From positions 1-62,323 of the IMG/VR virus record IMGVR_UViG_3300032174_000007: DNA of 62,323 nt; one strand, written 5' to 3'. The notes under the pieces are model-generated. The model was not told the origin of the DNA, searched no databases, and saw nothing but the letters and a program-made list of their open reading frames with translations. Made by a program: the position numbers and the translations under genes. Of this stretch, positions 1 to 62,323 are shown piece after piece. Every line of letters starts with the position of its first letter. The stretch's first letter is position 1. Source of the DNA: a virus.

Positions 1-167
1 CCTGACCCGAGGATTTCGGCAACGTCAAGGGGGCGCAAATTGGCTGCCAGCGCGTACAGATGTTGCGGGGTGGTCGGCTCGATTGAGTAACGGCGGCTGC
101 CATGGTGGTCGGGAAAGAACACCGCGCAGGGATCGATGGTGTGGCCGTTGGCTGCCAAGGGCGTCAT
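1..167 (-). CDS. T7 gp13-like virion protein (DUF2833), N-terminal part, cut by window edge
   Basis: The ATG at 167 opens a frame that runs off the left edge after 55 codons. The readable part contains LAANLRPLDVAEILGSG near its end, which fits the start of the GNAT-like DUF2833 / T7 gp13 family found between tail tube B and the internal proteins of podoviruses. The matching C-terminal part is at 61925-62323. No Shine-Dalgarno is visible: the ATG follows directly on the TTGATCCAAATG end of a cassette module, five bases after the stop of the ORF at 173-421, so translation may depend on reinitiation. The family and the position after tube B are clear; the role in the virion is inferred. Confidence 0.8.
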   Translation of the reverse strand, partial: MTPLAANGHTIDPCAVFFPDHHGSRRYSIEPTTPQHLYALAANLRPLDVAEILGS

Positions 168-214
168 TTGGATCAAGGCTTCTCCTGCGATTGCGTCCCG
201 TCCGAGCGGTCAGG
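168..214 (-). repeat. Cassette end module, unit 1
   Basis: Reads (minus strand) TGACCGCTCGGA, a variable stretch, then AAGCCTTGATCCAAATG. It encodes the C-terminal PDRSDGTQSQEKP-stop of the ORF at 173-421 and ends on the ATG of the gp13-like gene. Confidence 0.85.
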
Positions 215-421
215 CATCGCCTCCCATGCCTCCACGGCAGCGCGGGCCACCTTGGGCGCATAGTGGCATCCGCACGCCGGGTAATGGCACTTGGCGGCAT
301 TGACCGCACCACAGCCACCGCGCACGGCGCGCGCCATGCGCGAGGGATGCGCTTTCTCCAGGCCCCACTCTGAGGGCCTATGATCACCGGTGATGTTCGG
401 GCGTTTTGCCGTGTCGGTCAT
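173..421 (-). CDS. Small cassette ORF, Cys/His-rich, unknown function
   Basis: An 82-residue protein starting MTDTAKRPNITGDHRP and ending MPDRSDGTQSQEKP, so both termini are encoded by the dispersed modules. The middle carries CGAV, CHYPACGCHY and AAVEAWE, a cluster of four Cys and two His that could bind a metal. It is placed between tail tube B and the gp13-like gene, where T7 has nothing. The ATG is chosen because the GTGGACAATGACC sequence of the module supplies it in frame. I do not recognise a family. Confidence 0.65.
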   Translation of the reverse strand: MTDTAKRPNITGDHRPSEWGLEKAHPSRMARAVRGGCGAVNAAKCHYPACGCHYAPKVARAAVEAWEAMPDRSDGTQSQEKP

Positions 422-426
422 TGTCC
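376..426 (-). repeat. Cassette start module, unit 1
   Basis: Minus-strand GGACAATGACC...GGTGATCATAGGCC. Translated as MTDTAKRPNITGDHRP. Nearly the same variant occurs at 61068-61116. Confidence 0.85.
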
Positions 427-564
427 ACAAATAATTTCTGTTTCTACGTCATCAACCGAACAGACAATCATCCCCGCCCCTGCTACCCGCCGCCCTCGTA
501 CCTGTCCGCGTCCGCTTACTCCCCACGGCTTACTGCCGGTCTCAGAGGCCGTGGGGAGATTCTT
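422..564 (-). other. Intergenic stretch after tail tube B with an 11-bp hairpin
   Basis: At 519-558 the arms CTCCCCACGGC and GCCGTGGGGAG pair perfectly around an 18-base loop just after the tail tube B stop. No T-run follows on the minus strand, so it may protect or process mRNA instead of terminating. The rest of the stretch shows no gene or tRNA. Confidence 0.55.
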
Positions 565-3513
565 TCAATTCGGCACATCCCCCAGTTCATACTGCGGCAC
601 GAACGCCGTCAATTCCATCGGGAGTGGCAGCGTCTGCATCACCGCCACCATCCCAGGCGACGGCTGCCCATCCGTGGTCGAAAAATCTCCGGCAATGGAA
701 AGGTAGTGGTCGCCCGTGAACAACGGAACGGCATTCCCGGAGAATGGCGCCATCGAGGGGCCAAGGTCCATCTCGGTCATGTAGTTCGGCCCGACGTTCC
801 AGGGCAGCTCCGCCTGGTTCTCCTGGGTGGCGGCGATCGGCTGATCCTGTCCGACCTGTATCCCGCGGGTCGCGTTCATTCTCACCGTCACGCCCTGGAT
901 CCGTTTCCTCTTGCCCTGGATCATTTCGCCGCCCATGTCGGCGTGCATCCCCTGGGCTTGCGCGACGAACGGCAGGCCGAGCACGATCTGGCTGGCCGGG
1001 TAGGGTAGTGATACTTGCCCATTCACCACCACCGTCGGCGGCACCACCGAGCCGTCCATCAACCCGGTGACCGTCATGCCTTCCAGATGATGCAGCCCTG
1101 AGACCGTCTGCACTGGCGCCGTCATCGTCCATTGTCCGGGTCCCGCCGGCAGCGGCATATTGTAGGGATCGTTCGGCATGGTCGCCGTGATCGGCTTGGT
1201 GACGGTTGCCACCACGTTCTGGCTGTCGGTAACCGCGGTGATGGTCGCAATCCCGCCGCCCATGCGGATCACCGAGCCGATATTAAGCGAGGAGAATACC
1301 GCAGCGTCCGCCGTGAAGATCACGGAATTATCGACCGAGAGCGCGATGACGGCGCCCGATCCGGTCGAATCGGTGATTTCGATTTGCGGCGAGACATAGT
1401 TGACGCCGGGGAGGATGCTGACACCTGTAATTGCCCCGCCAGACAGCGTGAAGCCAGTGACAACCGCGCCGGACCCTAACCCTTGCGCATCCGTGATGAC
1501 GCCGACCGGCGCCGTGTAGCCGCCTCCGCCCGTTACCACATAATTGAACAGAACGCCTCCGGATCCCGCTGGCGCGCTCGCCGACAGCGTTGCGTTGGGT
1601 GCCGGTTGCGGCAGGGAGAGGCTCGCATCGACCGCCACCACGGCTTCGACGTTCCCCCAAATCCGATTGTCCATCCGCTCTAGGAAATAGGCCCACTGGT
1701 TGACACCGCGAATGTACCGCTTCACCACGAAGTAGGGTGCATCGACCGGTGGCTCCGAAGCCTTGGCGACCGATACGGCAAGACCATTGGTGTCGTGCCG
1801 GGTCCAGCCATCGACGTTCTGATCCTTCACGTAGGTCTGAGAGAGGATGCGGCCGTCGTTCCGCACCGACCAGATGACCTTGTAGGGCTCCTGGCACCAC
1901 GCCCATTGCTGCAGCTGGAAGCCCGTGAAGAGGTGCGAGGAGAGCACCGTAATGTCGGCGCCGGCATAGATGTTGAAATAGAAGTTATAGTTGAGCTCCC
2001 GCACGATCGATCCAAGCGACTGCTGGTAGAGAATGTTGTAGCCGATCTTCAGGGGCGGCAGCGTGGCCGAGGCGCCAATCGATTCCTGCGGCTGCGCGTT
2101 CTGTTGCGCGGGCGTGATCGGGGAGCCTATGCCTCCCGTCCCGGAAACCTGCCACGCATCCTTGCCGGTGAACACGACCAGGCCGCCCGGCATCGGCAGC
2201 ATCCACTGGATGCCATTGACCTGCGAGGCCCATGGCGTGCCGGTGATAGCATCGGAATCAATCGGCGGAATGGCCGAGTCGAAATTCAGATACGCCCCCG
2301 GCTGGCTCATCTCGTAGGTGTCGGGCGCGTTGACGGTCTCGGCATAGGCGCGGCGCTGCTGGAAGTAGGCAACGACCCCTGGAAAGTTTCCGCTCGATGG
2401 AAATGGATTGATATGCAGCGGCGGTGTGGTCACAAAATCCGGGAAGATGTTGGTATCCTGCCAGGTCGTCGTATTGGTCGAGCCGACGAAGCCGAAGAAC
2501 TGCCCGGTGAATACGCCGGCATTGGTATAATCCGGATTGGCCTTGTAGATGTTGTAGGACCCGGCGCCTGCGACCGCGGACCACGACACCGTGAGGGTGC
2601 CAAACTGGCCGGCGATGTCCACCGAGTTCGTGACGACCCCGATCGCCGACGCGATGCTCTCCTGGCCCGTGACGGCATCAACCGCCGTCACCACAAACCC
2701 ATAAGCCGCTGGCCCGGGGCCGGTCGTCCAGATATTGCTCGCGGTGACCGTGACAGGTCCAGCCGGCGGCCCGATCGAGGATGCAAACGCGGGTACGGTC
2801 AGGGTCCAATTGTTGGCGGCGTGGCGGGTCAACTCGCGCGGAGCATAGTCGGCAAGCGTTTGCTGGTTGACGCACGTCAAGCTCATCACGTCCGCGGATT
2901 GGGTGAATTTCAGATAGGGTAGATCGGCCGCGTGGTAGGGAGTGCCGAGCGTGAACAGCCGCGCGACCGTGCCACCGCCGGTATAGACCGGAAACAGCGC
3001 GCCGTTGACCGGCTGGCCGAAGATGTCATTGAGCGTGAAGGTCGAACCCGGTGTCGGCACACTGGCGACGATGAAGGTCACGCCGTTGAGCTCGGTCGAG
3101 CCCGAGGTGCCTTGGATGAAAACCCAATCGTTGACGGCAAAGTTGTTTCCCGGTGCCGTGAGCTGGATCGGGTCGGCCGAGTTGACCGCCGTGATCGCGA
3201 ACGCAGATTCCGTGACGTAGCCGCCATCGGCCGCCACGCGCATATAGTGCTCGCCAAATTCCAGAATGTAGCTCTGGAAGATCGAGAACGAGAATTCGAT
3301 GATGCGCGGGGGAATGGAAGATGCCGAGCAGGCCTGCTTACAGGCACCCACGAGGGCGAGGCCGCCGCGCGAGAACACGCCGCCCTTGTAGGAGACCACC
3401 ACATTGCGCCCGACCGAGAGGGCCTGGTGCCATTTGGTGAGGTCGAGGCGGCCGTAGAGCGAAGGGGAGATTTCGCCAGCCGAGAAGGCACCTTGCAGGA
3501 GCGGGATGGTCAT
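565..3513 (-). CDS. Tail tubular protein B (T7 gp12-like)
   Basis: 982 residues. The N-terminus (FSAGEISPSLYGRLDL, then NVVVSYKGGVFSRGG and QSYILEFGEHYMRV) is the classic start of the gp12 family, which forms the nozzle of the short tail below the gp11 ring. The protein is about 190 residues longer than T7 gp12. The extra length includes a Gly-rich segment with the pattern YTAPVGVITDAQG...VNYVSPQIEITD around residues 660-720, typical of added beta-rich fibre-like domains. It follows the gp49-like gene by 20 bp; in T7 it would directly follow gp11. Confidence 0.93.
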   Translation of the reverse strand: MTIPLLQGAFSAGEISPSLYGRLDLTKWHQALSVGRNVVVSYKGGVFSRGGLALVGACKQACSASSIPPRIIEFSFSIFQSYILEFGEHYMRVAADGGYVTESAFAITAVNSADPIQLTAPGNNFAVNDWVFIQGTSGSTELNGVTFIVASVPTPGSTFTLNDIFGQPVNGALFPVYTGGGTVARLFTLGTPYHAADLPYLKFTQSADVMSLTCVNQQTLADYAPRELTRHAANNWTLTVPAFASSIGPPAGPVTVTASNIWTTGPGPAAYGFVVTAVDAVTGQESIASAIGVVTNSVDIAGQFGTLTVSWSAVAGAGSYNIYKANPDYTNAGVFTGQFFGFVGSTNTTTWQDTNIFPDFVTTPPLHINPFPSSGNFPGVVAYFQQRRAYAETVNAPDTYEMSQPGAYLNFDSAIPPIDSDAITGTPWASQVNGIQWMLPMPGGLVVFTGKDAWQVSGTGGIGSPITPAQQNAQPQESIGASATLPPLKIGYNILYQQSLGSIVRELNYNFYFNIYAGADITVLSSHLFTGFQLQQWAWCQEPYKVIWSVRNDGRILSQTYVKDQNVDGWTRHDTNGLAVSVAKASEPPVDAPYFVVKRYIRGVNQWAYFLERMDNRIWGNVEAVVAVDASLSLPQPAPNATLSASAPAGSGGVLFNYVVTGGGGYTAPVGVITDAQGLGSGAVVTGFTLSGGAITGVSILPGVNYVSPQIEITDSTGSGAVIALSVDNSVIFTADAAVFSSLNIGSVIRMGGGIATITAVTDSQNVVATVTKPITATMPNDPYNMPLPAGPGQWTMTAPVQTVSGLHHLEGMTVTGLMDGSVVPPTVVVNGQVSLPYPASQIVLGLPFVAQAQGMHADMGGEMIQGKRKRIQGVTVRMNATRGIQVGQDQPIAATQENQAELPWNVGPNYMTEMDLGPSMAPFSGNAVPLFTGDHYLSIAGDFSTTDGQPSPGMVAVMQTLPLPMELTAFVPQYELGDVPN

Positions 3514-3533
3514 GGCAACGCGCCGTCAGCGCA

Positions 3534-3845
3534 TCAGGTCTTCGCCCACGATAGTTTCGAGCGCAGCAGGTAACCTTCGAGCGCCCATATTTTGCTTCGG
3601 GCATTGTCGCGTGAAATCTTCTTGCCTATCTCGGCATCGAAGTTTTCAGGGGAAGCCGCCGCGCTCTCACCGACAACATGGAAGCCGTTGCGCAGAGTCA
3701 GGGCACAGACGGTCAAGGTCGTACCCGGAAAGACGTAAAAAGCTTCCGCGACGATCTGATCGTCGATGTGTGCTGGGCTTAGGCGCGGAGCATTGAGGCC
3801 CTTGCTCTGAATTTCCTTCTCGATCGCCTGTTCGTCTCTGCTCAT
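3534..3845 (-). CDS. Phage Gp49/Gp66-family protein
   Basis: 103 residues. The core GFHVVGESAAASPENFDAEIG followed by KKISRDNARSKIWALEGY matches the Phage_Gp49_66 family (PF13876), small proteins common in phages of Gram-negative bacteria with no established function. The ATG at 3845 lies inside the 3' end of the 5mC methylase gene, in another frame, with a 179-base overlap. Such a long overlap suggests that the methylase lost its own stop when it was inserted. Confidence 0.8.
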   Translation of the reverse strand: MSRDEQAIEKEIQSKGLNAPRLSPAHIDDQIVAEAFYVFPGTTLTVCALTLRNGFHVVGESAAASPENFDAEIGKKISRDNARSKIWALEGYLLRSKLSWAKT

Positions 3846-4725
3846 GGTGTGCTTCCTCTTCGGGACGCCGAAAGCCGTTGAACGTCGCCGCTATATGCCG
3901 GGCCAGCGGCTGCGGTATCTTGGCGATCATGGCGCTGGCCATCTTGCGGGCGCGAGATTTGGAACTGTGGTTCCGCATTAGGGGCGTGTTGCCATCGTTC
4001 CCAGGACCGAACCAATCGCCGCCGCACTTGAGGCCTTCGCCTATCGCGGTACCGCGAGCCGGATTTGCCTGTTCGCTTGGCTTACCGTGGGCGATGGCGA
4101 ACCAGGAGCCGCCGTTGTTCTTGATGGCCTTCTCCGCCGTGGTGTTGAAGGCTTGTCCGGGCCGATGGCGCGGATCATCCGGGTGTTTCCAGTCCAGCCC
4201 GCCGACCTTCGTGGCCCGCCGCGTGATCGGCATCAGCGCCGGCACGTCGCCCCACAGATAGAACGAGCCGAAGTTCCAGCGCGCTCGCCCCACCCATTTC
4301 TGCGCCCCGCGCACGTTCTCCACGATCAGCGGGATTTTACGCCCAGCCGCCTCGCAAGCCTCCCGCTGGATACGAAAGCACGCCTCGAAAAGCGTATTGT
4401 CGGGCGGCGGCAACGCCTTGGCGCGCTTCCACGGCATGGCGCGATAGCTGTAGGCCTGGCAGGGCGGGGAGGCGACGATCAGCGCGGCGTCCTTGAATTG
4501 CGAGCCGTGGAGCGTGCGCACGTCCTGGATGACGAGTTGGCCGGGATAGCGGTGCTCGCCGTATTGGTGCCGCTCGATGTCGAAGCCGATGACGCGATAG
4601 CCTTCGGCGAGCCGGGCCTCGGTCCAGCCGCCGAGTCCGCAATAGAGATCAATGGCGGTCGGCTTGTTTGTTCGGGCCGCCGGCCTCTGATCACCAGTCG
4701 GACTCCCGAGCGGAACTTGTCCCAT
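3667..4725 (-). CDS. DNA (cytosine-5) methyltransferase fused to a cassette start peptide
   Basis: 352 residues from the ATG at 4725. Motif I is DLYCGLGGWTEA, motif IV with the catalytic cysteine is ASPPCQAYSY, motif VI is ENVRGAQKW, and the last conserved block is near PLARHIAATFNGF. It would methylate C5 of cytosine in host or phage DNA, probably to escape restriction. The first 15 residues (MGQVPLGSPTGDQRP) are a cassette start module read in frame, and the ATG overlaps the TGA of the tail tube A gene (TGATG). The last ~59 codons overlap the gp49-like gene and look like non-native tail. Confidence 0.9.
   Translation of the reverse strand: MGQVPLGSPTGDQRPAARTNKPTAIDLYCGLGGWTEARLAEGYRVIGFDIERHQYGEHRYPGQLVIQDVRTLHGSQFKDAALIVASPPCQAYSYRAMPWKRAKALPPPDNTLFEACFRIQREACEAAGRKIPLIVENVRGAQKWVGRARWNFGSFYLWGDVPALMPITRRATKVGGLDWKHPDDPRHRPGQAFNTTAEKAIKNNGGSWFAIAHGKPSEQANPARGTAIGEGLKCGGDWFGPGNDGNTPLMRNHSSKSRARKMASAMIAKIPQPLARHIAATFNGFRRPEEEAHHEQRRTGDREGNSEQGPQCSAPKPSTHRRSDRRGSFLRLSGYDLDRLCPDSAQRLPCCR
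4683..4725 (-). repeat. Cassette start module, unit 2 (fused to methylase)
   Basis: Encodes MGQVPLGSPTGDQRP. Almost identical variants are at 23787-23829 and 37078-37117. No end module is seen downstream. Confidence 0.9.
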
Positions 4726-5513
4726 CACACCAGCACCCCACCCGGAAATCCCATCGAGTCCCACCCGTACCATGCCGTTGGACCGGTCAGGTAGCCGTAT
4801 GCAGTGCTCCCTCTCACAGCCATCCAATCTGGCAGGTGATCGGTTGTCGTCACCCCTTCGTTCCCATCCGAGATGCGCGCCTGCGTGATGATCGCAGCTG
4901 CAATCTCGATCTGCTCCTTGAGCACTTGCGCGTTACGCGCCAGTGGATTGACCAGCCATGCGCCCAAAGTCGCCGTTGCGGCATTCTGGAAATGCGGATC
5001 CCACAGGTCGGGGTCTAATATCCGCGCCGTGTAGACGAGCTGCGCGAATTCCAAATCCGTGAGGATGACCTTGATCTGGTTGCCGGCGGCATCGGTATCG
5101 ATCGCCACGGCGAACTTGTAGCCGACCGGGGGAAACCAGATGTTGGTCTGCATCACGCCGCCGCCGAGGATAGGTGGCGATTGCGATCCGGACTGCGGCG
5201 GATTGGGGATGAGATAGCGGGCAGCGAGGCAATCGGCCGGGTAGGCGTACTCATAACTGTACGGGATCGGCGGGACCGGCAGCGTGCCGTTGGGGTTCTC
5301 CGGCGTGCCAATCGCGGCCTTCAATAATGTGAGGCCGATTTGCTTGCGGGTACAGTTCCAGTGTGCGGCACGGTGCAGAGCGTCGATGCGGAGCTGGTAC
5401 TGCCTTGCGCAAACAGCCGCGTTCGGCGGCGGCAATGGCGGCGTTAGCGAACTCACGGAAAAACGTGCGCCTATGTTGTCCAAGGCTGCATTGACAATAT
5501 CGACCGGCGTCAT
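4725..5513 (-). CDS. Tail tubular protein A (T7 gp11-like)
   Basis: 262 residues. The start MTPVDIVNAALDNIGA, the block ALHRAAHWNCTRKQ, then YAYPADCLAARYL and LTDLEFAQLVYTARI and the late AIITQARISDGNEG fit the gp11 family that forms the ring between portal and nozzle. It is followed in T7 order by tube B, but here a methylase and a gp49-like gene intervene. The stop TGA overlaps the ATG of the inserted methylase. Confidence 0.9.
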   Translation of the reverse strand: MTPVDIVNAALDNIGARFSVSSLTPPLPPPNAAVCARQYQLRIDALHRAAHWNCTRKQIGLTLLKAAIGTPENPNGTLPVPPIPYSYEYAYPADCLAARYLIPNPPQSGSQSPPILGGGVMQTNIWFPPVGYKFAVAIDTDAAGNQIKVILTDLEFAQLVYTARILDPDLWDPHFQNAATATLGAWLVNPLARNAQVLKEQIEIAAAIITQARISDGNEGVTTTDHLPDWMAVRGSTAYGYLTGPTAWYGWDSMGFPGGVLV

Positions 5514-5860
5514 TTCTGCTGCTCGCCATTCACTGAAGCCTTCGCAGCATCAGGCTTCTCATCCTGAAAGGCCGATCCGATGATCTCGGTGGCGTTGCCC
5601 ATGCCCGCCAGCATCGCGGCGAGCTCTTTCTCATTGGCGGCAACCTGGGAAAGGCCGGCCTTGAAGCGCGTCAAGGTCGCCTCGTAATTATCGAGGATCG
5701 GCCCGGCCTTCTCGGCAGCGCTGGCGGTATCGGCCATCAACGCTCGCGCCCGGGTAGCGTGCTCGGTGAGCCTTGCGATCGCAGCCGGTGTCGCCATGGG
5801 CTTTTTCAACTCTGCGATTGATTCGGTCAGATGCCGGTCGAGCGCAGCCGAAGCCGGCAA
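5510..5860 (-). CDS. Small alpha-helical protein, unknown
   Basis: About 116 residues with long Ala/Glu/Lys-rich helices (for example ARALMADTASAAEKAG and ANEKELAAMLAGMG) that suggest a coiled coil. The start is uncertain: a TTG at 5860 is used here, and an ATG at 5797 is the alternative. It ends with ATGA overlapping the start of tail tube A, so the two are probably translated together. Confidence 0.6.
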   Translation of the reverse strand: MPASAALDRHLTESIAELKKPMATPAAIARLTEHATRARALMADTASAAEKAGPILDNYEATLTRFKAGLSQVAANEKELAAMLAGMGNATEIIGSAFQDEKPDAAKASVNGEQQK

Positions 5861-5985
5861 AACGTAGGGCGGACAGTCCCCAGGACACGCCCGGAGGTGG
5901 GCGGCAGCATCGCTATATGCACGTCACGCTGGCGCACGTCGCCCTCGCGGCGCAGCCCCGGCGGATCGGTGGCGTAGGTGCTCAT
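5827..5985 (-). CDS. Possible 52-residue ORF coupled to its neighbour
   Basis: Starts MSTYATDPPGLRREG with ATGA overlapping the stop of the gene at 5982-6287. The last third is very Arg-rich and overlaps the next gene, so it may be partly a shadow. Confidence 0.35.
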   Translation of the reverse strand: MSTYATDPPGLRREGDVRQRDVHIAMLPPTSGRVLGTVRPTFCRLRLRSTGI

Positions 5986-6287
5986 CCGGTATGATCCTCG
6001 TATTCGGCGGCGGCTATGGCTTGTTCATCGGCCGCGATCTGCTCGCCGAGTTGATCTTGATTGGCTTCGGCTTCGTGGCCCTCCGCGTGCGACGGTCCCT
6101 GATCACCAGTGGCCACCTCGCCGCCAGCCGTGTCGGGACTGGTCTCAACTCCAATCCTTCCGGTCTCCGCTTCCATCACGATCTGCCGCGGCTTGTGCGC
6201 CAGCACCTCGGCAGGCTGACGATCAAGCACATCATCGCCCTTGCGCTCGACAATGGTTTCCTCAGCCAGCGTTGGAACACCCGTCAT
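5982..6287 (-). CDS. Acidic protein containing an internal start-module peptide
   Basis: 101 residues, Glu/Ala-rich. Around residues 47-64 it carries VETSPDTAGGEVATGDQGP, a translated version of the cassette start module inside the protein, not at its start. The ATG at 6287 overlaps the TGA of the upstream gene at 6284. It sits between the head genes and tail tube A; function unknown. Confidence 0.65.
   Translation of the reverse strand: MTGVPTLAEETIVERKGDDVLDRQPAEVLAHKPRQIVMEAETGRIGVETSPDTAGGEVATGDQGPSHAEGHEAEANQDQLGEQIAADEQAIAAAEYEDHTG
6096..6146 (-). repeat. Cassette start module, unit 3 (internal, divergent)
   Basis: Minus-strand GAGACCAGTCCCG...GCCACTGGTGATCAGGG. It shares the GAGACCAGTCCCG form with the module at 8391-8446. 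Confidence 0.7.
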
Positions 6288-6535
6288 GGCTTTGCCTCCT
6301 GTTGCGTCGAGATTGGCTTGCCGCTCTCGTCCACGATCTCATGGAGCGGCACATCGATCAACTCCCCGACCTGCCGGTTCGCATCAATCGGCGGGTTGGT
6401 GCCGTAGTCGATCTTGTCGTGGGATTTCCGCATCGATCGATACGGCCCCTTCCAATCATCAGGGACGGTTATGATCTCATCGCGAACGTAGCGATGATTG
6501 TCGATGAAGCATGCCTCCTTGAGCCGCACGCGCAT
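6284..6535 (-). CDS. Hypothetical protein, 83 residues
   Basis: Begins MRVRLKEACFIDNHRYV and continues DEIITVPDDWKGPYRSMRKSHDKIDYG. The early part looks like a small beta-rich domain often seen next to phage head genes (a change-of-ligand or head-completion type of small protein cannot be argued further). The TGATG overlap with the upstream gene fixes the start at 6535. Confidence 0.7.
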   Translation of the reverse strand: MRVRLKEACFIDNHRYVRDEIITVPDDWKGPYRSMRKSHDKIDYGTNPPIDANRQVGELIDVPLHEIVDESGKPISTQQEAKP

Positions 6536-6948
6536 CACGCTGCCTCCTTGCCGCCGGCGTCGCCATCAATGGCGCCGTAGAAGCGTCCGCGGCGCTGCTC
6601 GGTTGCCTCGTCGCGGGCGGTTTCCTCGTCCTCGTTTTCGGTTGCCAGATGCGTAATTTGTAGCTCGATCCGGCAGCACTTCTTCACCGTGCCATCCTCG
6701 GCAGTGTTTTGGTTCTCACTGACTGAGGTAACCTTCGCCATCGCGGCCAAGTGGATCATATCACCAATGGCGGGAAGGTCGCCGTCACCCATGCCGAGCT
6801 TGGCGAGGTCTTCCTCATTGAGCGAGATGCAGAGACCGTAAGGATAGGTCGGGACTGACGGCTTGGGCGGGCTTGCAGTCGCCATGCTGTCCTTCTTGGC
6901 CTCGGCCGGAGTCTTGGCCATATCGACCATCGCCTGAAATCCTGACAT
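6535..6948 (-). CDS. Capsid staple / decoration-type protein
   Basis: 137 residues. The central part (PYGLCISLNEEDLAKLGMG, DLPAIGDMIHLAAMAKVTSV, KKCCRIELQITHL) matches small phage proteins annotated as capsid staples that reinforce the head. The start at 6948 has AAGGAG eight bases upstream, and is preferred to the more upstream ATG at 6984. It lies between capsid and tail genes as expected. Confidence 0.7.
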   Translation of the reverse strand: MSGFQAMVDMAKTPAEAKKDSMATASPPKPSVPTYPYGLCISLNEEDLAKLGMGDGDLPAIGDMIHLAAMAKVTSVSENQNTAEDGTVKKCCRIELQITHLATENEDEETARDEATEQRRGRFYGAIDGDAGGKEAA

Positions 6949-7108
6949 TTTCGGATTCTCCTTCTGAAAAGTTGTCGGCTTCATCCGATTGGCGGCTTGA
7001 ACCTATGACTACACGGCTCGCCCACCGCATGGCATCGGATGCGTGTATTCCCTGCGGTCCACCGACGCCGAGCAGGGCGAAAGGAGGGCGAGCCGTAGCT
7101 GGATTGGA
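6949..7108 (-). other. 160-bp gap with an 11-bp long-range inverted repeat
   Basis: ACGGCTCGCCC (7013-7023) and GGGCGAGCCGT (7086-7096) are perfect inverted arms around a 62-base loop. No ORF is convincing here. It could be an mRNA structure upstream of the staple gene. Confidence 0.45.
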
Positions 7109-7423
7109 TCAGGCGGCTGCGCCCGGCATCGGCCCCGCCGCGGCAGCAGCGGGCGGCAGTTGCGCCGCTCCGGTGCCAGCTGCCGCAGCACTCGGCGCAC
7201 CTTGGCCAGCATTGCCTTGGGATCCCGCCGTCATCTCTTCGGCCTGGCGCTGCGCCATGGCGTCGAGCTCGGCCTGGTGGGCCTTGTGCATGTCGTCGCG
7301 GGCCTTGGAATGGCGTGCATGCGTCTCGCCGCGTTCGGCGGCGTGCTTCTCGTGCATGGTGGATGGCTTCTCGCCTCCGCCTTTGGAGGACTTGCCGTAG
7401 AAGCGTTCGGATCGTTCAGCCAT
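7109..7423 (-). CDS. Charged helical protein with Ala/Pro/Gly-rich tail
   Basis: 104 residues beginning MAERSERFYGKSSKGGGEK. The middle third is highly charged (KHAAERGETHARHSKARDD) and the end is an Ala/Pro/Gly-rich low-complexity tail, the build of a small scaffold- or DNA-associated virion protein. It overlaps the upstream gene by eight bases. No family recognised. Confidence 0.6.
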   Translation of the reverse strand: MAERSERFYGKSSKGGGEKPSTMHEKHAAERGETHARHSKARDDMHKAHQAELDAMAQRQAEEMTAGSQGNAGQGAPSAAAAGTGAAQLPPAAAAAGPMPGAAA

Positions 7424-7691
7424 TGGAGTCTCCTATCGGCGCGTCAGGCGCCTGTTCGAATGCGTAGATGGGATGGTCGGGATGGTTCTCAATGACCAGG
7501 GGAATATCGCGGATGCGCGACCACCACTTTCCTTCGGTCGCCAACAGATAGACGCGCATCTCGTTGAATTCTTCCATAGTGACGGCGAGACGGAAACGCG
7601 TGATATCGGGGCCGCTGAGCGCGTAAACAGCTTTTATAAGCCGCAGCATCACGCTCGGCATCCCGTGAAAGTTTCGAGCCGCTTCACTCAT
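7416..7691 (-). CDS. Hypothetical protein, 91 residues
   Basis: Starts MSEAARNFHGMPSVMLRLIK. The segment RFRLAVTMEEFNEMRVYLLA is a plausible globular helix-strand unit. The ATG overlaps the TGA of the previous gene (ATGA), which decides this start over the ATG at 7703. Confidence 0.65.
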   Translation of the reverse strand: MSEAARNFHGMPSVMLRLIKAVYALSGPDITRFRLAVTMEEFNEMRVYLLATEGKWWSRIRDIPLVIENHPDHPIYAFEQAPDAPIGDSNG

Positions 7692-7885
7692 TTGCCGTAC
7701 CATCGATCGCCGCGGCTGGCCTTCAATCCAACCTCGGCCAGTCTTGCCTGCTTGCCGAGCAGGCCCGGGGTGCGTTCCTTCGCCTTGGCGAATTCTGCCG
7801 TGGATTTTCCGGCGGCTTTGGCCTTGGCCTTGAACTGGCCGTGGCTGTTGGCGAAGGCTTGCTTCATCCAGTGCTTCTTGGCCAT
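7688..7885 (-). CDS. Basic small protein ending RGDRWYGK
   Basis: 65 residues, Lys/Ala-rich (MAKKHWMKQAFANSHG...). Its last eight residues RGDRWYGK repeat the tail of the protein at 8065-8265 (RGDRWYGRGKDD), and the HiPIP-like gene lies between the two. Function unknown. Confidence 0.65.
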   Translation of the reverse strand: MAKKHWMKQAFANSHGQFKAKAKAAGKSTAEFAKAKERTPGLLGKQARLAEVGLKASRGDRWYGK

Positions 7886-7889
7886 CGCG

Positions 7890-8087
7890 TCACTCCCCGT
7901 ACCAATCTTTCGGCTTCCGATCGAAGAACCGGCACCACCCGCGTTCCTTGATCTTGCCCATCACCTTATCGCAGCCATCGGGCGATTGAAACATCGTGCA
8001 TCGGCTGCACCACTGCGCGCCGTTGGGGTGGCCGCGGTAGTGGGCGTCGAGCTTGGAGACGCGCTTAATCGTCTTTGCCGCGTCCAT
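7890..8087 (-). CDS. HiPIP-like small protein with four cysteines
   Basis: 65 residues from the ATG at 8087. The spacing CSRCTMFQSPDGCDKVMGK followed by IKERGWCRFF resembles the high-potential iron-sulfur-like proteins of phages and bacteria (C-x2-C-x8-C and a later GWC). In phage such proteins are virion or accessory proteins of unclear role. It overlaps the end of the upstream gene by 23 bases. Confidence 0.65.
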   Translation of the reverse strand: MDAAKTIKRVSKLDAHYRGHPNGAQWCSRCTMFQSPDGCDKVMGKIKERGWCRFFDRKPKDWYGE

Positions 8088-8265
8088 ACCAGCGGTCACC
8101 GCGGGTTGGCTTTCCGTCCTTCACGTGAGCCGGAAGCTTGCCGGGCTTGTCAGCTTGCGTGAACTCCTTGGCGACCGCAGGCTTGATACCCTTGGCAGCT
8201 GCGGCCTTTGGGTTGTTCTTGGCCCACCAGAACAGCTTGCGCTGAGATTGGGATACGGGCGGCAT
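8065..8265 (-). CDS. Basic small protein ending RGDRWYGRGKDD
   Basis: 66 residues, starts MPPVSQSQRKLFWWAKNNP. This start resembles small phage proteins beginning with a SxxQxRLFxW motif. The ATG follows TTGATCCAA of a cassette end module and has no Shine-Dalgarno, so it may rely on reinitiation after the ORF at 8271-8444. It shares a tail with the protein at 7688-7885. Confidence 0.65.
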   Translation of the reverse strand: MPPVSQSQRKLFWWAKNNPKAAAAKGIKPAVAKEFTQADKPGKLPAHVKDGKPTRGDRWYGRGKDD

Positions 8266-8312
8266 TTGGATCAAGGAACCTCTTGCGCTTGCGTCGCCAC
8301 AGAGCGGTCAGG
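8266..8312 (-). repeat. Cassette end module, unit 4
   Basis: Encodes PDRSVATQAQEVP-stop and runs into the ATG at 8265. It is the most divergent full end module. Confidence 0.8.
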
Positions 8313-8444
8313 CGGCGGGATCAGTTGCTTCATGTCTGCGAGCGTCCATCTCATACGTTTATCGAAATGGACACTCTCAGCGGGTGGCGGACTCTGATCA
8401 CCAGTGGCCACTGGGCAGCCAGATTCAGCGGGACTGGTCTCCAT
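8271..8444 (-). CDS. Small cassette ORF, unknown function
   Basis: 57 residues, METSPAESGCPVATGDQSP at the start and PPDRSVATQAQEVP at the end, so modules make up about half of it. The middle (ESVHFDKRMRWTLADMKQL) is short and unremarkable. An upstream ATG at 8465, overlapping the previous gene, is an alternative. Confidence 0.55.
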   Translation of the reverse strand: METSPAESGCPVATGDQSPPPAESVHFDKRMRWTLADMKQLIPPPDRSVATQAQEVP

Positions 8445-8446
8445 CT
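8391..8446 (-). repeat. Cassette start module, unit 4
   Basis: GAGACCAGTCCCGCTG variant, ending GCCACTGGTGATCAGAG on the minus strand. Confidence 0.8.
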
Positions 8447-9144
8447 CAATACTGCGAATACTCATCCCACTGCGTATTCACGCAGAACGTCCATGTCCCG
8501 GTCGCCGGTACCGTCGCTTGGATCACGAAGCCCTCGTTGTTGACAAGCTGCAACGGGAAGTCGCCGCCGTTCTTGGGATCATAGAGCACCGAGTTAGGCG
8601 CCACCAGCGCAGCACCGGCTGCTACCACCACACCGACCTCGATGGCACCGAGCGGATCGGTGTCAAGGGTCCTGGTGCCGGCCGTGTTCGTCGCCGTGGT
8701 GGCGATCATGATCTGGCCGACGCCGGTGGTTGCTTGGTTGGTTTTGAGCTTGCCGTTGTTGCCGGTGAGCGTGCCGGCGGTACCGCTGGTGTCCGACGCG
8801 GTGAACGCTCGAGCAGCAAACAGGCCAAAATTTGCGACCCCTGCGGCAAAGCCGGTGCCGGCATTGCCGGCGGAGAGCGTCACGCGCCGCACCACCGCAA
8901 CGCTTCCCGTCACGCTCGGGGTGTAGCGGAAAGCATAGACCGGAGCTGCTGCGCCCAGGCCCGCCGCCATGGTGCCGCTGCACAGCCCCTTGGCGTAGCT
9001 GCCCTGCAGGAGGTTGTAGTTGGGTACGACCGAGCCGGGTTGTGTGCCGCCGGTCAACGCATTGGGCGGCTGCTGCGCAGCGGCCGGAAGGCTGAGGAAC
9101 GCGGCGCACGCGAGGACGGCGAGACGACTGCGAAGGTATTTCAT
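8446..9144 (-). CDS. Secreted or virion protein with signal peptide
   Basis: 232 residues. The N-terminus MKYLRSRLAVLACAAFLSLPAAAQ is a clear Sec signal with an AAAQ cleavage region. The rest is Gly/Ala/Thr-rich and beta-like (GVVVAAGAALVAPNSVLYDP, VPATGTWTFCVNTQWDEY), as in many phage fibre- or capsid-decorating proteins of Rhizobiales phages. The open frame extends far upstream but that part is shadow; the signal sequence and a distant AAGGAG fix the start at 9144. Confidence 0.75.
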   Translation of the reverse strand: MKYLRSRLAVLACAAFLSLPAAAQQPPNALTGGTQPGSVVPNYNLLQGSYAKGLCSGTMAAGLGAAAPVYAFRYTPSVTGSVAVVRRVTLSAGNAGTGFAAGVANFGLFAARAFTASDTSGTAGTLTGNNGKLKTNQATTGVGQIMIATTATNTAGTRTLDTDPLGAIEVGVVVAAGAALVAPNSVLYDPKNGGDFPLQLVNNEGFVIQATVPATGTWTFCVNTQWDEYSQY

Positions 9145-9173
9145 GGGATCATCGCCGCTCTGCGGCGCTCCTT
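9142..9173 (-). promoter_or_regulatory. Ribosome binding site with a hairpin in its spacer
   Basis: AAGGAG (9168-9173) lies 23 bases from the ATG, too far, but CGCCGC-AGA-GCGGCG (9153-9167) fills the spacer. If it folds, the effective spacing is eight bases, which would make the start normal. Confidence 0.5.
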
Positions 9174-9437
9174 GTGAGGTGAAAGCGAATAGCTTTTGCG
9201 GCTCCCTTCCTCCCTTGAAGGCCAGCTTGTCCCTCGGGCTTGTTCGAGGAATGCCGACAGGAAAGGGAGCCGCAAAACGAACGGGGGCGCTTCTGCGAAG
9301 CTTCAACCTACACCCCGGCCACGCTGCTGCGTCCAAACCGGTTTTAACCGTGTCACCACGGAGAGATGTCGGAAGGGGGAGCCCTATAACTCCCCACGGG
9401 GGGCCTTGCGAGCCGTACTCACCCCCTGCTGTATAAC
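9174..9437 (-). other. Untranslated stretch with a 15-bp inverted repeat
   Basis: TTTTGCGGCTCCCTT (9194-9208) pairs with AAGGGAGCCGCAAAA (9264-9278) around a ~55-base loop. The stem carries T- and A-runs at both ends, as a two-way terminator or a structured RNA might. No coding sequence is supported in the stretch. Confidence 0.5.
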
Positions 9438-10076
9438 TCAGACCGTCTGCGGCCCGACCGAAGCCTGTGTGTTCGGCATCGGCGGCTTGACTTGGTTGCG
9501 CCGCTGCGCCTGCGCGGCACGGATCGGGTTCTGCGGCTGATGCAGTGCGGCACTGGGCGGTGGCCCACCGGGCTGCATCATGGTATTGCCGGAGGATGCA
9601 AACGGCATGACCGGAGCCGGCGCCCCACCAGGGCGGAAGGCAGCACCGGGTTTGCCGCTCACAACCCCGCCATTGCGGCGTTTCTCGGCCAACGTCGCGG
9701 CAAGTTGCATGACATGCGCCCACCACACATCGTGGGGAAATTCCGGATCCCCCTCGCGCGGGCGCAGCGTGTAGGCAGCCTCCGTGATGTGCTCCTGCGT
9801 CACGCCCTTGGTATTGACCGGGAGCGAGGCAAGCCAACGCTGATAGTTCTCGCCGGCGGCGCGGTTGAGCGGCATCCAGGCGTGGCTCGGTGCCCGCTCG
9901 CAGGTGAAGTGCTCGCCCGGCTCGATCCTGGTCGGACCGGTCTGGCCGGTCTCGGCCGAGGTCATCACCAGAAAGCAGGGAGATATAGCCTCATAGGTCG
10001 GGGCGGCGACTTTCTGCCCGTCGTCGGCGATGTAGAATTCCGGCAGGTTGCTGCCGTCGAAGTCGAATTGATCCAT
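9438..10076 (-). CDS. Head-region protein with Pro/Gly-rich tail
   Basis: 212 residues from MDQFDFDGSNLPEFYIADDG. Residues 20-80 look globular (CFLVMTSAETGQTGPTRIEPG, HAWMPLNRAAGENYQRW). The last third is Pro/Gly/Gln-rich and disordered. The ATG has AAGGACAC upstream and is preferred over the one at 10124. It follows the Bbp16-like gene, so it is probably a head or head-completion protein; no family recognised. Confidence 0.65.
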   Translation of the reverse strand: MDQFDFDGSNLPEFYIADDGQKVAAPTYEAISPCFLVMTSAETGQTGPTRIEPGEHFTCERAPSHAWMPLNRAAGENYQRWLASLPVNTKGVTQEHITEAAYTLRPREGDPEFPHDVWWAHVMQLAATLAEKRRNGGVVSGKPGAAFRPGGAPAPVMPFASSGNTMMQPGGPPPSAALHQPQNPIRAAQAQRRNQVKPPMPNTQASVGPQTV

Positions 10077-10193
10077 GGGATTTGTGTCCTTGAAGGAGAA
10101 AAGCGGAGGCTGGTTTTCTTGCACGGTACCAGCCCAAACCGCAAGGCAACCTCGCTATCGGAATTCGGGCTCCGAGGCGAGGCCTGCAAGTCC

Positions 10194-10751
10194 TTAAGAT
10201 GCAACCTTGTAGTTGCTGCTCAACTGCAGCAACGTCGTCTGTGCGTCATCATCGCCCAAGGTCACGTCCGAGCTGATGGTCCCCGTCGTCGCATTCGATC
10301 CGCCGACCGCATAGTTCAGATCGATGAACCGCGGCAACGCCTGGCCGGTCTTGCGCATCGGCCAGTCAAAGGACGCGATGCGGGTGTTGGCGGTCAGGAG
10401 CGCCAACGCGATCGTGTCGGTCTCAATGTAGATCGCAAACGTCAGGTCCGAGCGGTTGCCCGACGCTTGGGCGGTCGCGTTGTTGGGCGCCCCGCGGAAC
10501 TGCACTTGCAGCGAGGTCAGCGTGGCAAAGACCGTGCCGACGTTCACCACCACGCGCGGCGTGCCGGGACCCTTGCCGAGCCCCAAGTCCTCGCCGAAGT
10601 AGGTGGCATTGCCCCAGATGTCGTTTGGCGATTTGGTGAAGGTCGTGGTGTCCAATTCGCCGGTCAACTGGTCGTACATGTTGGTGGAAGCCGCCGAAGC
10701 CGTGATGGCCTGGGCGTTACTGAATTGCAGCTGTTGATCGAGCATGCCCAT
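10194..10751 (-). CDS. Bbp16-family capsid cement protein
   Basis: 185 residues. The start MLDQQLQFSNAQAITASAAST and the later VVVNVGTVFATLTSLQVQF and FIDLNYAVGGSNATTG match the cement (decoration) proteins of Bordetella phage BPP-1 type heads (Bbp16). The ATG at 10751 has AGGAG eight bases upstream. It directly follows the major capsid gene, as in BPP-1. Confidence 0.85.
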   Translation of the reverse strand: MGMLDQQLQFSNAQAITASAASTNMYDQLTGELDTTTFTKSPNDIWGNATYFGEDLGLGKGPGTPRVVVNVGTVFATLTSLQVQFRGAPNNATAQASGNRSDLTFAIYIETDTIALALLTANTRIASFDWPMRKTGQALPRFIDLNYAVGGSNATTGTISSDVTLGDDDAQTTLLQLSSNYKVAS

Positions 10752-10791
10752 GGGGCGCTCTCCTGTATTGGAAGTGAATGGGAAGGATGGA

Positions 10792-10825
10792 ACGAATCGG
10801 GAAATGTCGGGTGTTCCCGATTCGT
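10792..10825 (-). terminator. 12-bp hairpin after the major capsid gene
   Basis: ACGAATCGGGAA and TTCCCGATTCGT pair perfectly around a 10-base loop, nine bases after the capsid stop. The following minus-strand sequence is pyrimidine-rich (TTCCATCCTTCC) without a pure T-run, so it is a partial terminator or an mRNA-stabilising stem, in the same place as the T7 late terminator after gene 10. Confidence 0.6.
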
Positions 10826-10833
10826 CTCTTGGA

Positions 10834-11868
10834 TCAGGTGATCGTGCTCTCGGTGTCGAGAATCTGATCGCTGACCTTGATCGCGATGTTGCGGAAGTTC
10901 ACGATCGGACGGCCGGCATAGTCCTCCGGGCGCAGGAGCACGTTCTTGTCGCGAATCGCCTGGATGTCCATGTATTCGCGCGAGGTGCGGTCGCACAGGA
11001 AGATGAGCCGCACCGGCGGCGCGATCCGGTCGGGTGCATCGGTCTTCGTGATGCCGGAGACCATCTGGCCCGCGGTCGGCAGGCGCACCACGGCCTTGCT
11101 CATGATGGCGAACAAGTCGGGCGGGGTCGAGCCCGCAAGCCCCGCGGTCGTCGTGTCGATGTTGGCCATGCGCACGATATAGCGCCAATCCTCGATCGCG
11201 ATGCCGCCGTTGCGCGAAAAATACGAGGTGTAGGCCTCGTAGCGCTGCGTGCCGTTGTTGGTGAACGCCGGCACGATGTCGCCTTTGTTCTCGAACGTGA
11301 GGCCGGCCTTGGTGCCTTTGGGATAGATCGAGTAGAACGTCTGATCCCCCATGCCCAAGAGCCAGATCGAGGTGTTGGAATTGCCGGTACCCCCGCAGTT
11401 GAACACATTGACGCCGTTCTGCGCGCCCGAGATCGCCGAGAAGTAGGTGGCGATGCCGGAGAACTGCGTGGGCGTGGTCCAAGAGTTGCCGTAGATGTCG
11501 AAGCCTTCCCACTGCTGGCCCATGCCTTCCATGTGGGCCACGTCTTCCTTCTCGCGGTTGGCGTTGGTGTTGCCGCCCAAGTCCGCGAGTTTCTTGTCGA
11601 TCTGGGAGTAGGCGTCGAGCATCATCATGCCGAAGGTGAGCTGGGCGGCCGACGACTTGGTGTAGCCGACACCCTGGTTGAAGCGCCGCGCGGTGCCTTG
11701 CGGGAGCGCGGTGCGAACGGTGACGACATGGCCGGTAGTGAGGTTACCCTCGACCATCGGCATCGCCTCATCGAGCGAGAGGCATTGCGACAAGAGCTCC
11801 GCCATGTCGGCGATCTTGCCGGAAGGGTCCATGCGCCGACCGAGGTCGGCAAGCGTAAGAGAAGCCAT
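10834..11868 (-). CDS. Major capsid protein
   Basis: 344 residues, with no Cys-rich or catalytic motif. The pattern ELLSQCLSLDEAMPMVEGNL, VTVRTALPQGTARRFNQG, DLFAIMSKAVVRLPTAGQM and the C-terminal DDYxGxPI-like segment (RPEDYAGRPIVNFRN) fit the HK97-fold capsid proteins of BPP-1 type podoviruses. It lies after the scaffold-like gene and before the cement protein. Function rests on family and position together. Confidence 0.88.
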   Translation of the reverse strand: MASLTLADLGRRMDPSGKIADMAELLSQCLSLDEAMPMVEGNLTTGHVVTVRTALPQGTARRFNQGVGYTKSSAAQLTFGMMMLDAYSQIDKKLADLGGNTNANREKEDVAHMEGMGQQWEGFDIYGNSWTTPTQFSGIATYFSAISGAQNGVNVFNCGGTGNSNTSIWLLGMGDQTFYSIYPKGTKAGLTFENKGDIVPAFTNNGTQRYEAYTSYFSRNGGIAIEDWRYIVRMANIDTTTAGLAGSTPPDLFAIMSKAVVRLPTAGQMVSGITKTDAPDRIAPPVRLIFLCDRTSREYMDIQAIRDKNVLLRPEDYAGRPIVNFRNIAIKVSDQILDTESTIT

Positions 11869-11875
11869 GATGAAA

Positions 11876-12892
11876 TTATCCTTGTGGCAGGTTCACGCCG
11901 TCGATGGCGGAGTACCAGCCACGATTGCCGGCCTCCTTGCCTTTGGGCGGAACGATGGGGTTGGGTGGAACGGGCTCGGGTTCGCGGAACCGCTCGTAAA
12001 GATTATGTAGGGCGCGGATCAGAAGCGGATGGCTGGATACTCCGGCGTTGTCGAGAATCGCCATCAGTCCATCCTGTTGCTGCTTGTCCAAGCCCAACAT
12101 ACTCTCGTAGGCGTATTTCGCGTTGCCGAGCGTGGTGTCGATCCTGTTGCCGCCGAGTTGCGGATCAGCCTTGAGATCGTTGATCCATCCCTCTTTCATG
12201 CGGTTCCAGACATCGACCTGATGCCTAACAACTTCACGTCCGATGCGCTGGACCTCCGTGTGGTAGAAATCGACGAGGCTTTGCCTCAAGGATTCCACCT
12301 GGCCGTGCTCGGCCTTGGCCGTGGTCTCGAAGGCGCCAAGCAAAGTATCGAAGTCCTTGAGCTTGACATCGTCGAGCTTGAAGCCGTCGGGAAGTTTCAG
12401 CGCGGTGTAGACGGGCGTAGCCGGGGGCTTTTCAGCCAGGGCGTCCTTTGCCGCAGCGTCGGGTGCCTTGGGTTCCCCATCCTTGCCGGCTTCGGGCTTT
12501 GTGGGCTCGGGCGGTTTGGCGGGTTCCTTCGGCCCCTCGGGGGGCGGCGTTCCATCGGCTGGCTTTGCAGCCGAAGCTTGATCCGCAGCCCCCGGGCTCT
12601 TCGAGCCGGGGGTGGCGGTCGCGTCAGGAGGTGCGGCCCCATTAGGCTTGGCACCATCCGGCTTCGCGTTATCGCGCTTGCCTGCATCCGCGCCAGCGAG
12701 AAGGGATGGCGCGGGAGATTCAATCTTGGCCGGAACCGCCGGCTCGGCAGCACCGGGATGAGGGGTGGCGCCTGCGGTCGGGGCTGAGTCGCCCGCAGGC
12801 GCAGCAGCCGCCGCGCTCGCCGGGGGGCTTGCAACGGCTGCATTGGGAGTCGGGGGAGCGGCCGGTGCCGCTACAACTGGCTCGGTTGCCAT
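11876..12892 (-). CDS. Scaffold-like protein with long Pro/Ala-rich N-terminus
   Basis: 338 residues. Residues 1-165 are low-complexity Ala/Pro/Lys; residues 170-270 are helical and charged (FKLDDVKLKDFDTLLGAFE, SLRQSLVDFYHTEVQRIGR), the build of an internal capsid scaffold. The position just before the capsid gene supports this. It begins 19 bases after the TGA of the tiny cassette ORF at 12912-13004, and AAGGACTAT precedes the ATG. Confidence 0.75.
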   Translation of the reverse strand: MATEPVVAAPAAPPTPNAAVASPPASAAAAAPAGDSAPTAGATPHPGAAEPAVPAKIESPAPSLLAGADAGKRDNAKPDGAKPNGAAPPDATATPGSKSPGAADQASAAKPADGTPPPEGPKEPAKPPEPTKPEAGKDGEPKAPDAAAKDALAEKPPATPVYTALKLPDGFKLDDVKLKDFDTLLGAFETTAKAEHGQVESLRQSLVDFYHTEVQRIGREVVRHQVDVWNRMKEGWINDLKADPQLGGNRIDTTLGNAKYAYESMLGLDKQQQDGLMAILDNAGVSSHPLLIRALHNLYERFREPEPVPPNPIVPPKGKEAGNRGWYSAIDGVNLPQG

Positions 12893-12906
12893 GGGGATAG
12901 TCCTTT

Positions 12907-13010
12907 TTGGATCAAGGCTTGCGCGGAGTGTTTGTTTGCTCTGAGCGGTCAGGGATCGCTAGATACAAACCTGCGATCACCAGTCGGGCTTCCAGAGCGG
13001 TCATTGTCCC
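12907..13010 (-). repeat. Complete minimal cassette, unit 5 (start plus end module)
   Basis: Start module at 12971-13010 and end module at 12907-12950 lie only ~20 bases apart between the Bbp19-like and scaffold genes. Confidence 0.88.
12912..13004 (-). CDS. 30-residue cassette ORF
   Basis: MTALEARLVIAG then LYLAIPDRSEQTNTPRKP. The ATG overlaps the TGA of the upstream Bbp19-like gene (CAATGA). Here the start module is read in a different frame (MTALEA instead of TGDQRP) but the end module is in the usual PDRSE frame. Probably translated by coupling; the peptide itself may have no function. Confidence 0.5.
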   Translation of the reverse strand: MTALEARLVIAGLYLAIPDRSEQTNTPRKP

Positions 13011-13390
13011 AAATCATCCTTCTTCTCGTTCTGCTTCAAAAGCCGCGAGTTGCGCAATTGTCGCTCGATGTCGGCTTCCTCCAGCATCTTCATGTAGAGC
13101 TCGGGGTGACGCCTCATCATACCGTCAATCAGCGCGCCGATGTTTCGCTCACCCAGATGCAGGTAGGTCCGATGCGTATCCGAGCGGCCCTGGTCGTCGG
13201 TTGCCACAAAAGTCTCGCCCATGTGGCAGGATTCGAAAACAAGGCGGTAAAGCAGATCCCGGCTATTGGGGTGGTTCATCCACACCCGCACGGTGTCGTC
13301 GTCCTGGCGCTCGCGGCGCGCCTTCTCCTTGGCGGCATTATCGACGGCGACGGGATCGGACGCGTCGTAGACGCCGAAGTCGTCAGGCAT
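13001..13390 (-). CDS. Bbp19-family phage protein
   Basis: 129 residues. The block NSRDLLYRLVFESCHMGETF and HLGERNIGALIDGMMRRHPE matches the Bbp19 family of BPP-1 type phages (…GR..L..L...  and an ...RN.G..L.. helix near a xPExYxxM end). It is a small head-region protein of unknown role. It ends LGQ-stop inside the start module of unit 5. Confidence 0.75.
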   Translation of the reverse strand: MPDDFGVYDASDPVAVDNAAKEKARRERQDDDTVRVWMNHPNSRDLLYRLVFESCHMGETFVATDDQGRSDTHRTYLHLGERNIGALIDGMMRRHPELYMKMLEEADIERQLRNSRLLKQNEKKDDLGQ

Positions 13391-13835
13391 CAATCACCTT
13401 CCTCACCGCCGGCAGGATATGCTCCGCCTGCTTCGCCATCTCGTACTCCGCCCATTTCACAAACCCCTTGATCATGTTCTTGTCGTTGCCAAATCCCGTG
13501 ACGTGCAGCCATTTCTTGAATCCCGGCATGGCCACCTCGCACACGTCCACCATCTGGGCGGTTAGTTTCAGGGTGAGGTCGAGATCGGCGCCAAAGTATT
13601 TCATCGCTGCCTGCGCGCCGCCGCGATCGGGGCCGAGGTCGAGCGCGTTGCGGAAGTGCCAGAGCGCGTGCGGGGCCTTGGCTGCCGCCTCCAGAAGACC
13701 AGCGCGATACTTGCGGTCCACCTCGATCGGAATGCCGCGCTGGCGGGTGGCCTTGTCGTAGAAATAGCCGAATGGCTCGCCGGGACCGGTGCGGTTGAGC
13801 ATCATCGGGACGGAACTGAAATGCGGGCGAACCAT
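13383..13835 (-). CDS. Hypothetical head-region protein, 150 residues
   Basis: Starts MVRPHFSSVPMMLNRTGPG. It contains RGIPIEVDRKYRAGLLEAAA and GFGNDKNMIKGFVKWAEYEM, probably a helical protein. The ATG at 13835 overlaps the stop of the next upstream gene, and its own stop overlaps the Bbp19-like gene by eight bases. No family recognised. Confidence 0.65.
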   Translation of the reverse strand: MVRPHFSSVPMMLNRTGPGEPFGYFYDKATRQRGIPIEVDRKYRAGLLEAAAKAPHALWHFRNALDLGPDRGGAQAAMKYFGADLDLTLKLTAQMVDVCEVAMPGFKKWLHVTGFGNDKNMIKGFVKWAEYEMAKQAEHILPAVRKVIDA

Positions 13836-14404
13836 CAATGCCTCACATACCCCGGTGGCAGAATCAGCGGCGATGCCGGCTTGGCATCATGGTCGTAGAG
13901 CCGCGCCCGGTATTCGCCCTTGCGCCGTTCCAGGTGCTGCGCCATCAGCGACCATCTGTAATCGCTACGGAAGCACGCCGCGAGTTGCCGCATGCCGCCG
14001 ATCGCCTGCTCGATGCCGCTGAGGAACCGATCGCGCGCTTTGCGCCACTGGTAGGGATCGCCGCGGACCTGCGCAGTCTGTTGTTGTTTCATAGTCAATT
14101 CGATACCGGCAAGACTACAGGCTGTCAGGCGCATGCGATCGAATATCTCGCCCGTGTCCCGCCAGGCCTTGCGATTCTTGATCGTGTGGCAGGAGAGGTG
14201 CATGCACGCCTCGGCGCACATCTTCAAGCCCTCGATCACCCGCTCGTACGACTCCCGCTCGATCATGGCGGTGCCGCGCGGATCGGGCAGCGGGTCGCCG
14301 TCCTTGCCGCGCTGGACGAGGTTGTTTGATGGATCGACCATGACGCCGTGGGTCGGGTCGAAGACCATCTTGGCGCGCGGGTCGGCGTTGGTGTCGTCGG
14401 TCAT
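13835..14404 (-). CDS. Hypothetical head-region protein, 189 residues
   Basis: From MTDDTNADPRAKMVFDP; ATGA overlap with the upstream gene decides the start. A Cys/His patch (CAEACMHLSCHTIKNRKAW) is followed by helices (QWRKARDRFLSGIEQAIGG). It is in the portal-to-scaffold interval where BPP-1 type phages carry lineage-specific genes. Confidence 0.65.
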   Translation of the reverse strand: MTDDTNADPRAKMVFDPTHGVMVDPSNNLVQRGKDGDPLPDPRGTAMIERESYERVIEGLKMCAEACMHLSCHTIKNRKAWRDTGEIFDRMRLTACSLAGIELTMKQQQTAQVRGDPYQWRKARDRFLSGIEQAIGGMRQLAACFRSDYRWSLMAQHLERRKGEYRARLYDHDAKPASPLILPPGYVRH

Positions 14405-14631
14405 CGGAAGTCCTCGACATCGCCGCCCAACGCGACACCACACCGGATCAAAGTATCGCCACAGCGCGACAGCACTCGCTTCCACCACGGAGTTCGCTTT
14501 CGTGGACCGTAGAGCGCAAGCAAATCTTCCATTGCGCGAATCTGATCAATCAAATCAGAATTCAGTTCGCGTTCGATCAATGGCCGCATACGATCGGCAT
14601 ATTCCGCGAGAGTAATCGGGTTTGCACTCAT
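14401..14631 (-). CDS. Hypothetical protein, 76 residues
   Basis: MSANPITLAEYADRMRPLIER, then a helix and a basic WWKRVLSRCG segment. The ATG overlaps the portal stop (ATGA), so it is coupled to the portal gene. No family recognised. Confidence 0.65.
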   Translation of the reverse strand: MSANPITLAEYADRMRPLIERELNSDLIDQIRAMEDLLALYGPRKRTPWWKRVLSRCGDTLIRCGVALGGDVEDFR

Positions 14632-16457
14632 GCGCCCGCTCCCGCACCCTGCCCACCGGTCCCAAGCATCGCCTGCAGCGCGCTGATCCCACCGCCAGTA
14701 TCCGTCTGCGAGAGCGTCTGTGCAGCGGTTGCCACCGCCGGCGCCACATGGGTTGCCGCTTGCGCTGCCTTCTCCTGCTGCATCTGCTGATCGCGCGTCT
14801 GGCGGATGGCGTTCATCGTGTCCTGATCGTTCCAGTCGTCGGGCGGGAAGTCAAGCTTGTCGCCGTAGTCGCGGATCACCTTGTCCTTGTTGAAGTTGTC
14901 GAGCGTGCCCGGCATCGCCGCTTCCATGCGGCCGGCAAACGATAGCGTGCGCTCGATGCCCGCAGTGGCGGCAGCATTCTGAATCTGGGCAAGCTTGCTC
15001 ACAAACTTGATCTGGATCGGCACGTTGCGCAGCGAAGCCGGCTTGGGCGGCACGATCCCGCGCCGCGCCATGATGCTCACGATCCGATTGATGCCGTGGG
15101 CGTCCTCGCGCAGATTGCGCTCGATCACCGGCCCAAGCCGCAACAGCTTCTCGCCGCGGCGTTCGTTCAACTCCAACTCGTTCCTCGGCTGTACACCCTC
15201 CATGTCGGAGATGGCGAGGAACACATCATTGAAGAACCAGCGCTCGACCTTGTGCTCGATGTTCTCGATCACCTTCTCAAGCTCGGCCACCTGCGGATTG
15301 ACCGTGTAGGTTGGCCGCATCCCCGTGTCCTTGCCGAGGTTGGCGACGTAAGTCACGCGTCCAGGCAATATCGAGGACGGTTCATTCTTGAGCGTGGCAT
15401 CCGCCAGCATCGGCGGGCGCACCATCTTCTCGATCGCTTCGTTGAGCCTTCGCACCATGCGGTGCAGCTGCATGACATCGGGCAACGCATCCATCCCAGG
15501 CGAGCGGCCGTAAGGGTCGTTGCCGCGCGTGTTCCACAGCGGACACATGTAGGGCCGCTCATGGAAGCCGCGCACCGAGAGCGGCTGCGGGGTCGATTTC
15601 CCACGCAGCCAGTAATACTCACGATAGGCGTAGCCGCCGGGGACCACGCCGAGCGTTGGCTTCTGCCCATACATGCTCGCGGGATAGTTCGGCTCGATCG
15701 AATGCCCAACGATCGATTCGGTTTCGAGGTTGGCGCCTTTGGTGTTCCATAACTCGCCGACATCGGTGCCCTGCACGGCTTTGGGGCCGAAGCGCCCCAC
15801 GATCTGGCGCGTCGTCTGGGTGAACTCGCGGTTAAAGACGATGTTCTGCGAGCCGGCGCCGCGCCCGAGGTAATATTCGCCGGCGCATGGATTCTGGCAG
15901 TCGATGACGTAGCGCGAATCCTCGTAGATCAGCATCGGCCCGGTGCCGAAGGTCGCCTCGTCCTCGTACATCTGATGCTTGGAGTCGTAATAGTTCGAGC
16001 CGGCGAGCACGTCGTAGAACCGCTGCTCGAACTCGGCGAACCAGCGTTTGGCGGTGGTGTCGAGCTCGAAGCCCTGGATGCCGGGCTCGAACTTGACCCA
16101 CTTTTTTGTGGGCGAGGAGAGCCCATCCATCATGCCGGCGGCGCAGACGAGGATAGCCTGAGTCGGGGTCGAATCCACCACGTCCTGGTTGATCGGCAGC
16201 CCGCGCGTCATGTTGTTGGGCGTTATGAGCCAAAAATATCGTCGGGGAAGCATGTTGGCCGCGATCTCTCCCCAATGCATCCACCACGGCGTGCGCCAAT
16301 TGCGCAAGCCCAAGAGCACCTGCTCCAAGTAGGCACGCATGTCCTCCCAATCCTGGTTTGAGGTCCAGGTGCGGAATGGAATGGTGGCAGGCGTGCGCGC
16401 CAGGAGCGAGGCATCGGCGCGCTCGTAGAAAACGGAGGCTTGGTCGGTGGTGAGCAT
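14628..16457 (-). CDS. Portal (head-to-tail connector) protein
   Basis: 609 residues, the expected size. NWRTPWWMHWGEIAANMLPR, DSTPTQAILVCAAGMMDGLS, KKWVKFEP and the mid-protein YGRSPGMDALPDVMQLHRM are typical of the podovirus head-to-tail connector family (PF12236). It forms the dodecameric ring at the packaging vertex. The C-terminus is Gln/Ala/Gly-rich, as usual. It begins with TGATG overlapping the 23-residue membrane peptide. Confidence 0.95.
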   Translation of the reverse strand: MLTTDQASVFYERADASLLARTPATIPFRTWTSNQDWEDMRAYLEQVLLGLRNWRTPWWMHWGEIAANMLPRRYFWLITPNNMTRGLPINQDVVDSTPTQAILVCAAGMMDGLSSPTKKWVKFEPGIQGFELDTTAKRWFAEFEQRFYDVLAGSNYYDSKHQMYEDEATFGTGPMLIYEDSRYVIDCQNPCAGEYYLGRGAGSQNIVFNREFTQTTRQIVGRFGPKAVQGTDVGELWNTKGANLETESIVGHSIEPNYPASMYGQKPTLGVVPGGYAYREYYWLRGKSTPQPLSVRGFHERPYMCPLWNTRGNDPYGRSPGMDALPDVMQLHRMVRRLNEAIEKMVRPPMLADATLKNEPSSILPGRVTYVANLGKDTGMRPTYTVNPQVAELEKVIENIEHKVERWFFNDVFLAISDMEGVQPRNELELNERRGEKLLRLGPVIERNLREDAHGINRIVSIMARRGIVPPKPASLRNVPIQIKFVSKLAQIQNAAATAGIERTLSFAGRMEAAMPGTLDNFNKDKVIRDYGDKLDFPPDDWNDQDTMNAIRQTRDQQMQQEKAAQAATHVAPAVATAAQTLSQTDTGGGISALQAMLGTGGQGAGAGA

Positions 16458-16528
16458 CAGAAGAACAGCACCAGATAGAATCCGAAGATGAAGCCCTGCA
16501 CGAACAGCCTTTGATTGCGCGCGCTCAT
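16457..16528 (-). CDS. 23-residue membrane peptide
   Basis: MSARNQRLFVQGFIFGFYLVLFF: one hydrophobic helix after a basic head. Its start overlaps the previous stop (ATGA) and its stop overlaps the portal start (TGATG), so it is tightly built into the operon. Confidence 0.55.
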   Translation of the reverse strand: MSARNQRLFVQGFIFGFYLVLFF

Positions 16529-16758
16529 CCGACCAAGCTCGCCTTGCTGGTCGTCGGCGGCACCAAATCGCCCCGCGGGCCGGTGCTGTCGGTCCCGCCC
16601 ATGCCGCCGCCCTTGGCGAGCGCCGCGGCCCGGGCCTGGTTGGCGCCCGCCTGCTGCACGCTCATATTGGCCATGGTGGGCGGGATCGCGGCCGGGGGCA
16701 CCGGCGGCGGAGGTGGCGGGGTCATCTGCTGACCGCCTATTCCGAAGATTCCTCCCAT
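16525..16758 (-). CDS. Pro/Ala-rich protein preceding the portal
   Basis: 77 residues, MGGIFGIGGQQ then a Pro-run and Ala-rich low complexity. Small Gly-rich starts like MGGIFG are common in phage head-vertex proteins. The 5' end (TGATGGGAGGAATCTTCGG) is duplicated at 16979-17000, upstream of the small ORF at 16758-16949. Confidence 0.65.
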   Translation of the reverse strand: MGGIFGIGGQQMTPPPPPPVPPAAIPPTMANMSVQQAGANQARAAALAKGGGMGGTDSTGPRGDLVPPTTSKASLVG

Positions 16759-16949
16759 CAGACAAACCTCACATGAATTGATCCATCTTCTTTCTCAATA
16801 GCGAATGCCGCCATATCGACGGCATCAAACAGCCGTGCCCGCCATAGGGCGCGCTCAGCATCAGTTAACCTGTCGGATTGGATAATCCGCGCCAGCGCTT
16901 CAATTGTAGCATCTGCAGCATCATGCAACGCGCAGCATCGGTAGCCCAT
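16758..16949 (-). CDS. Small helical ORF C between terminase and portal
   Basis: 63 residues, MGYRCCALHDAADATIEALAR..., then LTDAERALWRARLFDAVDMA. The ATG is supplied by the duplicated terminase tail (GGAGCAAGTGATG). The stop overlaps the next ATG. Base composition is less GC-rich than the portal. No family recognised. Confidence 0.6.
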   Translation of the reverse strand: MGYRCCALHDAADATIEALARIIQSDRLTDAERALWRARLFDAVDMAAFAIEKEDGSIHVRFV

Positions 16950-17000
16950 CACTTGCTCCTGCATGGATCGTAATCGCCATTCCGAAGATACCGGCCATCA
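16948..17000 (-). repeat. Chimeric copy: head of the pre-portal gene joined to the terminase tail
   Basis: 16979-17000 repeats the 5' end of the gene at 16758, and 16948-16976 repeats the coding tail GATTACGATCC...GGAGCAAGTGATG seen at 17175-17205. It looks like a reshuffled copy of an old terminase/next-gene junction. Confidence 0.75.
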
Positions 17001-17144
17001 CACAGACGCCTTTCGTAAGCGCTGTAGAGCGGTCCAATCAAAGTCCTGCTCGAAGTCTCGCAAATACTCGTGCAGAGCGCGCAACTCGTCGTCTGATATT
17101 GCGCGATTGAATGACAGCAAGATTGCTTTGTCATTGTCAGCCAT
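16998..17144 (-). CDS. Small ORF B between terminase and portal
   Basis: 48 residues, MADNDKAILLSFNRAISDDELR..., with AAGGAG eight bases upstream. An in-frame ATG at 17177 overlapping the previous stop is an alternative that adds MDEIRVQGVSR. Helical, charged; no family recognised. Confidence 0.6.
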   Translation of the reverse strand: MADNDKAILLSFNRAISDDELRALHEYLRDFEQDFDWTALQRLRKASV

Positions 17145-17174
17145 TCGGCTCACTCCTTGAACACGGATTTCATC

Positions 17175-17205
17175 CATCACTTGCTCCTGCATGGATCGTA
17201 ATCGA
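17175..17205 (-). repeat. Copy of the terminase C-terminal codons with embedded ribosome site
   Basis: Encodes DYDPCRSK-stop, and the same bases contain GCAGGAG six bases before the next ATG. Sister copies: 16948-16976 (31-base near-identity) and the more diverged terminase original at 17367-17394 (EYDPCQTK-stop). Confidence 0.8.
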
Positions 17206-17389
17206 AGGTATGGCACAGTCCCGGTGTCTGATGCTTCACGTAGGCGTCCAGTTGCGCATTGCGCAGCGCCCATTCCGGATCGGGTTGGACATCGGCTTGC
17301 TTCGGTCCCGGGCGCGAGCCGTTGGCGATGCTCAACGGCGAAGAACGTAGCGAGATGGCAACGCCGTCACTTGGTCTGGCAGGGGTCAT
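17177..17389 (-). CDS. Small ORF A after the terminase, ending in a copied terminase tail
   Basis: About 70 residues, ending TFDYDPCRSK. The frame is open across the region and its last eight residues copy the terminase end. The start is uncertain (ATG at 17389 overlaps the terminase 3' end). The segment DVQPDPEWALRNAQLDAYVK reads like protein; function unknown. Confidence 0.45.
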   Translation of the reverse strand: MTPARPSDGVAISLRSSPLSIANGSRPGPKQADVQPDPEWALRNAQLDAYVKHQTPGLCHTFDYDPCRSK

Positions 17390-18113
17390 ATTCAAACACA
17401 TGCCCTTGCGGCTTGGTGCCCATATTCCAGAGCGAAGCTGGCCGCACCGTCGCCCGCTCGATTCCAGAGACCACGAGGTAGCGCATGGCGTCCATCAGAT
17501 GGTCGTTCTTCTTGACGAGCTTGCCTTCCTCGTCGCGCTGGTAGAAGCGCAATTCCTCGCGCCATTTGGCGAGCGATTTGAAGGCGCGGAGACGGCCCGT
17601 CGAGAGTCGTACCCAGGTTTCCGTCAGCCCGTTCTCGACCCCGTTGTCGGCTGTGGTGAGGGTGTCAAGTCCGAGTTGAATATATGTCGCCAAGAGCTGC
17701 TCGCCGTCGCGCTGTCCTCGGCCGCGTGATGCTGGATCAATAACCCCCGGAATCCAAATTCCTCTTGCCCGGATGGCGGCGGCGTGAACTGGCGGTTCCG
17801 CGTGCATACGATAATGCTCATCGTAGAGGTACACAACATCGGTGTTCGGGTCCCTTGCTGCCCACAGTGCCGCGGTGACGTTCCAGCCCACATCAAGCGC
17901 ATAGCATTGCTCGAACCATTCCGGGATCGCGAATGGGTCGCAGAGGATATCGGATTCCGGCACCGGATAGATGGCGCCGGACCCGAGCTGCGGGATGCCG
18001 CGCGAGCGGGCGTCGAGCTGGTAGGGCGGGATGCCCTTGGCTTCCTCGCGCTTCTGCTCGTGGGAGAGATGGGGAACGTCGTCCCAGCCGGCGTTGGCGA
18101 CGAATTTGGACAT
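17367..18113 (-). CDS. Terminase large subunit, nuclease part (split gene)
   Basis: 248 residues. KFVANAGWDDVPHLSHEQK, PPYQLDARSRGIPQLGSGAI, the RNase H-like acidic positions in YALDVGWNVTAA, GVIDPASRGRG and NDHLMDAMRYLV give the headful/T7-like terminase nuclease, which cuts concatemers. In relatives this is one chain with the ATPase. Here it is its own ORF, beginning at an ATG that overlaps the TGA (TGATG) of the inserted ORF at 18113-18313. The conserved WDDVPHL region begins only seven residues after the new start, so little or nothing of the domain is lost. Confidence 0.9.
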   Translation of the reverse strand: MSKFVANAGWDDVPHLSHEQKREEAKGIPPYQLDARSRGIPQLGSGAIYPVPESDILCDPFAIPEWFEQCYALDVGWNVTAALWAARDPNTDVVYLYDEHYRMHAEPPVHAAAIRARGIWIPGVIDPASRGRGQRDGEQLLATYIQLGLDTLTTADNGVENGLTETWVRLSTGRLRAFKSLAKWREELRFYQRDEEGKLVKKNDHLMDAMRYLVVSGIERATVRPASLWNMGTKPQGHVFEYDPCQTK

Positions 18114-18313
18114 CAGGCAGGTCGCCAAAATAGCGGCAGGAAGAATGGGCGATGCCAAGTTCCAGTCATCCGAGCTACTTCGCGATCACGCAGAGGCACA
18201 AACTGCCAGAATTCACCATCGATAAACCTGAATGTCTGCCCCCACGAGGTACGGCCAGACAAAGCATAGATTGGACTCCCGTCGCGCGGAGCGGTCTCAA
18301 ACGGCTCCATCAT
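18113..18313 (-). CDS. Small DUF551-like ORF splitting the terminase gene
   Basis: 66 residues (MMEPFETAPRDGSPIYALSG...). The FETAPRDG start, an aromatic middle (WGQTFRFIDGEFWQFV) and a W-x-H/R-P end are the pattern of small DUF551-type phage proteins. The start overlaps the TGA of the ATPase part (GGAGGTGAATGATGG, which also contains a good Shine-Dalgarno), and its stop overlaps the start of the nuclease part. Function unknown. Confidence 0.7.
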   Translation of the reverse strand: MMEPFETAPRDGSPIYALSGRTSWGQTFRFIDGEFWQFVPLRDREVARMTGTWHRPFFLPLFWRPA

Positions 18314-19161
18314 TCACCTCCGCCCATGCCCCGCCAGCGCTCAATGATCGCATCTAGTATTCGCGGCGTCACGAACTCCCGCACGACCTCGCTCATGCCT
18401 TCGTTGGGCGTGAACGTCGAGATCAGGTGCCCCGATCGCGTCATCAAGCGGATGCGCTGCTCGATGTAGATTGCCAGCGGCGGCTCCTCATCGTCCCAGA
18501 TGATATCACGCTCGGTGCCTTCGAACGATCCGCGGCCCTGCTGATAGGACTTGAAGCCGAGCTCGGAGAAGCCGCCATTGCGGTGCCTGATCTTGATCGT
18601 GTCGATGAAGTCGGCAATGCCGCGCTTCCACGAGATCGAGCCGTCGATGATGTCCTCGCCCGGAATGAGTCCGGTCCCGCGCACCGTCTTGCGCCGGCCT
18701 ATCCAGGTAACGGGGCCTAGAAGCTTCTTCTGCAGGATGTCGCGGGTCGGCTCGTTGAGCTTGCCGCAGGCCCACACGTCCACAGGCCGATCATAACGCA
18801 TGCCGGGCCACCAGTCGGGATAGCGGCCGGTCAGATGCAGCGTGGTCTCGTAGCCGCCGGCACCTTCGGTCTTTCCAATCCGGTTTGCGGCCAGAAACAG
18901 CCGCTCGGTGTGGGGCGACCCGTCGCAATCCTCCGGGCACGTGACCATCGGCTTGTGCTGGCCGCCGGCTGCGAAGAACTCCATGTGCCGCGCGTAGAGT
19001 TCCCGTCTTAGCGGCCCGGTGTCGGGATAGAAGCGATAAAGCGCCCGCCGCGGTTCAGCCTGGGCTACGCTCTCTCTCAGCTTGCGGGCCAACAGGAGCC
19101 GGCCCTGCGGCGTCATCGACGACGCCAAGCTCGAGAACTTCTGCAAGAGCGCGCTGGTCAT
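18310..19161 (-). CDS. Terminase large subunit, ATPase part (split gene)
   Basis: 283 residues. Walker A is LFLAANRIGKTEGAG, Walker B is DIIWDDEEPP, and the coupling block HLISTFTPNEGMSEVV follows. This is the packaging motor domain. The chain stops at RWRGMGGGE, where relatives continue into the nuclease. The start at 19161 (MTSALLQKF) lacks a clear ribosome site; 19116 (MTPQGRLLL) is possible. It overlaps the small subunit gene by up to 107 bases. Confidence 0.9.
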   Translation of the reverse strand: MTSALLQKFSSLASSMTPQGRLLLARKLRESVAQAEPRRALYRFYPDTGPLRRELYARHMEFFAAGGQHKPMVTCPEDCDGSPHTERLFLAANRIGKTEGAGGYETTLHLTGRYPDWWPGMRYDRPVDVWACGKLNEPTRDILQKKLLGPVTWIGRRKTVRGTGLIPGEDIIDGSISWKRGIADFIDTIKIRHRNGGFSELGFKSYQQGRGSFEGTERDIIWDDEEPPLAIYIEQRIRLMTRSGHLISTFTPNEGMSEVVREFVTPRILDAIIERWRGMGGGE

Positions 19162-19663
19162 CGATGCTCAGCATGTTGAAGATGTTGACATCGCGCCGCT
19201 CGGGTTCGGGCAGTCCTCCCAGATGCTTGAGCAGCGTGAAGTTGGCCTGGTTCTTGTCGTAGAGGTGGTATTGCAGCGGCTTGCCCTCGGCGTCGAAGGA
19301 GGTGTAGGCGATCGCTGCGGCGAGATCACGCGGCAGTGCTGCAATCGGGATCAGCTTGCCTTCTTGATCATAGTAGTCCTGGCTGTTGGCACGGCCGACC
19401 CGATCGATTTCGACCACAATCCGGGCGGCGCGGACATCGGCGTATTCCAGCGCCTCCTTGAACCGCTCGCGGATGCGGGCGCGGACTTCCTTGCGGTTGG
19501 AGAGGCGCCGGGCGTTGGCAGGAGCTGGCGGATAGCCGGCGCGCTTATAGGCTTCGAGCGCAGGCGATTTCTCGCCGGCAAGTGAGAGTTCCACGAACTC
19601 CTGCGCGAATTTCTCCCAAGACAGCCGTGCCAGCGCACCCATAAAACCACGCGGGCATGTCAC
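19055..19663 (-). CDS. Terminase small subunit
   Basis: 202 residues. The N-terminal part (KFAQEFVELSLAGEKSPALEAYKRAGY, KEVRARIRERFKEALEYADV) is the helix-turn-helix and coiled region of small terminases, which bind packaging sites. ADVRAARIVVEIDRVGRANS and the C-terminal LLKHLGGLPEPE are family-like. AGGAG lies nine bases before the ATG at 19663. It sits directly upstream of the ATPase gene. Confidence 0.85.
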   Translation of the reverse strand: MTCPRGFMGALARLSWEKFAQEFVELSLAGEKSPALEAYKRAGYPPAPANARRLSNRKEVRARIRERFKEALEYADVRAARIVVEIDRVGRANSQDYYDQEGKLIPIAALPRDLAAAIAYTSFDAEGKPLQYHLYDKNQANFTLLKHLGGLPEPERRDVNIFNMLSIDDQRALAEVLELGVVDDAAGPAPVGPQAERERSPG

Positions 19664-19669
19664 CCGCTC

Positions 19670-20083
19670 CTATCCGTAGCCTCCGCGTCCGGGGTTATAT
19701 CGCACTCGCTCGAAGCGGCGCAAGGGGTAGGCGGGACCGACGAGTTCATGGGAAAGGTCGTCTGCGGCCGGCGGTGGGGTGACGAAGAGGGGCGGAGCCG
19801 CGGATTCAGCGGCTTCTTCGACCCGGGATTCCAGAAGCGCATCCGTTGAGTTGGTTGATTGATCTGGATCAATGCCAGTCTGTGGGTGCCGGTCGTCCTG
19901 CGCGGTCACCAGACGCCGGGCGATATCGTCCCGCGGCATCGCCACCAGCCCGTTCATCATCTTGGTAAGGAGCGACCGCACCCAGGCGGCGTTGTCCAGC
20001 CCCTCGCGCTCGGCGCGTTCGCCGATCCAGGCCTCGAGCTCATCGCCGAGGCGAATCACCATGCGCTTGGTCAATGCGGCCAT
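19670..20083 (-). CDS. Ribbon-helix-helix-like protein with a module-derived segment
   Basis: 137 residues. The first 45 (KRMVIRLGDELEAWIGERA, NAAWVRSLLTKMM) look like an RHH DNA-binding fold. The middle, VTAQDDRHPQTGIDPDQSTN, is encoded by a diverged cassette end module. The rest is disordered. AGGAGG lies seven bases before the ATG. It is the first gene after the intrinsic terminator, and its stop codon overlaps the Shine-Dalgarno of the small terminase gene. Confidence 0.65.
   Translation of the reverse strand: MAALTKRMVIRLGDELEAWIGERAEREGLDNAAWVRSLLTKMMNGLVAMPRDDIARRLVTAQDDRHPQTGIDPDQSTNSTDALLESRVEEAAESAAPPLFVTPPPAADDLSHELVGPAYPLRRFERVRYNPGRGGYG
19853..19905 (-). repeat. Diverged end module inside an ORF, unit 6
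   Basis: Shares GGTTGATTGATYTGRATCAA and the GCGGTCA block with the module at 25990-26067; read in the LTAQ/VTAQ frame. Confidence 0.7.
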
Positions 20084-20097
20084 CGGCTGCCTCCTAT

Positions 20098-20123
20098 AAA
20101 AAAGGCCGCCCTTTCGGACGGCC
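20098..20123 (-). terminator. Intrinsic terminator between NusG-like gene and virion operon
   Basis: Minus strand GGCCGTCC-GAAA-GGGCGGCC followed by six T. Eight-pair stem with one G-U, GNRA loop. The clearest terminator in the window; it would stop transcription before all packaging and virion genes unless overcome. Confidence 0.9.
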
Positions 20124-20196
20124 AAGGACGGGGAGGAAACCTGCGATTTTTAAGCGCGTTCCACAATAGCGATGGCTCGGTTTGCCATCACAAGGA

Positions 20197-20826
20197 TCAG
20201 AGCTTTTGGAGATCGTCAGCGTCGAACTGTACAGGGGTGGCCCGTCCGAAGATGCCCACTAGTGCCATGACGCGGCCGTGATCGTCAATAGCCGATGTGA
20301 CGGTTGCGTAAAACTCCGCGAATGGACCGGTCAGTATCCTTGTCGTATCGCCGACCTCGATCTTCCAGCGCAGCGCCTTGCGCCCGGTCTTGGTGGCGTG
20401 GCAGGCCTCGGCAAGGCGGATCGTGTCGATGATGGGCTCGGAGAGTGGATGCGGGGCACCTTCACCCACCAGCTGCCGCACACCGGCAACATTGCGGGCG
20501 CGGTCCCAATGGTCCGATCGCGGCAGACATCGGATGAACAGGTAGGTCGAGAACATCGGCCGCTCGACCTCGCGCGTCGAATGGCGGCCGTGGCGTTCCT
20601 TGACGAACAGGATCGGAAGGTAGACGCCGAAATTGCGCAGCCGCAGCCCCTCGGCGGCCAGGCGTTCGGTGTTGCCTTGACAGCGAACACCAAACCAATA
20701 GCCTTGGTCGGATGGGAGTGGGTCGATGGATTCGTGGGATCCGTAGCGTGAGAGTGTCCGATGGTGGGCAATCTTTGATTCTTCGATAAGGCGCCGATAT
20801 TCTTCGTTCTGGTCGAGATTGCCCAC
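20197..20826 (-). CDS. NusG-like transcription antiterminator
   Basis: 209 residues, GTG start with AAGGGG nine bases upstream. The NGN domain is seen in GYWFGVRCQGNTERLAAEGL, FGVYLPILFVKERHGRHSTR and PMFSTYLFIRC; the KOW-like end is FAEFYATVTSAIDD...VMALVGIFGRATPVQF. NusG paralogs travel with RNA polymerase and suppress termination at chosen operons. Because the next element downstream is a perfect intrinsic terminator followed by the virion genes, it is a good candidate for the late switch. Confidence 0.88.
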   Translation of the reverse strand: MGNLDQNEEYRRLIEESKIAHHRTLSRYGSHESIDPLPSDQGYWFGVRCQGNTERLAAEGLRLRNFGVYLPILFVKERHGRHSTREVERPMFSTYLFIRCLPRSDHWDRARNVAGVRQLVGEGAPHPLSEPIIDTIRLAEACHATKTGRKALRWKIEVGDTTRILTGPFAEFYATVTSAIDDHGRVMALVGIFGRATPVQFDADDLQKL

Positions 20827-20831
20827 GGTGT

Positions 20832-22031
20832 CTACCCCTTGCTGAATTCCACCAAATCGTCCTCGGTCGCGAGCGTTCCGGGAACAAGCGGTGGATCGGT
20901 GCCGGAGTAGATCGTGCCGTCGGCGCGCGGTGGCCAAGGCCAGGGAACACAGACCTCGGTCAGTCGCGGGAGGTTGTAGCCAGCGAAGGTCTCCCGGATG
21001 AAGCCCACCCAAGCGCCGAAATTCTGCGTACCGGCTTGGAATCGCTCCGTGCAAATTCCAGGCGAATCAGCCATCGCGAGGAGCCGCAGCGTGATCGGAT
21101 GCCGATAGCTGATCGTGCCGTCCTTGAACACCAGCGGCGTGAAACGAGCAATCCGCGCGAGCGCCAAAATTGCCCGGCCTTCCAACAGCATCGGATGATA
21201 GGTCTTTGGCGCGTCGGCCGCCGCATCGGCCTTCTCGCCGGCTTCGATAAACCCGATCCATTCACCGTTCTTGACCCAGATGTGGGCGTTTTTTGCCGTC
21301 CGGGACCGTCCGCGCCGCCGTTGCCGCTCGCGCTCGAGATAGGCCGCGTAGCCCTTGGCACCGGTGAGGCAGGCCTCGAAGTCGGAGTCCGCCAGCACGG
21401 CGAGCTCGGCGCGGGTGCGGTTCCAGTTGGTGATCGGGTCGGGATAGACCTTGGCGAGTTGCCTGGTTCGCTTCTCTCCAATTGAATCCTCAGCATCCTT
21501 CACCCCCCTCTTAAGGGGGGAAGGGGGGCTTACTTCCTGGTTCAGGTTAAGAGCATTAGCCCCTGTCCCTAGTGAGGTGGCTAGTAGAGGGCTAATGGAG
21601 TCCTGATCGGGATTAGTACCCCCTTCCCGTACGGGGCTAACAGAGGGTGGGGAATTTTCTTCTCCCGGCTCCTTGGGGCCTTTATTGGCTGCATTTCTCT
21701 CGATTTCTTCGGCATCGGCGTTGACCAAGAGGCGAATCTCGTCGGTCGTACGCTTGCCGCGACCGTCGCTGTTGCGCCGGCCATGCTCATCGAGCCACTG
21801 TGGCACGCGCAGCACGGCCCCGATCGACTCCAGCCACGCCAGCCGACGACGGACGGTTTCGGTCGCGAGCTCGCAATCCTCGGCCAAGGCACCAATCCCC
21901 ACAAAACACGCACCTTCGCCGTTCACATAAATCGTGAGCATCGAAAGCACGAGTTTTGCGTAGGGATTACCCAAACGCAGGTTACGCGCCCACGCATGCG
22001 CTTCGTCGGCAGCTATACGGCGCGACCTCAT
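20832..22031 (-). CDS. Winged-helix protein, possible replication or regulatory protein
   Basis: 399 residues. Residues 10-80 form a helix-turn-helix unit (NPYAKLVLSMLTIYVNGEG, IGALAEDCELATETVRRRLAWLES). The middle is a disordered linker rich in Pro/Ser and containing a near-palindrome of C and G runs at DNA level. The C-terminal half includes AHIWVKNGEWIGFIEAGEK and TYHPMLLEGRAILALARIA. Similar proteins are often annotated as HTH or replication initiators in Rhizobiales phages. It is the only candidate initiator here. Confidence 0.6.
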   Translation of the reverse strand: MRSRRIAADEAHAWARNLRLGNPYAKLVLSMLTIYVNGEGACFVGIGALAEDCELATETVRRRLAWLESIGAVLRVPQWLDEHGRRNSDGRGKRTTDEIRLLVNADAEEIERNAANKGPKEPGEENSPPSVSPVREGGTNPDQDSISPLLATSLGTGANALNLNQEVSPPSPLKRGVKDAEDSIGEKRTRQLAKVYPDPITNWNRTRAELAVLADSDFEACLTGAKGYAAYLERERQRRRGRSRTAKNAHIWVKNGEWIGFIEAGEKADAAADAPKTYHPMLLEGRAILALARIARFTPLVFKDGTISYRHPITLRLLAMADSPGICTERFQAGTQNFGAWVGFIRETFAGYNLPRLTEVCVPWPWPPRADGTIYSGTDPPLVPGTLATEDDLVEFSKG

Positions 22032-22066
22032 ATGGGCGATTCCCGACGATTCATGATTATGGCGCG

Positions 22067-22300
22067 CTATGCAGATTTTGCACAGCTGGCGGGGTTCACG
22101 CGGTAATAACGCAGTCGCGACCAACGGCCGGGCTCGGCTTCCTCGATCCGCTCCGCCCGTCCGCTGCTATGCAATTCACGCAAGGCGCAGCGCACGCTAT
22201 TGGGTGCCCACTGGCCCATGCGGCGCCAGATCTCAAGCGCCGTCTCGGGCGTCGGGCCGAGGTGCTTCTCGGTGTCGATGATGACTTGGGTATACTTCAT
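22067..22300 (-). CDS. Small winged-helix-like protein
   Basis: 77 residues, MKYTQVIIDTEKHLG...; NSVRCALRELHSSGRAERIEEAEPG resembles the recognition helix and wing of a small HTH. It is just upstream of the larger HTH gene. It overlaps the ORF at 22233-22448 by 68 bases; only one frame may be fully used there. Confidence 0.6.
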   Translation of the reverse strand: MKYTQVIIDTEKHLGPTPETALEIWRRMGQWAPNSVRCALRELHSSGRAERIEEAEPGRWSRLRYYRVNPASCAKSA

Positions 22301-22448
22301 GGTAGCGGCTTTGTTGCTTGCGGTAGACTTGCTGGCCAAGGAACCGGATGGTGGAGGTGGGGGCACCGTTGAAGCAGGCGTGCAGGAGGGCGATGCAGGC
22401 GAGGTGGTATTCGGATTCGGTGATGATGGGGCGCGACGGGAAGGTCAT
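22233..22448 (-). CDS. Small hypothetical protein coupled to the methylase
   Basis: 71 residues, MTFPSRPIITESEYHLACIALLHACFNG...; the ATG overlaps the methylase stop. The last 20 residues overlap the next gene and look shadow-like. No family recognised. Confidence 0.5.
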   Translation of the reverse strand: MTFPSRPIITESEYHLACIALLHACFNGAPTSTIRFLGQQVYRKQQSRYHEVYPSHHRHREAPRPDARDGA

Positions 22449-23779
22449 GGTTGGATCACGAGAGGGGAGGGCGGGCGGAGAGGGTCATCGGTCATCAGAG
22501 GATCTTGGTGGGGCGGTTCGATTGCTACGTCGCAGAGCATGCCGCCTTCATTCTTGATGCGGCGCTCGGCCATCGCAGCATACGCGGGATTAAGCTCGAT
22601 CAGGATGGCGTTGCGCTGCAACCGATCGGCGACGAGGCCGGTCGTGCCGGCGCCGCCGAAGGGGTCGAGGACGGTGCCGCCGAAGGGGCAGCCCGCCACA
22701 ATGCAGCGCTCTGCGAGTTCCGGCGGGAAGGTTGCAAAATGCGCTTCGCTGAATGCTTGCGTCGCCATCGGCCATACCGAAAGCGGCGCGGGCTCGTAAT
22801 TTCGCAGGAAGCGCCCGTTTGCAACCTGCTCTGTTCGCTCCATTTGATCCCAGCGGTCGTTGAATCCTTGATGCCGACGGCTATGGCCTCGCTGCTTATC
22901 GATGAGCTTGCCAGCTTCGCGGCCATTGCGATGATGCGATCCGTGACCGCCTGGTCCGGTGTCCCAGCCGTCTGGCATTTTTATTCGCTTGTTGCCCACG
23001 ACTCGGCGTTTGCCGGGGTTGCCTTCGACATACGAGCCGCCGCGAAAAGTGGCGGCGTCTTCGTCCGAAGTGCGACCTTGCTTGATCGCCGCAGCGTCGA
23101 AATAATACGGCATCCTGATCCAGCGCGGACCAAGCTCGCCGGTCGTGACCATCACCACCTGCTCGGACAGATCGGGATTTGTTTCGATGGTGCCGGTATC
23201 GCGGGCGCGGAAATAATCGGAGATATTTGATTTTGCGAGCAACCAGATCTTTTCATGCGCGGCTGATGGCCGGATGGCGCCAGACGAATCGGGCATCGGA
23301 TTAGTTTTTCCCCAGATGTTTTCCGCCTTCACCCACCAGCCATCGTCTTGAAGGGCGATGGCGAGCCGATTTGGAATCATGCAGAGGTCGCCAGGCTTGA
23401 GCCGCCCACCCGCACGAACTCTGTTGCCGGCGTCGGGCCTATAGTTCTCTTTCGCTCGGCTGTTTTTGTTTCGATTGGCGTTTGCGAGCGAATATTGCAG
23501 ATTGCCATCCGTATTGAGACCGCTCGCAATCGTCGCGTAGCAATCACCGTAATTGAGCCACAGCGTTCCAGATGACGTGAGGATGCGGCGGACCTCTCGT
23601 AACAGGTCAACCATTAGATCTAGATGCTCGCCGAGCGAGGCTTCCAGCCCGATCTGTCCAGCGACACCGTAGTCCCGCAACCCCCAATATGGGGGGCTCG
23701 TCACCACGCAATGCACGGATTCCGCAGGCAGTGTGCGCAGCACATCGCGACAATCCCCGACGATGATCCGCACGCTCAT
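22445..23779 (-). CDS. Site-specific DNA methyltransferase (beta class, N4-C or N6-A)
   Basis: 444 residues. The catalytic motif IV TSPPYWGLRDYG is at residue ~28 and the AdoMet motif I DPFGGAGTTGLVADRL is at ~375, the beta-class order. SPPY(W) is more usual for N4-cytosine but N6-adenine is possible. The central ~250 residues would hold target recognition. The ATG overlaps the stop of a 17-residue leader ORF (23776-23829), so expression is probably coupled to the leader. Confidence 0.9.
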   Translation of the reverse strand: MSVRIIVGDCRDVLRTLPAESVHCVVTSPPYWGLRDYGVAGQIGLEASLGEHLDLMVDLLREVRRILTSSGTLWLNYGDCYATIASGLNTDGNLQYSLANANRNKNSRAKENYRPDAGNRVRAGGRLKPGDLCMIPNRLAIALQDDGWWVKAENIWGKTNPMPDSSGAIRPSAAHEKIWLLAKSNISDYFRARDTGTIETNPDLSEQVVMVTTGELGPRWIRMPYYFDAAAIKQGRTSDEDAATFRGGSYVEGNPGKRRVVGNKRIKMPDGWDTGPGGHGSHHRNGREAGKLIDKQRGHSRRHQGFNDRWDQMERTEQVANGRFLRNYEPAPLSVWPMATQAFSEAHFATFPPELAERCIVAGCPFGGTVLDPFGGAGTTGLVADRLQRNAILIELNPAYAAMAERRIKNEGGMLCDVAIEPPHQDPLMTDDPLRPPSPLVIQP

Positions 23780-23829
23780 GCTGAGGGCCTCTGATCACCA
23801 GTCGGGTTCCCGAGCGGGACTTGTCCCAT
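23776..23829 (-). CDS. 17-residue leader peptide before the methylase
   Basis: MGQVPLGNPTGDQRPSA-stop, entirely a cassette start module. Its TGA overlaps the methylase ATG (GCATGAGC). Nothing else fits between the DUF5131 gene and the methylase. Confidence 0.65.
   Translation of the reverse strand: MGQVPLGNPTGDQRPSA
23787..23829 (-). repeat. Cassette start module, unit 7
   Basis: Same form as at 4683-4725 and 37078-37117 (MGQVPLG(N/S)PTGDQRP). Confidence 0.9.
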
Positions 23830-23837
23830 AAGCTTTT

Positions 23838-24799
<962 letters not shown>

Positions 24800-24803
<4 letters not shown>

Positions 24804-26020
24804 TCGGCAGCCTCGCTTGCGGCTTCGGCTTCGTTTCCCCATGCCGACCAACCGGGACGTGCCGCACCGCGGCAGTTCAACTCAACCTTGGGCAACGTCG
24901 GGAACAACCGCTCAATCATCTCCGGGAAAAACTCGGGTTTCTCAGAGTGAGTATGAACGAGCGCCTCAATGAGTGAGTTTTCCTGCGTTCCGGGCGCCGG
25001 AGCCGGTATCTTTCCGCGCGTGCCAACCAGGAGAATTTCGTGGCAATTGCGGAACCAATAGCCGGTTCCAACCGCTGACACACACGTTGACGTGCCAGCT
25101 AATTGCCGTAGCTTCCGCCATATCTGGTGGCTGCAATAATCGAAACCCCAGGCCCCCATGACTGTCAGAGCGTGCGGAAGCATGGGCACTGTGGCCCACA
25201 GGAACAGCACGCAGTCGTCGGCCGCAATGCTCGGCACGTCCCGGGAGGCGATAACCTCGGTACATGAGGTCGGATAGTGGTTGTCGGCAGCGCGATCCAT
25301 GCCAGTCTCGCGCGACCAGGGCTCGAAACGCCATTCGGGATCCGCGAGGATCACGCCGAATTTCTGCTGCGGCAGCGCACACTGAATGCCGCCCAGAACG
25401 CGCTCGCGGATGGCGCGGCGTTCCTTCTTCTCCTGCTGGCGCTCGGCGTGGGCCTCCTTGAGAACCGTTTTGTCGCCATCGATCGTGGCAACTGCAATCC
25501 GCTTGGCTTTGGCGATCTTGGCCTCTTGGGCGTCGAACGGAAGGGCGGCGAGTTGCTGCCAGCGGGAGGATTGAGTGCGGCTGATGTCGAGGTCGGAAAG
25601 TGTAGCAGCGTGCGACTCTTTCGGCCGCCCCTTTGGCCTCGCATCCCGCTCCGCAAGCTCGCGCAGGATTTCGCCGGATCGGATTTCGGCACGCAGTTTG
25701 ATCTCGGTCGCGCGGTCAATCAGTTCACGGTCCTTTGCCTGTTGAGCGTAGGTCTTGAGCGCAACTGCCTTGTCGCGGATGTCCTTGACCTCATCGATAG
25801 CCACGGCTTGGGCGAGGGCCTGGCGGGCGGTTTCGTACCATCCGAATTGGTTGGCTTGAACCGGGACGAGGGCGGTCTTGCGCTCCGCCTTCTCGATCGC
25901 GCGCCGCACCTTGTCCTTGTCCCAATTCATCGCCTTGGCGATGCGGATATAGCCCCAGGAGGGGTGCTCGGCCTTGAGGCGGAGGGCGCGGGTTGATTGA
26001 TTTGAATCAAGGCTTGGCAT
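24800..26020 (-). CDS. MT-A70-type adenine methyltransferase with helical N-terminus
   Basis: 406 residues. Residues 1-230 are helical and charged ([19 protein letters not shown] looks like an HTH). The catalytic domain begins [20 protein letters not shown], where the usual DPPW is DPEW; then [35 protein letters not shown], and the C-terminal [19 protein letters not shown]. It would put N6-methyl on adenine of DNA. About a dozen residues seem inserted before GTGYWFRN. The start lies inside a cassette end module with no ribosome site. Confidence 0.85.
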
Positions 26021-26067
26021 GTGGGGGTGGGAGCTCTGAGCGGTCAGGGACCGCTTCTGATTATCGG
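25990..26067 (-). repeat. Cassette unit 8: end module plus start-module remnant
   Basis: 26000-26045 is the end module (CTGACCGCTCAGAGC...AAGCCTTGATTCAAATC) read in the LTAQ frame; 26052-26067 resembles the ACTGGTGATCAGAGGC core of a start module. Confidence 0.7.
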
Positions 26068-26522
26068 TGGGCAATCCGCGCATGATGCGAGCAATAGCTG
26101 CCATCCCGCATCGCGGCCCCGCAGAACACGAAATCCGCCTCTTTGGGGTTGCCTATCGGCCAGCGGCAGTGCTCGGGCTCAAGCGCAAATAGGGGGACGC
26201 CGACGGCCGGGACCTCAACCGGTAGGTCGATCACTCGCTCGGTAGGCAGCATGCCCGAATCGGGGTCGATTGGGCTGCAGGTCGGGAAACGCGACCCGGC
26301 CACAAAGCGATCGGGCCGCGGCGGCTTGTTGGCTTGCTTCAACTCCCGCTTGTGGGCACGGGCGACCTTGACCTGCTCCATGGTTTGGCAGATGCCGAGA
26401 CGGTGCAGCTTGCCGATGACGGCGCTGCGGGAAATGTTGAGCCTTTTGGCGACCTCGGCGCATGACAGCCTGCGGGCGTTGAGGGCTTTCAGCTGGTCGA
26501 TCAGTTCCTGCGTCCACACCAT
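26061..26522 (-). CDS. GcrA-like cell-cycle regulator
   Basis: 153 residues, GGAGG seven bases before the ATG. The N-terminal [47 protein letters not shown] and the C-terminal [18 protein letters not shown]...[11 protein letters not shown] are both GcrA signatures. GcrA is an alphaproteobacterial sigma70 partner whose action depends on GANTC adenine methylation. A phage copy next to an adenine methylase could redirect host or phage promoters. Confidence 0.9.
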
Positions 26523-26557
26523 GGCCGGTCCTCCATTGTGGGAGTTCACGTTAAAAC

Positions 26558-26761
26558 CTATCCTGTTGGGCTTAGGGAGCGCGCCAGGAGCCTGCGGATG
26601 GCTTCCGGGCGGGAAGGGAGGTCGTCCTCGTTGCGGCGCCAGTCATCGATCTGCCGCACAGTGTCAGGCTTGAGCAGGAGCTGGACGCCGATTGATTCGG
26701 TCTCGGAACGTGGACGGCCACGCTTGATTTCGGCATTGTTGGTATTTTCATTTGACGACAT
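26558..26761 (-). CDS. Ribbon-helix-helix-like regulator
   Basis: 67 residues, MSSNENTNNAEIKRGRPRSE then IGVQLLLKPDTVRQIDDWRR and RPEAIRRLLARSL, the RHH strand-helix-helix plan. It is first in the leftward operon and faces the plus-strand genes at 26825, a typical place for an autoregulator. No Shine-Dalgarno is seen before the ATG, so it may be leaderless. Confidence 0.7.
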   Translation of the reverse strand: MSSNENTNNAEIKRGRPRSETESIGVQLLLKPDTVRQIDDWRRNEDDLPSRPEAIRRLLARSLSPTG

Positions 26762-26821
26762 GGGGGAAGGTGTGCCATAGGATTGAGGGTAATGCAAGCG
26801 GAAATGTTTTAAGGGGTAGGA

Positions 26822-26865
26822 TTTATGGACAATGACCGCTCTGGGAACCCGACTGGTGATCGCAG
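26822..26865 (+). repeat. Cassette start module, plus-strand unit 1
   Basis: GATTTATGGACAATGACCGC...GACTGGTGATCGCAGGC; the same extended form is at 45219-45262. Confidence 0.9.
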
Positions 26866-27103
26866 GCCGGAGGTTGAATTTGACAATTATGGGTCCCTCG
26901 TTGTTCGCCGCGGCGGTGCCGAATTTCGGCTCGTGCAAGATGGGAGAGTTATCCGCACAACCTTAAGTCGGCCGGACAAGCGCGGCTTTCGGACACCTCA
27001 CTACCGGGCGGTAAAGAGCCGATTTGCTGATCAAGTGCGCGATGCCATTCTCTCAATGATTCCTGACCGCTCGGAGCCTTCACACCCGTCGCGCACGCCT
27101 TGA
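26825..27103 (+). CDS. Cassette ORF with both module peptides
   Basis: 92 residues, MDNDRSGNPTGDRRP at the start, IPDRSEPSHPSRTP at the end. The middle (FDNYGSLVVRRGGAEFRLVQ, TLSRPDKRGFRTPHYR) looks like a small beta-rich domain. It is the first gene of the rightward cluster. No family recognised. Confidence 0.7.
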   Translation: MDNDRSGNPTGDRRPEVEFDNYGSLVVRRGGAEFRLVQDGRVIRTTLSRPDKRGFRTPHYRAVKSRFADQVRDAILSMIPDRSEPSHPSRTP

Positions 27104-27110
27104 TCCAAAT
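27062..27110 (+). repeat. Cassette end module, plus-strand unit 1
   Basis: CCTGACCGCTCGGAGCC...ACGCCTTGATCCAAATCC, just before the DUF968-like gene. Confidence 0.88.
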
Positions 27111-27133
27111 CCTTACGGGAATCACCCCACCCC

Positions 27134-27544
27134 ATGACCTCACCCCTCCGCGCCGGCCGTATCCCCATCCCCAGCGAGGCCTTCAGCCACGATCTCGGCA
27201 TGCGCCGCAAGCGTCCCCGGCAGGAGGCCCGTAACCACATCAAGTTCATCCGCACGCTTCCCTGCCTCGTTTGCGGCTCCCGGAAGGGCGTCCAAGCGGC
27301 CCATATCCGTTCTCGCAATCCCGTCTACGGCAAGCGCGGCACCGGAGCAGGCGAGAAGCCCGACGACAAGTTCACGCTGCCGTTGTGCCAGGAGCACCAT
27401 GCGAAGCAGCATCAGGGCAACGAGATGGCGTTCTGGGCGCGTTATGACATTGATCCATTCGCCGTCGCGCTGGCACTGTTTGCGGCTTCCGGGGATGAGG
27501 ATGCCGGGGAATTGATCTTGCAGGAGGTGCGACGGCATGGCTGA
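27134..27544 (+). CDS. DUF968-like HNH-type protein
   Basis: 136 residues. CLVCGSRKGVQAAHIRSRNP, KFTLPLCQEHHAKQHQGNEM and FWARYDIDPFAVA are the metal-binding C-x2-C, AH and C-x2-HH pattern of DUF968/HNH phage proteins, which resemble Holliday-junction or structure-specific nucleases next to replication genes. The active role here is unknown. No good ribosome site; it may be coupled to the cassette ORF. Confidence 0.8.
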   Translation: MTSPLRAGRIPIPSEAFSHDLGMRRKRPRQEARNHIKFIRTLPCLVCGSRKGVQAAHIRSRNPVYGKRGTGAGEKPDDKFTLPLCQEHHAKQHQGNEMAFWARYDIDPFAVALALFAASGDEDAGELILQEVRRHG

Positions 27545-27737
27545 GCGTAGGATGATCAAGGTGGTCCGAACGGACCTGTCAGTCTGGCTCGGCAGACAGT
27601 CGGAGGCAGTGCGAGCTTGCGGTGCCCCACTTGTTGCGGGGCTCGATGCGGCGATGCTTGGGCCATCAACAAGCATTCCGATCAAACAACAGCTTGTCGA
27701 GGACATCGCGCGGTTGAAGGCCGCGATCGTGCAATAA
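27537..27737 (+). CDS. Hypothetical protein, 66 residues
   Basis: MAERRMIKVVRTDLSVWLGRQ...; overlaps the DUF968-like gene by eight bases. Helical C-terminus (QQLVEDIARLKAAIVQ). No family recognised. Confidence 0.6.
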   Translation: MAERRMIKVVRTDLSVWLGRQSEAVRACGAPLVAGLDAAMLGPSTSIPIKQQLVEDIARLKAAIVQ

Positions 27738-27770
27738 CGATATCGGTCGAATGCGAGCAGGAGAAAAGGA

Positions 27771-27926
27771 ATGACACCCGATGAACATATCGCCTACTGG
27801 CGAAAAGCCGCAGCTAACGCGCGGACGAAAGAAAGCGCGCTCACGGCATTCGGCGTCTATGCTGGCCTTTCCATGATGGAGGGGCAGTGCGTAAATGCAC
27901 TGCGAAGGCGATGTACCTTCAGTTGA
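27771..27926 (+). CDS. Hypothetical protein, 51 residues
   Basis: MTPDEHIAYWRKAAANARTK, then SALTAFGVYAGLSMMEGQC. It has a strong ribosome site (AGGAGAAAAGG before the ATG) and normal codon use. No family recognised. Confidence 0.65.
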   Translation: MTPDEHIAYWRKAAANARTKESALTAFGVYAGLSMMEGQCVNALRRRCTFS

Positions 27927-28013
27927 CGGATAAAGCCACATGATTTACAAGCACTTATGGCAAGTACCTGTCGGTTATCGGTCGGTTATCGGGCCAGGGC
28001 GCCACCCGGCACT

Positions 28014-28661
28014 CTATGGCTTGGTGCCGATTTTAATGTGGATCGCGTTCGGCAGTTCGCTGTTGTCCGTGATTCGTAACGCTGTTGCTTTGATTCCTGC
28101 TGCCAATAGCGCATCCCAAAGCGCCTTCGTAGCTGGACCCCACTCGGCTGTCCGTGAATCGTGGATTTGGATTTCGAGGCCCGCGAACGCGACCATGCCA
28201 GCATTAGGTTGCCCTGGCGGCGTAAATACGATGGGTGTTCCTTGCCAAGGTTGGCGGTTCCAACCGGCCGCTTTGAGTGAAGCGCCAATTTGTTCCATCA
28301 AGGCGAACGGTTCGGCCCCTGGCTGCAAGGAAAAATCGAACGGAACGCCAGAAAATTCCATCACTTTTTCGGTGATGTCGGCCTGTTGCGTTGCCGTCAA
28401 CGAGCGGGGCGACAATTTTTCTTCCAACGATATGATTTGGCCGCGTTGGACAGACGCAATGCGTTCTTCGGACATAAAAAGTGCCAAACTGAATAGCGTT
28501 TCTAGCGCCACGCCCATGATGACGCATCTGTGGGCAATTTTAGCAAATTCTTCCCCGTTATTTTGGGTTTCCCAGACAATCCCAAAACTTGCAACGATGG
28601 CTGCCACGCCAGCCCCAACTAAGAGCCACGAATTCAGTATCGCGAGCGTATCGGCGTCCAT
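28014..28661 (-). CDS. Membrane protein with two N-terminal helices
   Basis: 215 residues. Transmembrane segments near residues 12-30 (WLLVGAGVAAIVASFGIVW) and 45-63 (VIMGVALETLFSLALFM), then a helical region (RGQIISLEEKLSPRSLT) and an alpha/beta C-terminal domain ending IHIKIGTKP. The type is frequent in Rhizobiales genomes with no known function. It stands apart from other genes, next to the IS element, and looks like an added cargo gene. Confidence 0.7.
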   Translation of the reverse strand: MDADTLAILNSWLLVGAGVAAIVASFGIVWETQNNGEEFAKIAHRCVIMGVALETLFSLALFMSEERIASVQRGQIISLEEKLSPRSLTATQQADITEKVMEFSGVPFDFSLQPGAEPFALMEQIGASLKAAGWNRQPWQGTPIVFTPPGQPNAGMVAFAGLEIQIHDSRTAEWGPATKALWDALLAAGIKATALRITDNSELPNAIHIKIGTKP

Positions 28662-28833
28662 GCTTGCACATATATTTGCGATTGCCGCCGTTCTATCCCA
28701 GTGTGCTGTTGCGGTCTGGGCCTTGGCAAAAGCATTGCGAGATTAGAGGCTCAGAATGGCAACTCCAATTGCTCAGGCTCCGGTTTGCTCGCCTCTGTCT
28801 TTTCCATCTGAGACAGTGACCAGTGACCATGTC
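28662..28833. other. Non-coding stretch between membrane protein and transposase
   Basis: No gene seen. CTGAGACA (28808-28815) and TGTCTCAG (28830-28837) form an inverted repeat over the transposase stop, possibly its terminator. Confidence 0.45.
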
Positions 28834-29739
28834 TCAGCAGCCTGCTATCGCGGCGTCGAAAATGTCGGGATTATCCCGGTTATTGTAGCGGAATTGGAAT
28901 TCCGCGACGTACAGCGGCATGTATTTCTTGCTGACCTTGTGGAAACTCCCGACGATCCCGCGCTTAAAGATAGACCAGAAGCCTTCGATGGTCTGAGTGT
29001 GGACCGCACCGACCACGTATTCACGCGCCGAATGATTGACGGTCTCGTGCGGGAAGTCTTTGAGGGTCTTGTACGCGGGCAATTCGTCGGTCGCCAGCAG
29101 GCTGACCTTGGTCGATACGGCTTCATAAACGAACTGATGCAAAGCCTCTTTGGTGGCGCGCTCAAGCACGCGCGTCACCACGTTGCCCTTGCGGCTGATT
29201 GCGCCAGCAATTGGAACCTTGTTGCCGGAACCGCCGCGCAACCCGCTCTTGCCGCCGTGCTTATTGATGCTCTTGCCGCCGATGTAGGTCTCATCGACCT
29301 CCACGATGCCCATGAGTTTGCAGAATTCCTTGTCCTGCAATGCGGCTCGGATGCGGTGGCACATGTACCAAGCGGTTTTGAGCGAACCGAAGCCCATGTA
29401 GCGGTGGACTTGCCGCGCGCTGATGCCTTTCTTGGCGGTCAGCATGAGATGGATGACGCGGAACCATTGGCGAAGATCAACCTTCGTGTTCTCGAAGATG
29501 GTCCCGACCAGATGCGAGAACCGATAAGCGCCGCCCTCCCGGCAATCCGGGCATTCCCATTTGAATTGCATGGTCTGGAGCGGATAGACGCGCTCGCTTC
29601 CGCAGCGCGGGCAGGTGACACCCTTCGACCAGCGGCGGGCGATCAAGTAGCGGTCGCAAGCCTCTTCATTCGGGAACAGCCGATCGAACTGTCCGACCGT
29701 CATTTGCATGATTTGGGGCGGCTGTTTTGCGCGGGCCAT
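28834..29739 (-). CDS. IS1595-family (ISXO2-like) transposase
   Basis: 301 residues from MARAKQPPQ. The N-terminal zinc ribbon is CPRCGSERVYPLQ...WECPDC; the DDE-type core shows GIVEVDETYIGGK, LATDELPAYKTLKDF and EGFWSIFKRGIVGSFH followed by YVAEFQFRYNNR. AGGGAGAGACCC precedes the ATG. The gene looks intact. Confidence 0.93.
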   Translation of the reverse strand: MARAKQPPQIMQMTVGQFDRLFPNEEACDRYLIARRWSKGVTCPRCGSERVYPLQTMQFKWECPDCREGGAYRFSHLVGTIFENTKVDLRQWFRVIHLMLTAKKGISARQVHRYMGFGSLKTAWYMCHRIRAALQDKEFCKLMGIVEVDETYIGGKSINKHGGKSGLRGGSGNKVPIAGAISRKGNVVTRVLERATKEALHQFVYEAVSTKVSLLATDELPAYKTLKDFPHETVNHSAREYVVGAVHTQTIEGFWSIFKRGIVGSFHKVSKKYMPLYVAEFQFRYNNRDNPDIFDAAIAGC

Positions 29740-29763
29740 GGGTCTCTCCCTATCGATGAAAGG

Positions 29764-29792
29764 ACCGTAGCACATCGAAATCTATCCGTCAA
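29764..29792 (-). promoter_or_regulatory. Likely transposase promoter
   Basis: TTGACG, 17-base spacer, TACGGT on the minus strand, ending 25 bases before the ATG. Confidence 0.5.
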
Positions 29793-29943
29793 GAGGGGGT
29801 ACATCGCCACTGCGAAAGCTCGTATTCGCGGCTCGCACAAGTGGGGGAACGGCCGGGCGGGATGACGCGCTATGTGCCGCATGTGATGAGGCCGAGCGCG
29901 TACTGCTCGATCTTCAGTAGAGACGTGACAATAGGAGGGGACA

Positions 29944-30132
29944 ATGCAGCACGCTTGGGTCGAAATCGAGCGGCTGCGGGCGGCGCTCAAGTTCTTGATT
30001 GAGGAAATTATCGATCGAGAGGGGCGCGAGGGGATGACAGATTTTGACTTCGCAGAGCAGGTGATCGCGCTTGCCCGTCAGCAGCGCGAAAGGCTCGATC
30101 TTGAGCAGAGTTCGGGTGATGCGACTGGCTGA
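29944..30132 (+). CDS. Small helical protein, 62 residues
   Basis: MQHAWVEIERLRAALKFLIEE...DFDFAEQVIALARQQRERL. TAGGAGGGGAC is its ribosome site. Likely a coiled coil. The 200 bp upstream (29740-29943) hold the IS end and nothing else clear. Confidence 0.65.
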   Translation: MQHAWVEIERLRAALKFLIEEIIDREGREGMTDFDFAEQVIALARQQRERLDLEQSSGDATG

Positions 30133-30385
30133 TCAGATTGAAGAGGCGCGCGCTGCGCTGGAGCGATTAGAGCGCCAAGCCGAAGGCGCAACATGCGCTG
30201 AGTTAGGCCACGATTGGCAGTCGCTCGGCGGCTGCAACTGTGGATGTCATCCCGATGCGCAATGCAGCGTGCCGGTCAACGAATGTGCCCGATGCAAAGA
30301 TTGCGATTATGGGGATAACCGCGAGGCCCGAGAGATCAGAGATCGGTGCGAATTGCGCGCTCATGGGCAAGGTCGTGGAAAATGA
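30119..30385 (+). CDS. Cys-rich small protein, possible zinc binder
   Basis: 88 residues. GATCAELGHDWQSLGGCNCGCH and CSVPVNECARCKDCDYGDN hold nine cysteines. The type is common in Rhizobiales phages, function unknown. Start overlaps the previous gene by 14 bases. Confidence 0.65.
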   Translation: MRLADQIEEARAALERLERQAEGATCAELGHDWQSLGGCNCGCHPDAQCSVPVNECARCKDCDYGDNREAREIRDRCELRAHGQGRGK

Positions 30386-30621
30386 GCATTGACCCAGCAA
30401 TCAGGCTGCAACGCACCGAAGAACGGCTCTGCGAATGCGGCGCGTCCGGTGTTCGGGTTTATTTGGCATCACCTTCCTTTCAATCGTCACGATATCTCTT
30501 GTGTAGTTCCAATTCATCCAGAATGGCGTTGCGCGCATCTTTTAAGGCGATCTCTCGAATAGCGCAGGCGGCGGCCTCGATCTGTGCTCCGCGCACGCCA
30601 TTGCGATATTGCTGGCGGTGA
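30382..30621 (+). CDS. Doubtful ORF coupled to the Cys-rich gene
   Basis: MSIDPAIRLQRTEERLCECG... with ATGA overlap. The first ~30 residues look real, but the rest runs antisense to the gene at 30480-30671 and reads like a shadow. It may be a truncated gene. Confidence 0.25.
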   Translation: MSIDPAIRLQRTEERLCECGASGVRVYLASPSFQSSRYLLCSSNSSRMALRASFKAISRIAQAAASICAPRTPLRYCWR

Positions 30622-30671
30622 AAGATGCGCCATTCGTGAACCTCAGAAATCATCCTTTCAAGCTCAGCCAT
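30480..30671 (-). CDS. Hypothetical protein, 63 residues
   Basis: MAELERMISEVHEWRIFHRQ..., helical; overlaps the upstream gene by 22 bases. Last gene of the leftward tail-fibre/lysis block. Confidence 0.55.
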   Translation of the reverse strand: MAELERMISEVHEWRIFHRQQYRNGVRGAQIEAAACAIREIALKDARNAILDELELHKRYRDD

Positions 30672-30931
30672 TGTTCGCTCTCTTGAGTGCGTAGGCGATT
30701 CACGACCGTAACCACATTGCCGTGCGAGCAGATAAACGTGCAGCAGCCGGTGGGAACCATGACCGTGTTCTTTGACCCGTTTACGAGCTTGCGTAGATGC
30801 TTTGCCTTGGCCCCTTGAAGGCAGGCAAGTATTTCCGCCTTGGCGATTTCCGCAGGGACATCACGAACGCGCTCACGATAGCGGGCGGCGGCGTGGTTGC
30901 TAATCCGATGCTCGTAAAGGGACGATATCAT
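30650..30931 (-). CDS. Hypothetical protein, 93 residues
   Basis: Globular-looking: AARYRERVRDVPAEIAKAEIL, then NTVMVPTGCCTFICSHGNVVTVVNR. The last pattern (…V….G..VTV....) recalls small phage proteins that bind or process nucleic acid ends, but no family is recognised. ATGA overlap with the membrane peptide upstream. Confidence 0.6.
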   Translation of the reverse strand: MISSLYEHRISNHAAARYRERVRDVPAEIAKAEILACLQGAKAKHLRKLVNGSKNTVMVPTGCCTFICSHGNVVTVVNRLRTQESEQWLSLKG

Positions 30932-31044
30932 CTAAGTAGTATCAATGCTAAAATTGCGAACGAGAGCAGGTTCACGGTCAAAGCAAAGATGGCGCCGTTT
31001 AGGCCGGGCCAGTTCTTGAACGGAACTTCGTATAGGTGTCTCAT
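30928..31044 (-). CDS. 38-residue single-helix membrane peptide
   Basis: MRHLYEVPFKNWPGLNG then a hydrophobic helix (AIFALTVNLLSFAILALILL). ATGA overlaps on both sides place it in a coupled chain. Could be a lysis-related or other membrane micro-protein. Confidence 0.55.
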   Translation of the reverse strand: MRHLYEVPFKNWPGLNGAIFALTVNLLSFAILALILLR

Positions 31045-31100
31045 TTCCCATCCTCACGATCTTGCCCCTCAACGAATTTTAGAGCATCTACCGCCGTCAT
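31041..31100 (-). CDS. 19-residue ORF heading a coupled chain
   Basis: MTAVDALKFVEGQDREDGK-stop; AAGGGAC before the ATG and ATGA overlap with the membrane peptide. Confidence 0.4.
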   Translation of the reverse strand: MTAVDALKFVEGQDREDGK

Positions 31101-31126
31101 GTCCCTTGGTATCTCACATAAAATGA

Positions 31127-31152
31127 CGCCCCGTGGCTTCGGCCGCGGGGCG
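31127..31152 (-). terminator. Hairpin, probable terminator for the leftward block
   Basis: CGCCCCG/CGGGGCG outer stem with an inner GGC-CGAA-GCC, followed on the minus strand by TCATTTTAT. Confidence 0.55.
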
Positions 31153-31173
31153 CTCTTGCCTAACATGCGCGCC

Positions 31174-31198
31174 AACGGGCAGAGATCATCTGCCCGTT
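31174..31198 (+). terminator. 10-bp hairpin, plus-orientation terminator
   Basis: AACGGGCAGA-GATCA-TCTGCCCGTT followed by GTTTTC on the plus strand. Together with 31127-31152 it would block transcription both ways. Confidence 0.55.
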
Positions 31199-31210
31199 GT
31201 TTTCAGCCCC

Positions 31211-31660
31211 TCAGTCCGTAGATTTGCGTCCGATCGGACGCCCAGCTACATCGGTCGTATGAAGAAACGTTGGCGACGGCTTGCCGTCATCCCCCGCGGA
31301 GGCGATCGGCTCAATCACCTTGTCTTTGACCTGCCCCTCAAGGCTGCGCACCGTTGCCCGGGCGGAACTCATTCGCAGGCAGAAGTCGGACACCTCTTGC
31401 GCCATGTCGCGCGTCGTCTGCCGGTGGCCTTTGGCGGCCGTGCGGAGCTCGTCGGCAACCTCCTTTGCGTCCCCGAGGATCTTGCCGGCAAGCTGGCTTG
31501 CGGCTACCTCGATGGCCTCGGCGGCCTTCTCGAGCTGGAGGGCGGTCGCATCCCCGATCTGGTCGATGGCCTGCACGGTGACCTCGGAGATATGGAGCGA
31601 TGCTGCCCCGGGCGCGTAGTCGCTAACCTGGGGCGGCGTCAGGCGGGTGACGGCGCTCAT
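31211..31660 (-). CDS. Helical protein, 149 residues, unknown
   Basis: A long Ala/Glu-rich helix (ALQLEKAAEAIEVAASQLAGKI, KEVADELRTAAKGHRQTTRD) suggests a coiled coil, with short polar ends. It follows the outer-membrane gene with one base between. Confidence 0.6.
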   Translation of the reverse strand: MSAVTRLTPPQVSDYAPGAASLHISEVTVQAIDQIGDATALQLEKAAEAIEVAASQLAGKILGDAKEVADELRTAAKGHRQTTRDMAQEVSDFCLRMSSARATVRSLEGQVKDKVIEPIASAGDDGKPSPTFLHTTDVAGRPIGRKSTD

Positions 31661-31661
31661 G

Positions 31662-32405
31662 CTAGAACATCTTCAGGAAGGCAAAGCCGACCCGCTGCTC
31701 GGGCGTGGTCGAGATGACGGCCGCCGGGAGCGGAGCAACGATCGGCACCATCGCGCTCTGCGTGCTCTGCCAGTTGATGTGATGGTAGTAGATATCAAGG
31801 TTCCACCCTTGCGCCAGGATGAACTCGGTACCGGCCCCGACCGTCCAGCCTTGGTTGCCAAGCTTGAACGATTCGCCTACCGCAAGATAGGGCGACATCA
31901 GGGCTGCACCTGGGATGATTGCCAGATTGATGCCCTGTGATGGCGTTCCGGGTCCAGCCGTGCCCGGTTGCCCGATGCCGAGCAGATTGCCCATACCCAC
32001 GCCAGCCTTGACAATCACGCTCGCATCCCAATTCTTGCCGATGCCGACCTGAGCACCCAGGCCGTTGTTGGTCATGTTGGTTCCGAAATTACCCTCGCCC
32101 GCGAGGAAAAAGGAGCCGTTCCAGAACTGGTAGCCGCCCGTGAGCCCGATAATCCCGCCGCCGGCAAAGACGTTGTTGTTGATGCCGGAGGCTAGGATAT
32201 CGACGTTGGAGCCGAGGCCCTGCACGTTAAATCCGGCATAGAAGCCCGAGCAGGACGGCGCTATGCCGGGCGTGGTCGGGGTCATGATCACGCCCGCGGT
32301 GCAGACCGGCGGCACGTAAGGGTCCGCCTTGCGCAAGACCTTCAGGTCGGCGGCATGCGCCGTGGCGGCAAGCAGCAAGGCTGCCAGCGTTGCAAAAGCT
32401 TTCAT
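31662..32405 (-). CDS. Outer-membrane beta-barrel protein (cargo gene)
   Basis: 247 residues. Signal peptide MKAFATLAALLLAATAHA. The mature part is Gly- and aromatic-rich with alternating strands (GFYAGFNVQGLGSNVD, LTGGYQFWNGSFFLAGEGNFG, WNLDIYYHHINWQS) and ends in Phe (GFAFLKMF), the usual outer-membrane insertion signal. It resembles small Omp proteins of Rhizobiales hosts. A phage copy could change the cell surface, for instance to block other phages; that role is inferred. It has its own 81-bp upstream gap. Confidence 0.75.
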   Translation of the reverse strand: MKAFATLAALLLAATAHAADLKVLRKADPYVPPVCTAGVIMTPTTPGIAPSCSGFYAGFNVQGLGSNVDILASGINNNVFAGGGIIGLTGGYQFWNGSFFLAGEGNFGTNMTNNGLGAQVGIGKNWDASVIVKAGVGMGNLLGIGQPGTAGPGTPSQGINLAIIPGAALMSPYLAVGESFKLGNQGWTVGAGTEFILAQGWNLDIYYHHINWQSTQSAMVPIVAPLPAAVISTTPEQRVGFAFLKMF

Positions 32406-32486
32406 GTTCGGTTCTCCCATCCGCCCAGAATTGGACGCGAAATACGCTTACACTGGAAAGGTGTGCTTTGCGTGCAACAGTCAAAG

Positions 32487-32900
32487 TTAATTTGACTTTG
32501 GCACCGCGGCACTCCGCCCCACGCCAGCCACTGGGGCCGGTATCTCAGCCACCGTCGCCACCACTTTGTCGCTCTCGGTGTTCTTGGCAACGATCGGCGT
32601 GGCAACGATCCCTTTCACCTCCGGCATGTCGGCAACCGAGCTGATCAGCGTGTTGCGCGCCTCGGGGTCGGCCTTCACGGCGTCGATCTTGGCTTGCGGG
32701 CTGGCATTGTGCAGCGCGAGCGCCGTGGTCAGGTAGCCCGAACCGATGACGTTGAGGATCCCGGCCCAGGCGGTGACGTAGGGGATAGCCCCGTCCGGGA
32801 TCGCGTTGGTAAGATGGATGGTTCCGGTCGAGATGGCGCTGGCGATGAAGATCACGAGGCCGATCCAGAAATGGACGGAGAGGTCGAGGTTGATTTTCAT
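32487..32900 (-). CDS. Holin-like membrane protein
   Basis: 137 residues. Two hydrophobic helices near residues 10-30 (FWIGLVIFIASAISTG) and 43-65 (YVTAWAGILNVIGSGYLTTALAL), then a polar tail. GGGAG six bases before the ATG. It is in the same block as the GH25 lysozyme, so a holin is the best guess. The tail is longer than in many holins. A hairpin (CAAAGT/ACTTTG) overlaps the stop. Confidence 0.6.
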   Translation of the reverse strand: MKINLDLSVHFWIGLVIFIASAISTGTIHLTNAIPDGAIPYVTAWAGILNVIGSGYLTTALALHNASPQAKIDAVKADPEARNTLISSVADMPEVKGIVATPIVAKNTESDKVVATVAEIPAPVAGVGRSAAVPKSN

Positions 32901-32901
32901 G

Positions 32902-33099
32902 TCACACTCCCGCGCCAGGATTGACGACGACAGGTCCTTTACCGATGCGGGCTTCGATGGCGTTGAGTCGCGCGTTGGTTTGCTTGCGCCAATCCGCGAG
33001 CGCGGCAAATCCGGCCTGCATGTCCTCCCAATCATTGCCGAGGGCGAACGGGCCGGAGGCGTTGGCGATGTCTTGGGCGAGCTTGTCGAAGGCGTCCAT
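32902..33099 (-). CDS. Small protein with helical N-terminus
   Basis: 65 residues, MDAFDKLAQDIANASGP..., ALADWRKQTNARLNAIEARI. AGGAG seven bases before the ATG. Next to the holin-like gene; role unknown. Confidence 0.6.
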   Translation of the reverse strand: MDAFDKLAQDIANASGPFALGNDWEDMQAGFAALADWRKQTNARLNAIEARIGKGPVVVNPGAGV

Positions 33100-33108
33100 G
33101 GTGGTCTC

Positions 33109-33318
33109 CTATGGTGAGGTTGAATCTCTTATCCACCGAAACGGCGGCGAGTGATAGGGGCGGCAGAACCACCAGCCACAGGTGAAATCCCAACCCAATA
33201 GCCACACCAGGATCGGAATTCCGTTGTCTGTGCGTTCGGCCGATATGTACCACGAGGAACGCCAGCCGCTCAATTCCAAGCGGTCGGTCCAGCGCGTCTC
33301 CGGCATGACAACGCTCAT
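33109..33318 (-). CDS. Trp-rich small protein
   Basis: 69 residues, with ELSGWRSSWYISAER and ILVWLLGWDFTCGWWFC. ATGA overlap with the upstream gene. It could be a membrane-associated lysis accessory. Confidence 0.5.
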   Translation of the reverse strand: MSVVMPETRWTDRLELSGWRSSWYISAERTDNGIPILVWLLGWDFTCGWWFCRPYHSPPFRWIRDSTSP

Positions 33319-34220
33319 TTTCCGAACGGATCGTCGCTGGTGATTCCATTCGGCAACTGCTTGACCGCCGCCTCGAAGGTCGCCCATGCATTGGTCTGTT
33401 GGCCTAGGCCGAGCTTGGCGTAGAGTTGCGCCAAGGTGCCGCTATCTCCCAAGGCAACCATCGCCTGCGCGATCTTCGCCAGCGGTGCCCCGCACGAGAT
33501 GAGAAACGAGATGAAGGCCATCCCGCAGCCGATGCTCTTGTAGTCCTGGTCGGTAGTCTCGGTGCGGTCCACCCAATTCGGCATTCCGGCTTTTGCCCAT
33601 GTCGGCGCGGAGGCAAAATCTGAAAGCGCATTGTTGCTCGCAACGGCGGCACACCAGCGCGACAGTGCCTCACCAGTCGAGAGACCGCAGAGTTGCGCAT
33701 TCATGGCACATTCCGACAGCTCGGCCTCGAACAGTGCCGAGCAACGGGCGGAGCTGCCAAATGCCGCGCAGACCTCAATGTTGCCGCCGTTCTTGTAGTC
33801 GCAGGCCATATGGTCCGCGCCGCCGGTTCCATCGGTTGCTCCGCCGAGCGCAAACACGATCACATTGGTTGGCGCGCCGGTCGTTCCGAATAGTTGATTG
33901 TTGAGCGCAACGATCCGATCGGCATCCGCCAGGAGGTCCTTGGCGTTCTGCAAACCCTCCGATCCTAACGAAGGGTCGTTGTAGACGCTAACTTTCCCCA
34001 CGGGCGACACCCCGAGCAGATTGGCGGTTCCGGTGTAGCTCGGCCAGTTGATTTTGGTCGGAGGAGGCGGCGCCGGCTGACGCAGAATAGCGACATCGGC
34101 CCTGATCTTGTTGGCGGCTGCCTGCAGCGTGTTGGCTTGCGACAACAGATCGGCCAATGCCGCGTTGGTGGACGGGGTAGCCGCGTCGAGGTGCTTGGGA
34201 TGGAAAAGCGGATGGCTCAT
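33315..34220 (-). CDS. Putative peptidase-like protein with C-rich domain
   Basis: 301 residues. The conserved part (GGADHMACDYKNGGNIEVCAAFG, ALFEAELSECAM, LSTGEALSRWCAAVASNNAL, GCGMAFISFL) is a repeated pattern I recall from proteins of plant-associated bacteria and fungi with no defined activity. The N-terminal 90 residues are linker-like. It is directly upstream of the Trp-rich ORF and downstream of the lysozyme. Function unknown. Confidence 0.55.
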   Translation of the reverse strand: MSHPLFHPKHLDAATPSTNAALADLLSQANTLQAAANKIRADVAILRQPAPPPPTKINWPSYTGTANLLGVSPVGKVSVYNDPSLGSEGLQNAKDLLADADRIVALNNQLFGTTGAPTNVIVFALGGATDGTGGADHMACDYKNGGNIEVCAAFGSSARCSALFEAELSECAMNAQLCGLSTGEALSRWCAAVASNNALSDFASAPTWAKAGMPNWVDRTETTDQDYKSIGCGMAFISFLISCGAPLAKIAQAMVALGDSGTLAQLYAKLGLGQQTNAWATFEAAVKQLPNGITSDDPFGK

Positions 34221-34238
34221 TTGGTTTCCTTTTGATTT

Positions 34239-34907
34239 TCACACGTCAGCCGACGGGATCGCCGGTAGCGCCCATGTGGCGCGCAATTGCTCTGCGGTGC
34301 CATTGAATAGCGAGAGGTCGGCGCCGCTCTCAAGCCCATCAAGCGTATGCGGCAACGGGCCGATGTCGTCGCCGGTATACTGCCACAGGAACGGCTTGGG
34401 CCACGGTAACGTCTCGCCGTTCGCATCAATATTTCGCCAACGGGGACCATATTCACAACCCCAGAGTGGGTGGGCAGCAAGGAATTCCCGCACGGCCGCA
34501 CTCGCCTGTGGCGCCAGCGACTTGATCACGTCGCCCGAATAGAGCCCACAGCGTCGCCCGATCGCCTGGTCAACGCGATCGAGAAACTCGATCACCATTC
34601 CGAGCGTCATCTGGCCGGTGCCCCCGGGATTGCGCTCCAAGTCGAGCCAACAACTCGTTTGCGGCTCGGGTGACACGAAGGAGAGGAAGCGGGTGGCCTG
34701 TGTGGCTACCTTCTCGCCGGTGTTGAATGCGTAGGCGCCCCATTTGAGACCGACGCCGAGCGCAAGATCGCGCCGCTGGTGGTAGAGCGGATCGGTCTGC
34801 TCGTTGCTACGGGTGGCACGATGGATGACGCCCACGCATTCGGTGTGGGCGAGCTTCCCGAAATCGACCGGATTCTGCGATCCCATGTCGGCGACGTAGA
34901 CGGTCAT
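34239..34907 (-). CDS. GH25-type lysozyme (endolysin)
   Basis: 222 residues. DFGKLAHTECVGVIHRAT, WGAYAFNT, the SCWLDLERNP segment with the catalytic Asp/Glu, and YSGDVIKSL and PFLWQYTGDD match glycoside hydrolase family 25, which cuts peptidoglycan. No signal peptide is present, so it needs the holin. Membership is clear from the DxE and GxYxxT-type positions. Confidence 0.85.
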   Translation of the reverse strand: MTVYVADMGSQNPVDFGKLAHTECVGVIHRATRSNEQTDPLYHQRRDLALGVGLKWGAYAFNTGEKVATQATRFLSFVSPEPQTSCWLDLERNPGGTGQMTLGMVIEFLDRVDQAIGRRCGLYSGDVIKSLAPQASAAVREFLAAHPLWGCEYGPRWRNIDANGETLPWPKPFLWQYTGDDIGPLPHTLDGLESGADLSLFNGTAEQLRATWALPAIPSADV

Positions 34908-35476
34908 CTTGCTACCCTCGGCATGTCGTCGCTAGTCTCCGGGTGCGGCTGTATCACCATGAATTTCAACTCCGGCAGCGCAATCTCTATAGGCCATAGG
35001 CCATAGAATGGAAAACACTCGAATTGCAGATAGGCCCGATAGGTGGCTTCCCCCCACGGCATCCCGAAGGGGATCTGCCACTCGCGTCCGATATCGGTGA
35101 TCTCCGGACGCGGCGCCCCTAGATCGATCGATTTCATGGCGTGATGGTAACCAGCCGGCGCCAGCGCATCGATGATGTCTGCCGATATCTTGACATCCGT
35201 GCAATCCGAGCGCTGCCACTTGACACGGCGGTGCAGGCTGAATGTGCCGCCGGGCGCAACCTCGGGCGTGGCAACGATGCTGTCCAGCACCTTGACGGGG
35301 GCTACCCGTCCAAAAATCGCGGTAACGACTGCAAACGCTGCGACCAATGCGACCGCAGCCGGGCCATGTAATATTCGCAGGCCAGCAGCTAGTGTCTCTC
35401 TAACCGTGCCACCAAGCCTTGAGAATGCTGGAGAGTGCTGCCGCGACCGGGACAGCGCTGACGACCCATTTGACAT
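34904..35476 (-). CDS. Membrane-anchored hypothetical protein
   Basis: About 190 residues; start uncertain (ATG at 35476 used). A hydrophobic helix (AAVALVAAFAVVTAIFG) is followed by a beta-rich outer domain (EVAPGGTFSLHRRVKWQRSDC, EWQIPFGMPWGEATYRAYLQFEC). The pattern is common in Rhizobiales phages next to lysozymes. ATGA overlap with the lysozyme gene. Confidence 0.65.
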   Translation of the reverse strand: MSNGSSALSRSRQHSPAFSRLGGTVRETLAAGLRILHGPAAVALVAAFAVVTAIFGRVAPVKVLDSIVATPEVAPGGTFSLHRRVKWQRSDCTDVKISADIIDALAPAGYHHAMKSIDLGAPRPEITDIGREWQIPFGMPWGEATYRAYLQFECFPFYGLWPIEIALPELKFMVIQPHPETSDDMPRVAR

Positions 35477-35621
35477 AGCGGATCGCGCTTTGGCGGCTGG
35501 CATGCCTCCTCCTGTCGATCTCGCTCCCGTACCGCCACTGCTGGATTTCCTGAGCTGTGGTCTTGCGGCGGCGAGGCATCTTCGCGACTTCTTCGTCATA
35601 GTCCCTCATGCTGATCGTCAT
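35400..35621 (-). CDS. Basic small protein with a C-terminal membrane helix
   Basis: 73 residues. MTISMRDYDEEVAKMPRRRK then YVKWVVSAVPVAAALSSILKAW. Overlaps the next gene; a candidate accessory membrane protein of the lysis group. Confidence 0.5.
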   Translation of the reverse strand: MTISMRDYDEEVAKMPRRRKTTAQEIQQWRYGSEIDRRRHASRQSAIRYVKWVVSAVPVAAALSSILKAWWHG

Positions 35622-35641
35622 CCCGCAGATAGGCAACTTTT

Positions 35642-36316
35642 CTATCCCCACGCCGAGAAGCCAGCTGGAATGCTGCAATTGAACGGGCTCGCGCCGACAT
35701 TCAATGTACTGTTCCCGCCGCTGGAATCAAACAGTGTATACGGGAAAGCCGGATTGCCGGCAAACACTGCCGAGATGTCGATGCCGCCGACGCCGGTTGC
35801 GGGATTTGCAGCACCGCTGTTGTTCCATATTCCGCAGTTGAGGCTGTACCACGCGAGATTGGCGGTCAGGTCAACGGCAAAGTCTGCTGGTTTTGCGCTC
35901 GAAAAGCTTTGGCAGGAGATCGGAAATGTATTGTGATACCAGAGCGAGCCTGATCGATTAGGCAGGCATCCGAAGGCAGCGGTAGTATTGGCGGCCGTAA
36001 GCACCTGTGCAGCTGTTGCAAATCCGATGTATGTGTTGGCTCCGAAATCCGCATTCTTGGCGATTTCGAAAATCCATTTGCCCGAGCTGTGCGATTTGGT
36101 CCCGCGCACGCCGGCCGTCGCGCTGGTCGGATCGGTGGCGATGAGATTGCCGCCCGACAACGTGACTGCTGCCGCCTTGTCGGTCGGGCTCCAGGTCGAG
36201 AAGGTTGCTCCCGCTGGCAGCATCCATGAAGTGAACAGAAATCCTTGCGCGAGCACCGAATAGGAGACGCAGGCGAGACCAATCGCCAGCAGCGCTCGCC
36301 TGACGAAAGGCATCAT
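35642..36316 (-). CDS. Secreted SPRY-like fibre-associated protein
   Basis: 224 residues. Signal peptide MMPFVRRALLAIGLACVSYSVLA. The body has the WSPTDKAAAVTLSGGNL, GKWIFEI and GFATAAQ strands and ends PAGFSAWG; the end matches the SPRY-like protein at 40563-41273 (…PSGFSAWQ). Such domains are used as binding tips of phage fibres. TGA/ATG overlap with the gene upstream. Confidence 0.7.
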   Translation of the reverse strand: MMPFVRRALLAIGLACVSYSVLAQGFLFTSWMLPAGATFSTWSPTDKAAAVTLSGGNLIATDPTSATAGVRGTKSHSSGKWIFEIAKNADFGANTYIGFATAAQVLTAANTTAAFGCLPNRSGSLWYHNTFPISCQSFSSAKPADFAVDLTANLAWYSLNCGIWNNSGAANPATGVGGIDISAVFAGNPAFPYTLFDSSGGNSTLNVGASPFNCSIPAGFSAWG

Positions 36317-36993
36317 TGCAGCGCCTTCACCAGATAGGTCGAGACGGTGTTGATCCTGGTGATCTGCAGGAGGAAAACGTGGCCGTTGGTGGTATCGAAG
36401 GCATCCCCGGTGTTCGAGCCGACGGTGAAGCCTGTGAGTGTGAGCGTGCCGGCGCTGCCGTTGTTGGTCACCAGGATGAGGCACGAGGCGCTACTGGCGG
36501 GCGCGGTCAGGGTCGCGTTGCCGCCGTTGGTGTAACTCTCGAGCGGTCCCAAGCCGCAATCGATCGTGAAGCTGCCGGCCCCGGCCACGGGCGGGGTGAC
36601 GTTGGCCCCGCCGGAGAGCGTCTGGTCGGCGGCGGTCAGGCTCGCGAGCGCCGCGTTGCAGCCGATGGTGCCGGGCACATAGGCGAGCGCAGAGTTGGCC
36701 CCGGTGCAGGTCGGGATCGGGAGGCCGACGGCGGTGTTGAGATTGTTGCCCACCCAGGTCGTGTTGTTCAGGAGCGGAGGCAGGCCACCGGGACCGAGGA
36801 TAGCCTGCTGCACGAAGGCCGTCGAGGCGCAACGATTATCGCTAGTGCCGGGCGGAGCGGTCGGGCAGATGGTGTTCTGCGCCCAGGCGGGGAGGATAAC
36901 CGGCCGCACCGGCCCCGGCGAGCCCACGAAGAGCAACGCTAGCAGCCAGAGTATGAGGCCGGCGCCAAAGATGATATTTCGGAGTCTGACCAT
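36313..36993 (-). CDS. Membrane-anchored, fibre-like protein
   Basis: 226 residues. A first hydrophobic helix (IIFGAGLILWLLALLFVG), then beta-rich Thr/Asn/Gly sequence (LLNNTTWVGNNLNTAVGLPI). GGAG lies nine bases before the ATG. The end module of unit 9 is just upstream. Similar genes lie side by side in the block, so a surface or fibre role is likely. Confidence 0.65.
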   Translation of the reverse strand: MVRLRNIIFGAGLILWLLALLFVGSPGPVRPVILPAWAQNTICPTAPPGTSDNRCASTAFVQQAILGPGGLPPLLNNTTWVGNNLNTAVGLPIPTCTGANSALAYVPGTIGCNAALASLTAADQTLSGGANVTPPVAGAGSFTIDCGLGPLESYTNGGNATLTAPASSASCLILVTNNGSAGTLTLTGFTVGSNTGDAFDTTNGHVFLLQITRINTVSTYLVKALQ

Positions 36994-37011
36994 CCGAGCG
37001 GCTCCAAGATT

Positions 37012-37117
37012 TGGATCAAGGCTTTGCTTGCGGTTGCCTCAACTCGGAACGGTCACCAAGCGCCCCGGATGAGGGCCTCTGATCACCAGTCGGGTTCCCG
37101 AGCGGAACTTGTCCCAT
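37012..37117 (-). repeat. Complete minimal cassette, unit 9
   Basis: Start module 37078-37117 and end module 37012-37054. The shortest unit in which both module peptides are in one frame. Confidence 0.9.
37016..37117 (-). CDS. 33-residue cassette ORF
   Basis: MGQVPLGNPTGDQRP, SSGALG, DRSELRQPQAKP-stop: start-module peptide, six residues, end-module peptide. It suggests that the modules themselves are the unit and the middle is optional. Confidence 0.6.
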   Translation of the reverse strand: MGQVPLGNPTGDQRPSSGALGDRSELRQPQAKP

Positions 37118-37122
37118 CAATT

Positions 37123-38028
37123 CTACCATCCGAGTGGCTCCATCGGCATCGGATCAGGTGAGAACACGCCTCCGGAGCCATGTCCCAGAACCGGGTTGCT
37201 GGTCACGGTGAAGATCGTGCTCGAGTTGGGCGCGCTGTTGGCATAAAGGCCGGTCGCGGCGTTCATGATCGTGTTGCGGTGGATCGTGAAGGTCACTGCC
37301 TCACCGGTCAGACCATAGAAGCCAGCCGTTGCCACAATGCCCTTGTTGTGCAGCGCGGTAAGGTTTGCCGCATTGCCGGTCAGGCCATACGCACCTTGCA
37401 CCGCAGCCAATGCCGGCCGTTGCAGGTTGGCGAGCTCGCCGGTGAGGCCGTACACGCCGGGCGCAGCCGAGAGCACCGGGCGCTTGACCCACTGTAACCC
37501 CGCCGCTTGGCCAGCCAGGGCATAACTGCCGGCTACCGGGGAAGTCTGCCGGGCGCGGTTGACGACGATGCTCTGTCCGGTGAGGCCATAGGCCCCGGCC
37601 GGAACCGGGAGGTTGTACTTGACAACGACCGACAGACCCACGGCTTTGCCAGCGAGCGCGTACGATCCCTGCGCCATTAGGGGCGCGCGGGTGGCCGTGA
37701 TCGGCTTGCCTATCAGGGCGTAGGCGCCGGTGACGGTCGCAATGCCTTTGCGCAGCACGCTCAGGCCGACGGCCTTCCCGGTCAGGGAATAGGCACCCTG
37801 CGCCATCAACGGGGTCCGGGTGGCCGTGATCGGCTTGCCGGTGAGTGCGTAGGCACCGGTCGCGGTGATCAGCGGAGTCCGGATGACCTGCATCCCGTTG
37901 GCAAAACCGGTGAGGCTGATCGAACCTTGGGCGGCGGCAAGGTTGCGCAGCGCTGCCGGAATCGCAGCTTCGCCCAGGAGGGCGTAGCTCCCGGCCGGAA
38001 CCTTCAGCGTAATGTGCCTGCGCGGCAT
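37123..38028 (-). CDS. Repeat protein (about eleven GxYxLxG repeats), fibre-like
   Basis: 301 residues made of ~26-residue repeats built around AYALTGK/AYGLTGQ (for example ATGAYALTGKPITATR, MAQGAYSLTGKAVGLS, VQGAYGLTGNAANL). The last 50 residues differ (NSSTIFTVTSNPVLGHG) and may be a tip. DNA copies of neighbouring repeats are nearly identical. Function unknown; a fibrous virion protein is the best guess. Confidence 0.7.
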   Translation of the reverse strand: MPRRHITLKVPAGSYALLGEAAIPAALRNLAAAQGSISLTGFANGMQVIRTPLITATGAYALTGKPITATRTPLMAQGAYSLTGKAVGLSVLRKGIATVTGAYALIGKPITATRAPLMAQGSYALAGKAVGLSVVVKYNLPVPAGAYGLTGQSIVVNRARQTSPVAGSYALAGQAAGLQWVKRPVLSAAPGVYGLTGELANLQRPALAAVQGAYGLTGNAANLTALHNKGIVATAGFYGLTGEAVTFTIHRNTIMNAATGLYANSAPNSSTIFTVTSNPVLGHGSGGVFSPDPMPMEPLGW

Positions 38029-38032
38029 GGAT

Positions 38033-38458
38033 TTATGAGAGTTGCAGCACGCCGTTGGTGGCGTCGAACGCCACGGTGAACGAATCACCGGAGTTGAGCG
38101 TTACCTCCGAGCTGTAGTCGTACCAGGAGATGAGTGGCTTCAAGGGCGAAGTCGGCGTCGAATCATAGAGGACCACATAGCGGAATGGCCCGACCGAACC
38201 ACCGGAGGCGGTGAAGGTCACGTTCCCGGAAATGAGCTTATAGACGCCCGCTGTCTGCGTCGATGAGACTTGCGTGCTCGTCCCGCCCCCTGCCGTGTAG
38301 CCGTTGCCGGCGGCGATCTCGGTGATATTGGCAAAGACGGAGTTGGTGGCGACCGGAGCCACATCGGAGAGCATGACCTTGAGCGTATCTCCCCCGAGGT
38401 TCATCACCCCATTGGCAGCGTTGGCAACGAAGGCATTGAATTTGTTGTAGGCGGCCAT
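38033..38458 (-). CDS. Phage structural protein (widespread 141-residue family)
   Basis: MAAYNKFNAFVANAANGVMN, TLKVMLSDVAPVATNSV, ITEIAAGNGYTAGG, GPFRYVVLYDST and TVAFDATNGVLQL form a pattern often seen as a short phage structural protein of unknown place, here among fibre genes. Confidence 0.75.
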   Translation of the reverse strand: MAAYNKFNAFVANAANGVMNLGGDTLKVMLSDVAPVATNSVFANITEIAAGNGYTAGGGTSTQVSSTQTAGVYKLISGNVTFTASGGSVGPFRYVVLYDSTPTSPLKPLISWYDYSSEVTLNSGDSFTVAFDATNGVLQLS

Positions 38459-38468
38459 GGCTTATCTC

Positions 38469-38648
38469 CTACAGATTAGATGAGATTGCGAATGCAGCAA
38501 CCATGCTGATCCCAATCCACGCCGGAAGCAGTAGTGGGAAGAACATCAACGCAATGCCGTCAGGTAGTCTCGCCGCATTTGCAAGACCGACGCAGTACAA
38601 AGCCATGCCCGTAAAACCTCCAACCATAACAATCAAACCGTTCAACAT
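38469..38648 (-). CDS. Small membrane protein with two helices
   Basis: 59 residues. MLNGLIVMVGGFTGMALYCV and a second hydrophobic stretch (ALMFFPLLLPAWIGISMVAAF). AGGAG seven bases before the ATG. Confidence 0.6.
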   Translation of the reverse strand: MLNGLIVMVGGFTGMALYCVGLANAARLPDGIALMFFPLLLPAWIGISMVAAFAISSNL

Positions 38649-38662
38649 GGAAGTTCTCCTGT

Positions 38663-39349
38663 TTATAGGAACTCGAGAATGGTCAGCGAATTGCCGGAGC
38701 CTTGCGAGGCAACGGCGTTCCAGGCGCAGTTCACGCGGATACGGTTGCGGGCGATGATACGCTTCTCCTGGCCCGGCAGGATGCCCATGGAGCCGGCACC
38801 CCCGGAGAGCGCAGCAAGGTTGGCTGGGCACACGGAGATCAGGATCGGCTCCGGATTGGGGTTGTGGAACAGGATGCCGCGGCGCATCGGGTTGGCGGCG
38901 ATGACCTGCTGCGAGCTGGTGCCGAGGTTGCTCACCTGAATGCCGTTGGGCGACGGTATCGGCACGCCGTAGGTCAGGCTGGTGAGCGGCATCGGGGCCG
39001 GCTGCGCGGCATTATAGCCGGTGAAGTTGAAGATGGTCAGCGGGTTTGTGCTCCCGGAATCGGCCACCGCGTTCCACCCGCTGTTGAGTGAAATCGCAGC
39101 ATCGCTGAAGATTGCTTCTTCCTCCTGCGGATAGATGAGAATACCCCCAGCGCCGGAGATGGGCGTCAGGTTGGCCGGAGTGATGCGGATGATCTGCGAA
39201 CCCGGATTGTGGAACACCACCCCGGCGCGGGTGGAGTCGGGGCCGAGCACCGAGGTCGATGAGGTTCCGAGCGTCGGGAACGCGATGGCGATCGGACCGA
39301 GCACCGGCACGTCATAGGCGAGCGAGGCAAGGGGCGATGTGCCGGACAT
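38663..39349 (-). CDS. Protein with a tandem-duplicated domain
   Basis: 228 residues of two similar halves: GTSSTSVLGP...RAGVVFHNPG...SGWNAVADSGSTNPLTIFNF and GTSSQQVIAA...RGILFHNPN...CAWNAVASQGSGNSLTILEF. Each half looks like a small beta domain. A 15-codon ORF (39349-39396) overlaps its start by TGATG. Probably a surface or fibre protein. Confidence 0.65.
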   Translation of the reverse strand: MSGTSPLASLAYDVPVLGPIAIAFPTLGTSSTSVLGPDSTRAGVVFHNPGSQIIRITPANLTPISGAGGILIYPQEEEAIFSDAAISLNSGWNAVADSGSTNPLTIFNFTGYNAAQPAPMPLTSLTYGVPIPSPNGIQVSNLGTSSQQVIAANPMRRGILFHNPNPEPILISVCPANLAALSGGAGSMGILPGQEKRIIARNRIRVNCAWNAVASQGSGNSLTILEFL

Positions 39350-39392
39350 CACAGTGCGCTCGGCAGGCAGTAGAGCGGGATGGTGTTGGCTA

Positions 39393-40283
39393 TCATGGGA
39401 GGGTGACAATCTTATACGTAAGCACAAGTTGGCCACTGCCATCGCCTGGTGTCACAGAATTAACATCAATCTGAAAACCAGTTCCGATCCCTGGTTGCGC
39501 TCCACTGGTCGATGTCGCATTTCCTGTCGTTCCAGTTTTGTAGCCGGCACCATTGCTGGTTAAGTGATACGTTAAGACCGCGCCACCACCGTCAACAGTA
39601 TCAACGACATACCTTGCAAGAATATCTGTTACAAAACCATAGCCAGTTACTTGCCCTGTATCCCCAATTACATATCCTGTTCCGGCATTTCCAGCAGTAA
39701 CACTGCTCGTCAGGATCGCCCCATATTTTATGTAATCCTCTACAGAATTGCTGATAACAAGAGATTGATTTGAAATATCAGAAAAAAGAGCGGCACCACC
39801 AGGGGTGAAAGCAGTTATCGGACCATAACCACCCGGAGTAGATGAACTAAAAACTACCGATGAAGCTATAACCTCAAATAGTCCTCCGTCGCCTGCAACC
39901 GTGCGCCCACTCCCATTTTGATAACTTAAAATAATATTTCCGGCATCAGCCCCTGGGCTTCCTGTTGGTACTGTTCCAACGTGATTATACCATTCCACAA
40001 AAATCGGAACGATCGCTTTTCCTGCTCCCGGAGCAGCTAAGACAGTCTGTGGCGCAGAGAATAGATGATTGATCTGACTAGCCGTCAAAGAAACTGTTGT
40101 AGTAAACGTCGTCAAGGGCACCTTGAAATTCGCCCCGGTCTTGAACCCGACGAGGTTTTCCGTCCCGCTCGGCGTGCCAAGCAGCGGAAAGTCTGTGCTG
40201 TTGCTCCACGGCACATTGGCCGCGATGGCAACGCCAACAGCGATAGTAGCAACCGCAAGCAGGCTAACCAGGAAGCGCTTCAT
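39393..40283 (-). CDS. Secreted, fibre-like protein of lower GC
   Basis: 296 residues. Signal peptide MKRFLVSLLAVATIAVGVAIAA, then beta-rich repeats (GNAGTGYVIGDTGQVTGYGFV, LTSNGAGYKTGTTG). The DNA between about 39400 and 40100 is clearly more AT-rich than its neighbours, a sign of transfer. Function unknown. Confidence 0.65.
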   Translation of the reverse strand: MKRFLVSLLAVATIAVGVAIAANVPWSNSTDFPLLGTPSGTENLVGFKTGANFKVPLTTFTTTVSLTASQINHLFSAPQTVLAAPGAGKAIVPIFVEWYNHVGTVPTGSPGADAGNIILSYQNGSGRTVAGDGGLFEVIASSVVFSSSTPGGYGPITAFTPGGAALFSDISNQSLVISNSVEDYIKYGAILTSSVTAGNAGTGYVIGDTGQVTGYGFVTDILARYVVDTVDGGGAVLTYHLTSNGAGYKTGTTGNATSTSGAQPGIGTGFQIDVNSVTPGDGSGQLVLTYKIVTLP

Positions 40284-40288
40284 GGCCC

Positions 40289-40549
40289 TTACTCCGTAAT
40301 CATCACGTCACCGCCCTCGGTGATCATCGTATCGCCTGCGGCCTCGGTGATCATCACATCAGGTGCCCGCGGCGGCGTGCCATGCGTCCAGGCGCCTGCG
40401 GTCGCCAGCCAGACAACTAGGAAGCCGATCGCGAAGGCGATCATTCCGAGGCCAACTTTGTAACCGAGGTTCATTGCCCTGGGCGCATCATCATTTGATA
40501 GAATGATGTTCACTCCGTTACCGGAAGGGTTCCAGTCAGAAGACTTCAT
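40289..40549 (-). CDS. Membrane protein fused to a SPRY-start fragment, ending in MITE repeats
   Basis: 86 residues. The first ~26 (SSDWNPSGNGVNIILSNDDA) repeat the beginning of the SPRY domain of the upstream gene (SNWNPSDKSANITLSN). Then a transmembrane helix (MIAFAIGFLVVWLATAGAW) and three tail repeats (DVMITE, DTMITE, DVMITE). The original gene may start at the internal MNLGYKVG. Confidence 0.6.
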   Translation of the reverse strand: MKSSDWNPSGNGVNIILSNDDAPRAMNLGYKVGLGMIAFAIGFLVVWLATAGAWTHGTPPRAPDVMITEAAGDTMITEGGDVMITE

Positions 40550-40562
40550 GCGACGACCTCTG

Positions 40563-41273
40563 TCATTGCCATGCCGAGAATCCTGATGGAACGGTAAAAG
40601 TGAACTGCGAAGAAATGGTCCTTAGCGTTCCGGTTGGAGTGGCCGAGTTCGCAGTAAACGCCGCAAAGGCCGCATTGGTTGGAAACAATGTGCTGATATT
40701 CATGCCCTGGGAATTGGTTGCCGGATTTCCGGGGTTGCTACTGCCATACCAACTACCTGCTCCGTTCTTGTCAAACCACGCTTTGCTATTCCCAAAATCG
40801 ACCGCGACACGCACGACATCGCCAGCCGCAAAGCTCGTGAAACCCGTAGATGCCGAGAACGAACCATTGAACCAAACGCCAGGATTTATGACGTAGATGA
40901 TCGCCGCACCAGTCGCGCTGCTGGCGATCGTGCTCAAGGTCGCTGCACCGGTAGCTATCCCCACCCCCGTATCGCCGCCAGCAACGGTGCCACCAAGAAG
41001 AACCTCGAAATACAGCTTGCTTGCATTGTGGCTGGTCGTATTCCGAACGGCACCATCACTAGTGTTTGTGCCAGCTGCCGTCAGATTAGCGTTCGACAGC
41101 GTGATGTTGGCCGACTTGTCCGAAGGGTTCCAATTCGACGCCACTTGCGCCGCAGCAACGGTTGGGGTGCAAAAGCCGGGCGAACAGCCATTGAACTGCG
41201 CCTGCGGCGACTGCAATCCAAGTATTGCAAAGCAGAGGGTGAGGAAAGCCGCTACCGAGACTCTGGCGATCAT
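40563..41273 (-). CDS. Secreted SPRY-like fibre-associated protein
   Basis: 236 residues. Signal peptide MIARVSVAAFLTLCFAILGL. SNWNPSDKSANITLSNANL, KLYFEVLLGG, GVGIATG, VVRVAVDFGNSKAWFDKNG and the end TFTVPSGFSAWQ are the SPRY-like pattern common in phage fibres. Paralog of 35642-36316. Confidence 0.75.
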   Translation of the reverse strand: MIARVSVAAFLTLCFAILGLQSPQAQFNGCSPGFCTPTVAAAQVASNWNPSDKSANITLSNANLTAAGTNTSDGAVRNTTSHNASKLYFEVLLGGTVAGGDTGVGIATGAATLSTIASSATGAAIIYVINPGVWFNGSFSASTGFTSFAAGDVVRVAVDFGNSKAWFDKNGAGSWYGSSNPGNPATNSQGMNISTLFPTNAAFAAFTANSATPTGTLRTISSQFTFTVPSGFSAWQ

Positions 41274-41740
41274 GTGAGATCAGTCCCAGTCAGGTAGAAA
41301 TCACAGGTCGCCGCCGTTCCCTGCCCGGTAGTCAGTGACAGGTAGACCGTGTTGACGGTATAGCGCGTGGTAGCGATGTTCGCCGCAAGCGTCAGCGAGA
41401 GCAGGATCGTTGCGCTACTGAGCGCGGTATAGACCTGCGCGGCAGCAACCAGCGCTGTCCCCCCTTTGCTGGCGGCCGGATAGACGCCGCCGACCGCGAG
41501 CGTCAGAGATGCGCTGCAATTGGTGACCTTGATCGCAAGCGGAGTCCATGCCGTGATCGACGAGGGGATTGCGCACGCCTGATCGGCGGTAGAGTTGAAA
41601 TTGGCCGCACGGATCGAGCATAGCACGCGATCGGTATTGACTGCCGTGTTGGTGATCGTTGCCGAGCCGCCGGCAAATTGCGCCAGCGCGGGCGCAATTG
41701 CGAGCCAGAAGGCGAAGAGAAAGGAGGCAATGCGGTTCAT
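41270..41740 (-). CDS. Secreted hypothetical protein
   Basis: 156 residues. Signal peptide MNRIASFLFAFWLAIAPALA. The rest is Ala/Thr/Ser-rich beta (TNTAVNTDRVLCSIRAANFN, LSLTLAANIATTRYTV). Overlaps the SPRY-like gene start by ATGA. Confidence 0.6.
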   Translation of the reverse strand: MNRIASFLFAFWLAIAPALAQFAGGSATITNTAVNTDRVLCSIRAANFNSTADQACAIPSSITAWTPLAIKVTNCSASLTLAVGGVYPAASKGGTALVAAAQVYTALSSATILLSLTLAANIATTRYTVNTVYLSLTTGQGTAATCDFYLTGTDLT

Positions 41741-41744
41741 ATCA

Positions 41745-43226
41745 TCACCAGCGCGTACAGGAGAACTTATGCCCGGTCGTCGCAGCGATAACCGAGAGTG
41801 CCGTGTTCATGCCGAAACCCATCGGAGAGCTATAACTCGACAAACCCGAGAAGGTCGTAGCAGCCGGCGCGGCGAGCGGATAGGAGGCGGTTGCTGCAGC
41901 AACTGCCGTGCCGGTAAAGGAAATCCATAGCGGCTCGCCTGAGCCCGCACTGGCGTCGATATTGGCAATGGTGAAACCGTGGATGGCGGCATTTGCCGTG
42001 AAGGCATTCTGCGCCGTGCCGCCGGAAGTAATTGTGCCAGAGCAATCGGTCGGGGTGGTGTTGACATTGCCGGTGACGGTGCCGATCGCGGCGGTTCCGG
42101 CCACCAGCCCCACGGTCGAATCGTTCGATACGGTGACGCGCGGGATACCTGAACCGCTCGCGCCCGTGCCGGTCACGGTGTTGGCGCCGCCAAACTGCGC
42201 GACGTTGACGGATTGATTCGCGGGCAGCGCCACACTGTCGGGTGTGACCAGAAGCTTGGTCATCGACGCAATACCTTGGACACTGATCACATTAGCAGAG
42301 GCAGTGCCGGCAGTCCCCGGCGCGCTGCCTGCAATCGTGGTAGTGTCCTGCCCGACCGCCACGCGAGCGGAGCCGGTGCCCACGGCCCCCGCGCCCGCAA
42401 GCGCCGTTGCAGCGTTTACCCCCACAATGGCCACGCCGTTAGTCGTGCCCGGCGTGGTCTGATCAACCCCGACCTTGCCGATGAGATTTGTTCCGGCCGG
42501 CACCGGGCCTTGCACGGCCGCAAGCACCTGCGAATCAAATACGCGGGTCTCGCCTGCGGTCGTCAGCGACAACGGATCGGTCTGGCCGGTCGTATAGGTT
42601 GGTGCCCCTGTCGTGACGGCGCCTTGCACCAGCGGACCAAGTTGGCCGGAAGTCGTCGAACCTTGCGCATACCCAGCCGCTCCGCCGCCCGCCTTGAGGT
42701 TCACCAGAAGATTCCCGGCGTTGTCCATCTGCAGCGGCGAGGCATTCCCGGGCGTGATGGTCGTGGGCGTGGTCTGAAACTGTGCCCCCATCAGTATCGA
42801 GTTGGCCGGGCTCGCCGCGTTCTGTCCTACAAAATCAAAGACGCCGCCGATGTTGCCGACGATGCGCGAGGTCCAATTGCCGGATTGTGAAACCGCCGGG
42901 ACGTTCGTGATGAAGGCGTTCATGCCAGGCACAAGCACAGCACCGGGCGAGGTGCCGTAGTTCGCCATGGCGCCGAGCGTACCGCCGCCCCAAGCGGTGA
43001 TGCTGGAGACCCACGGCACGGTGCCCTGGGTGACCGATCCGCCGCCCCCGCCGCTCGCATTGGTGCAGAGGTTGCCGTGGGCATCGACCGTGAACGGCCC
43101 CGGGTTACCCGCATTGAAGGTCGGCGAGTTGCATGTGCTCACGACCAAGCCGGTCGTGTTCTGCGCCTGCGCTGGGAGCGCGAGCAAGCCCAAGAGGATC
43201 GACGCGGACACAAGATATCTGCGCAT
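41745..43226 (-). CDS. Secreted fibre-like protein, 493 residues
   Basis: Signal peptide MRRYLVSASILLGLLALPAQA, then NPGPFTVDAHGNLCTNASGG, a pattern I associate with Rhizobiales phage proteins beside tail fibres. Long Gly/Thr/Val-rich body with repeats of SVNVAQFGGANTVTGTG type. Probable baseplate- or fibre-associated adhesin. Confidence 0.65.
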   Translation of the reverse strand: MRRYLVSASILLGLLALPAQAQNTTGLVVSTCNSPTFNAGNPGPFTVDAHGNLCTNASGGGGGSVTQGTVPWVSSITAWGGGTLGAMANYGTSPGAVLVPGMNAFITNVPAVSQSGNWTSRIVGNIGGVFDFVGQNAASPANSILMGAQFQTTPTTITPGNASPLQMDNAGNLLVNLKAGGGAAGYAQGSTTSGQLGPLVQGAVTTGAPTYTTGQTDPLSLTTAGETRVFDSQVLAAVQGPVPAGTNLIGKVGVDQTTPGTTNGVAIVGVNAATALAGAGAVGTGSARVAVGQDTTTIAGSAPGTAGTASANVISVQGIASMTKLLVTPDSVALPANQSVNVAQFGGANTVTGTGASGSGIPRVTVSNDSTVGLVAGTAAIGTVTGNVNTTPTDCSGTITSGGTAQNAFTANAAIHGFTIANIDASAGSGEPLWISFTGTAVAAATASYPLAAPAATTFSGLSSYSSPMGFGMNTALSVIAATTGHKFSCTRW

Positions 43227-43290
43227 AGCGGGTCTCCTGAGACTAGAGATGGTTGGAATCTATTTTAGCCTCGCCGTCAAGAAGTCTTTG

Positions 43291-44757
43291 TCAGGGAACC
43301 CCGGCAAAGATGATCTTGTTGCGGATTTGCGTCGGCTGCACGATCGAGTGGGCGTTCCCGGAGCCGAAGGTGATGGGGTTCATCGTGGGCGTATAACTTG
43401 GGATCGTTACACTGGCGAAGCCCGCAGCGAGACCCGAACCTGTGAACGGGCCAACCGCCCCACCGGCCGCTACGACCACCTGCTGATTCGTGTTGATGGT
43501 GCCTGGCACATAGCTGTTGCTCGCCGTCGGCGTTATCGAGATCACCGGCAACTGCCCCGCCGTCAGGGTCTGGCTTTTTGCTCCACAGGAGGCATTCAGG
43601 TAGGCAGGATTCCCGACGAGGCAGAAGGTGGTGTTGAGATTGACGTTGCCGGTATCAAGGCCGGCATAGACCACGCCAGCGGAGTTCGGCAAAGCAAAGG
43701 TGCCATCCTGGGCAGTGCCGTAGGGGAACAGCTGGCATTGGGTCGCGTTGGCCGAAGCGTTGCCACCGGCAATGGTGATGCTGGTGCCTCCGACCGAGGC
43801 GATGGTCTGGCCGGTCGCGATGGCTCCGGATCCCGGGCTCTCGATGATCCAGCCGGTGCCGAGACCAGGATAGGAGGTCGAACCTATCCCGGAGATGGTC
43901 GAGGACCCCATGGTGATGGTGCAGGGCACGACCGGGGCGATGACGGCGAGAAGAGCCGAGTAGGTCGTGCGGCTGATGGCGGCGCCGTTCTCGAGCTTCC
44001 AGTTGGTCGGGGCCGCGAAGGTGGGCCAGTCCACCTCCATCCCGATCGGCAGTTGCGAGACGGTGATGCCCAGAAGGCCCTGCGCCGCTGCGATGGTCGG
44101 GGCGGCCACCACCGGCTGCATGGCAGAAGAAACCAAGGCGGAGCTCGGCTGCGCTGCGATCGGATTGCAGCCGGTCGAATCAAAGCCAATGAGGTTGTTG
44201 GCGCGCTGGCTTGCCTCTGGGAGAAAGCCGAGCGGGTTGCATGTGTCGTCCACCGGAACCTGCAAGGCGCGGGCAACCTGGGTGGCGACCCCTTGGAATT
44301 CCAGCACCACCAGGTCAAGTGCCTGCTCCACCGCCTGCGGGAAGAAACTGCCTTGATTCCGCAGCGGCGTGGTCTGTAGGAGCGGCACGGTACGGGTGAT
44401 GGCGAGCTGAGTCCCCATGGCGATCGGGGAGCCTGAGAGCGGATAGGTGACGGTGCCGCCGATGCCCCAAATCTGGCCAGCCGGCGGAGCGTTCAGGGTG
44501 AGCGTGTAGGTGGTTGTGCCGAGGATTGTACGGGCGCCGGAGGCATCGATATAGGTCACCACGATGTCGTTCGGCGAGACCCCTATGAACGGGAAGTTGA
44601 ACACGGTCGCCGAGCCGTTGCCGAGCGCGGTGACGGAGGAAACGGTCGAGGAGACGGTGGCGCGGGCGGATATTGCATAAAGCCCCACAAGGATCGCCAG
44701 CACGGGGCCCAGAGCAACCGCTGCTCCAATGATTGCGCGTTCGAGAATCTGGGTCAT
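43291..44757 (-). CDS. Tail fibre protein with T7 gp17-like N-terminus and collar domain
   Basis: 488 residues. A hydrophobic N-terminus (AIIGAAVALGPVLAILVGLYA) is unusual for a fibre. TALGNGSATVFNFPFIGVSP, DIVVTYIDASG and GSFFPQAVEQALDLVVLEFQ are the gp17 tail-attachment domain. A tail-collar part (MEVDWPTFAAPTNWKLENGAA) follows, then a beta-rich tip. It should bind the tail and the host surface. Confidence 0.85.
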   Translation of the reverse strand: MTQILERAIIGAAVALGPVLAILVGLYAISARATVSSTVSSVTALGNGSATVFNFPFIGVSPNDIVVTYIDASGARTILGTTTYTLTLNAPPAGQIWGIGGTVTYPLSGSPIAMGTQLAITRTVPLLQTTPLRNQGSFFPQAVEQALDLVVLEFQGVATQVARALQVPVDDTCNPLGFLPEASQRANNLIGFDSTGCNPIAAQPSSALVSSAMQPVVAAPTIAAAQGLLGITVSQLPIGMEVDWPTFAAPTNWKLENGAAISRTTYSALLAVIAPVVPCTITMGSSTISGIGSTSYPGLGTGWIIESPGSGAIATGQTIASVGGTSITIAGGNASANATQCQLFPYGTAQDGTFALPNSAGVVYAGLDTGNVNLNTTFCLVGNPAYLNASCGAKSQTLTAGQLPVISITPTASNSYVPGTINTNQQVVVAAGGAVGPFTGSGLAAGFASVTIPSYTPTMNPITFGSGNAHSIVQPTQIRNKIIFAGVP

Positions 44758-44981
44758 GAGAACCTCTTGCTTACGACCGGCCCGGTGAAAAAGGGAACGC
44801 CCAACTGATCGCGCATGATCGAGAAGTCGATGCGGAAGTCCTCCCGCTCGGCCGCGCGCATCAGGTCCATCAGCTCGCCCAAGGTCTCGATGGCGCGAGT
44901 TTTGTAGTCGGCGGCTTTCTCCTCGGCCGTGGCGGGAGTGTTGCGCCGGGCATCGAGGTCTACGATACGGTCGTCTGGCAT
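44754..44981 (-). CDS. Small protein heading the fibre operon
   Basis: 75 residues. VDLDARRNTPATAEEKAADY then two helices (IETLGELMDLMRAAEREDFR). First gene of the leftward operon that faces the early promoter. ATGA overlap with the fibre gene. Confidence 0.6.
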   Translation of the reverse strand: MPDDRIVDLDARRNTPATAEEKAADYKTRAIETLGELMDLMRAAEREDFRIDFSIMRDQLGVPFFTGPVVSKRFS

Positions 44982-44982
44982 G

Positions 44983-45011
44983 TTGACATGTCCACTTGGT
45001 TAGCGTACAGA
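44983..45011 (+). promoter_or_regulatory. Sigma70-type promoter for the rightward operon
   Basis: TTGACA (44983-44988), 17-base spacer, TACAGA (45006-45011). The spacer ends TTAGCG, giving TTAGCGTACA like the second promoter at 46912. Confidence 0.8.
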
Positions 45012-45036
45012 GTGGTTGGTAAATGGGAGAGGACTT

Positions 45037-45231
45037 GTGACGGAAATCATCTATCGTAGCCCATTCTTTTGGGAAAAAATCGAGAGAGAGGTTGAGTTTC
45101 CATTCAGCGTCGGTGTGGGCGACATACTAACAGTTGGGCAGTTCCGACACATCTTCGAGCAGGGTTATGATTTCTCTAGCTCGGAGGAACTGATGGCCTA
45201 CCTAAAGCAGGAGAAGATTTATGGACAATGA
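45037..45231 (+). CDS. Small early protein, 64 residues
   Basis: GTG start with GGAGAGGAC upstream; TEIIYRSPFFWEKIEREVE, GVGDILTVGQFRHIFEQG. It ends YGQ-stop inside the start module of unit 2 (plus strand). Confidence 0.65.
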   Translation: MTEIIYRSPFFWEKIEREVEFPFSVGVGDILTVGQFRHIFEQGYDFSSSEELMAYLKQEKIYGQ

Positions 45232-45262
45232 CCGCTCTGGAAGCCCGACTGGTGATCAGAGG
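45219..45262 (+). repeat. Cassette start module, plus-strand unit 2
   Basis: GATTTATGGACAATGACCGC...GACTGGTGATCAGAGGC. Confidence 0.92.
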
Positions 45263-45610
45263 CTGGCACTGTGGCGCGAGATAGAAGCGCGTCGAATAGA
45301 ACGAAATCTAAGGCTACCCACCGAGCAGGCGGCCATCAATGCGATGTTTGAAGCCCACGAACGCTTACGGGATTTTGGGTGGCGAGATATCATCTATTGT
45401 CCGAAGGATGGCACTGTTTTCCAGGTCATCGAGACAGGATCAACCGGCATCTTTGATTGTTATTATTCCGGAGAATGGCCGGACGGTTGTTGGAATGTGA
45501 TGGACGCCAACGACGTTTATCCATCATCAAAGGGGCCAACGCTCTTTCGGCTCAAGCGTGCTGAGACCCCTGACCGCTCAGAGCCGACACAACCATCGCA
45601 CAAGCCTTGA
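45221..45610 (+). CDS. Cassette ORF carrying a DUF551-like domain
   Basis: 129 residues with both module peptides (MDNDRSGSPTGDQR, TPDRSEPTQPSHKP). Between them FGWRDIIYCPKDGTVFQVIE, TGIFDCYYSGEWPDGCWNVM and a PTLFR end are of the DUF551 type (W-x-x-I...P.DGt..., then a W-x-P-like end). It is the best example of a cassette whose cargo is a recognisable small phage protein. Confidence 0.75.
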   Translation: MDNDRSGSPTGDQRLALWREIEARRIERNLRLPTEQAAINAMFEAHERLRDFGWRDIIYCPKDGTVFQVIETGSTGIFDCYYSGEWPDGCWNVMDANDVYPSSKGPTLFRLKRAETPDRSEPTQPSHKP

Positions 45611-45615
45611 TCCAA
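45569..45615 (+). repeat. Cassette end module, plus-strand unit 2
   Basis: CTGACCGCTCAGAGCC...CAAGCCTTGATCCAAAA, before the HTH gene. Confidence 0.9.
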
Positions 45616-45632
45616 AAAGAAGCCGCCACGCC

Positions 45633-45842
45633 ATGACCGAGGACCAAACCCGCCGCCTGCTGCGCGAGGAATGCCAATCAGCTGGCAGCATGCGGGCCTG
45701 GGCACGGAAGTATAACCTCTCCCCCGCCTATGTCTCCGATGTGCTCTCCGGGCGGCGCGACATCGGGCCTTCGATCTGCGAGGCCTTGGGGCTGGAGAAG
45801 GTCACGCACTATCGGGTCCGGTTTTACAAGAGGAAGGCATGA
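45633..45842 (+). CDS. Cro-like helix-turn-helix protein
   Basis: 69 residues. GSMRAWARKYNLSPAYVSDVLSGRRDIG is a typical HTH_3 with YVSDVLSGRR as the recognition part, and the end HYRVRFYKRKA is basic. It could bind the TACGCTA-type operator in the promoters of the same operon, which is inference only. Next gene overlaps by ATGA. Confidence 0.75.
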   Translation: MTEDQTRRLLREECQSAGSMRAWARKYNLSPAYVSDVLSGRRDIGPSICEALGLEKVTHYRVRFYKRKA

Positions 45843-46105
45843 GCGAGGAAGCCGACAAGATCGAGTTCGTTCGCGGGCAGGTCAGGGCTTTGATCGCCTT
45901 CGCAACGGCGGTCATTCAAAGCTGCCAAGAGCCCGAAAGGCTCGACGCAGTATTTGCCGTCCTCTCCCAAGTTGCACTCGCAAGCAGCGAGACAACCTTG
46001 GTGTCGGATCGCCTGATTTCTGGCATGACGAGCACGAACGAGCGCCTTCGCGAGAGTCTGGCCACTCGTTTGAGAAATCAAGGAATGCCCCGTAATCCCG
46101 TTTGA
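45839..46105 (+). CDS. Hypothetical helical protein, 88 residues
   Basis: MSEEADKIEFVRGQVRALIA, IQSCQEPERLDAVFAVLSQV; ATGA overlap with the HTH gene. Confidence 0.6.
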   Translation: MSEEADKIEFVRGQVRALIAFATAVIQSCQEPERLDAVFAVLSQVALASSETTLVSDRLISGMTSTNERLRESLATRLRNQGMPRNPV

Positions 46106-46131
46106 TCTTTTCCCGGTCGAAAGTATCCATC

Positions 46132-46353
46132 ATGTCATCTCCTCAACCGCAAGAATGCCTCGACATCCTCGACATCCAGATCGGGCTGGCCTCCCAAGGC
46201 GCCGTCAGTGGCCTTGCGTTCCGCTTGGCGCTTCGCGACGGCCAATCCCTGCTATTTGCTCTGACCGACCATCAGGCCAGGTTGCTTGCCAAGGCAATCG
46301 TGGATCGATTGGAGGTGGCACGGGCAGAGCCGGTGTCACAGGCCGTGAACTGA
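46132..46353 (+). CDS. Small alpha/beta protein, 73 residues
   Basis: MSSPQPQECLDILDIQIGLA, then FRLALRDGQSLLFALTDHQA, RLLAKAIVDRLEVA. The end (x-ARLLAKAIV) is like that of the protein at 47357-47740 (EARQLAKAIVE), so the two may be related small early proteins. Confidence 0.6.
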   Translation: MSSPQPQECLDILDIQIGLASQGAVSGLAFRLALRDGQSLLFALTDHQARLLAKAIVDRLEVARAEPVSQAVN

Positions 46354-46397
46354 AGATGTTCCACCATTGAGGTTGTTGTTGTTGGAAGGAGGAATTC

Positions 46398-46697
46398 ATG
46401 GATGAGGAGTTTCCTAGTGGTGCCTTGATCACCGTCAAACTTGAAATCCGTGTTCCTATTGCCTCGACTCGCAGCCAAATCAATGAGTGGCTAAACTACA
46501 ACTGCCTACAGAGTGGCGGCATAGGTCTTGACAATCCACTTTACAATAAAGAACCAGACGCTTTTGGTCCCCGGCCGCTCGCCTTTGAATATTCCGGAAT
46601 GGTGGGGCGCCGGGAGGAATTTGATCACGAAAATCGTCCAGATGGACGATATTACAAGGTGAGATGGATACGCGAGAGGGCACCGCCCAAGCCTTGA
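46398..46697 (+). CDS. Small early protein, 99 residues
   Basis: Strong ribosome site (GGAAGGAGGAATTC). ALITVKLEIRVPIASTRSQI, WLNYNCLQSGGIGLDNPLYN and PLAFEYSGMVGRREEF. It resembles small phage early proteins with a beta start, no family recognised. Its stop lies in a shortened cassette end module. Confidence 0.65.
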   Translation: MDEEFPSGALITVKLEIRVPIASTRSQINEWLNYNCLQSGGIGLDNPLYNKEPDAFGPRPLAFEYSGMVGRREEFDHENRPDGRYYKVRWIRERAPPKP

Positions 46698-46706
46698 TCC
46701 AAATCA
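46689..46706 (+). repeat. Shortened cassette end module
   Basis: CAAGCCTTGATCCAAATC only; the TGACCGCTC half is missing. Confidence 0.7.
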
Positions 46707-46892
46707 CTTCGGCCTGAGCCCATGCTTCGCCGCCACATGATCCTTCGGCAGGAACGGCGCCCGCGGCTTGACGTGATGCTTGTGCATCTTCACCCGCTTG
46801 GGCGCGTTCTGCGGCGGGATCGGCGGCCGGTGTATGGGTTCTGCGCTCAGAGGCGCCGGCACAAGCTGCCCTGGTTTCTGTTCCTCGCTCAT
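46704..46892 (-). CDS. Basic Pro/His-rich protein, antisense in the early block
   Basis: 62 residues, MSEEQKPGQLVPAPLSAE..., KRVKMHKHHVKPRAPFLPKD. The only minus-strand gene in the early block. GGAAAAA precedes the ATG. Uncertain but codon use looks coding. Confidence 0.5.
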   Translation of the reverse strand: MSEEQKPGQLVPAPLSAEPIHRPPIPPQNAPKRVKMHKHHVKPRAPFLPKDHVAAKHGLRPK

Positions 46893-46911
46893 TTTTTCCA
46901 TTCTTCCATGT

Positions 46912-46940
46912 TGACACATACGCTAATATAGCGTACATAG
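46912..46940 (+). promoter_or_regulatory. Second sigma70-type promoter
   Basis: TTGACA (46912-46917), 17-base spacer, TACATA (46935-46940). Confidence 0.82.
46920..46936. promoter_or_regulatory. Palindromic operator candidate in the promoter spacer
   Basis: TACGCTA-ATA-TAGCGTA, a perfect inverted repeat in the spacer, touching the -10. The half-site TAGCGTA is also in the first promoter at 45002-45008. Confidence 0.65.
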
Positions 46941-47006
46941 CGAATGTCGAACCGAGGCAAGGTTGCCGCCTCGCCTCGGTTCTAAGTCCAACCCACGGGG
47001 GATGCC

Positions 47007-47360
47007 GTGAACCAGACCATTCGAAATCTGCAAGCCTTCGAGCCGTACTTCGATCTCGTCGATCAACCGGCTCAGACCCTCATCGCCATCGTCCCGGTCT
47101 CGCACGGCGTGGGCTGCTACTCCCACCTCGTCACCGAGGCTGTTGCCCTTCCTTGGCATGACGATCTGCCGGCCTACTACAAGGGCCGCTGGCTGCTGCG
47201 CCAGCGCAACACGCGCGACAACCTCATCCGCGAGTCCACCGACACGTTCCCCTGCGCGAAGCTTGCGTCCTATGCCCATTGGTATCCGGACCCGGAGGAC
47301 CCGATCGAGTGGGAGGCCTGGGTGGCACCGATCTGGGCAAGCACGGGAGGGGTGTTATGA
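47007..47360 (+). CDS. Hypothetical early protein, 117 residues
   Basis: FEPYFDLVDQPAQTLIAIVP, GCYSHLVTEAVALPWHDDLP, WYPDPEDPIEWEAWVAP. Compact and aromatic. First gene after the second promoter. No family recognised. Confidence 0.6.
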   Translation: MNQTIRNLQAFEPYFDLVDQPAQTLIAIVPVSHGVGCYSHLVTEAVALPWHDDLPAYYKGRWLLRQRNTRDNLIRESTDTFPCAKLASYAHWYPDPEDPIEWEAWVAPIWASTGGVL

Positions 47361-47740
47361 GCCTTGAAGATCGTCTCGAAGCTATCCCTCACCACAAAGT
47401 CGATTTGACTGGCACTCCTGATGATCCTCGCGACATCGATCCGCACCGGCCGGAGATCACTATCTCCGCAGATTGGAGTGATAATCGCGGCGCACAGATA
47501 AACCTACACTTTGGCGCGCTATGGGCTCAAGACAACCGGTGGGCCGATCTGAACGTCTATGAGGCTCGTCAACTCGCGAAAGCAATCGTCGAAATTGCCA
47601 ACGCGGTCGAGCAGGCTTGCGAGAACCAAAACGAAGCTGATTATGATCGTCAACAAGAACAACTGATGGAAAGCGGCGGTGGTCCGAACCTGATCGAACA
47701 ACAACAAGCGGCTTATAAAATCAAGAGAGGCTTGCCATGA
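47357..47740 (+). CDS. Hypothetical early protein, 127 residues
   Basis: MSLEDRLEAIPHHKVDLTGT, ITISADWSDNRGAQINLHFG, VYEARQLAKAIVEIANAVEQA; Gln/Glu-rich tail. ATGA overlap with the gene before it. Confidence 0.65.
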   Translation: MSLEDRLEAIPHHKVDLTGTPDDPRDIDPHRPEITISADWSDNRGAQINLHFGALWAQDNRWADLNVYEARQLAKAIVEIANAVEQACENQNEADYDRQQEQLMESGGGPNLIEQQQAAYKIKRGLP

Positions 47741-47979
47741 ACATCCTCTCGCAAGCCACCTCCGCAGAGGTCACCATCCGCCTCATCGAACGGCGCTCCT
47801 GCGATTTCATCATCCTCTATGACTCGCTCGATCTCGCCGCCATCTCGCATCGATCGACCGACAGGGCAGAGGCCAACCGCTTGTTTGCCCGGGCGGTCGA
47901 GGTTGCCAGGCTCGGGTTCTCGCATCCGGCTTGGCGAAGGAAGCAGAGACAGACCATCAACATCACACAAGGGGAGTAG
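47737..47979 (+). CDS. Hypothetical early protein, 80 residues
   Basis: ATSAEVTIRLIERRSCDFII, LDLAAISHRSTDRAEANRLF. Coupled (ATGA). No family recognised. Confidence 0.6.
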   Translation: MNILSQATSAEVTIRLIERRSCDFIILYDSLDLAAISHRSTDRAEANRLFARAVEVARLGFSHPAWRRKQRQTINITQGE

Positions 47980-47983
47980 AACC

Positions 47984-48817
47984 ATGGCTCGACCAAAATC
48001 AGGCTACAAGAACGCCGCCGGCTTGCCGGTGCCGGGAACCGGCGACATCAATGGCCGCTACATGAACCGCGAGCGCCTGCTCTATTGGGCATTCAACCGC
48101 GGCAAGCAGGGCCTGCCCAAACTCTACGACAACTCCGCGCTCGACATCGGCACGGCCGTCCACACCATGGCCGAGCTCGATCTTCGCGGCGACCCGGAAA
48201 AGGAAATCCTCTACTACCTCGAAGCCACGCTGACCTATGCCGAGGATCGCGAGAAGGCGGCGGCTTCCTTCAAGACTTTCCGCGCTTGGCGCTCGCAGTT
48301 CCATGTGGACGCCTACAAGCAGGAAATCTCGCTCGTCTCCGAGAAGCTCCAATTCGGCGGCACGCTCGACACCGTGGCCTTCATCCGCAGCGGCAAGGGC
48401 CTGCTCGAATTCAAGACTTCATCGGAAGTCTATGAGGATCACCTGTTACAGATGGCCGCCTACGGCATCCTGTGGGCCGAGAACAATCCGACCGAGCCGC
48501 TCGATGCCGGCTATCACTTGATCCTGCTGCCGAAGGATGGCTCCAAGCCGGTCCATCGGGAATTCACGCATGAGCAGCTGCACCCATTCCGGCAGAAGTT
48601 CTGGCTCTATCGGCAAGCGTACAACTACGAAGCGCCATGCAATGATCCCAAGGTTCTGGCCGGATCGAAGGTCGCGCCCTCACCGAAGCCAAAGGGGCGT
48701 GTCGTGCCGGTGCAGATGGCCATTCCCGACTGCCGGCTTGATCCACCGGCCGTGCAACTCTCCATGGGCGAGCTGCTACGCTCCTATGGACACATCAAGG
48801 AAGGAGTCGGGGCATGA
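47984..48817 (+). CDS. RecB-like PD-(D/E)XK nuclease
   Basis: 277 residues. The active-site pattern is GGTLDTVAFIRSGKGLLEFKTS (Asp of GTLD, then E-x-K) followed by HLLQMAAYGILW, the motif IV-like Q of RecB/Cas4-type nucleases. A YMNRERLLYWAFNRG start and a LDIGTAVHTMAELDL helix fit the family. It could act in recombination or DNA end processing. It is near the small protein at 49062. Confidence 0.82.
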   Translation: MARPKSGYKNAAGLPVPGTGDINGRYMNRERLLYWAFNRGKQGLPKLYDNSALDIGTAVHTMAELDLRGDPEKEILYYLEATLTYAEDREKAAASFKTFRAWRSQFHVDAYKQEISLVSEKLQFGGTLDTVAFIRSGKGLLEFKTSSEVYEDHLLQMAAYGILWAENNPTEPLDAGYHLILLPKDGSKPVHREFTHEQLHPFRQKFWLYRQAYNYEAPCNDPKVLAGSKVAPSPKPKGRVVPVQMAIPDCRLDPPAVQLSMGELLRSYGHIKEGVGA

Positions 48818-49065
48818 GTAGATGGCGCCCAATAAAATCCTTTCGCGGTCCAACTTCACGTTTTGGGCGCAAGGTTGATCTATGGCTCAGTATCTATGCC
48901 TCGCCTCGATCAATGGGCATGGCCGATGATTTCCGAGTAGTTGATTGTTGGCGCAAGGATGGAAAGTGGTTCCACGAATTCAAAGGTGAAGAAACAGAGC
49001 TTTTCACCGACTATGTCACGCATTGGTTACCCATACCACGTCCGCCATCAAGGAGAGGATCATGA
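48814..49065 (+). CDS. DUF551-like small protein
   Basis: 83 residues. WRPIKSFRGPTSRFGRKVDL, FRVVDCWRKDGKWFHEFKGE and the end THWLPIPRPP are the DUF551 pattern. ATGA overlap with the nuclease gene; the next gene also overlaps (ATGA). Confidence 0.75.
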   Translation: MSRWRPIKSFRGPTSRFGRKVDLWLSIYASPRSMGMADDFRVVDCWRKDGKWFHEFKGEETELFTDYVTHWLPIPRPPSRRGS

Positions 49066-49460
49066 CCGCAGCCGTCATCAAGATCAAATACGCCAACCCG
49101 CCCAAGGAGGGCAAGAAACAGGCCACGGTGAAAACCGACGACAACCAGATATTCGGCGTCTGGCCGAAGGAATTCGGTCTCCTGCGTCCCGGACAGACGT
49201 ACAAGGTGGAGTTCTCCGAGCGCGCGTTCAACGGCAAGACCTATCGAACGATCACCCGTTGCGAGCCCGTGTCAGATGTTGAGGAACCACCCTCGGGTTT
49301 GGCGCAACAGTCGCAACGTAGTTCTCAATCAAATGGCGAACAGGAATTCGTAGCCAGAGTGTTAGCTGCCAGCATCCAAGCCTGTTGCGTCTCGCACACC
49401 CAGGAAGCCCTGACCGCAGAAGCGAAGATGCTGCGGTCGGTCTACCGACAGGTGTTCTAG
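49062..49460 (+). CDS. Nucleic-acid-associated type protein (uncertain)
   Basis: 132 residues. AAVIKIKYANPPKEGKKQAT, VKTDDNQIFGVWPKEFGLLR and TYKVEFSERAFNGKTYRTIT give a five-strand OB-like part, then a polar linker and a helical end. Together with the RecB-like nuclease it could belong to a recombination pair, but the assignment is weak. Ends three bases from the converging giant gene. Confidence 0.5.
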   Translation: MTAAVIKIKYANPPKEGKKQATVKTDDNQIFGVWPKEFGLLRPGQTYKVEFSERAFNGKTYRTITRCEPVSDVEEPPSGLAQQSQRSSQSNGEQEFVARVLAASIQACCVSHTQEALTAEAKMLRSVYRQVF

Positions 49461-49463
49461 GTC

Positions 49464-52400
49464 TCAATGCACCGCCGTCGCCTTCCCCTGCAGCGGCGCC
49501 CGCTTCACCTCGATCGCCTTCCTGATGATGCTTTCCGGCCCGCTCGCCGACTGCATCATGATCATGTTGGCCGCCCGCTCATGCGCGGCCGTGATCTCCT
49601 TGTGCATCTCGATCGCCTTCAAGGCATCCGGCATCTGCTGGAATCCCGGGACGGCGACCAGCCGGTTGAGCGCCATCTTGGCCATCTTTCCCGCCACCCG
49701 CGCGTAATCGTGGTATTGCTGATCGGTCAGGGGCACGCCCCTGATCTTGCGCGCAAGCCTGCCCACGCTCAGATGGATCGCGTCCATCGCCTTGACCACC
49801 GGATCGTTGGCGTAGCTCGGCAGCGGGCCGGCGGTCGGGATCGGTTCGCCGAACATGTCGCGGCGGGGGAATAGGCCTTCCGAGACGAAGGGAATTTTCG
49901 CTCGCGCGGAATCGAAGATGGTGCGCACCTCCCTTTGGTACGGATCAACAACCCGGGCAACCTGGCCCAAGCCGACCGAGTACGGAATCCAATTGGTCAC
50001 GAAGTTGCGGATATATTGGCCACCGAACTCCTCCGGGTGGAACACGGCATCGAGCATATCCTTGGCGCCGCGCATCCAGGTTTCGTTGAGGATCGACCGG
50101 GTGATCCCTTGCATGAACGCGACAGCGAGCTTATCGCCATCTTCCTCACCCCATCCGGCGGCAGTCTCGTACATGTTGGCGGCAAAGCCCATCAACATTC
50201 CAAGGCTTCCGAGGTGGGCGTAGGGAATACTGAGCCCCCCAATCTGGATGGTGTTCGGCTTGTGGTTCAAGAGCCAAACCTGCCGTTGCCTTGGATCGGT
50301 CGGCCCGTCGCTGGTCATCAGCCCTTCGGCCATCATCAGCACGCTCGCCCCCATCAGGCCCATACCCGCCGCAACCTTCCCCATCTGGATGTCGAAGTCG
50401 GCACCGCCGCGTCCTAGATTGGCGCGAAACTCCTTATCAAAGATGCCGATCGGCGTGCGCTCGATGATGGCGTTGCGCGTGATCTGGCTGCCGATCTTCA
50501 TGAATGGCACAATGATCTTGGCAAGGAGGTTGTTATTGGTGAAACGCACTAGTCCAGCCCATTTGCTGTGGTAGTCGGTCGGCGCCATGTAGAGTTCTTT
50601 GAGCGCGTCACGGCTGGCGCTCGCCATCATGGCATCGGTCGGGTGTGCCGTGAGTTGCGCGATTCGGCTCGGCATGTCGGCGGCAGCCTCCCCCATTGCC
50701 TGGCGGTAGGCGAGACCTTGAATGTTCTGCTCATAGCGCAGCGCTGCGAAGAACGAATGGATAGCCGCCACACCCTTGACCGGAAGCCCGATCGCGGCCC
50801 CGATCGCGCCTGGGATCGGATTGATGTTGTGCTCGGAGAACTGCACGGTCGGTGCCCGCTGCCCCGGCAGGTTTATGGTCTGGCCGCTGTGCCAGGCGTC
50901 TACCCCAGCCCGCAAACCATCCACACTGCCCTTGAGGAGTCCGTAGAGCTGCGCGCCGGCTTCCCCGAGATAGACCCGCTTGCCAGCGGTATCGTAACCC
51001 AGGGCCTCGCGTATAGCGCCCGAGGCCGCCGAATAGGGTATCTCGACCAATGGGGTGAAAACCGCGTTCAAAGCGTTGCCAACCGCATAGCGCATGTGCG
51101 TGATCGGCCCGGAAATGAGTGCATTGACGTAGTAGAAAATAACCGCCCGCTTGATCTTTCCTCCCGCCGTATCGGCAATCAATCGCGATACGTTTGATGG
51201 TGTCGGAAGATGCTGCCCGTACTGCGCCATCTCCTTGATCTGAAACAGCGTCCGCCCGGTATTCTCCTGCAGGAACCGCGAGAGGTCGGCTGCCTCCTTC
51301 TGGCCGCCGATGATCAGGTTGAGAGCGCGGCCGGCACGTCCCCATTCGGCCGTGGCCTGCGCGACCTTGCCCTGGATCATCTCGTGGCGGGCAATCGCTG
51401 CGGCGAGCGCCATCAGGTCGTGCTCGTCCCCGGTTGCCGCCTGCTTCATCAGGTCGCGCACGTCGGTCGCCGACTGGATCAGCAGCCGCTTGGCGACGAT
51501 GATTTCCTGCTGGTTGAAGGCGTCCCCGATCTTCTTCAGATCCAGGAATGCCGGGTCCATGCCCATGGCGTCGGCGAGGTCGAGTGCCTGCCCGTCCGTG
51601 ATGACGTGGCGGCGCTCGGCCATGAAGCCGCCGGTACGCTCGGCTGCTTCTCGGATTGCGATGTCGAAGTCGTCCGGACCATTGAGCTTGTCGAGCCGGA
51701 TGTTGCCGGCCTTGTCGGTCGCGCCGGAATCCGAAGGGCCAAATCTTACGTTGGGGTCTGTTGGGACTTCGCTTCGAGCGACCTTTGATGCACTAGCGCC
51801 TTCGCCCTCCCCCTCACCTCCGCCCGCGCCGAGCGCTCCAGGTTGCGCAGCAACTCCCGCTTCTCCACCGACAGGTCCGGGCGCATTGCCATCACGGTCA
51901 GATTGCGCACCTCCTGGCGGGCCGCCTGGAGCTCCTTCTCCTGCTGGTTTGCGTCCGGTATCGGCAAGGCGGTTTTCCTCTTCTTCGGGCGCATGGGTGG
52001 CAGCAATCCTATCACGCTCGGACTGCGCCGTCACCATGGCGGGGTAAACTTCCTGCGGCGGCAATCGTTCCGCCTCGGCTTCATGAATGTCGGCAAAACC
52101 TTGGGCGGTTGGCCGCTCGGGCGTGATAATCGCCTCATGCTCGCGCGAGGCCAGAAGGCGACGATACACGCCCCGCATTTCGTCGCTGATGCCAACGAAT
52201 TCCTTGCCGGCTCCAGTCTCCCTGGCTTCCTTGATCAGATTGTCGATGGTCTTGTAGATTTCCAGGAGCCAATCGCGGAACTTGGCGAAGACCTTCGCCA
52301 TCGCCTGACTCGGGGCGCGGCCTTCCATCATAAATATTTCAAAGCCGCGGGCAAAACTCTCATGATGGCGCTCGCGGATGTCCTCGGCTTTATCGACCTT

Positions 52401-55400
52401 GAACCAATCCAGCACCGTCTTGGCGTCAGCTTTGAGATCGGGCGGTGCGTCAGGATCCCGCGCATCGTCCATCAGTTCTTCGAGCCATTTGTGGGCGGGT
52501 TCATGCAGGAGGGTGGAGGCGTTGGCGTCCCTGAAATAGGTGATTATCGAGGTGCCATCGTTAAGGAAGCGGATTTTGCCGCGCTTGGTCTGGAACAGGG
52601 GGAAGCCTTGGGAGGTGGCGGCCTCGCGGAGTTCGGGCGTGATGTCGAGGGTGTGGACTGGGGCAGTTCCTTCCATACCGACCGTTTCATCGAAGGCATA
52701 GCTACCGCCGGGATATTCACTTTCCACAAGATGTTGCGCGTAGCTTTCATCGTGAATGCCGCGCTCGACAATCTGCCCGGCGCGATCGCGCACAACGAAT
52801 GGAACATCGATGTCACGCTGATCGAAAGTGGGAACACGGGCCTCACCAACCTTCGCCCCAAACTTCTTGCCCAGCTTGCTCCCCGCCGCCGGCAGTATCT
52901 TGTCGTAGAAGCCCTTCATGCCTTCGCCGCCGACCTTGAGGTCGAGGCCGGAAAGTTCGCGATGAATGCCGATCTTTTGACCGGCGAGTTCGCGGTTGCG
53001 GTTGATCTCCGCAGCTTTGTTGTTGAAGTATCGCTCGGCGTATTCCCTGGCCTCTGCCTCGCTCTGGACGGTGCCCTTGCCGATATCTACTTGGCGGCCA
53101 TCCACATTTCGGACGATGTACTGATGCTCGGTCTGCTCGACCGTCAGATACTCCTTGTAGACGTGAGGCAGCATCTTGATCTCGGTCGGCTTCTGGTCGA
53201 GCAGCTTCTGCGCTACGTCCTTGCCGATGAGATCGGGCAATTCCTCAGCGGTCGCTTTGCGGCGCACGACCACCTCGCCGCTATGATCCTTGGCCTGGAA
53301 GTCACCCGTTGTCTCGTTCCAGCGGACAGATTGAATCTGCTTGCTCAGGTCATACCGTTCCGCATTGGTATCCCCGCTGTCCCAGGAGAGACGGTCGTAG
53401 CCGTTCTCGGCGGCGTAGCGGATCATCCTTTTCAGTGCCAACTCGGGCCACGTGGTCTTGAAGGGGGCGTCGGGGACGCCTCCATGCGTAGCGCGATCAC
53501 GCTCGCGCATAAGTTCGCCATGCCGTCGGTTTAGATCAGGATGCTTGAGCCATGCGTCATGCCAATCGCCGGGTGAATTGGCATTTATCGACGGCTCGCG
53601 GTGCAACAACTCGGTGCGCGTATCGTCTACGTCGCGGTCGATCTCCGCGACCGATCGGCCTTCACCAGCGTAACCCTGCTTCCTCCCCTTCTGGTGCCAG
53701 TCGCTCTGGATCTCTGCCAGATGCAGCGTCTTCTTTCCGTCGATGACGCGATCATCAAATCTCACATGGGCGAGGACGTTGGGCTCGTCCCAGTGGGAGG
53801 ATTTGAATTGATCCTCTCGTGGGCGCTCCATCAGCCGATAGAGTTCATCGCGTTCCTCTTGGGTTGCGTGATCAACGAAGTTGCCGCCACGTGGTTCGTA
53901 TTTTTCCGCGAGCGCATCGCGAAACCGCTGTGCTTCACTCGGTCCCGCTGGCAGCGTCAGCAGCAGCTCGCGATAGTTCTCACCGCCGGGGAGCCTATAG
54001 GTCTCGAATTTCGTGCTGCCTTGCGTGTTCCAGCCGGACGGTCCGGTCTGGCGATGTTCGACCTCGCGCACCTCGATCGCGTTCGCGCGCACGTAATCCG
54101 CGATCTCCTGCTTGGTCACTGAGCCTTTCTGCTCCTTGAGCCAATCCGGCAGGCCGAGCCAGTCCATTTCCTCACTTTTGACGCCGGGCGTGTTCTTGAG
54201 CGTGGCGAGCCATTGCTGCGGGGAGGCTTTTTCTTGGCGTGCAGATTCGACCGCGCGGGCGACAGCGGAGTAGGACCACGGCACTTGCCGGGCCTGGAAC
54301 AGCTCGCGTTGCTTGGCCGCATCCCCGAACAACCCGATGTCCATCGGCTTCTGCTCGGCCTTGGGCTTCAATGCTTGATCGGCGCGCCGCTGCGCCAGCT
54401 CCGCATCGCTGATCCGCTCGCCGCCGGGGAGAACTTGCTGGCCCTCCGCCTCTCTTTCAGCAAATAATCCAGGCTCGACCGGCCTGCGTGCCGCTTGCGC
54501 AAACTCCGGTTCCTCCATCACCGCCCGTTCATAGGCCACGCCCGGGTCGGTCACACCCTCGCGGTCCATGATCTCGACCGCGCGATCCTTGATCTTCTCC
54601 GACACGCTTGCCGGGTCGATGCCGGCCGCCGCCAAGTGGGTCTCAAGCTTCCCCATCATCCGGTGCAGCTCTTCGTCCACGTCGATCGCCTGCGCCGGCT
54701 CGAAGCCATGGATAAACTGCTTTTCCCCGCGCGCCTCCTTGTCGATCAGGTCCAAGAGCTCGACGTGCCCGACCTTGGCCTCGGTGCCTTCGATGTCGGC
54801 GCGGTCGAACATGTGGCCGCTTTCCTTCAGCGCCTCCACGGCATGATCCAAGTCCATACCGCTCTTGCGCAGCAGCGGCCCAAAGCCGCCACCGATCATC
54901 GGGTTTTTGCCGAGTATTTGCCGCAACTCTGGCGTCGGCTTAAGACCACCCAACGCGGCCAATTGCTCAAACAGCGAACGCTCAGCCTCCGGCTTGAGCG
55001 TGCGCCTGCCACCGCGGGCTCGGGCTTCCGCCCCCGGTGCCCGCGCCCCTGTGCCCCGGTCGGCTGCGAGGTCGCGGTAGCGTGTACCTTCGCCACGGTA
55101 ACGGAGAGGATCAGCCGCATAGAGTTCGGCGGCCGTGCCTTTCTTGCCCTCAAAGCGGAGCGCCCGGTCGGCGTACCGCTGCGCATTGATGGCGGCGGCG
55201 GCTTGCGCCTGCTCGGCCGGAATGCCTATGGCCACAAGCTTCCTCTCCTCCGCGTCTGCAATGGTCGTGAACATCGCTGGCGTGGCTATGGACTGGCCTT
55301 GCGGCAGTTGGGGTGCCGCTGGTGCCCCAGGAAGGACTGGTGTACCAGCGGCCCCGCCAGCCGGCGCCCGGGCGCTCTCCAGCGTTCCAGCACCGGCTGC

Positions 55401-57047
55401 GGATGGAATTTCAGCTTTGCTCACGGACTTGTGATGATCGACGGCGGCGTTGGGATCGACGTGAGGATCGGGCGGCGGATTCTTGACCGTCTCGTGCTCG
55501 ATCTTGGCGAGGTAGCCGTCGATTTCCTCGGTGTAGGCTTTCCAGGAGACGCCATCGGCTTCGACTGCGGCGCGCTCGGCCGGGGTGGCGCGGTTGGTAT
55601 GGGCGGCGTCGTAAGGCATTCCAGCCACCATGGCGGCGCGCTCATCCTGTTCATGGATGGTCAGGTATTTGTGCAGGTTGGCGGGATTGCCGTCCTTGTC
55701 CTTGAGGATAGGCGAGAATTCCGGGATGCGCGGGTCGATATAGGTGACGCCAGGGGTATCCTTGCTGGCAACCGCGCCGGAGCGCACGTCATGGGTGGTA
55801 TCGACGGCCCCGACCGCGCCCGGCTCCTGTTTCACGTGAAACAATGTGGGCGCGATCGTCCGCTCGGCGTCCTTGTAGGTCTTGGCCACCTCGGGGGCGA
55901 GCTCGGCCAGCCGCTTGTCGATGCCGGCGAGGTTGGCCTCGATCTCCTGGCGGGTTGCGGCCTTCTCAGGCGTCAGGGCGGGTTCCGCGGCGAGGTCGTT
56001 CGCCCAATTGCGGAATGTGGCCTGCCGCTCCTTGAGCGCGTCGTATTCGCCGAATAGGGGAAAGTCGAGCTGGCGGGCGACGGAGTGGATATCGGCGACG
56101 GCCGGAGTGACGGGCGCGGGAGCCGGCGGGATGGGTGCCCCTTCCTGGGGTGTGATGCCGGCCTTCTCCTGTGCCTCCCGCTCGGCCTGCAACTGCTTGA
56201 TGGCCATCAGCGCCCGATCCACCTCGGGCACATCTGCGGTCTGGGCGGTGCCTTTCCAGGCCGCCTCGCCGCCCGGGCCGATGATCTTGAGATAGCGCGC
56301 CGCCTCGATCTGATGCGGCCCGGGTGCCTCCAGCATGGCCCCCTGGAGCATGATGTTGATGTCTTGGGCGAGCCGGCCGGGGGCGCCTCCTGCCAAGCCA
56401 GCCTGATCCGCTAGTGCCGCAATCTCGCCGGCCGCACCGCCGATCACCATGCCCGGGGCGCGGATGGCGCTCTCGGCTCCGGCCAGCAGCGCCTTGGCGC
56501 GCGGGCCTAAATATCTGAGGATCGGAAACCGCTCGATATCCGCTGGCGTAATCCCCGGCGGCTTTTCGCCGAAGCCTTCCTTGGCGGCTTCCCAGGTGGT
56601 CTCAAGGAACCTGCGGGCCTGCTCCTGCTGCTCGGGTGAAGCCGCGTTGGTGAACGGATGCACATGCGGCCACAGCAGGACTTGGCTTGCGACCTTGGCG
56701 AAGCTGTTGCGGCTTGTCTCGTAGTCCTTCCAGGCCCCGGAGAGTTTCATGAAGTCTCTGGTTTCATCGGAAGGTGGTGGGGCGCCCCAATTATCCTTGG
56801 CACCTTGGCCGAAGGCGTCGAGCACGCGGGCTTGCGGGGCGACGGCGGCGTTTCCGAAGATCATATCGGCGATCGGGGAGGCACCGTGCAGCGGGCGCGG
56901 AGTGGATGGTGCGGGCTTGTCGGGGAACAGCGTCTCCACCTCGGGGAGGGGCTTGTCGGGAAAGAGGTCGTTAACGTCCGGTAGGCCGGCGGCGGCCTGA
57001 GGCGGCGCGGCAGGCGACGGAGAGGTTGAGAGGGTGGGGTCGGCCAT
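49464..57047 (-). CDS. Giant polyvalent ejection protein (gp16 position)
   Basis: 2527 residues. N-terminal ~400 residues are linker and ejection-type helices. The middle has large polyvalent protein-associated segments (WSYSAVARAVESARQEKASP, WLGLPDWLKEQKGSVTKQEI, LAEIQSDWHQKGRKQGYAG, SWDSGDTNAERYDLSKQI) and a zincin-like HEPAH motif near residue 1513 with a downstream ERHHESFARGFE helix. The C-terminal ~800 residues (VIFYYVNALISGPITHMRYA, FMKIGSQITRNAIIERTPIG) are hydrophobic and gp16-like. It is ejected with the DNA in relatives and may protect it. The ATG follows TTGATCCAA with no ribosome site. Confidence 0.85.
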   Translation of the reverse strand: MADPTLSTSPSPAAPPQAAAGLPDVNDLFPDKPLPEVETLFPDKPAPSTPRPLHGASPIADMIFGNAAVAPQARVLDAFGQGAKDNWGAPPPSDETRDFMKLSGAWKDYETSRNSFAKVASQVLLWPHVHPFTNAASPEQQEQARRFLETTWEAAKEGFGEKPPGITPADIERFPILRYLGPRAKALLAGAESAIRAPGMVIGGAAGEIAALADQAGLAGGAPGRLAQDINIMLQGAMLEAPGPHQIEAARYLKIIGPGGEAAWKGTAQTADVPEVDRALMAIKQLQAEREAQEKAGITPQEGAPIPPAPAPVTPAVADIHSVARQLDFPLFGEYDALKERQATFRNWANDLAAEPALTPEKAATRQEIEANLAGIDKRLAELAPEVAKTYKDAERTIAPTLFHVKQEPGAVGAVDTTHDVRSGAVASKDTPGVTYIDPRIPEFSPILKDKDGNPANLHKYLTIHEQDERAAMVAGMPYDAAHTNRATPAERAAVEADGVSWKAYTEEIDGYLAKIEHETVKNPPPDPHVDPNAAVDHHKSVSKAEIPSAAGAGTLESARAPAGGAAGTPVLPGAPAAPQLPQGQSIATPAMFTTIADAEERKLVAIGIPAEQAQAAAAINAQRYADRALRFEGKKGTAAELYAADPLRYRGEGTRYRDLAADRGTGARAPGAEARARGGRRTLKPEAERSLFEQLAALGGLKPTPELRQILGKNPMIGGGFGPLLRKSGMDLDHAVEALKESGHMFDRADIEGTEAKVGHVELLDLIDKEARGEKQFIHGFEPAQAIDVDEELHRMMGKLETHLAAAGIDPASVSEKIKDRAVEIMDREGVTDPGVAYERAVMEEPEFAQAARRPVEPGLFAEREAEGQQVLPGGERISDAELAQRRADQALKPKAEQKPMDIGLFGDAAKQRELFQARQVPWSYSAVARAVESARQEKASPQQWLATLKNTPGVKSEEMDWLGLPDWLKEQKGSVTKQEIADYVRANAIEVREVEHRQTGPSGWNTQGSTKFETYRLPGGENYRELLLTLPAGPSEAQRFRDALAEKYEPRGGNFVDHATQEERDELYRLMERPREDQFKSSHWDEPNVLAHVRFDDRVIDGKKTLHLAEIQSDWHQKGRKQGYAGEGRSVAEIDRDVDDTRTELLHREPSINANSPGDWHDAWLKHPDLNRRHGELMRERDRATHGGVPDAPFKTTWPELALKRMIRYAAENGYDRLSWDSGDTNAERYDLSKQIQSVRWNETTGDFQAKDHSGEVVVRRKATAEELPDLIGKDVAQKLLDQKPTEIKMLPHVYKEYLTVEQTEHQYIVRNVDGRQVDIGKGTVQSEAEAREYAERYFNNKAAEINRNRELAGQKIGIHRELSGLDLKVGGEGMKGFYDKILPAAGSKLGKKFGAKVGEARVPTFDQRDIDVPFVVRDRAGQIVERGIHDESYAQHLVESEYPGGSYAFDETVGMEGTAPVHTLDITPELREAATSQGFPLFQTKRGKIRFLNDGTSIITYFRDANASTLLHEPAHKWLEELMDDARDPDAPPDLKADAKTVLDWFKVDKAEDIRERHHESFARGFEIFMMEGRAPSQAMAKVFAKFRDWLLEIYKTIDNLIKEARETGAGKEFVGISDEMRGVYRRLLASREHEAIITPERPTAQGFADIHEAEAERLPPQEVYPAMVTAQSERDRIAATHAPEEEENRLADTGRKPAGEGAPGGPPGGAQSDRDGNAPGPVGGEAGVAAQPGALGAGGGEGEGEGASASKVARSEVPTDPNVRFGPSDSGATDKAGNIRLDKLNGPDDFDIAIREAAERTGGFMAERRHVITDGQALDLADAMGMDPAFLDLKKIGDAFNQQEIIVAKRLLIQSATDVRDLMKQAATGDEHDLMALAAAIARHEMIQGKVAQATAEWGRAGRALNLIIGGQKEAADLSRFLQENTGRTLFQIKEMAQYGQHLPTPSNVSRLIADTAGGKIKRAVIFYYVNALISGPITHMRYAVGNALNAVFTPLVEIPYSAASGAIREALGYDTAGKRVYLGEAGAQLYGLLKGSVDGLRAGVDAWHSGQTINLPGQRAPTVQFSEHNINPIPGAIGAAIGLPVKGVAAIHSFFAALRYEQNIQGLAYRQAMGEAAADMPSRIAQLTAHPTDAMMASASRDALKELYMAPTDYHSKWAGLVRFTNNNLLAKIIVPFMKIGSQITRNAIIERTPIGIFDKEFRANLGRGGADFDIQMGKVAAGMGLMGASVLMMAEGLMTSDGPTDPRQRQVWLLNHKPNTIQIGGLSIPYAHLGSLGMLMGFAANMYETAAGWGEEDGDKLAVAFMQGITRSILNETWMRGAKDMLDAVFHPEEFGGQYIRNFVTNWIPYSVGLGQVARVVDPYQREVRTIFDSARAKIPFVSEGLFPRRDMFGEPIPTAGPLPSYANDPVVKAMDAIHLSVGRLARKIRGVPLTDQQYHDYARVAGKMAKMALNRLVAVPGFQQMPDALKAIEMHKEITAAHERAANMIMMQSASGPESIIRKAIEVKRAPLQGKATAVH
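55828..55843. other. Perfect parS site inside the giant gene
   Basis: TGTTTCACGTGAAACA, a full 16-bp palindrome identical to the canonical bacterial parS bound by ParB. On the coding strand it is read as part of LFHVKQE around residue 402. The only such site seen in the window. Confidence 0.88.
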
Positions 57048-57094
57048 TTGGATCAAGGCTTGGCTTGTGGGTGGATCAACTCTGAGCGGTCAGG
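57048..57094 (-). repeat. Cassette end module, unit 10
   Basis: CTGACCGCTCAGAGTTG...AAGCCTTGATCCAAATG, the ATG being that of the giant gene. Confidence 0.9.
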
Positions 57095-57145
57095 GATCGT
57101 TGTGGGGACGATTGCAGAAGTGTCGTGCAGTTCAACGTCGCTCAA
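57053..57145 (-). CDS. 30-residue cassette ORF (TTG start)
   Basis: SDVELHDTSAIVPTTIPDRS...KP-stop. The TTG is inside the end of the previous gene; PDRSE is in the usual frame. It is likely to deliver ribosomes to the giant gene. Confidence 0.4.
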   Translation of the reverse strand: MSDVELHDTSAIVPTTIPDRSELIHPQAKP

Positions 57146-57572
57146 GGATGAGCAATCCGCCTTGGGTGTAGCCGGCCCGACGCCAGCCGGCCCGCAGAAA
57201 GCAATATCCAGGATTCGTGCTCCGGACCTTCTCCGGATGGACCTTGGTGTAATGCCTCTCACCAGGCCAGCAGTGATCAGCGATTGCGTCAGCCTGCTTG
57301 ATAAGCTCTGAACTTTGGTAGCGGCGGGGTGCCTCGTTGCGGAAGCAAGAGCATTCGATGCCTTCCTGCTTTGGGATTGTGTCATCGATATACTTTCGCC
57401 AAATAAACATGGCGTCGGCGTCGGCGGTTCGCAGGAAGATGACAAAACCGGGACCGGCGCATTGGGTGCGCTCCCGGCCGTCCGCGTACCGATTGCAGCT
57501 GTAGTGGCGCTCATAAAGTTCCAGGCAAGACTTGTCGCCGTCCCTCGTCAGATACCAAAGCGGCTCAAGCAA
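57132..57572 (-). CDS. Hypothetical protein, 146 residues
   Basis: EPLWYLTRDGDKSCLELYER, CAGPGFVIFLRTADADAMFI, WPGERHYTKVHPEKVRSTNP and GYCFLRAGWRRAGYTQGGLL are conserved-looking; I recall similar small GNAT-like proteins in Rhizobiales phages but cannot name a function. TTG start overlapping the previous gene by eight bases. Confidence 0.6.
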   Translation of the reverse strand: MLEPLWYLTRDGDKSCLELYERHYSCNRYADGRERTQCAGPGFVIFLRTADADAMFIWRKYIDDTIPKQEGIECSCFRNEAPRRYQSSELIKQADAIADHCWPGERHYTKVHPEKVRSTNPGYCFLRAGWRRAGYTQGGLLILERR

Positions 57573-57789
57573 CGACCGGGCCTTTCCAACGCAGAACGCA
57601 GCCGTGATGTCCAGGCGCTGGTATGCAATGCACGATGCCGGCTGAATCCGTGACGCGATGCGTGGTGCTGTCGGCGCGAAACTCAACACTGATCGGGCTG
57701 TGAATGCGGTATGGCGTCGGCCGCCCATCAAATTCGTATTCGCGCCATTCCTCGACGCCAGCCAGTTCGATCTTTTTCAGGTCACTCAT
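57565..57789 (-). CDS. Small beta-rich protein
   Basis: 74 residues, AAGGAG six bases before the ATG. MSDLKKIELAGVEEWREYEF, PISVEFRADSTTHRVTDSAG. Cargo of unit 10; the start module is just upstream. Confidence 0.65.
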   Translation of the reverse strand: MSDLKKIELAGVEEWREYEFDGRPTPYRIHSPISVEFRADSTTHRVTDSAGIVHCIPAPGHHGCVLRWKGPVVA

Positions 57790-57840
57790 TTGGTCTCCTT
57801 TGTAACTTCCGCTCTATTCCCGTATCGTCCCCAGCCTCCG

Positions 57841-57882
57841 GCCTCTGATCACCAGTCAGGCTTCCAGAGCGCTCATTGTCCC
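57841..57882 (-). repeat. Cassette start module, unit 10 (frame lost)
   Basis: GGGACAATGAGCGCTCTGG...GACTGGTGATCAGAGGC; it lacks an in-frame ATG for the TGDQRP reading, and the other frame ends after six codons. Confidence 0.85.
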
Positions 57883-57888
57883 AAAATC

Positions 57889-60492
57889 CTACTGGCTCAT
57901 CGGCAATTGAGGTGTCGGTGCTGGCGGCGGCGGTCCCCATTTCGCCCATCCCCTGGCAACAGCAATCTCCTGCGCCTGTGCCTTGCTGACTTGTCCAGCA
58001 TGATAGGCATTCACAAGACTTGGAAGATCGCGCACGGTCTTGGGATCAAATGCTGGCTGTGCTCCCGGTTGCGTAGCCCCCGGCGCGCCCCACCATTGCG
58101 ATGGCCGCAGGAAGGACGGAATGCCGAGGCTGAATCCGCTCGATGGCGCCGCAGCTGGCGGTTGATCCTGCATCACGTCGGAAAACCACGTAGCCGGATC
58201 GCGCACGAAGCTTGGAATGGCCTTGCCCAGATAATCCGGGCTGTCGGGATTGAGCAGTTGTGCCGGTGACTTGCCGGCCCGCTTGCCGGCCTCGTAGGCC
58301 GGGAAGAAATTGGCCTGAAACTTGAGAAACTGTTCCTCGCCTTTTGGATCCTTGAGGCCAATACCCTCATCCTGCCCGGTGATCTGCTTCCTCGCATTGA
58401 GCAGGAACTGCTTGCGCATGTCGGATTCCGCTTCGCCACCCGGCAACTGCTTGTCCTGCAATTCCTTCGCAAGCTCCTTTGCCCCCGCGAGCGTGAGGTC
58501 ACCGCCCGGCCCGGCGCGCCGGTAAATCTGAGTCGCGTCGGTGATCCGCGCCTCATCGCCAGGTGGAGCGTGAATAGCCGTGTACGCGCCCCAGAAGCCC
58601 TTGCCATAGGTCGCGGCCTCTTTCTCCACATCGGATCCGGAGTGCTTCTCGGCCAAGTCCCACAGGATAGTCCGCGATTCCGGCGTTAACGACTGATCGT
58701 TGGCGATCTGGTCGATGATGCCTTTCATGTCGCCCTTCATCATGCGGGTGACATAGCCGTCGCGGGCTTGCTCGCTGGCTTCCTTGCGCGCCTTGGCGGT
58801 CGCATCGGCGGCGACTTGTGCGGCGGTCACGGCCTGGTTGATGACGGTCAGCGCCCGCTCGCGCGCCTCTGGGGTGGCGTTTTCCCAATCGGGATGGTTC
58901 ATGACCGTCTGGTAGGCGGATTGCTTGATGCCTTGTGCGGTTGTCGTTGGGACGGGGGGCTGGCCCGCTCCTGTCGGCGGCGTGATCACATCGCCACCCG
59001 TCGCGACGACTGGGGTCGCCGCCATCGCGCCCTGCTCGCCGCCCATCTTGGTTTGATAGATGCCGACGAGTTGCCGCGAGGTCACAAAGTCCACTGCGGC
59101 CTTCTGCGTGGCCGAAAGGTCGCTCCAGCGCCGCGCAACAGTGAGACCTAAGCGCGCTTTATCCTGATCGGGAATGTTGCCCCAGATCGCTTGGCGGCTC
59201 CAATCGAGGCCCTTCTGGCGGCCCTCGCCGGTCGTCGCCATGTTCTGCGCCGCGGAGCCACCAGGGTTTGCAAGATGCGCATCGTAACCGGCGGCACCCT
59301 GCTGATGGATCATGTAGATGTCGGTCGGCGTGGCAGGGCGACCGTGGGCCGCTTGGAACGCTTGCTGCTCGGCCTGTAGTTTCTTCGCCGCCGCACGCGC
59401 ATTGTCGAGCGGGTTGTGGATGTCGCCGCCGCCGTAGCGGTCGAATTCAGATTGCGAGAGTTGGAACAGTCCCTTGTAGCTTCCGGTATCGGATTCAAAG
59501 CCGGGACGGCCGCCGCTTTCGATGTGGGCAATCTGCGTGAGGAGCCGCGCATCAAGCCCGCTTTCCGAGGCCGCTTGGCTGATCGCCTGTTGGACCGGCC
59601 CACTCATCTTCGGTGCGCCGGCTGCCATCCCTCCCGCAGCCGTCTGGCCGATCGCCCACTGGCCCATAGCATCGCCGACGCGCTGCGTCTTGTGGGCCGC
59701 AAGCATCCCCTCGATCTGCACGGCAGAGGTAGGGTCGATCTGACCTTGATACTTCTTGAACAAGTCCTCTGCCACACCGTGAGGATCGCCCTGCGCAAGG
59801 CTCGTTCTGATCGCCTCTTTCACATAGACGCCGGTGAACTTGTCGGTTCTCTGTTTGATGACGGCAGCCCCATCCGGCGTAGTGTGATCGAAGCCTTCGG
59901 CTTCTGCCTGGTTAACAACCTCCATCCGGCCGTTGGTGATGTGATCGAAGAAACCTTGCGGGTCCGTCTGGCTCCAGGAGAACAACGCCTGACTGCCGCG
60001 GCTTTCCACGTTGGCGGCGGCGACAGTGCGAAAATATTGCTTCTGCGCATCAAGTGCGCGCTCGCTCCCGTACCACAGATAACGATCCGTTTGGCTCGAC
60101 AGCGCTGGCGCCAGCCGCTGCTTCTCCTGCAAGCTCGGCGCCAGCGCCATGTATTTTGCATTGAGGGCGGCGAGATCATCCTTGAGCTTCGGCAGGGCGA
60201 GCATTCGCGCCTGTCCTTCGAGCGCGGTGAAGTTGGTGAACAGGTCGGTTGCTTCTCTGCCGTGTGAGGTCAAAAGTTGTGAGGAGTGAACATCATTTAT
60301 ACGCTCTTGCGCCTGTGTCGCGTAGTCGATCGCCGCAACGCCGGCCTTCTCCAATCCAGTGCCGAATTCCTTCTCGGCCTGCGCTGGAAAGCCGCCGAAC
60401 ATCTCGGGCGAGGTGCGGATATTCTCGAAGTCCCCACCAGGGGCACCCGTGGGGTTTACGGTTGGGATTTGGGCGTCGAGGATGTGAGGCAT
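57889..60492 (-). CDS. Internal virion protein with lytic transglycosylase domain
   Basis: 867 residues. The SLT domain is at about 310-420: ESGLDARLLTQIAHIESGGR (catalytic Glu in HIESGG), SYKGLFQLSQSEFDRYGG and TDIYMIHQQGAAGYDAHL. In T7 the enzyme is on gp16; here it is on the preceding gene. It opens peptidoglycan during DNA entry. The first 25 codons (MPHILDAQIPTVNPTGAPGG) occur a second time at 60723-60802. Confidence 0.9.
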   Translation of the reverse strand: MPHILDAQIPTVNPTGAPGGDFENIRTSPEMFGGFPAQAEKEFGTGLEKAGVAAIDYATQAQERINDVHSSQLLTSHGREATDLFTNFTALEGQARMLALPKLKDDLAALNAKYMALAPSLQEKQRLAPALSSQTDRYLWYGSERALDAQKQYFRTVAAANVESRGSQALFSWSQTDPQGFFDHITNGRMEVVNQAEAEGFDHTTPDGAAVIKQRTDKFTGVYVKEAIRTSLAQGDPHGVAEDLFKKYQGQIDPTSAVQIEGMLAAHKTQRVGDAMGQWAIGQTAAGGMAAGAPKMSGPVQQAISQAASESGLDARLLTQIAHIESGGRPGFESDTGSYKGLFQLSQSEFDRYGGGDIHNPLDNARAAAKKLQAEQQAFQAAHGRPATPTDIYMIHQQGAAGYDAHLANPGGSAAQNMATTGEGRQKGLDWSRQAIWGNIPDQDKARLGLTVARRWSDLSATQKAAVDFVTSRQLVGIYQTKMGGEQGAMAATPVVATGGDVITPPTGAGQPPVPTTTAQGIKQSAYQTVMNHPDWENATPEARERALTVINQAVTAAQVAADATAKARKEASEQARDGYVTRMMKGDMKGIIDQIANDQSLTPESRTILWDLAEKHSGSDVEKEAATYGKGFWGAYTAIHAPPGDEARITDATQIYRRAGPGGDLTLAGAKELAKELQDKQLPGGEAESDMRKQFLLNARKQITGQDEGIGLKDPKGEEQFLKFQANFFPAYEAGKRAGKSPAQLLNPDSPDYLGKAIPSFVRDPATWFSDVMQDQPPAAAPSSGFSLGIPSFLRPSQWWGAPGATQPGAQPAFDPKTVRDLPSLVNAYHAGQVSKAQAQEIAVARGWAKWGPPPPAPTPQLPMSQ

Positions 60493-60719
60493 GTAAACTC
60501 TGCTTGCGGGTGGCCCGTCTCGTCGAGCACCACATCATTTTCGTACGGAATATCGCCGATTGAACATGTGAGTTCACCACTCAAAGAGGCAGTAACAAGA
60601 GCCTTCAGGCGCCGAACCGCTTCCTCAGGCGATCTTGCTCGAATGTCGAAGGAGCAACCCTCACCTTCGAACTCGTAACCGCACATATAGTTGTGCCAGC
60701 CTTTTCTGGGGTATTTCAT
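60456..60719 (-). CDS. Small ORF inserted at the head of the transglycosylase gene
   Basis: 87 residues. KGWHNYMCGYEFEGEGCSFD, IRARSPEEAVRRLKAL. ATGA overlap with the duplicated gene head upstream and 37-base overlap with the true gene start. Its last dozen residues are encoded by the start of the virion gene in another frame, so the native stop may be lost. Confidence 0.65.
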   Translation of the reverse strand: MKYPRKGWHNYMCGYEFEGEGCSFDIRARSPEEAVRRLKALVTASLSGELTCSIGDIPYENDVVLDETGHPQAEFTCLTSSTPKSQP

Positions 60720-60802
60720 TTCATAATCTGCTCGAAGTCCCCGCCGGGGGCACCGGCGGGAGCTACTGTCGGGAGTTGCGCGTCGAGGATGTGGGGAGCC
60801 AT
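60716..60802 (-). CDS. Duplicated head of the transglycosylase gene (28 residues)
   Basis: MAPHILDAQLPTVAPAGAPG... then DFEQIMK-stop, about 70% identical in protein to the true start. It is preceded by the end module of unit 11. Probably a relic, still able to couple ribosomes to the inserted ORF. Confidence 0.6.
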   Translation of the reverse strand: MAPHILDAQLPTVAPAGAPGGDFEQIMK

Positions 60803-60808
60803 GTTAGA

Positions 60809-60855
60809 TTTGGATCAAGGCTTGGCTTGCGTGTTTGTTTGCTCTGAGCGGTCAG
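60809..60855 (-). repeat. Cassette end module, unit 11
   Basis: CTGACCGCTCAGAGCAAACAAAC...AAGCCTTGATCCAAATC; very like the one at 12907-12950. Confidence 0.9.
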
Positions 60856-61067
60856 GAAACATCTGTATTTTGAGGCAATTCTGGCAGCCTCATCCAATGT
60901 GTAGGCTCAAAACAAACTGTGTCGCTTGAATGTGCGTGACGCCATCCAGAAACAACACCTAGGCGGTAGGCTGTCACACAAAATTTCTCTCCCAAACAAG
61001 CAAGTAAAACAGTTTTACAAAACGGCGCCGTCTCGATTTCTTGCCAGCCTGTCTCAGCAAAGAGCAT
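60852..61067 (-). CDS. DUF551-like cassette ORF
   Basis: 71 residues. TGWQEIETAPFCKTVLLACL, VVSGWRHAHSSD and FEPTHWMRLPELP are the full DUF551 pattern. The start module upstream has lost its ATG (ATA), and the ATG of TGDRM is used. Lower GC than the virion genes. Confidence 0.75.
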   Translation of the reverse strand: MLFAETGWQEIETAPFCKTVLLACLGEKFCVTAYRLGVVSGWRHAHSSDTVCFEPTHWMRLPELPQNTDVS

Positions 61068-61116
61068 GCGATCACCAGTCGTGATCGGGCGTTTTGCCGT
61101 GTCGGTTATTGTCCCG
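61068..61116 (-). repeat. Cassette start module, unit 11
   Basis: GGGACAATAACCGACACGG...ACTGGTGATCGC. ITDTAKRPITTGDR in frame with the DUF551-like ORF; same subtype as 376-426. Confidence 0.88.
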
Positions 61117-61351
61117 AATCTTTCCAACCAAGAATGATATCCCGAACCTGTGATATACCCCAATTATCGTCGGCAGCATCACCTGAGCCACCACAGGCTA
61201 TCGTCTCTGCGTCATATGATTTTTCGCAAGCGCGAAGGATCGCCATCCGGTGATGATACAAGATGCGTTCCATACTCTGCTTATCAAGCGCCTGTACTTC
61301 TGCGCTCGTACCCCGACCACGCAATTCGGAGAGCGAGATTTTCTCAGCCAT
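61106..61351 (-). CDS. Hypothetical protein, 81 residues
   Basis: MAEKISLSELRGRGTSAEVQ, HHRMAILRACEKSYDAETIA. It ends DSGQ-stop in the start module of unit 11. No family recognised. Confidence 0.6.
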   Translation of the reverse strand: MAEKISLSELRGRGTSAEVQALDKQSMERILYHHRMAILRACEKSYDAETIACGGSGDAADDNWGISQVRDIILGWKDSGQ

Positions 61352-61362
61352 GCAACCTCTTC

Positions 61363-61932
61363 CTACCCCGTAAATCCAACACTAGGATTCGGCGCTTGCG
61401 TTGCGCTGCTCTGCAAATATTTCCCATAGGAGCCGAGCGTGCTGGACGCCCCCGAGAGCAGCGAGCCGGTCGCCGCCCAAGGTGCCGCATCGGACGCCTG
61501 TTGCGATTCCTGCGTGAGCAATCCCGACTCGGCCTGAAAGCCCGTCGCCTGCACCAGATCGGCATAGCCTTTCTTCGATGCGTTCGACCGGATGGTGAGC
61601 GCATCGAGCGCGCCCAATTCCGCCTCGCCCTGGCGCACCGCAACGGTCGAGCCGGTATTCACATCCACCCCGGAGGCACCCTGCCCGGCCTTGGTGGCGC
61701 CCACCATGGCGCGGGTTTGGAGGCCCTGGTTCCCCGCCTGGACCTCCCCCGAGGCAATGTCCATGCCCTGGTTCTGCAGCGCAATCTTGGCGTTGTTGGC
61801 TGCCACCTGGGCCTGGTAGGCGGCGTTGGCGGATTGGGCTTGCAGAGAGCCATATTGACCGGCAGCCGACACGCCAGCACCGGCGATGCCGGTGATGATT
61901 CCTATGGTCGCCAGTGTGATAGGATCAGCCAT
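61363..61932 (-). CDS. Internal virion protein (T7 gp14-like)
   Basis: 189 residues. MADPITLATIGIITGIAGAG, NAAYQAQVAANNAKIALQNQ, GASGVDVNTGSTVAVRQ and ALTIRSNASKKGY are typical of the gp14 group, small ejected proteins that form part of the channel. Overlaps the gp13-like gene by eight bases. Confidence 0.85.
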   Translation of the reverse strand: MADPITLATIGIITGIAGAGVSAAGQYGSLQAQSANAAYQAQVAANNAKIALQNQGMDIASGEVQAGNQGLQTRAMVGATKAGQGASGVDVNTGSTVAVRQGEAELGALDALTIRSNASKKGYADLVQATGFQAESGLLTQESQQASDAAPWAATGSLLSGASSTLGSYGKYLQSSATQAPNPSVGFTG

Positions 61933-62323
61933 TACCGATGGGCGCTCCGATCGCAATTGGCCGTGTCATGTGAAACCGCCGATAGGCTACGCCGTTCTGG
62001 TTGATGATCGGCTCGTCGATCTCAAATCCAACGAGCCTCACAACCCGCACGGCTTTCTCATAAGAGGCGAGTACGTAGTTTTCCAACCTCGGCTTGACCA
62101 CGAGCATCCGACGCACTGCCGCCATCGCTTCGCGCACCACGGCGAATGGCACCCTCTCTACAGCCGGTGACGTGAGCAGCCAAGGTCGCCCAACATCGCC
62201 AAGCATGCTCAAACCATCCACAAAGCCGACCGTCATACCCCAAATGGCAGCCACCGTGCCATCCACAATCGCAGTCTGGCACATGATGCTGTTGCGATAT
62301 CCGCGCCAGAGTGACCTTTTCAC
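61925..62323 (-). CDS. T7 gp13-like virion protein (DUF2833), C-terminal part, cut by window edge
   Basis: 132 codons from the right edge. SIMCQTAIVDGTVAAIWGMT, GRPWLLTSPAVERVPFAVVR, LENYVLASYEKAVRVVRLVG and FEIDEPIINQNGVAYRRFHM are the GNAT-like second half of the family; the first half is at 1-167. Joining the edges needs 3n+1 missing bases. The gp14-like gene follows with an eight-base overlap. Confidence 0.85.
   Translation of the reverse strand: MKRSLWRGYRNSIMCQTAIVDGTVAAIWGMTVGFVDGLSMLGDVGRPWLLTSPAVERVPFAVVREAMAAVRRMLVVKPRLENYVLASYEKAVRVVRLVGFEIDEPIINQNGVAYRRFHMTRPIAIGAPIGNG

What the first reader, a model, noticed from the sequence alone, without database searches (positions are those of the whole stretch)
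55828..55843. Perfect parS site in a phage that lacks par genes
TGTTTCACGTGAAACA is identical to the canonical chromosomal parS. A chance 16-mer match in 62 kb is expected about 0.00001 times. It lies in the giant ejection gene, which enters the cell early. Host ParB could load on the phage DNA and help segregation of an unintegrated prophage, alter transcription, or anchor ejection. No parA/parB or integrase was found here.
Basis: partly seen in the sequence, partly recalled or inferred. Interest (0 to 1): 0.85.

Follow-up and report, generated by a model that had tools for sequence, protein, structure and literature searches.

The report
Phage carrying its host's centromere site
This bacterial virus carries one perfect copy of the short DNA signal (parS) that bacteria use to sort their chromosomes, although it has no sorting proteins of its own; similar borrowed signals turn up in thousands of other phages far more often than chance allows, so it probably lets the virus use the host's own DNA-sorting machinery.

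Summary
In detail: TGTTTCACGTGAAACA lies at 55828-55843, once, with 4e-6 expected. The record shows no ParB, ParA or tyrosine integrase. The site falls in an unalignable linker of the giant ejection gene, so its position is not conserved. The two relatives that share that gene each carry one parS elsewhere: G005 has a perfect copy in a helix-turn-helix-like gene, G007 a Caulobacter-consensus copy beside another gene. Most more distant relatives lack one. Phage-borne parS is common. Exact parS occurs in 286 cultured-phage records (controls 0, 0 and 5) and in more than about 2,500 IMG/VR sites (controls 1 and 33); 64% of sampled IMG/VR sites are intergenic against 14% of the DNA, and 46 of 50 such records lack ParB. 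phi29, whose spore entrapment uses host Spo0J (=ParB), has four consensus copies. Best reading: a host-type parS that recruits host ParB to unintegrated phage DNA, most likely for positioning or segregation during deferred infection. Binding and function are inferred.

The parts
55828..55843 (.). parS, perfect 16-bp palindrome TGTTTCACGTGAAACA, predicted loading site for host ParB
   Evidence: matches the alphaproteobacterial parS consensus (PMC7022226)
49464..57047 (-). giant ORF (2527 aa), probable internal virion/ejection protein; parS is embedded in a linker near residue 402
57889..60492 (-). ejection-type protein with an SLT transglycosylase domain, neighbour of the giant gene
   Evidence: PF01464
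26061..26522 (-). GcrA cell-cycle regulator homologue; points to an alphaproteobacterial host and to cell-cycle coupling
   Evidence: PF07750, E 5.9e-32
14628..16457 (-). portal (head-to-tail connecting protein), used to find relatives
   Evidence: PF12236, E 1.8e-104

Best explanation
The 16-bp site is a host-type centromere sequence carried by a phage that makes no ParB or ParA. After DNA entry, host ParB is expected to load at the site and slide outwards as a CTP-bound clamp, forming a small partition complex on the unintegrated phage DNA. The most likely benefit is that host ParA (and possibly SMC) then positions the phage DNA with the nucleoid and passes it to daughter cells or to a favoured cell type while lysis is delayed, as phi29 uses Spo0J to enter the spore. 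Shown here: the sequence, the absence of par and tyrosine-integrase genes in the record, the enrichment of parS in phages, its placement in dispensable DNA, and its presence at different places in different relatives. Inferred: ParB binding, the partition role and the delayed-lysis context.
For: Exact match with 4e-6 expected. Relatives: G005 has one perfect parS, and G007 has CGTTCCACGTGAAACA, which fits the Caulobacter consensus; over the 50 relative records, 4 carry the GTTYCACGTGRAAC core against about 0.02 expected, and the backwards control has 0. In the giant gene the site sits in an unalignable linker. Cultured phages: parS in 286 of 50,697 records, against 0, 0 and 5 for three control palindromes. 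The variant TGTTCCACGTGGAACA is found most often in Pseudomonas phages (17 of 58 records), and TGTTTCACGTGGAACA in Pseudomonas, Arthrobacter and phi29-like Bacillus phages. IMG/VR: more than about 2,500 sites, against controls of 33 and 1. 93 of 146 sampled sites are intergenic where 13.6% of the DNA is (p about 1e-36 counting one site per locus), and most coding sites read VSRET in linkers or ends. ParB_N is absent from 46 of 50 parS-bearing records. In Microbacterium phages the site stays in one gene's linker but moves, and varies between TTTC/GAAA, TTCC/GAAA and TTCC/GGAA. phi29 has four consensus sites and its spore entrapment uses Spo0J (Meijer 2005, cited in PMC9437464). SGI1 carries helper-plasmid parS copies that bind ParB and stabilise it (PMC10954446).
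Against: Position is not conserved, and 9 of 13 relatives of 55 kb or more have no site within 2 mismatches. In G013 the homologous site has lost its core by a change that leaves VSRET unaltered. So the site is dispensable in many lineages. No ParB binding data exist for this phage and the host species is unknown. Many parS-bearing phages are reported as strictly virulent (own knowledge), where segregation gives no obvious benefit. The window phage has no recognised lysogeny or plasmid genes.
Confidence: 0.5

Rival explanations
1. Decoy: replicating phage DNA multiplies parS copies, titrates host ParB from the chromosomal centromere and disturbs host segregation or division in the phage's favour.
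For: Many carriers are reported as virulent and have one to a few sites. Extra parS copies on SGI1 destabilise the IncC helper plasmid. ParB is essential in Caulobacter and Hyphomonas (PMC7022226).
Against: One site per genome acts only after replication, too late to matter for many infections. Filamentous bajarodino virus 6, which should not kill its host, carries six sites.
Confidence: 0.15
2. Local chromatin effect: ParB spreading or ParB-loaded SMC on phage DNA silences nearby genes, compacts the genome, helps draw DNA in, or protects it from defence systems.
For: An engineered parS on phage lambda is coated by ParB soon after injection (PMC13190303). parS lies in terminal repeats of Pseudomonas phiPsa and Vibrio phi 3 phages. 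ParB can repress promoters near parS in P. aeruginosa (PMC5521831, title).
Against: No constant position relative to promoters, ends or particular genes was seen across carriers.
Confidence: 0.15
3. In this window the match is a coincidence of coding sequence, even though phage parS is real elsewhere.
For: It sits in coding DNA at a position not conserved in relatives, and most of the wider family lacks the site.
Against: Expected 4e-6 per window. The rarer Phe and Lys codons are used. The relatives sharing this gene keep one parS each elsewhere. Other phages show the same pattern of linker-embedded parS.
Confidence: 0.08
4. A host protein other than ParB recognises the same palindrome and is the real selective agent.
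For: No binding experiment was run here.
Against: The variants found follow known parS consensus positions (T/C and A/G around CACGTG), and the Pseudomonas-type variant is commonest in Pseudomonas phages.
Confidence: 0.05

Closest known systems
Bacillus phage phi29 and relatives using host Spo0J (ParB) for spore entrapment (Meijer et al. 2005, cited in PMC9437464)
   Same: Phage without its own ParB carries consensus parS sites; phi29 has four copies of TGTTTCACGTGGAACA, and relative B103 has a perfect parS in gene 15 reading NVSRET.
   Different: phi29 exploits sporulation of a Gram-positive host with several sites. This phage has one site, an alphaproteobacterial host, a GcrA homologue and no spore to enter.
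SGI1 island carrying IncC-plasmid parS copies (PMC10954446)
   Same: Mobile element with parS-like sites and no matching parAB, using a resident ParB for its own stability.
   Different: SGI1 uses a helper plasmid's ParB and a different parS. Here it would be the host chromosome's ParB and a virus genome.
Phage-plasmids with their own ParABS (such as P1)
   Same: Partition of unintegrated phage DNA by ParB on parS.
   Different: P1-type phages encode the partition proteins; this record has none.
CtrA-dependent lytic deferment in alphaproteobacterial phages (PMC9437464)
   Same: Alphaproteobacterial phages tuned to the host cell cycle; the window encodes GcrA.
   Different: That work concerns CtrA-binding promoters; parS and ParB are not mentioned in the paper.

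Membership tests
mobile element with parS but no parAB, using a resident ParB (phi29 / SGI1 kind) | sequence matches the parS of the resident ParB | tested here: met
   exact match; alphaproteobacterial consensus from PMC7022226; host group from GcrA and from relatives in genomes
mobile element with parS but no parAB, using a resident ParB (phi29 / SGI1 kind) | no ParB or ParA of its own | tested here: met
   PF02195 and PF13614 absent from the record; the record may be slightly incomplete
mobile element with parS but no parAB, using a resident ParB (phi29 / SGI1 kind) | site present more often than chance in related elements | tested here: met
   4 of 50 relative records carry the GTTYCACGTGRAAC core against about 0.02 expected; backwards control 0; but most relatives lack it
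mobile element with parS but no parAB, using a resident ParB (phi29 / SGI1 kind) | resident ParB binds the site | not testable with these tools
   needs EMSA or ChIP-seq
mobile element with parS but no parAB, using a resident ParB (phi29 / SGI1 kind) | site improves maintenance or localisation of the element | not testable with these tools
   needs infection or stability assays with and without the site
phage-plasmid with its own ParABS | encodes ParA and ParB | tested here: not met
integrating temperate phage | tyrosine integrase | tested here: not met
   PF00589 absent; serine recombinases not tested

The most novel reading that the evidence does not exclude
Use of the host chromosome's partition system through phage-borne parS sites is a general strategy of phages of ParB-bearing bacteria (tailed phages, microviruses, inoviruses), including virulent ones, maintained by selection in linkers and intergenic gaps and matched to the host's ParB.
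Probability: 0.6. Interest if true: 0.85.

Novelty: new variant of a known kind. Interest (0 to 1): 0.72.

Why it matters
Phage use of a host partition system is known for phi29 and spores. The data here suggest that it is widespread: hundreds of cultured phage records and thousands of metagenomic sites carry host-type parS, mostly without ParB. If functional, it would explain how phages that neither integrate nor encode partition genes persist in dividing cells, and it gives an easily tested handle, because natural parS-bearing and parS-less sister phages exist. It also cautions that parS matches in contigs do not mark chromosomal origin regions.

Tried and rejected
Bacterial contamination as the cause of IMG/VR parS hits: rejected as the main cause, since cultured-phage records show the same enrichment and 46 of 50 IMG/VR carriers lack ParB. 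General palindrome or composition effect: rejected by control palindromes. Strict conservation at the site: tested and not found. Own partition genes or tyrosine integrase: not found. Giant protein as a probe for relatives: only a 4.4-kb fragment; the portal worked. Portal search of bacterial genomes: nothing with the single sequence, only distant, mostly alphaproteobacterial and desulfovibrio, relatives with the alignment. Literature on phage parS: beyond phi29 and SGI1, nothing found in the held library; Meijer 2005 and Livny 2007 were not held, so phi29's Spo0J dependence is cited second-hand. Structure prediction was not run: it bears little on a DNA site in a linker.

Full report
Observation. 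TGTTTCACGTGAAACA is present at 55828-55843 and nothing else in the window comes within three mismatches. With the window's base composition the expected number of exact matches is 4e-6. It lies in ORF 49464-57047 (-) as TTG TTT CAC GTG AAA CAG, residue 402 onward. TTT and AAA make up only 26% and 24% of Phe and Lys codons in this phage. The record is a 62,323-bp IMG/VR virus contig without end repeats.

The phage. It has an epsilon15-type portal (PF12236; best cultured matches 30-33% identity), a large terminase, a GP7-type major capsid protein, a transglycosylase ejection protein next to the giant gene, a GcrA homologue, several DNA methyltransferases, a NusG-like protein and an IS1595-type transposase. 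No ParB_N, ParA-type AAA_31 or tyrosine integrase was found. GcrA is an alphaproteobacterial cell-cycle regulator (own knowledge and PMC9437464), and the closest chromosomal relatives of the portal (50% identity or less) are in Rhizobiales, Reyranella, Rhizobium, Aminobacter and Agrobacterium contigs. The host is therefore most likely alphaproteobacterial, a group whose published parS consensus is this sequence (PMC7022226).

Relatives. The portal found 11 relatives at 63-69% identity and, as an alignment, 80 in all. Two 64-kb relatives, G005 and G007, also encode the giant protein (36-47% identity in the longer matches). In the alignment the parS codons fall in a linker with a gap, where G005 and G007 have a different peptide, so the site is not conserved in place. 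Yet G005 carries one perfect parS at 48455-48470, read as VSRET in the proline-rich linker of another protein (a helix-turn-helix-like gene by inspection; no Pfam or PHROG match). G007 carries CGTTCCACGTGAAACA at 195-210, which fits the Caulobacter consensus. G013 has the homologue of the G007 site at the end of the same gene; it still reads VSRET, but the CACGTG core is broken. Over 50 relative records, four (G005, G007, G018, G046) carry the core GTTYCACGTGRAAC where about 0.02 is expected, and the backwards control gives none at up to one mismatch. Nine of thirteen relatives of at least 55 kb have no site within two mismatches. The site is thus a recurrent but dispensable trait of this family.

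Phages in general. In 50,697 cultured-phage records, exact parS occurs in 286, against 0 and 0 for two control palindromes and 5 (one Erwinia lineage) for a third. Records are not independent. They include Listeria Pecentumvirus, Microbacterium, Arthrobacter, Gordonia, phi29-like Bacillus, Lactobacillus, Enterococcus, Roseobacter/Ruegeria, Vibrio, Butyrivibrio, Clavibacter, Spiroplasma and ssDNA phages. No enterobacterial phage appeared among the rows read for this sequence; the ten commonest names cover 258 of the 286 records. The variant TGTTCCACGTGGAACA occurs in 58 records with Pseudomonas commonest (17); an unexplained exception is 10 Klebsiella records, most of them giant RaK2-like phages. 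TGTTTCACGTGGAACA occurs in 147 records, led by Pseudomonas (including terminal repeats of phiPsa phages), Arthrobacter and phi29-like phages.

Adding CG, which follows about 5% of sampled sites (7 of 145), still hits the limit, so there are more than roughly 2,500 sites. Of 146 sampled sites 93 are intergenic, where my gene caller assigns 13.6% of the DNA to gaps; counting one site per locus the chance is about 1e-36. Coding sites mostly read VSRET and sit in linkers or protein ends. ParB_N is absent in 46 of 50 parS-bearing records.

Selection on the DNA. In Microbacterium Quhwah- and Metamorphoo-type phages parS stays in the linker of one gene, but at shifting positions and as TTTC/GAAA, TTCC/GAAA or TTCC/GGAA, and is absent from that gene in several. 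In Gordonia phages Kampe and Woes the two intergenic sites are present although the flanks no longer align. B103 has a perfect parS in gene 15 where phi29 has the variant at the homologous place (NVSRET and NVSRGT).

Mechanism. phi29, a virulent phage, suspends lysis in sporulating cells and its genome is trapped in the spore by host Spo0J, which is ParB (Meijer et al. 2005, as cited in PMC9437464); its genome holds four consensus parS sites. SGI1 carries copies of its helper plasmid's parS, which bind that ParB, stabilise SGI1 and expel the helper (PMC10954446). A parS placed on phage lambda is coated by ParB soon after injection (PMC13190303). The best-supported reading is therefore that host ParB loads on this phage DNA and gives it a partition complex, most likely useful while lysis is delayed. 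That the site is a real ParB target under selection I put at about 0.85; that its role is positioning or segregation at about 0.5. Decoy and chromatin roles remain open, especially for virulent carriers.

Verdict. The link to the ejection gene is probably incidental. The broader pattern is more interesting than the single site.

Noticed in passing
window 159-215, 8257-8313, 12898-12954, 25993-26049, 37002-37058, 57039-57095, 60801-60857: Seven dispersed copies of a 57-nt element (GATTTGGATCAAGGCTT...CTCTGAGCGGTCAGG), several immediately upstream of minus-strand gene starts, including the giant gene; probably phage promoters or leaders.
   Followed up: no
window 4669-4725, 23773-23829, 37061-37117, 57834-57865: A second dispersed repeat (GGCCTCTGATCACCAGTCGG...GACTTGTCCCAT) in mostly intergenic places.
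   Followed up: no
window 26061-26522: Phage-encoded GcrA cell-cycle regulator (PF07750); 7 of 43 relatives also have one above cut-off.
   Followed up: partly
window 17367-19161: Large terminase appears split: N-terminal ATPase part at 18310-19161 and nuclease part at 17367-18113, in different frames; frameshift, insertion or assembly error.
   Followed up: no
window 3667-4827, 22445-23779, 24800-26104: Candidate DNA methyltransferases: a weak C5 match and N6/N4 and MT-A70 matches; the C5 frame overlaps other ORFs and may be spurious.
   Followed up: no
L550 635, 662, 1414, 2857, 4096, 5628: The 5.9-kb inovirus bajarodino virus 6 carries six perfect parS sites, most of them directly after gene ends; a chronic filamentous phage would gain from partition.
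   Followed up: partly
L250 2001; L331 2001, 2422: In Gordonia phages Kampe and Woes, parS is the centre of longer inverted repeats whose arms differ between sites.
   Followed up: no
L150 1-163 and L153 9125-9287: Relative G007 (64,286 bp) has a 163-bp near-identical overlap of its contig ends, suggesting a complete genome.
   Followed up: no
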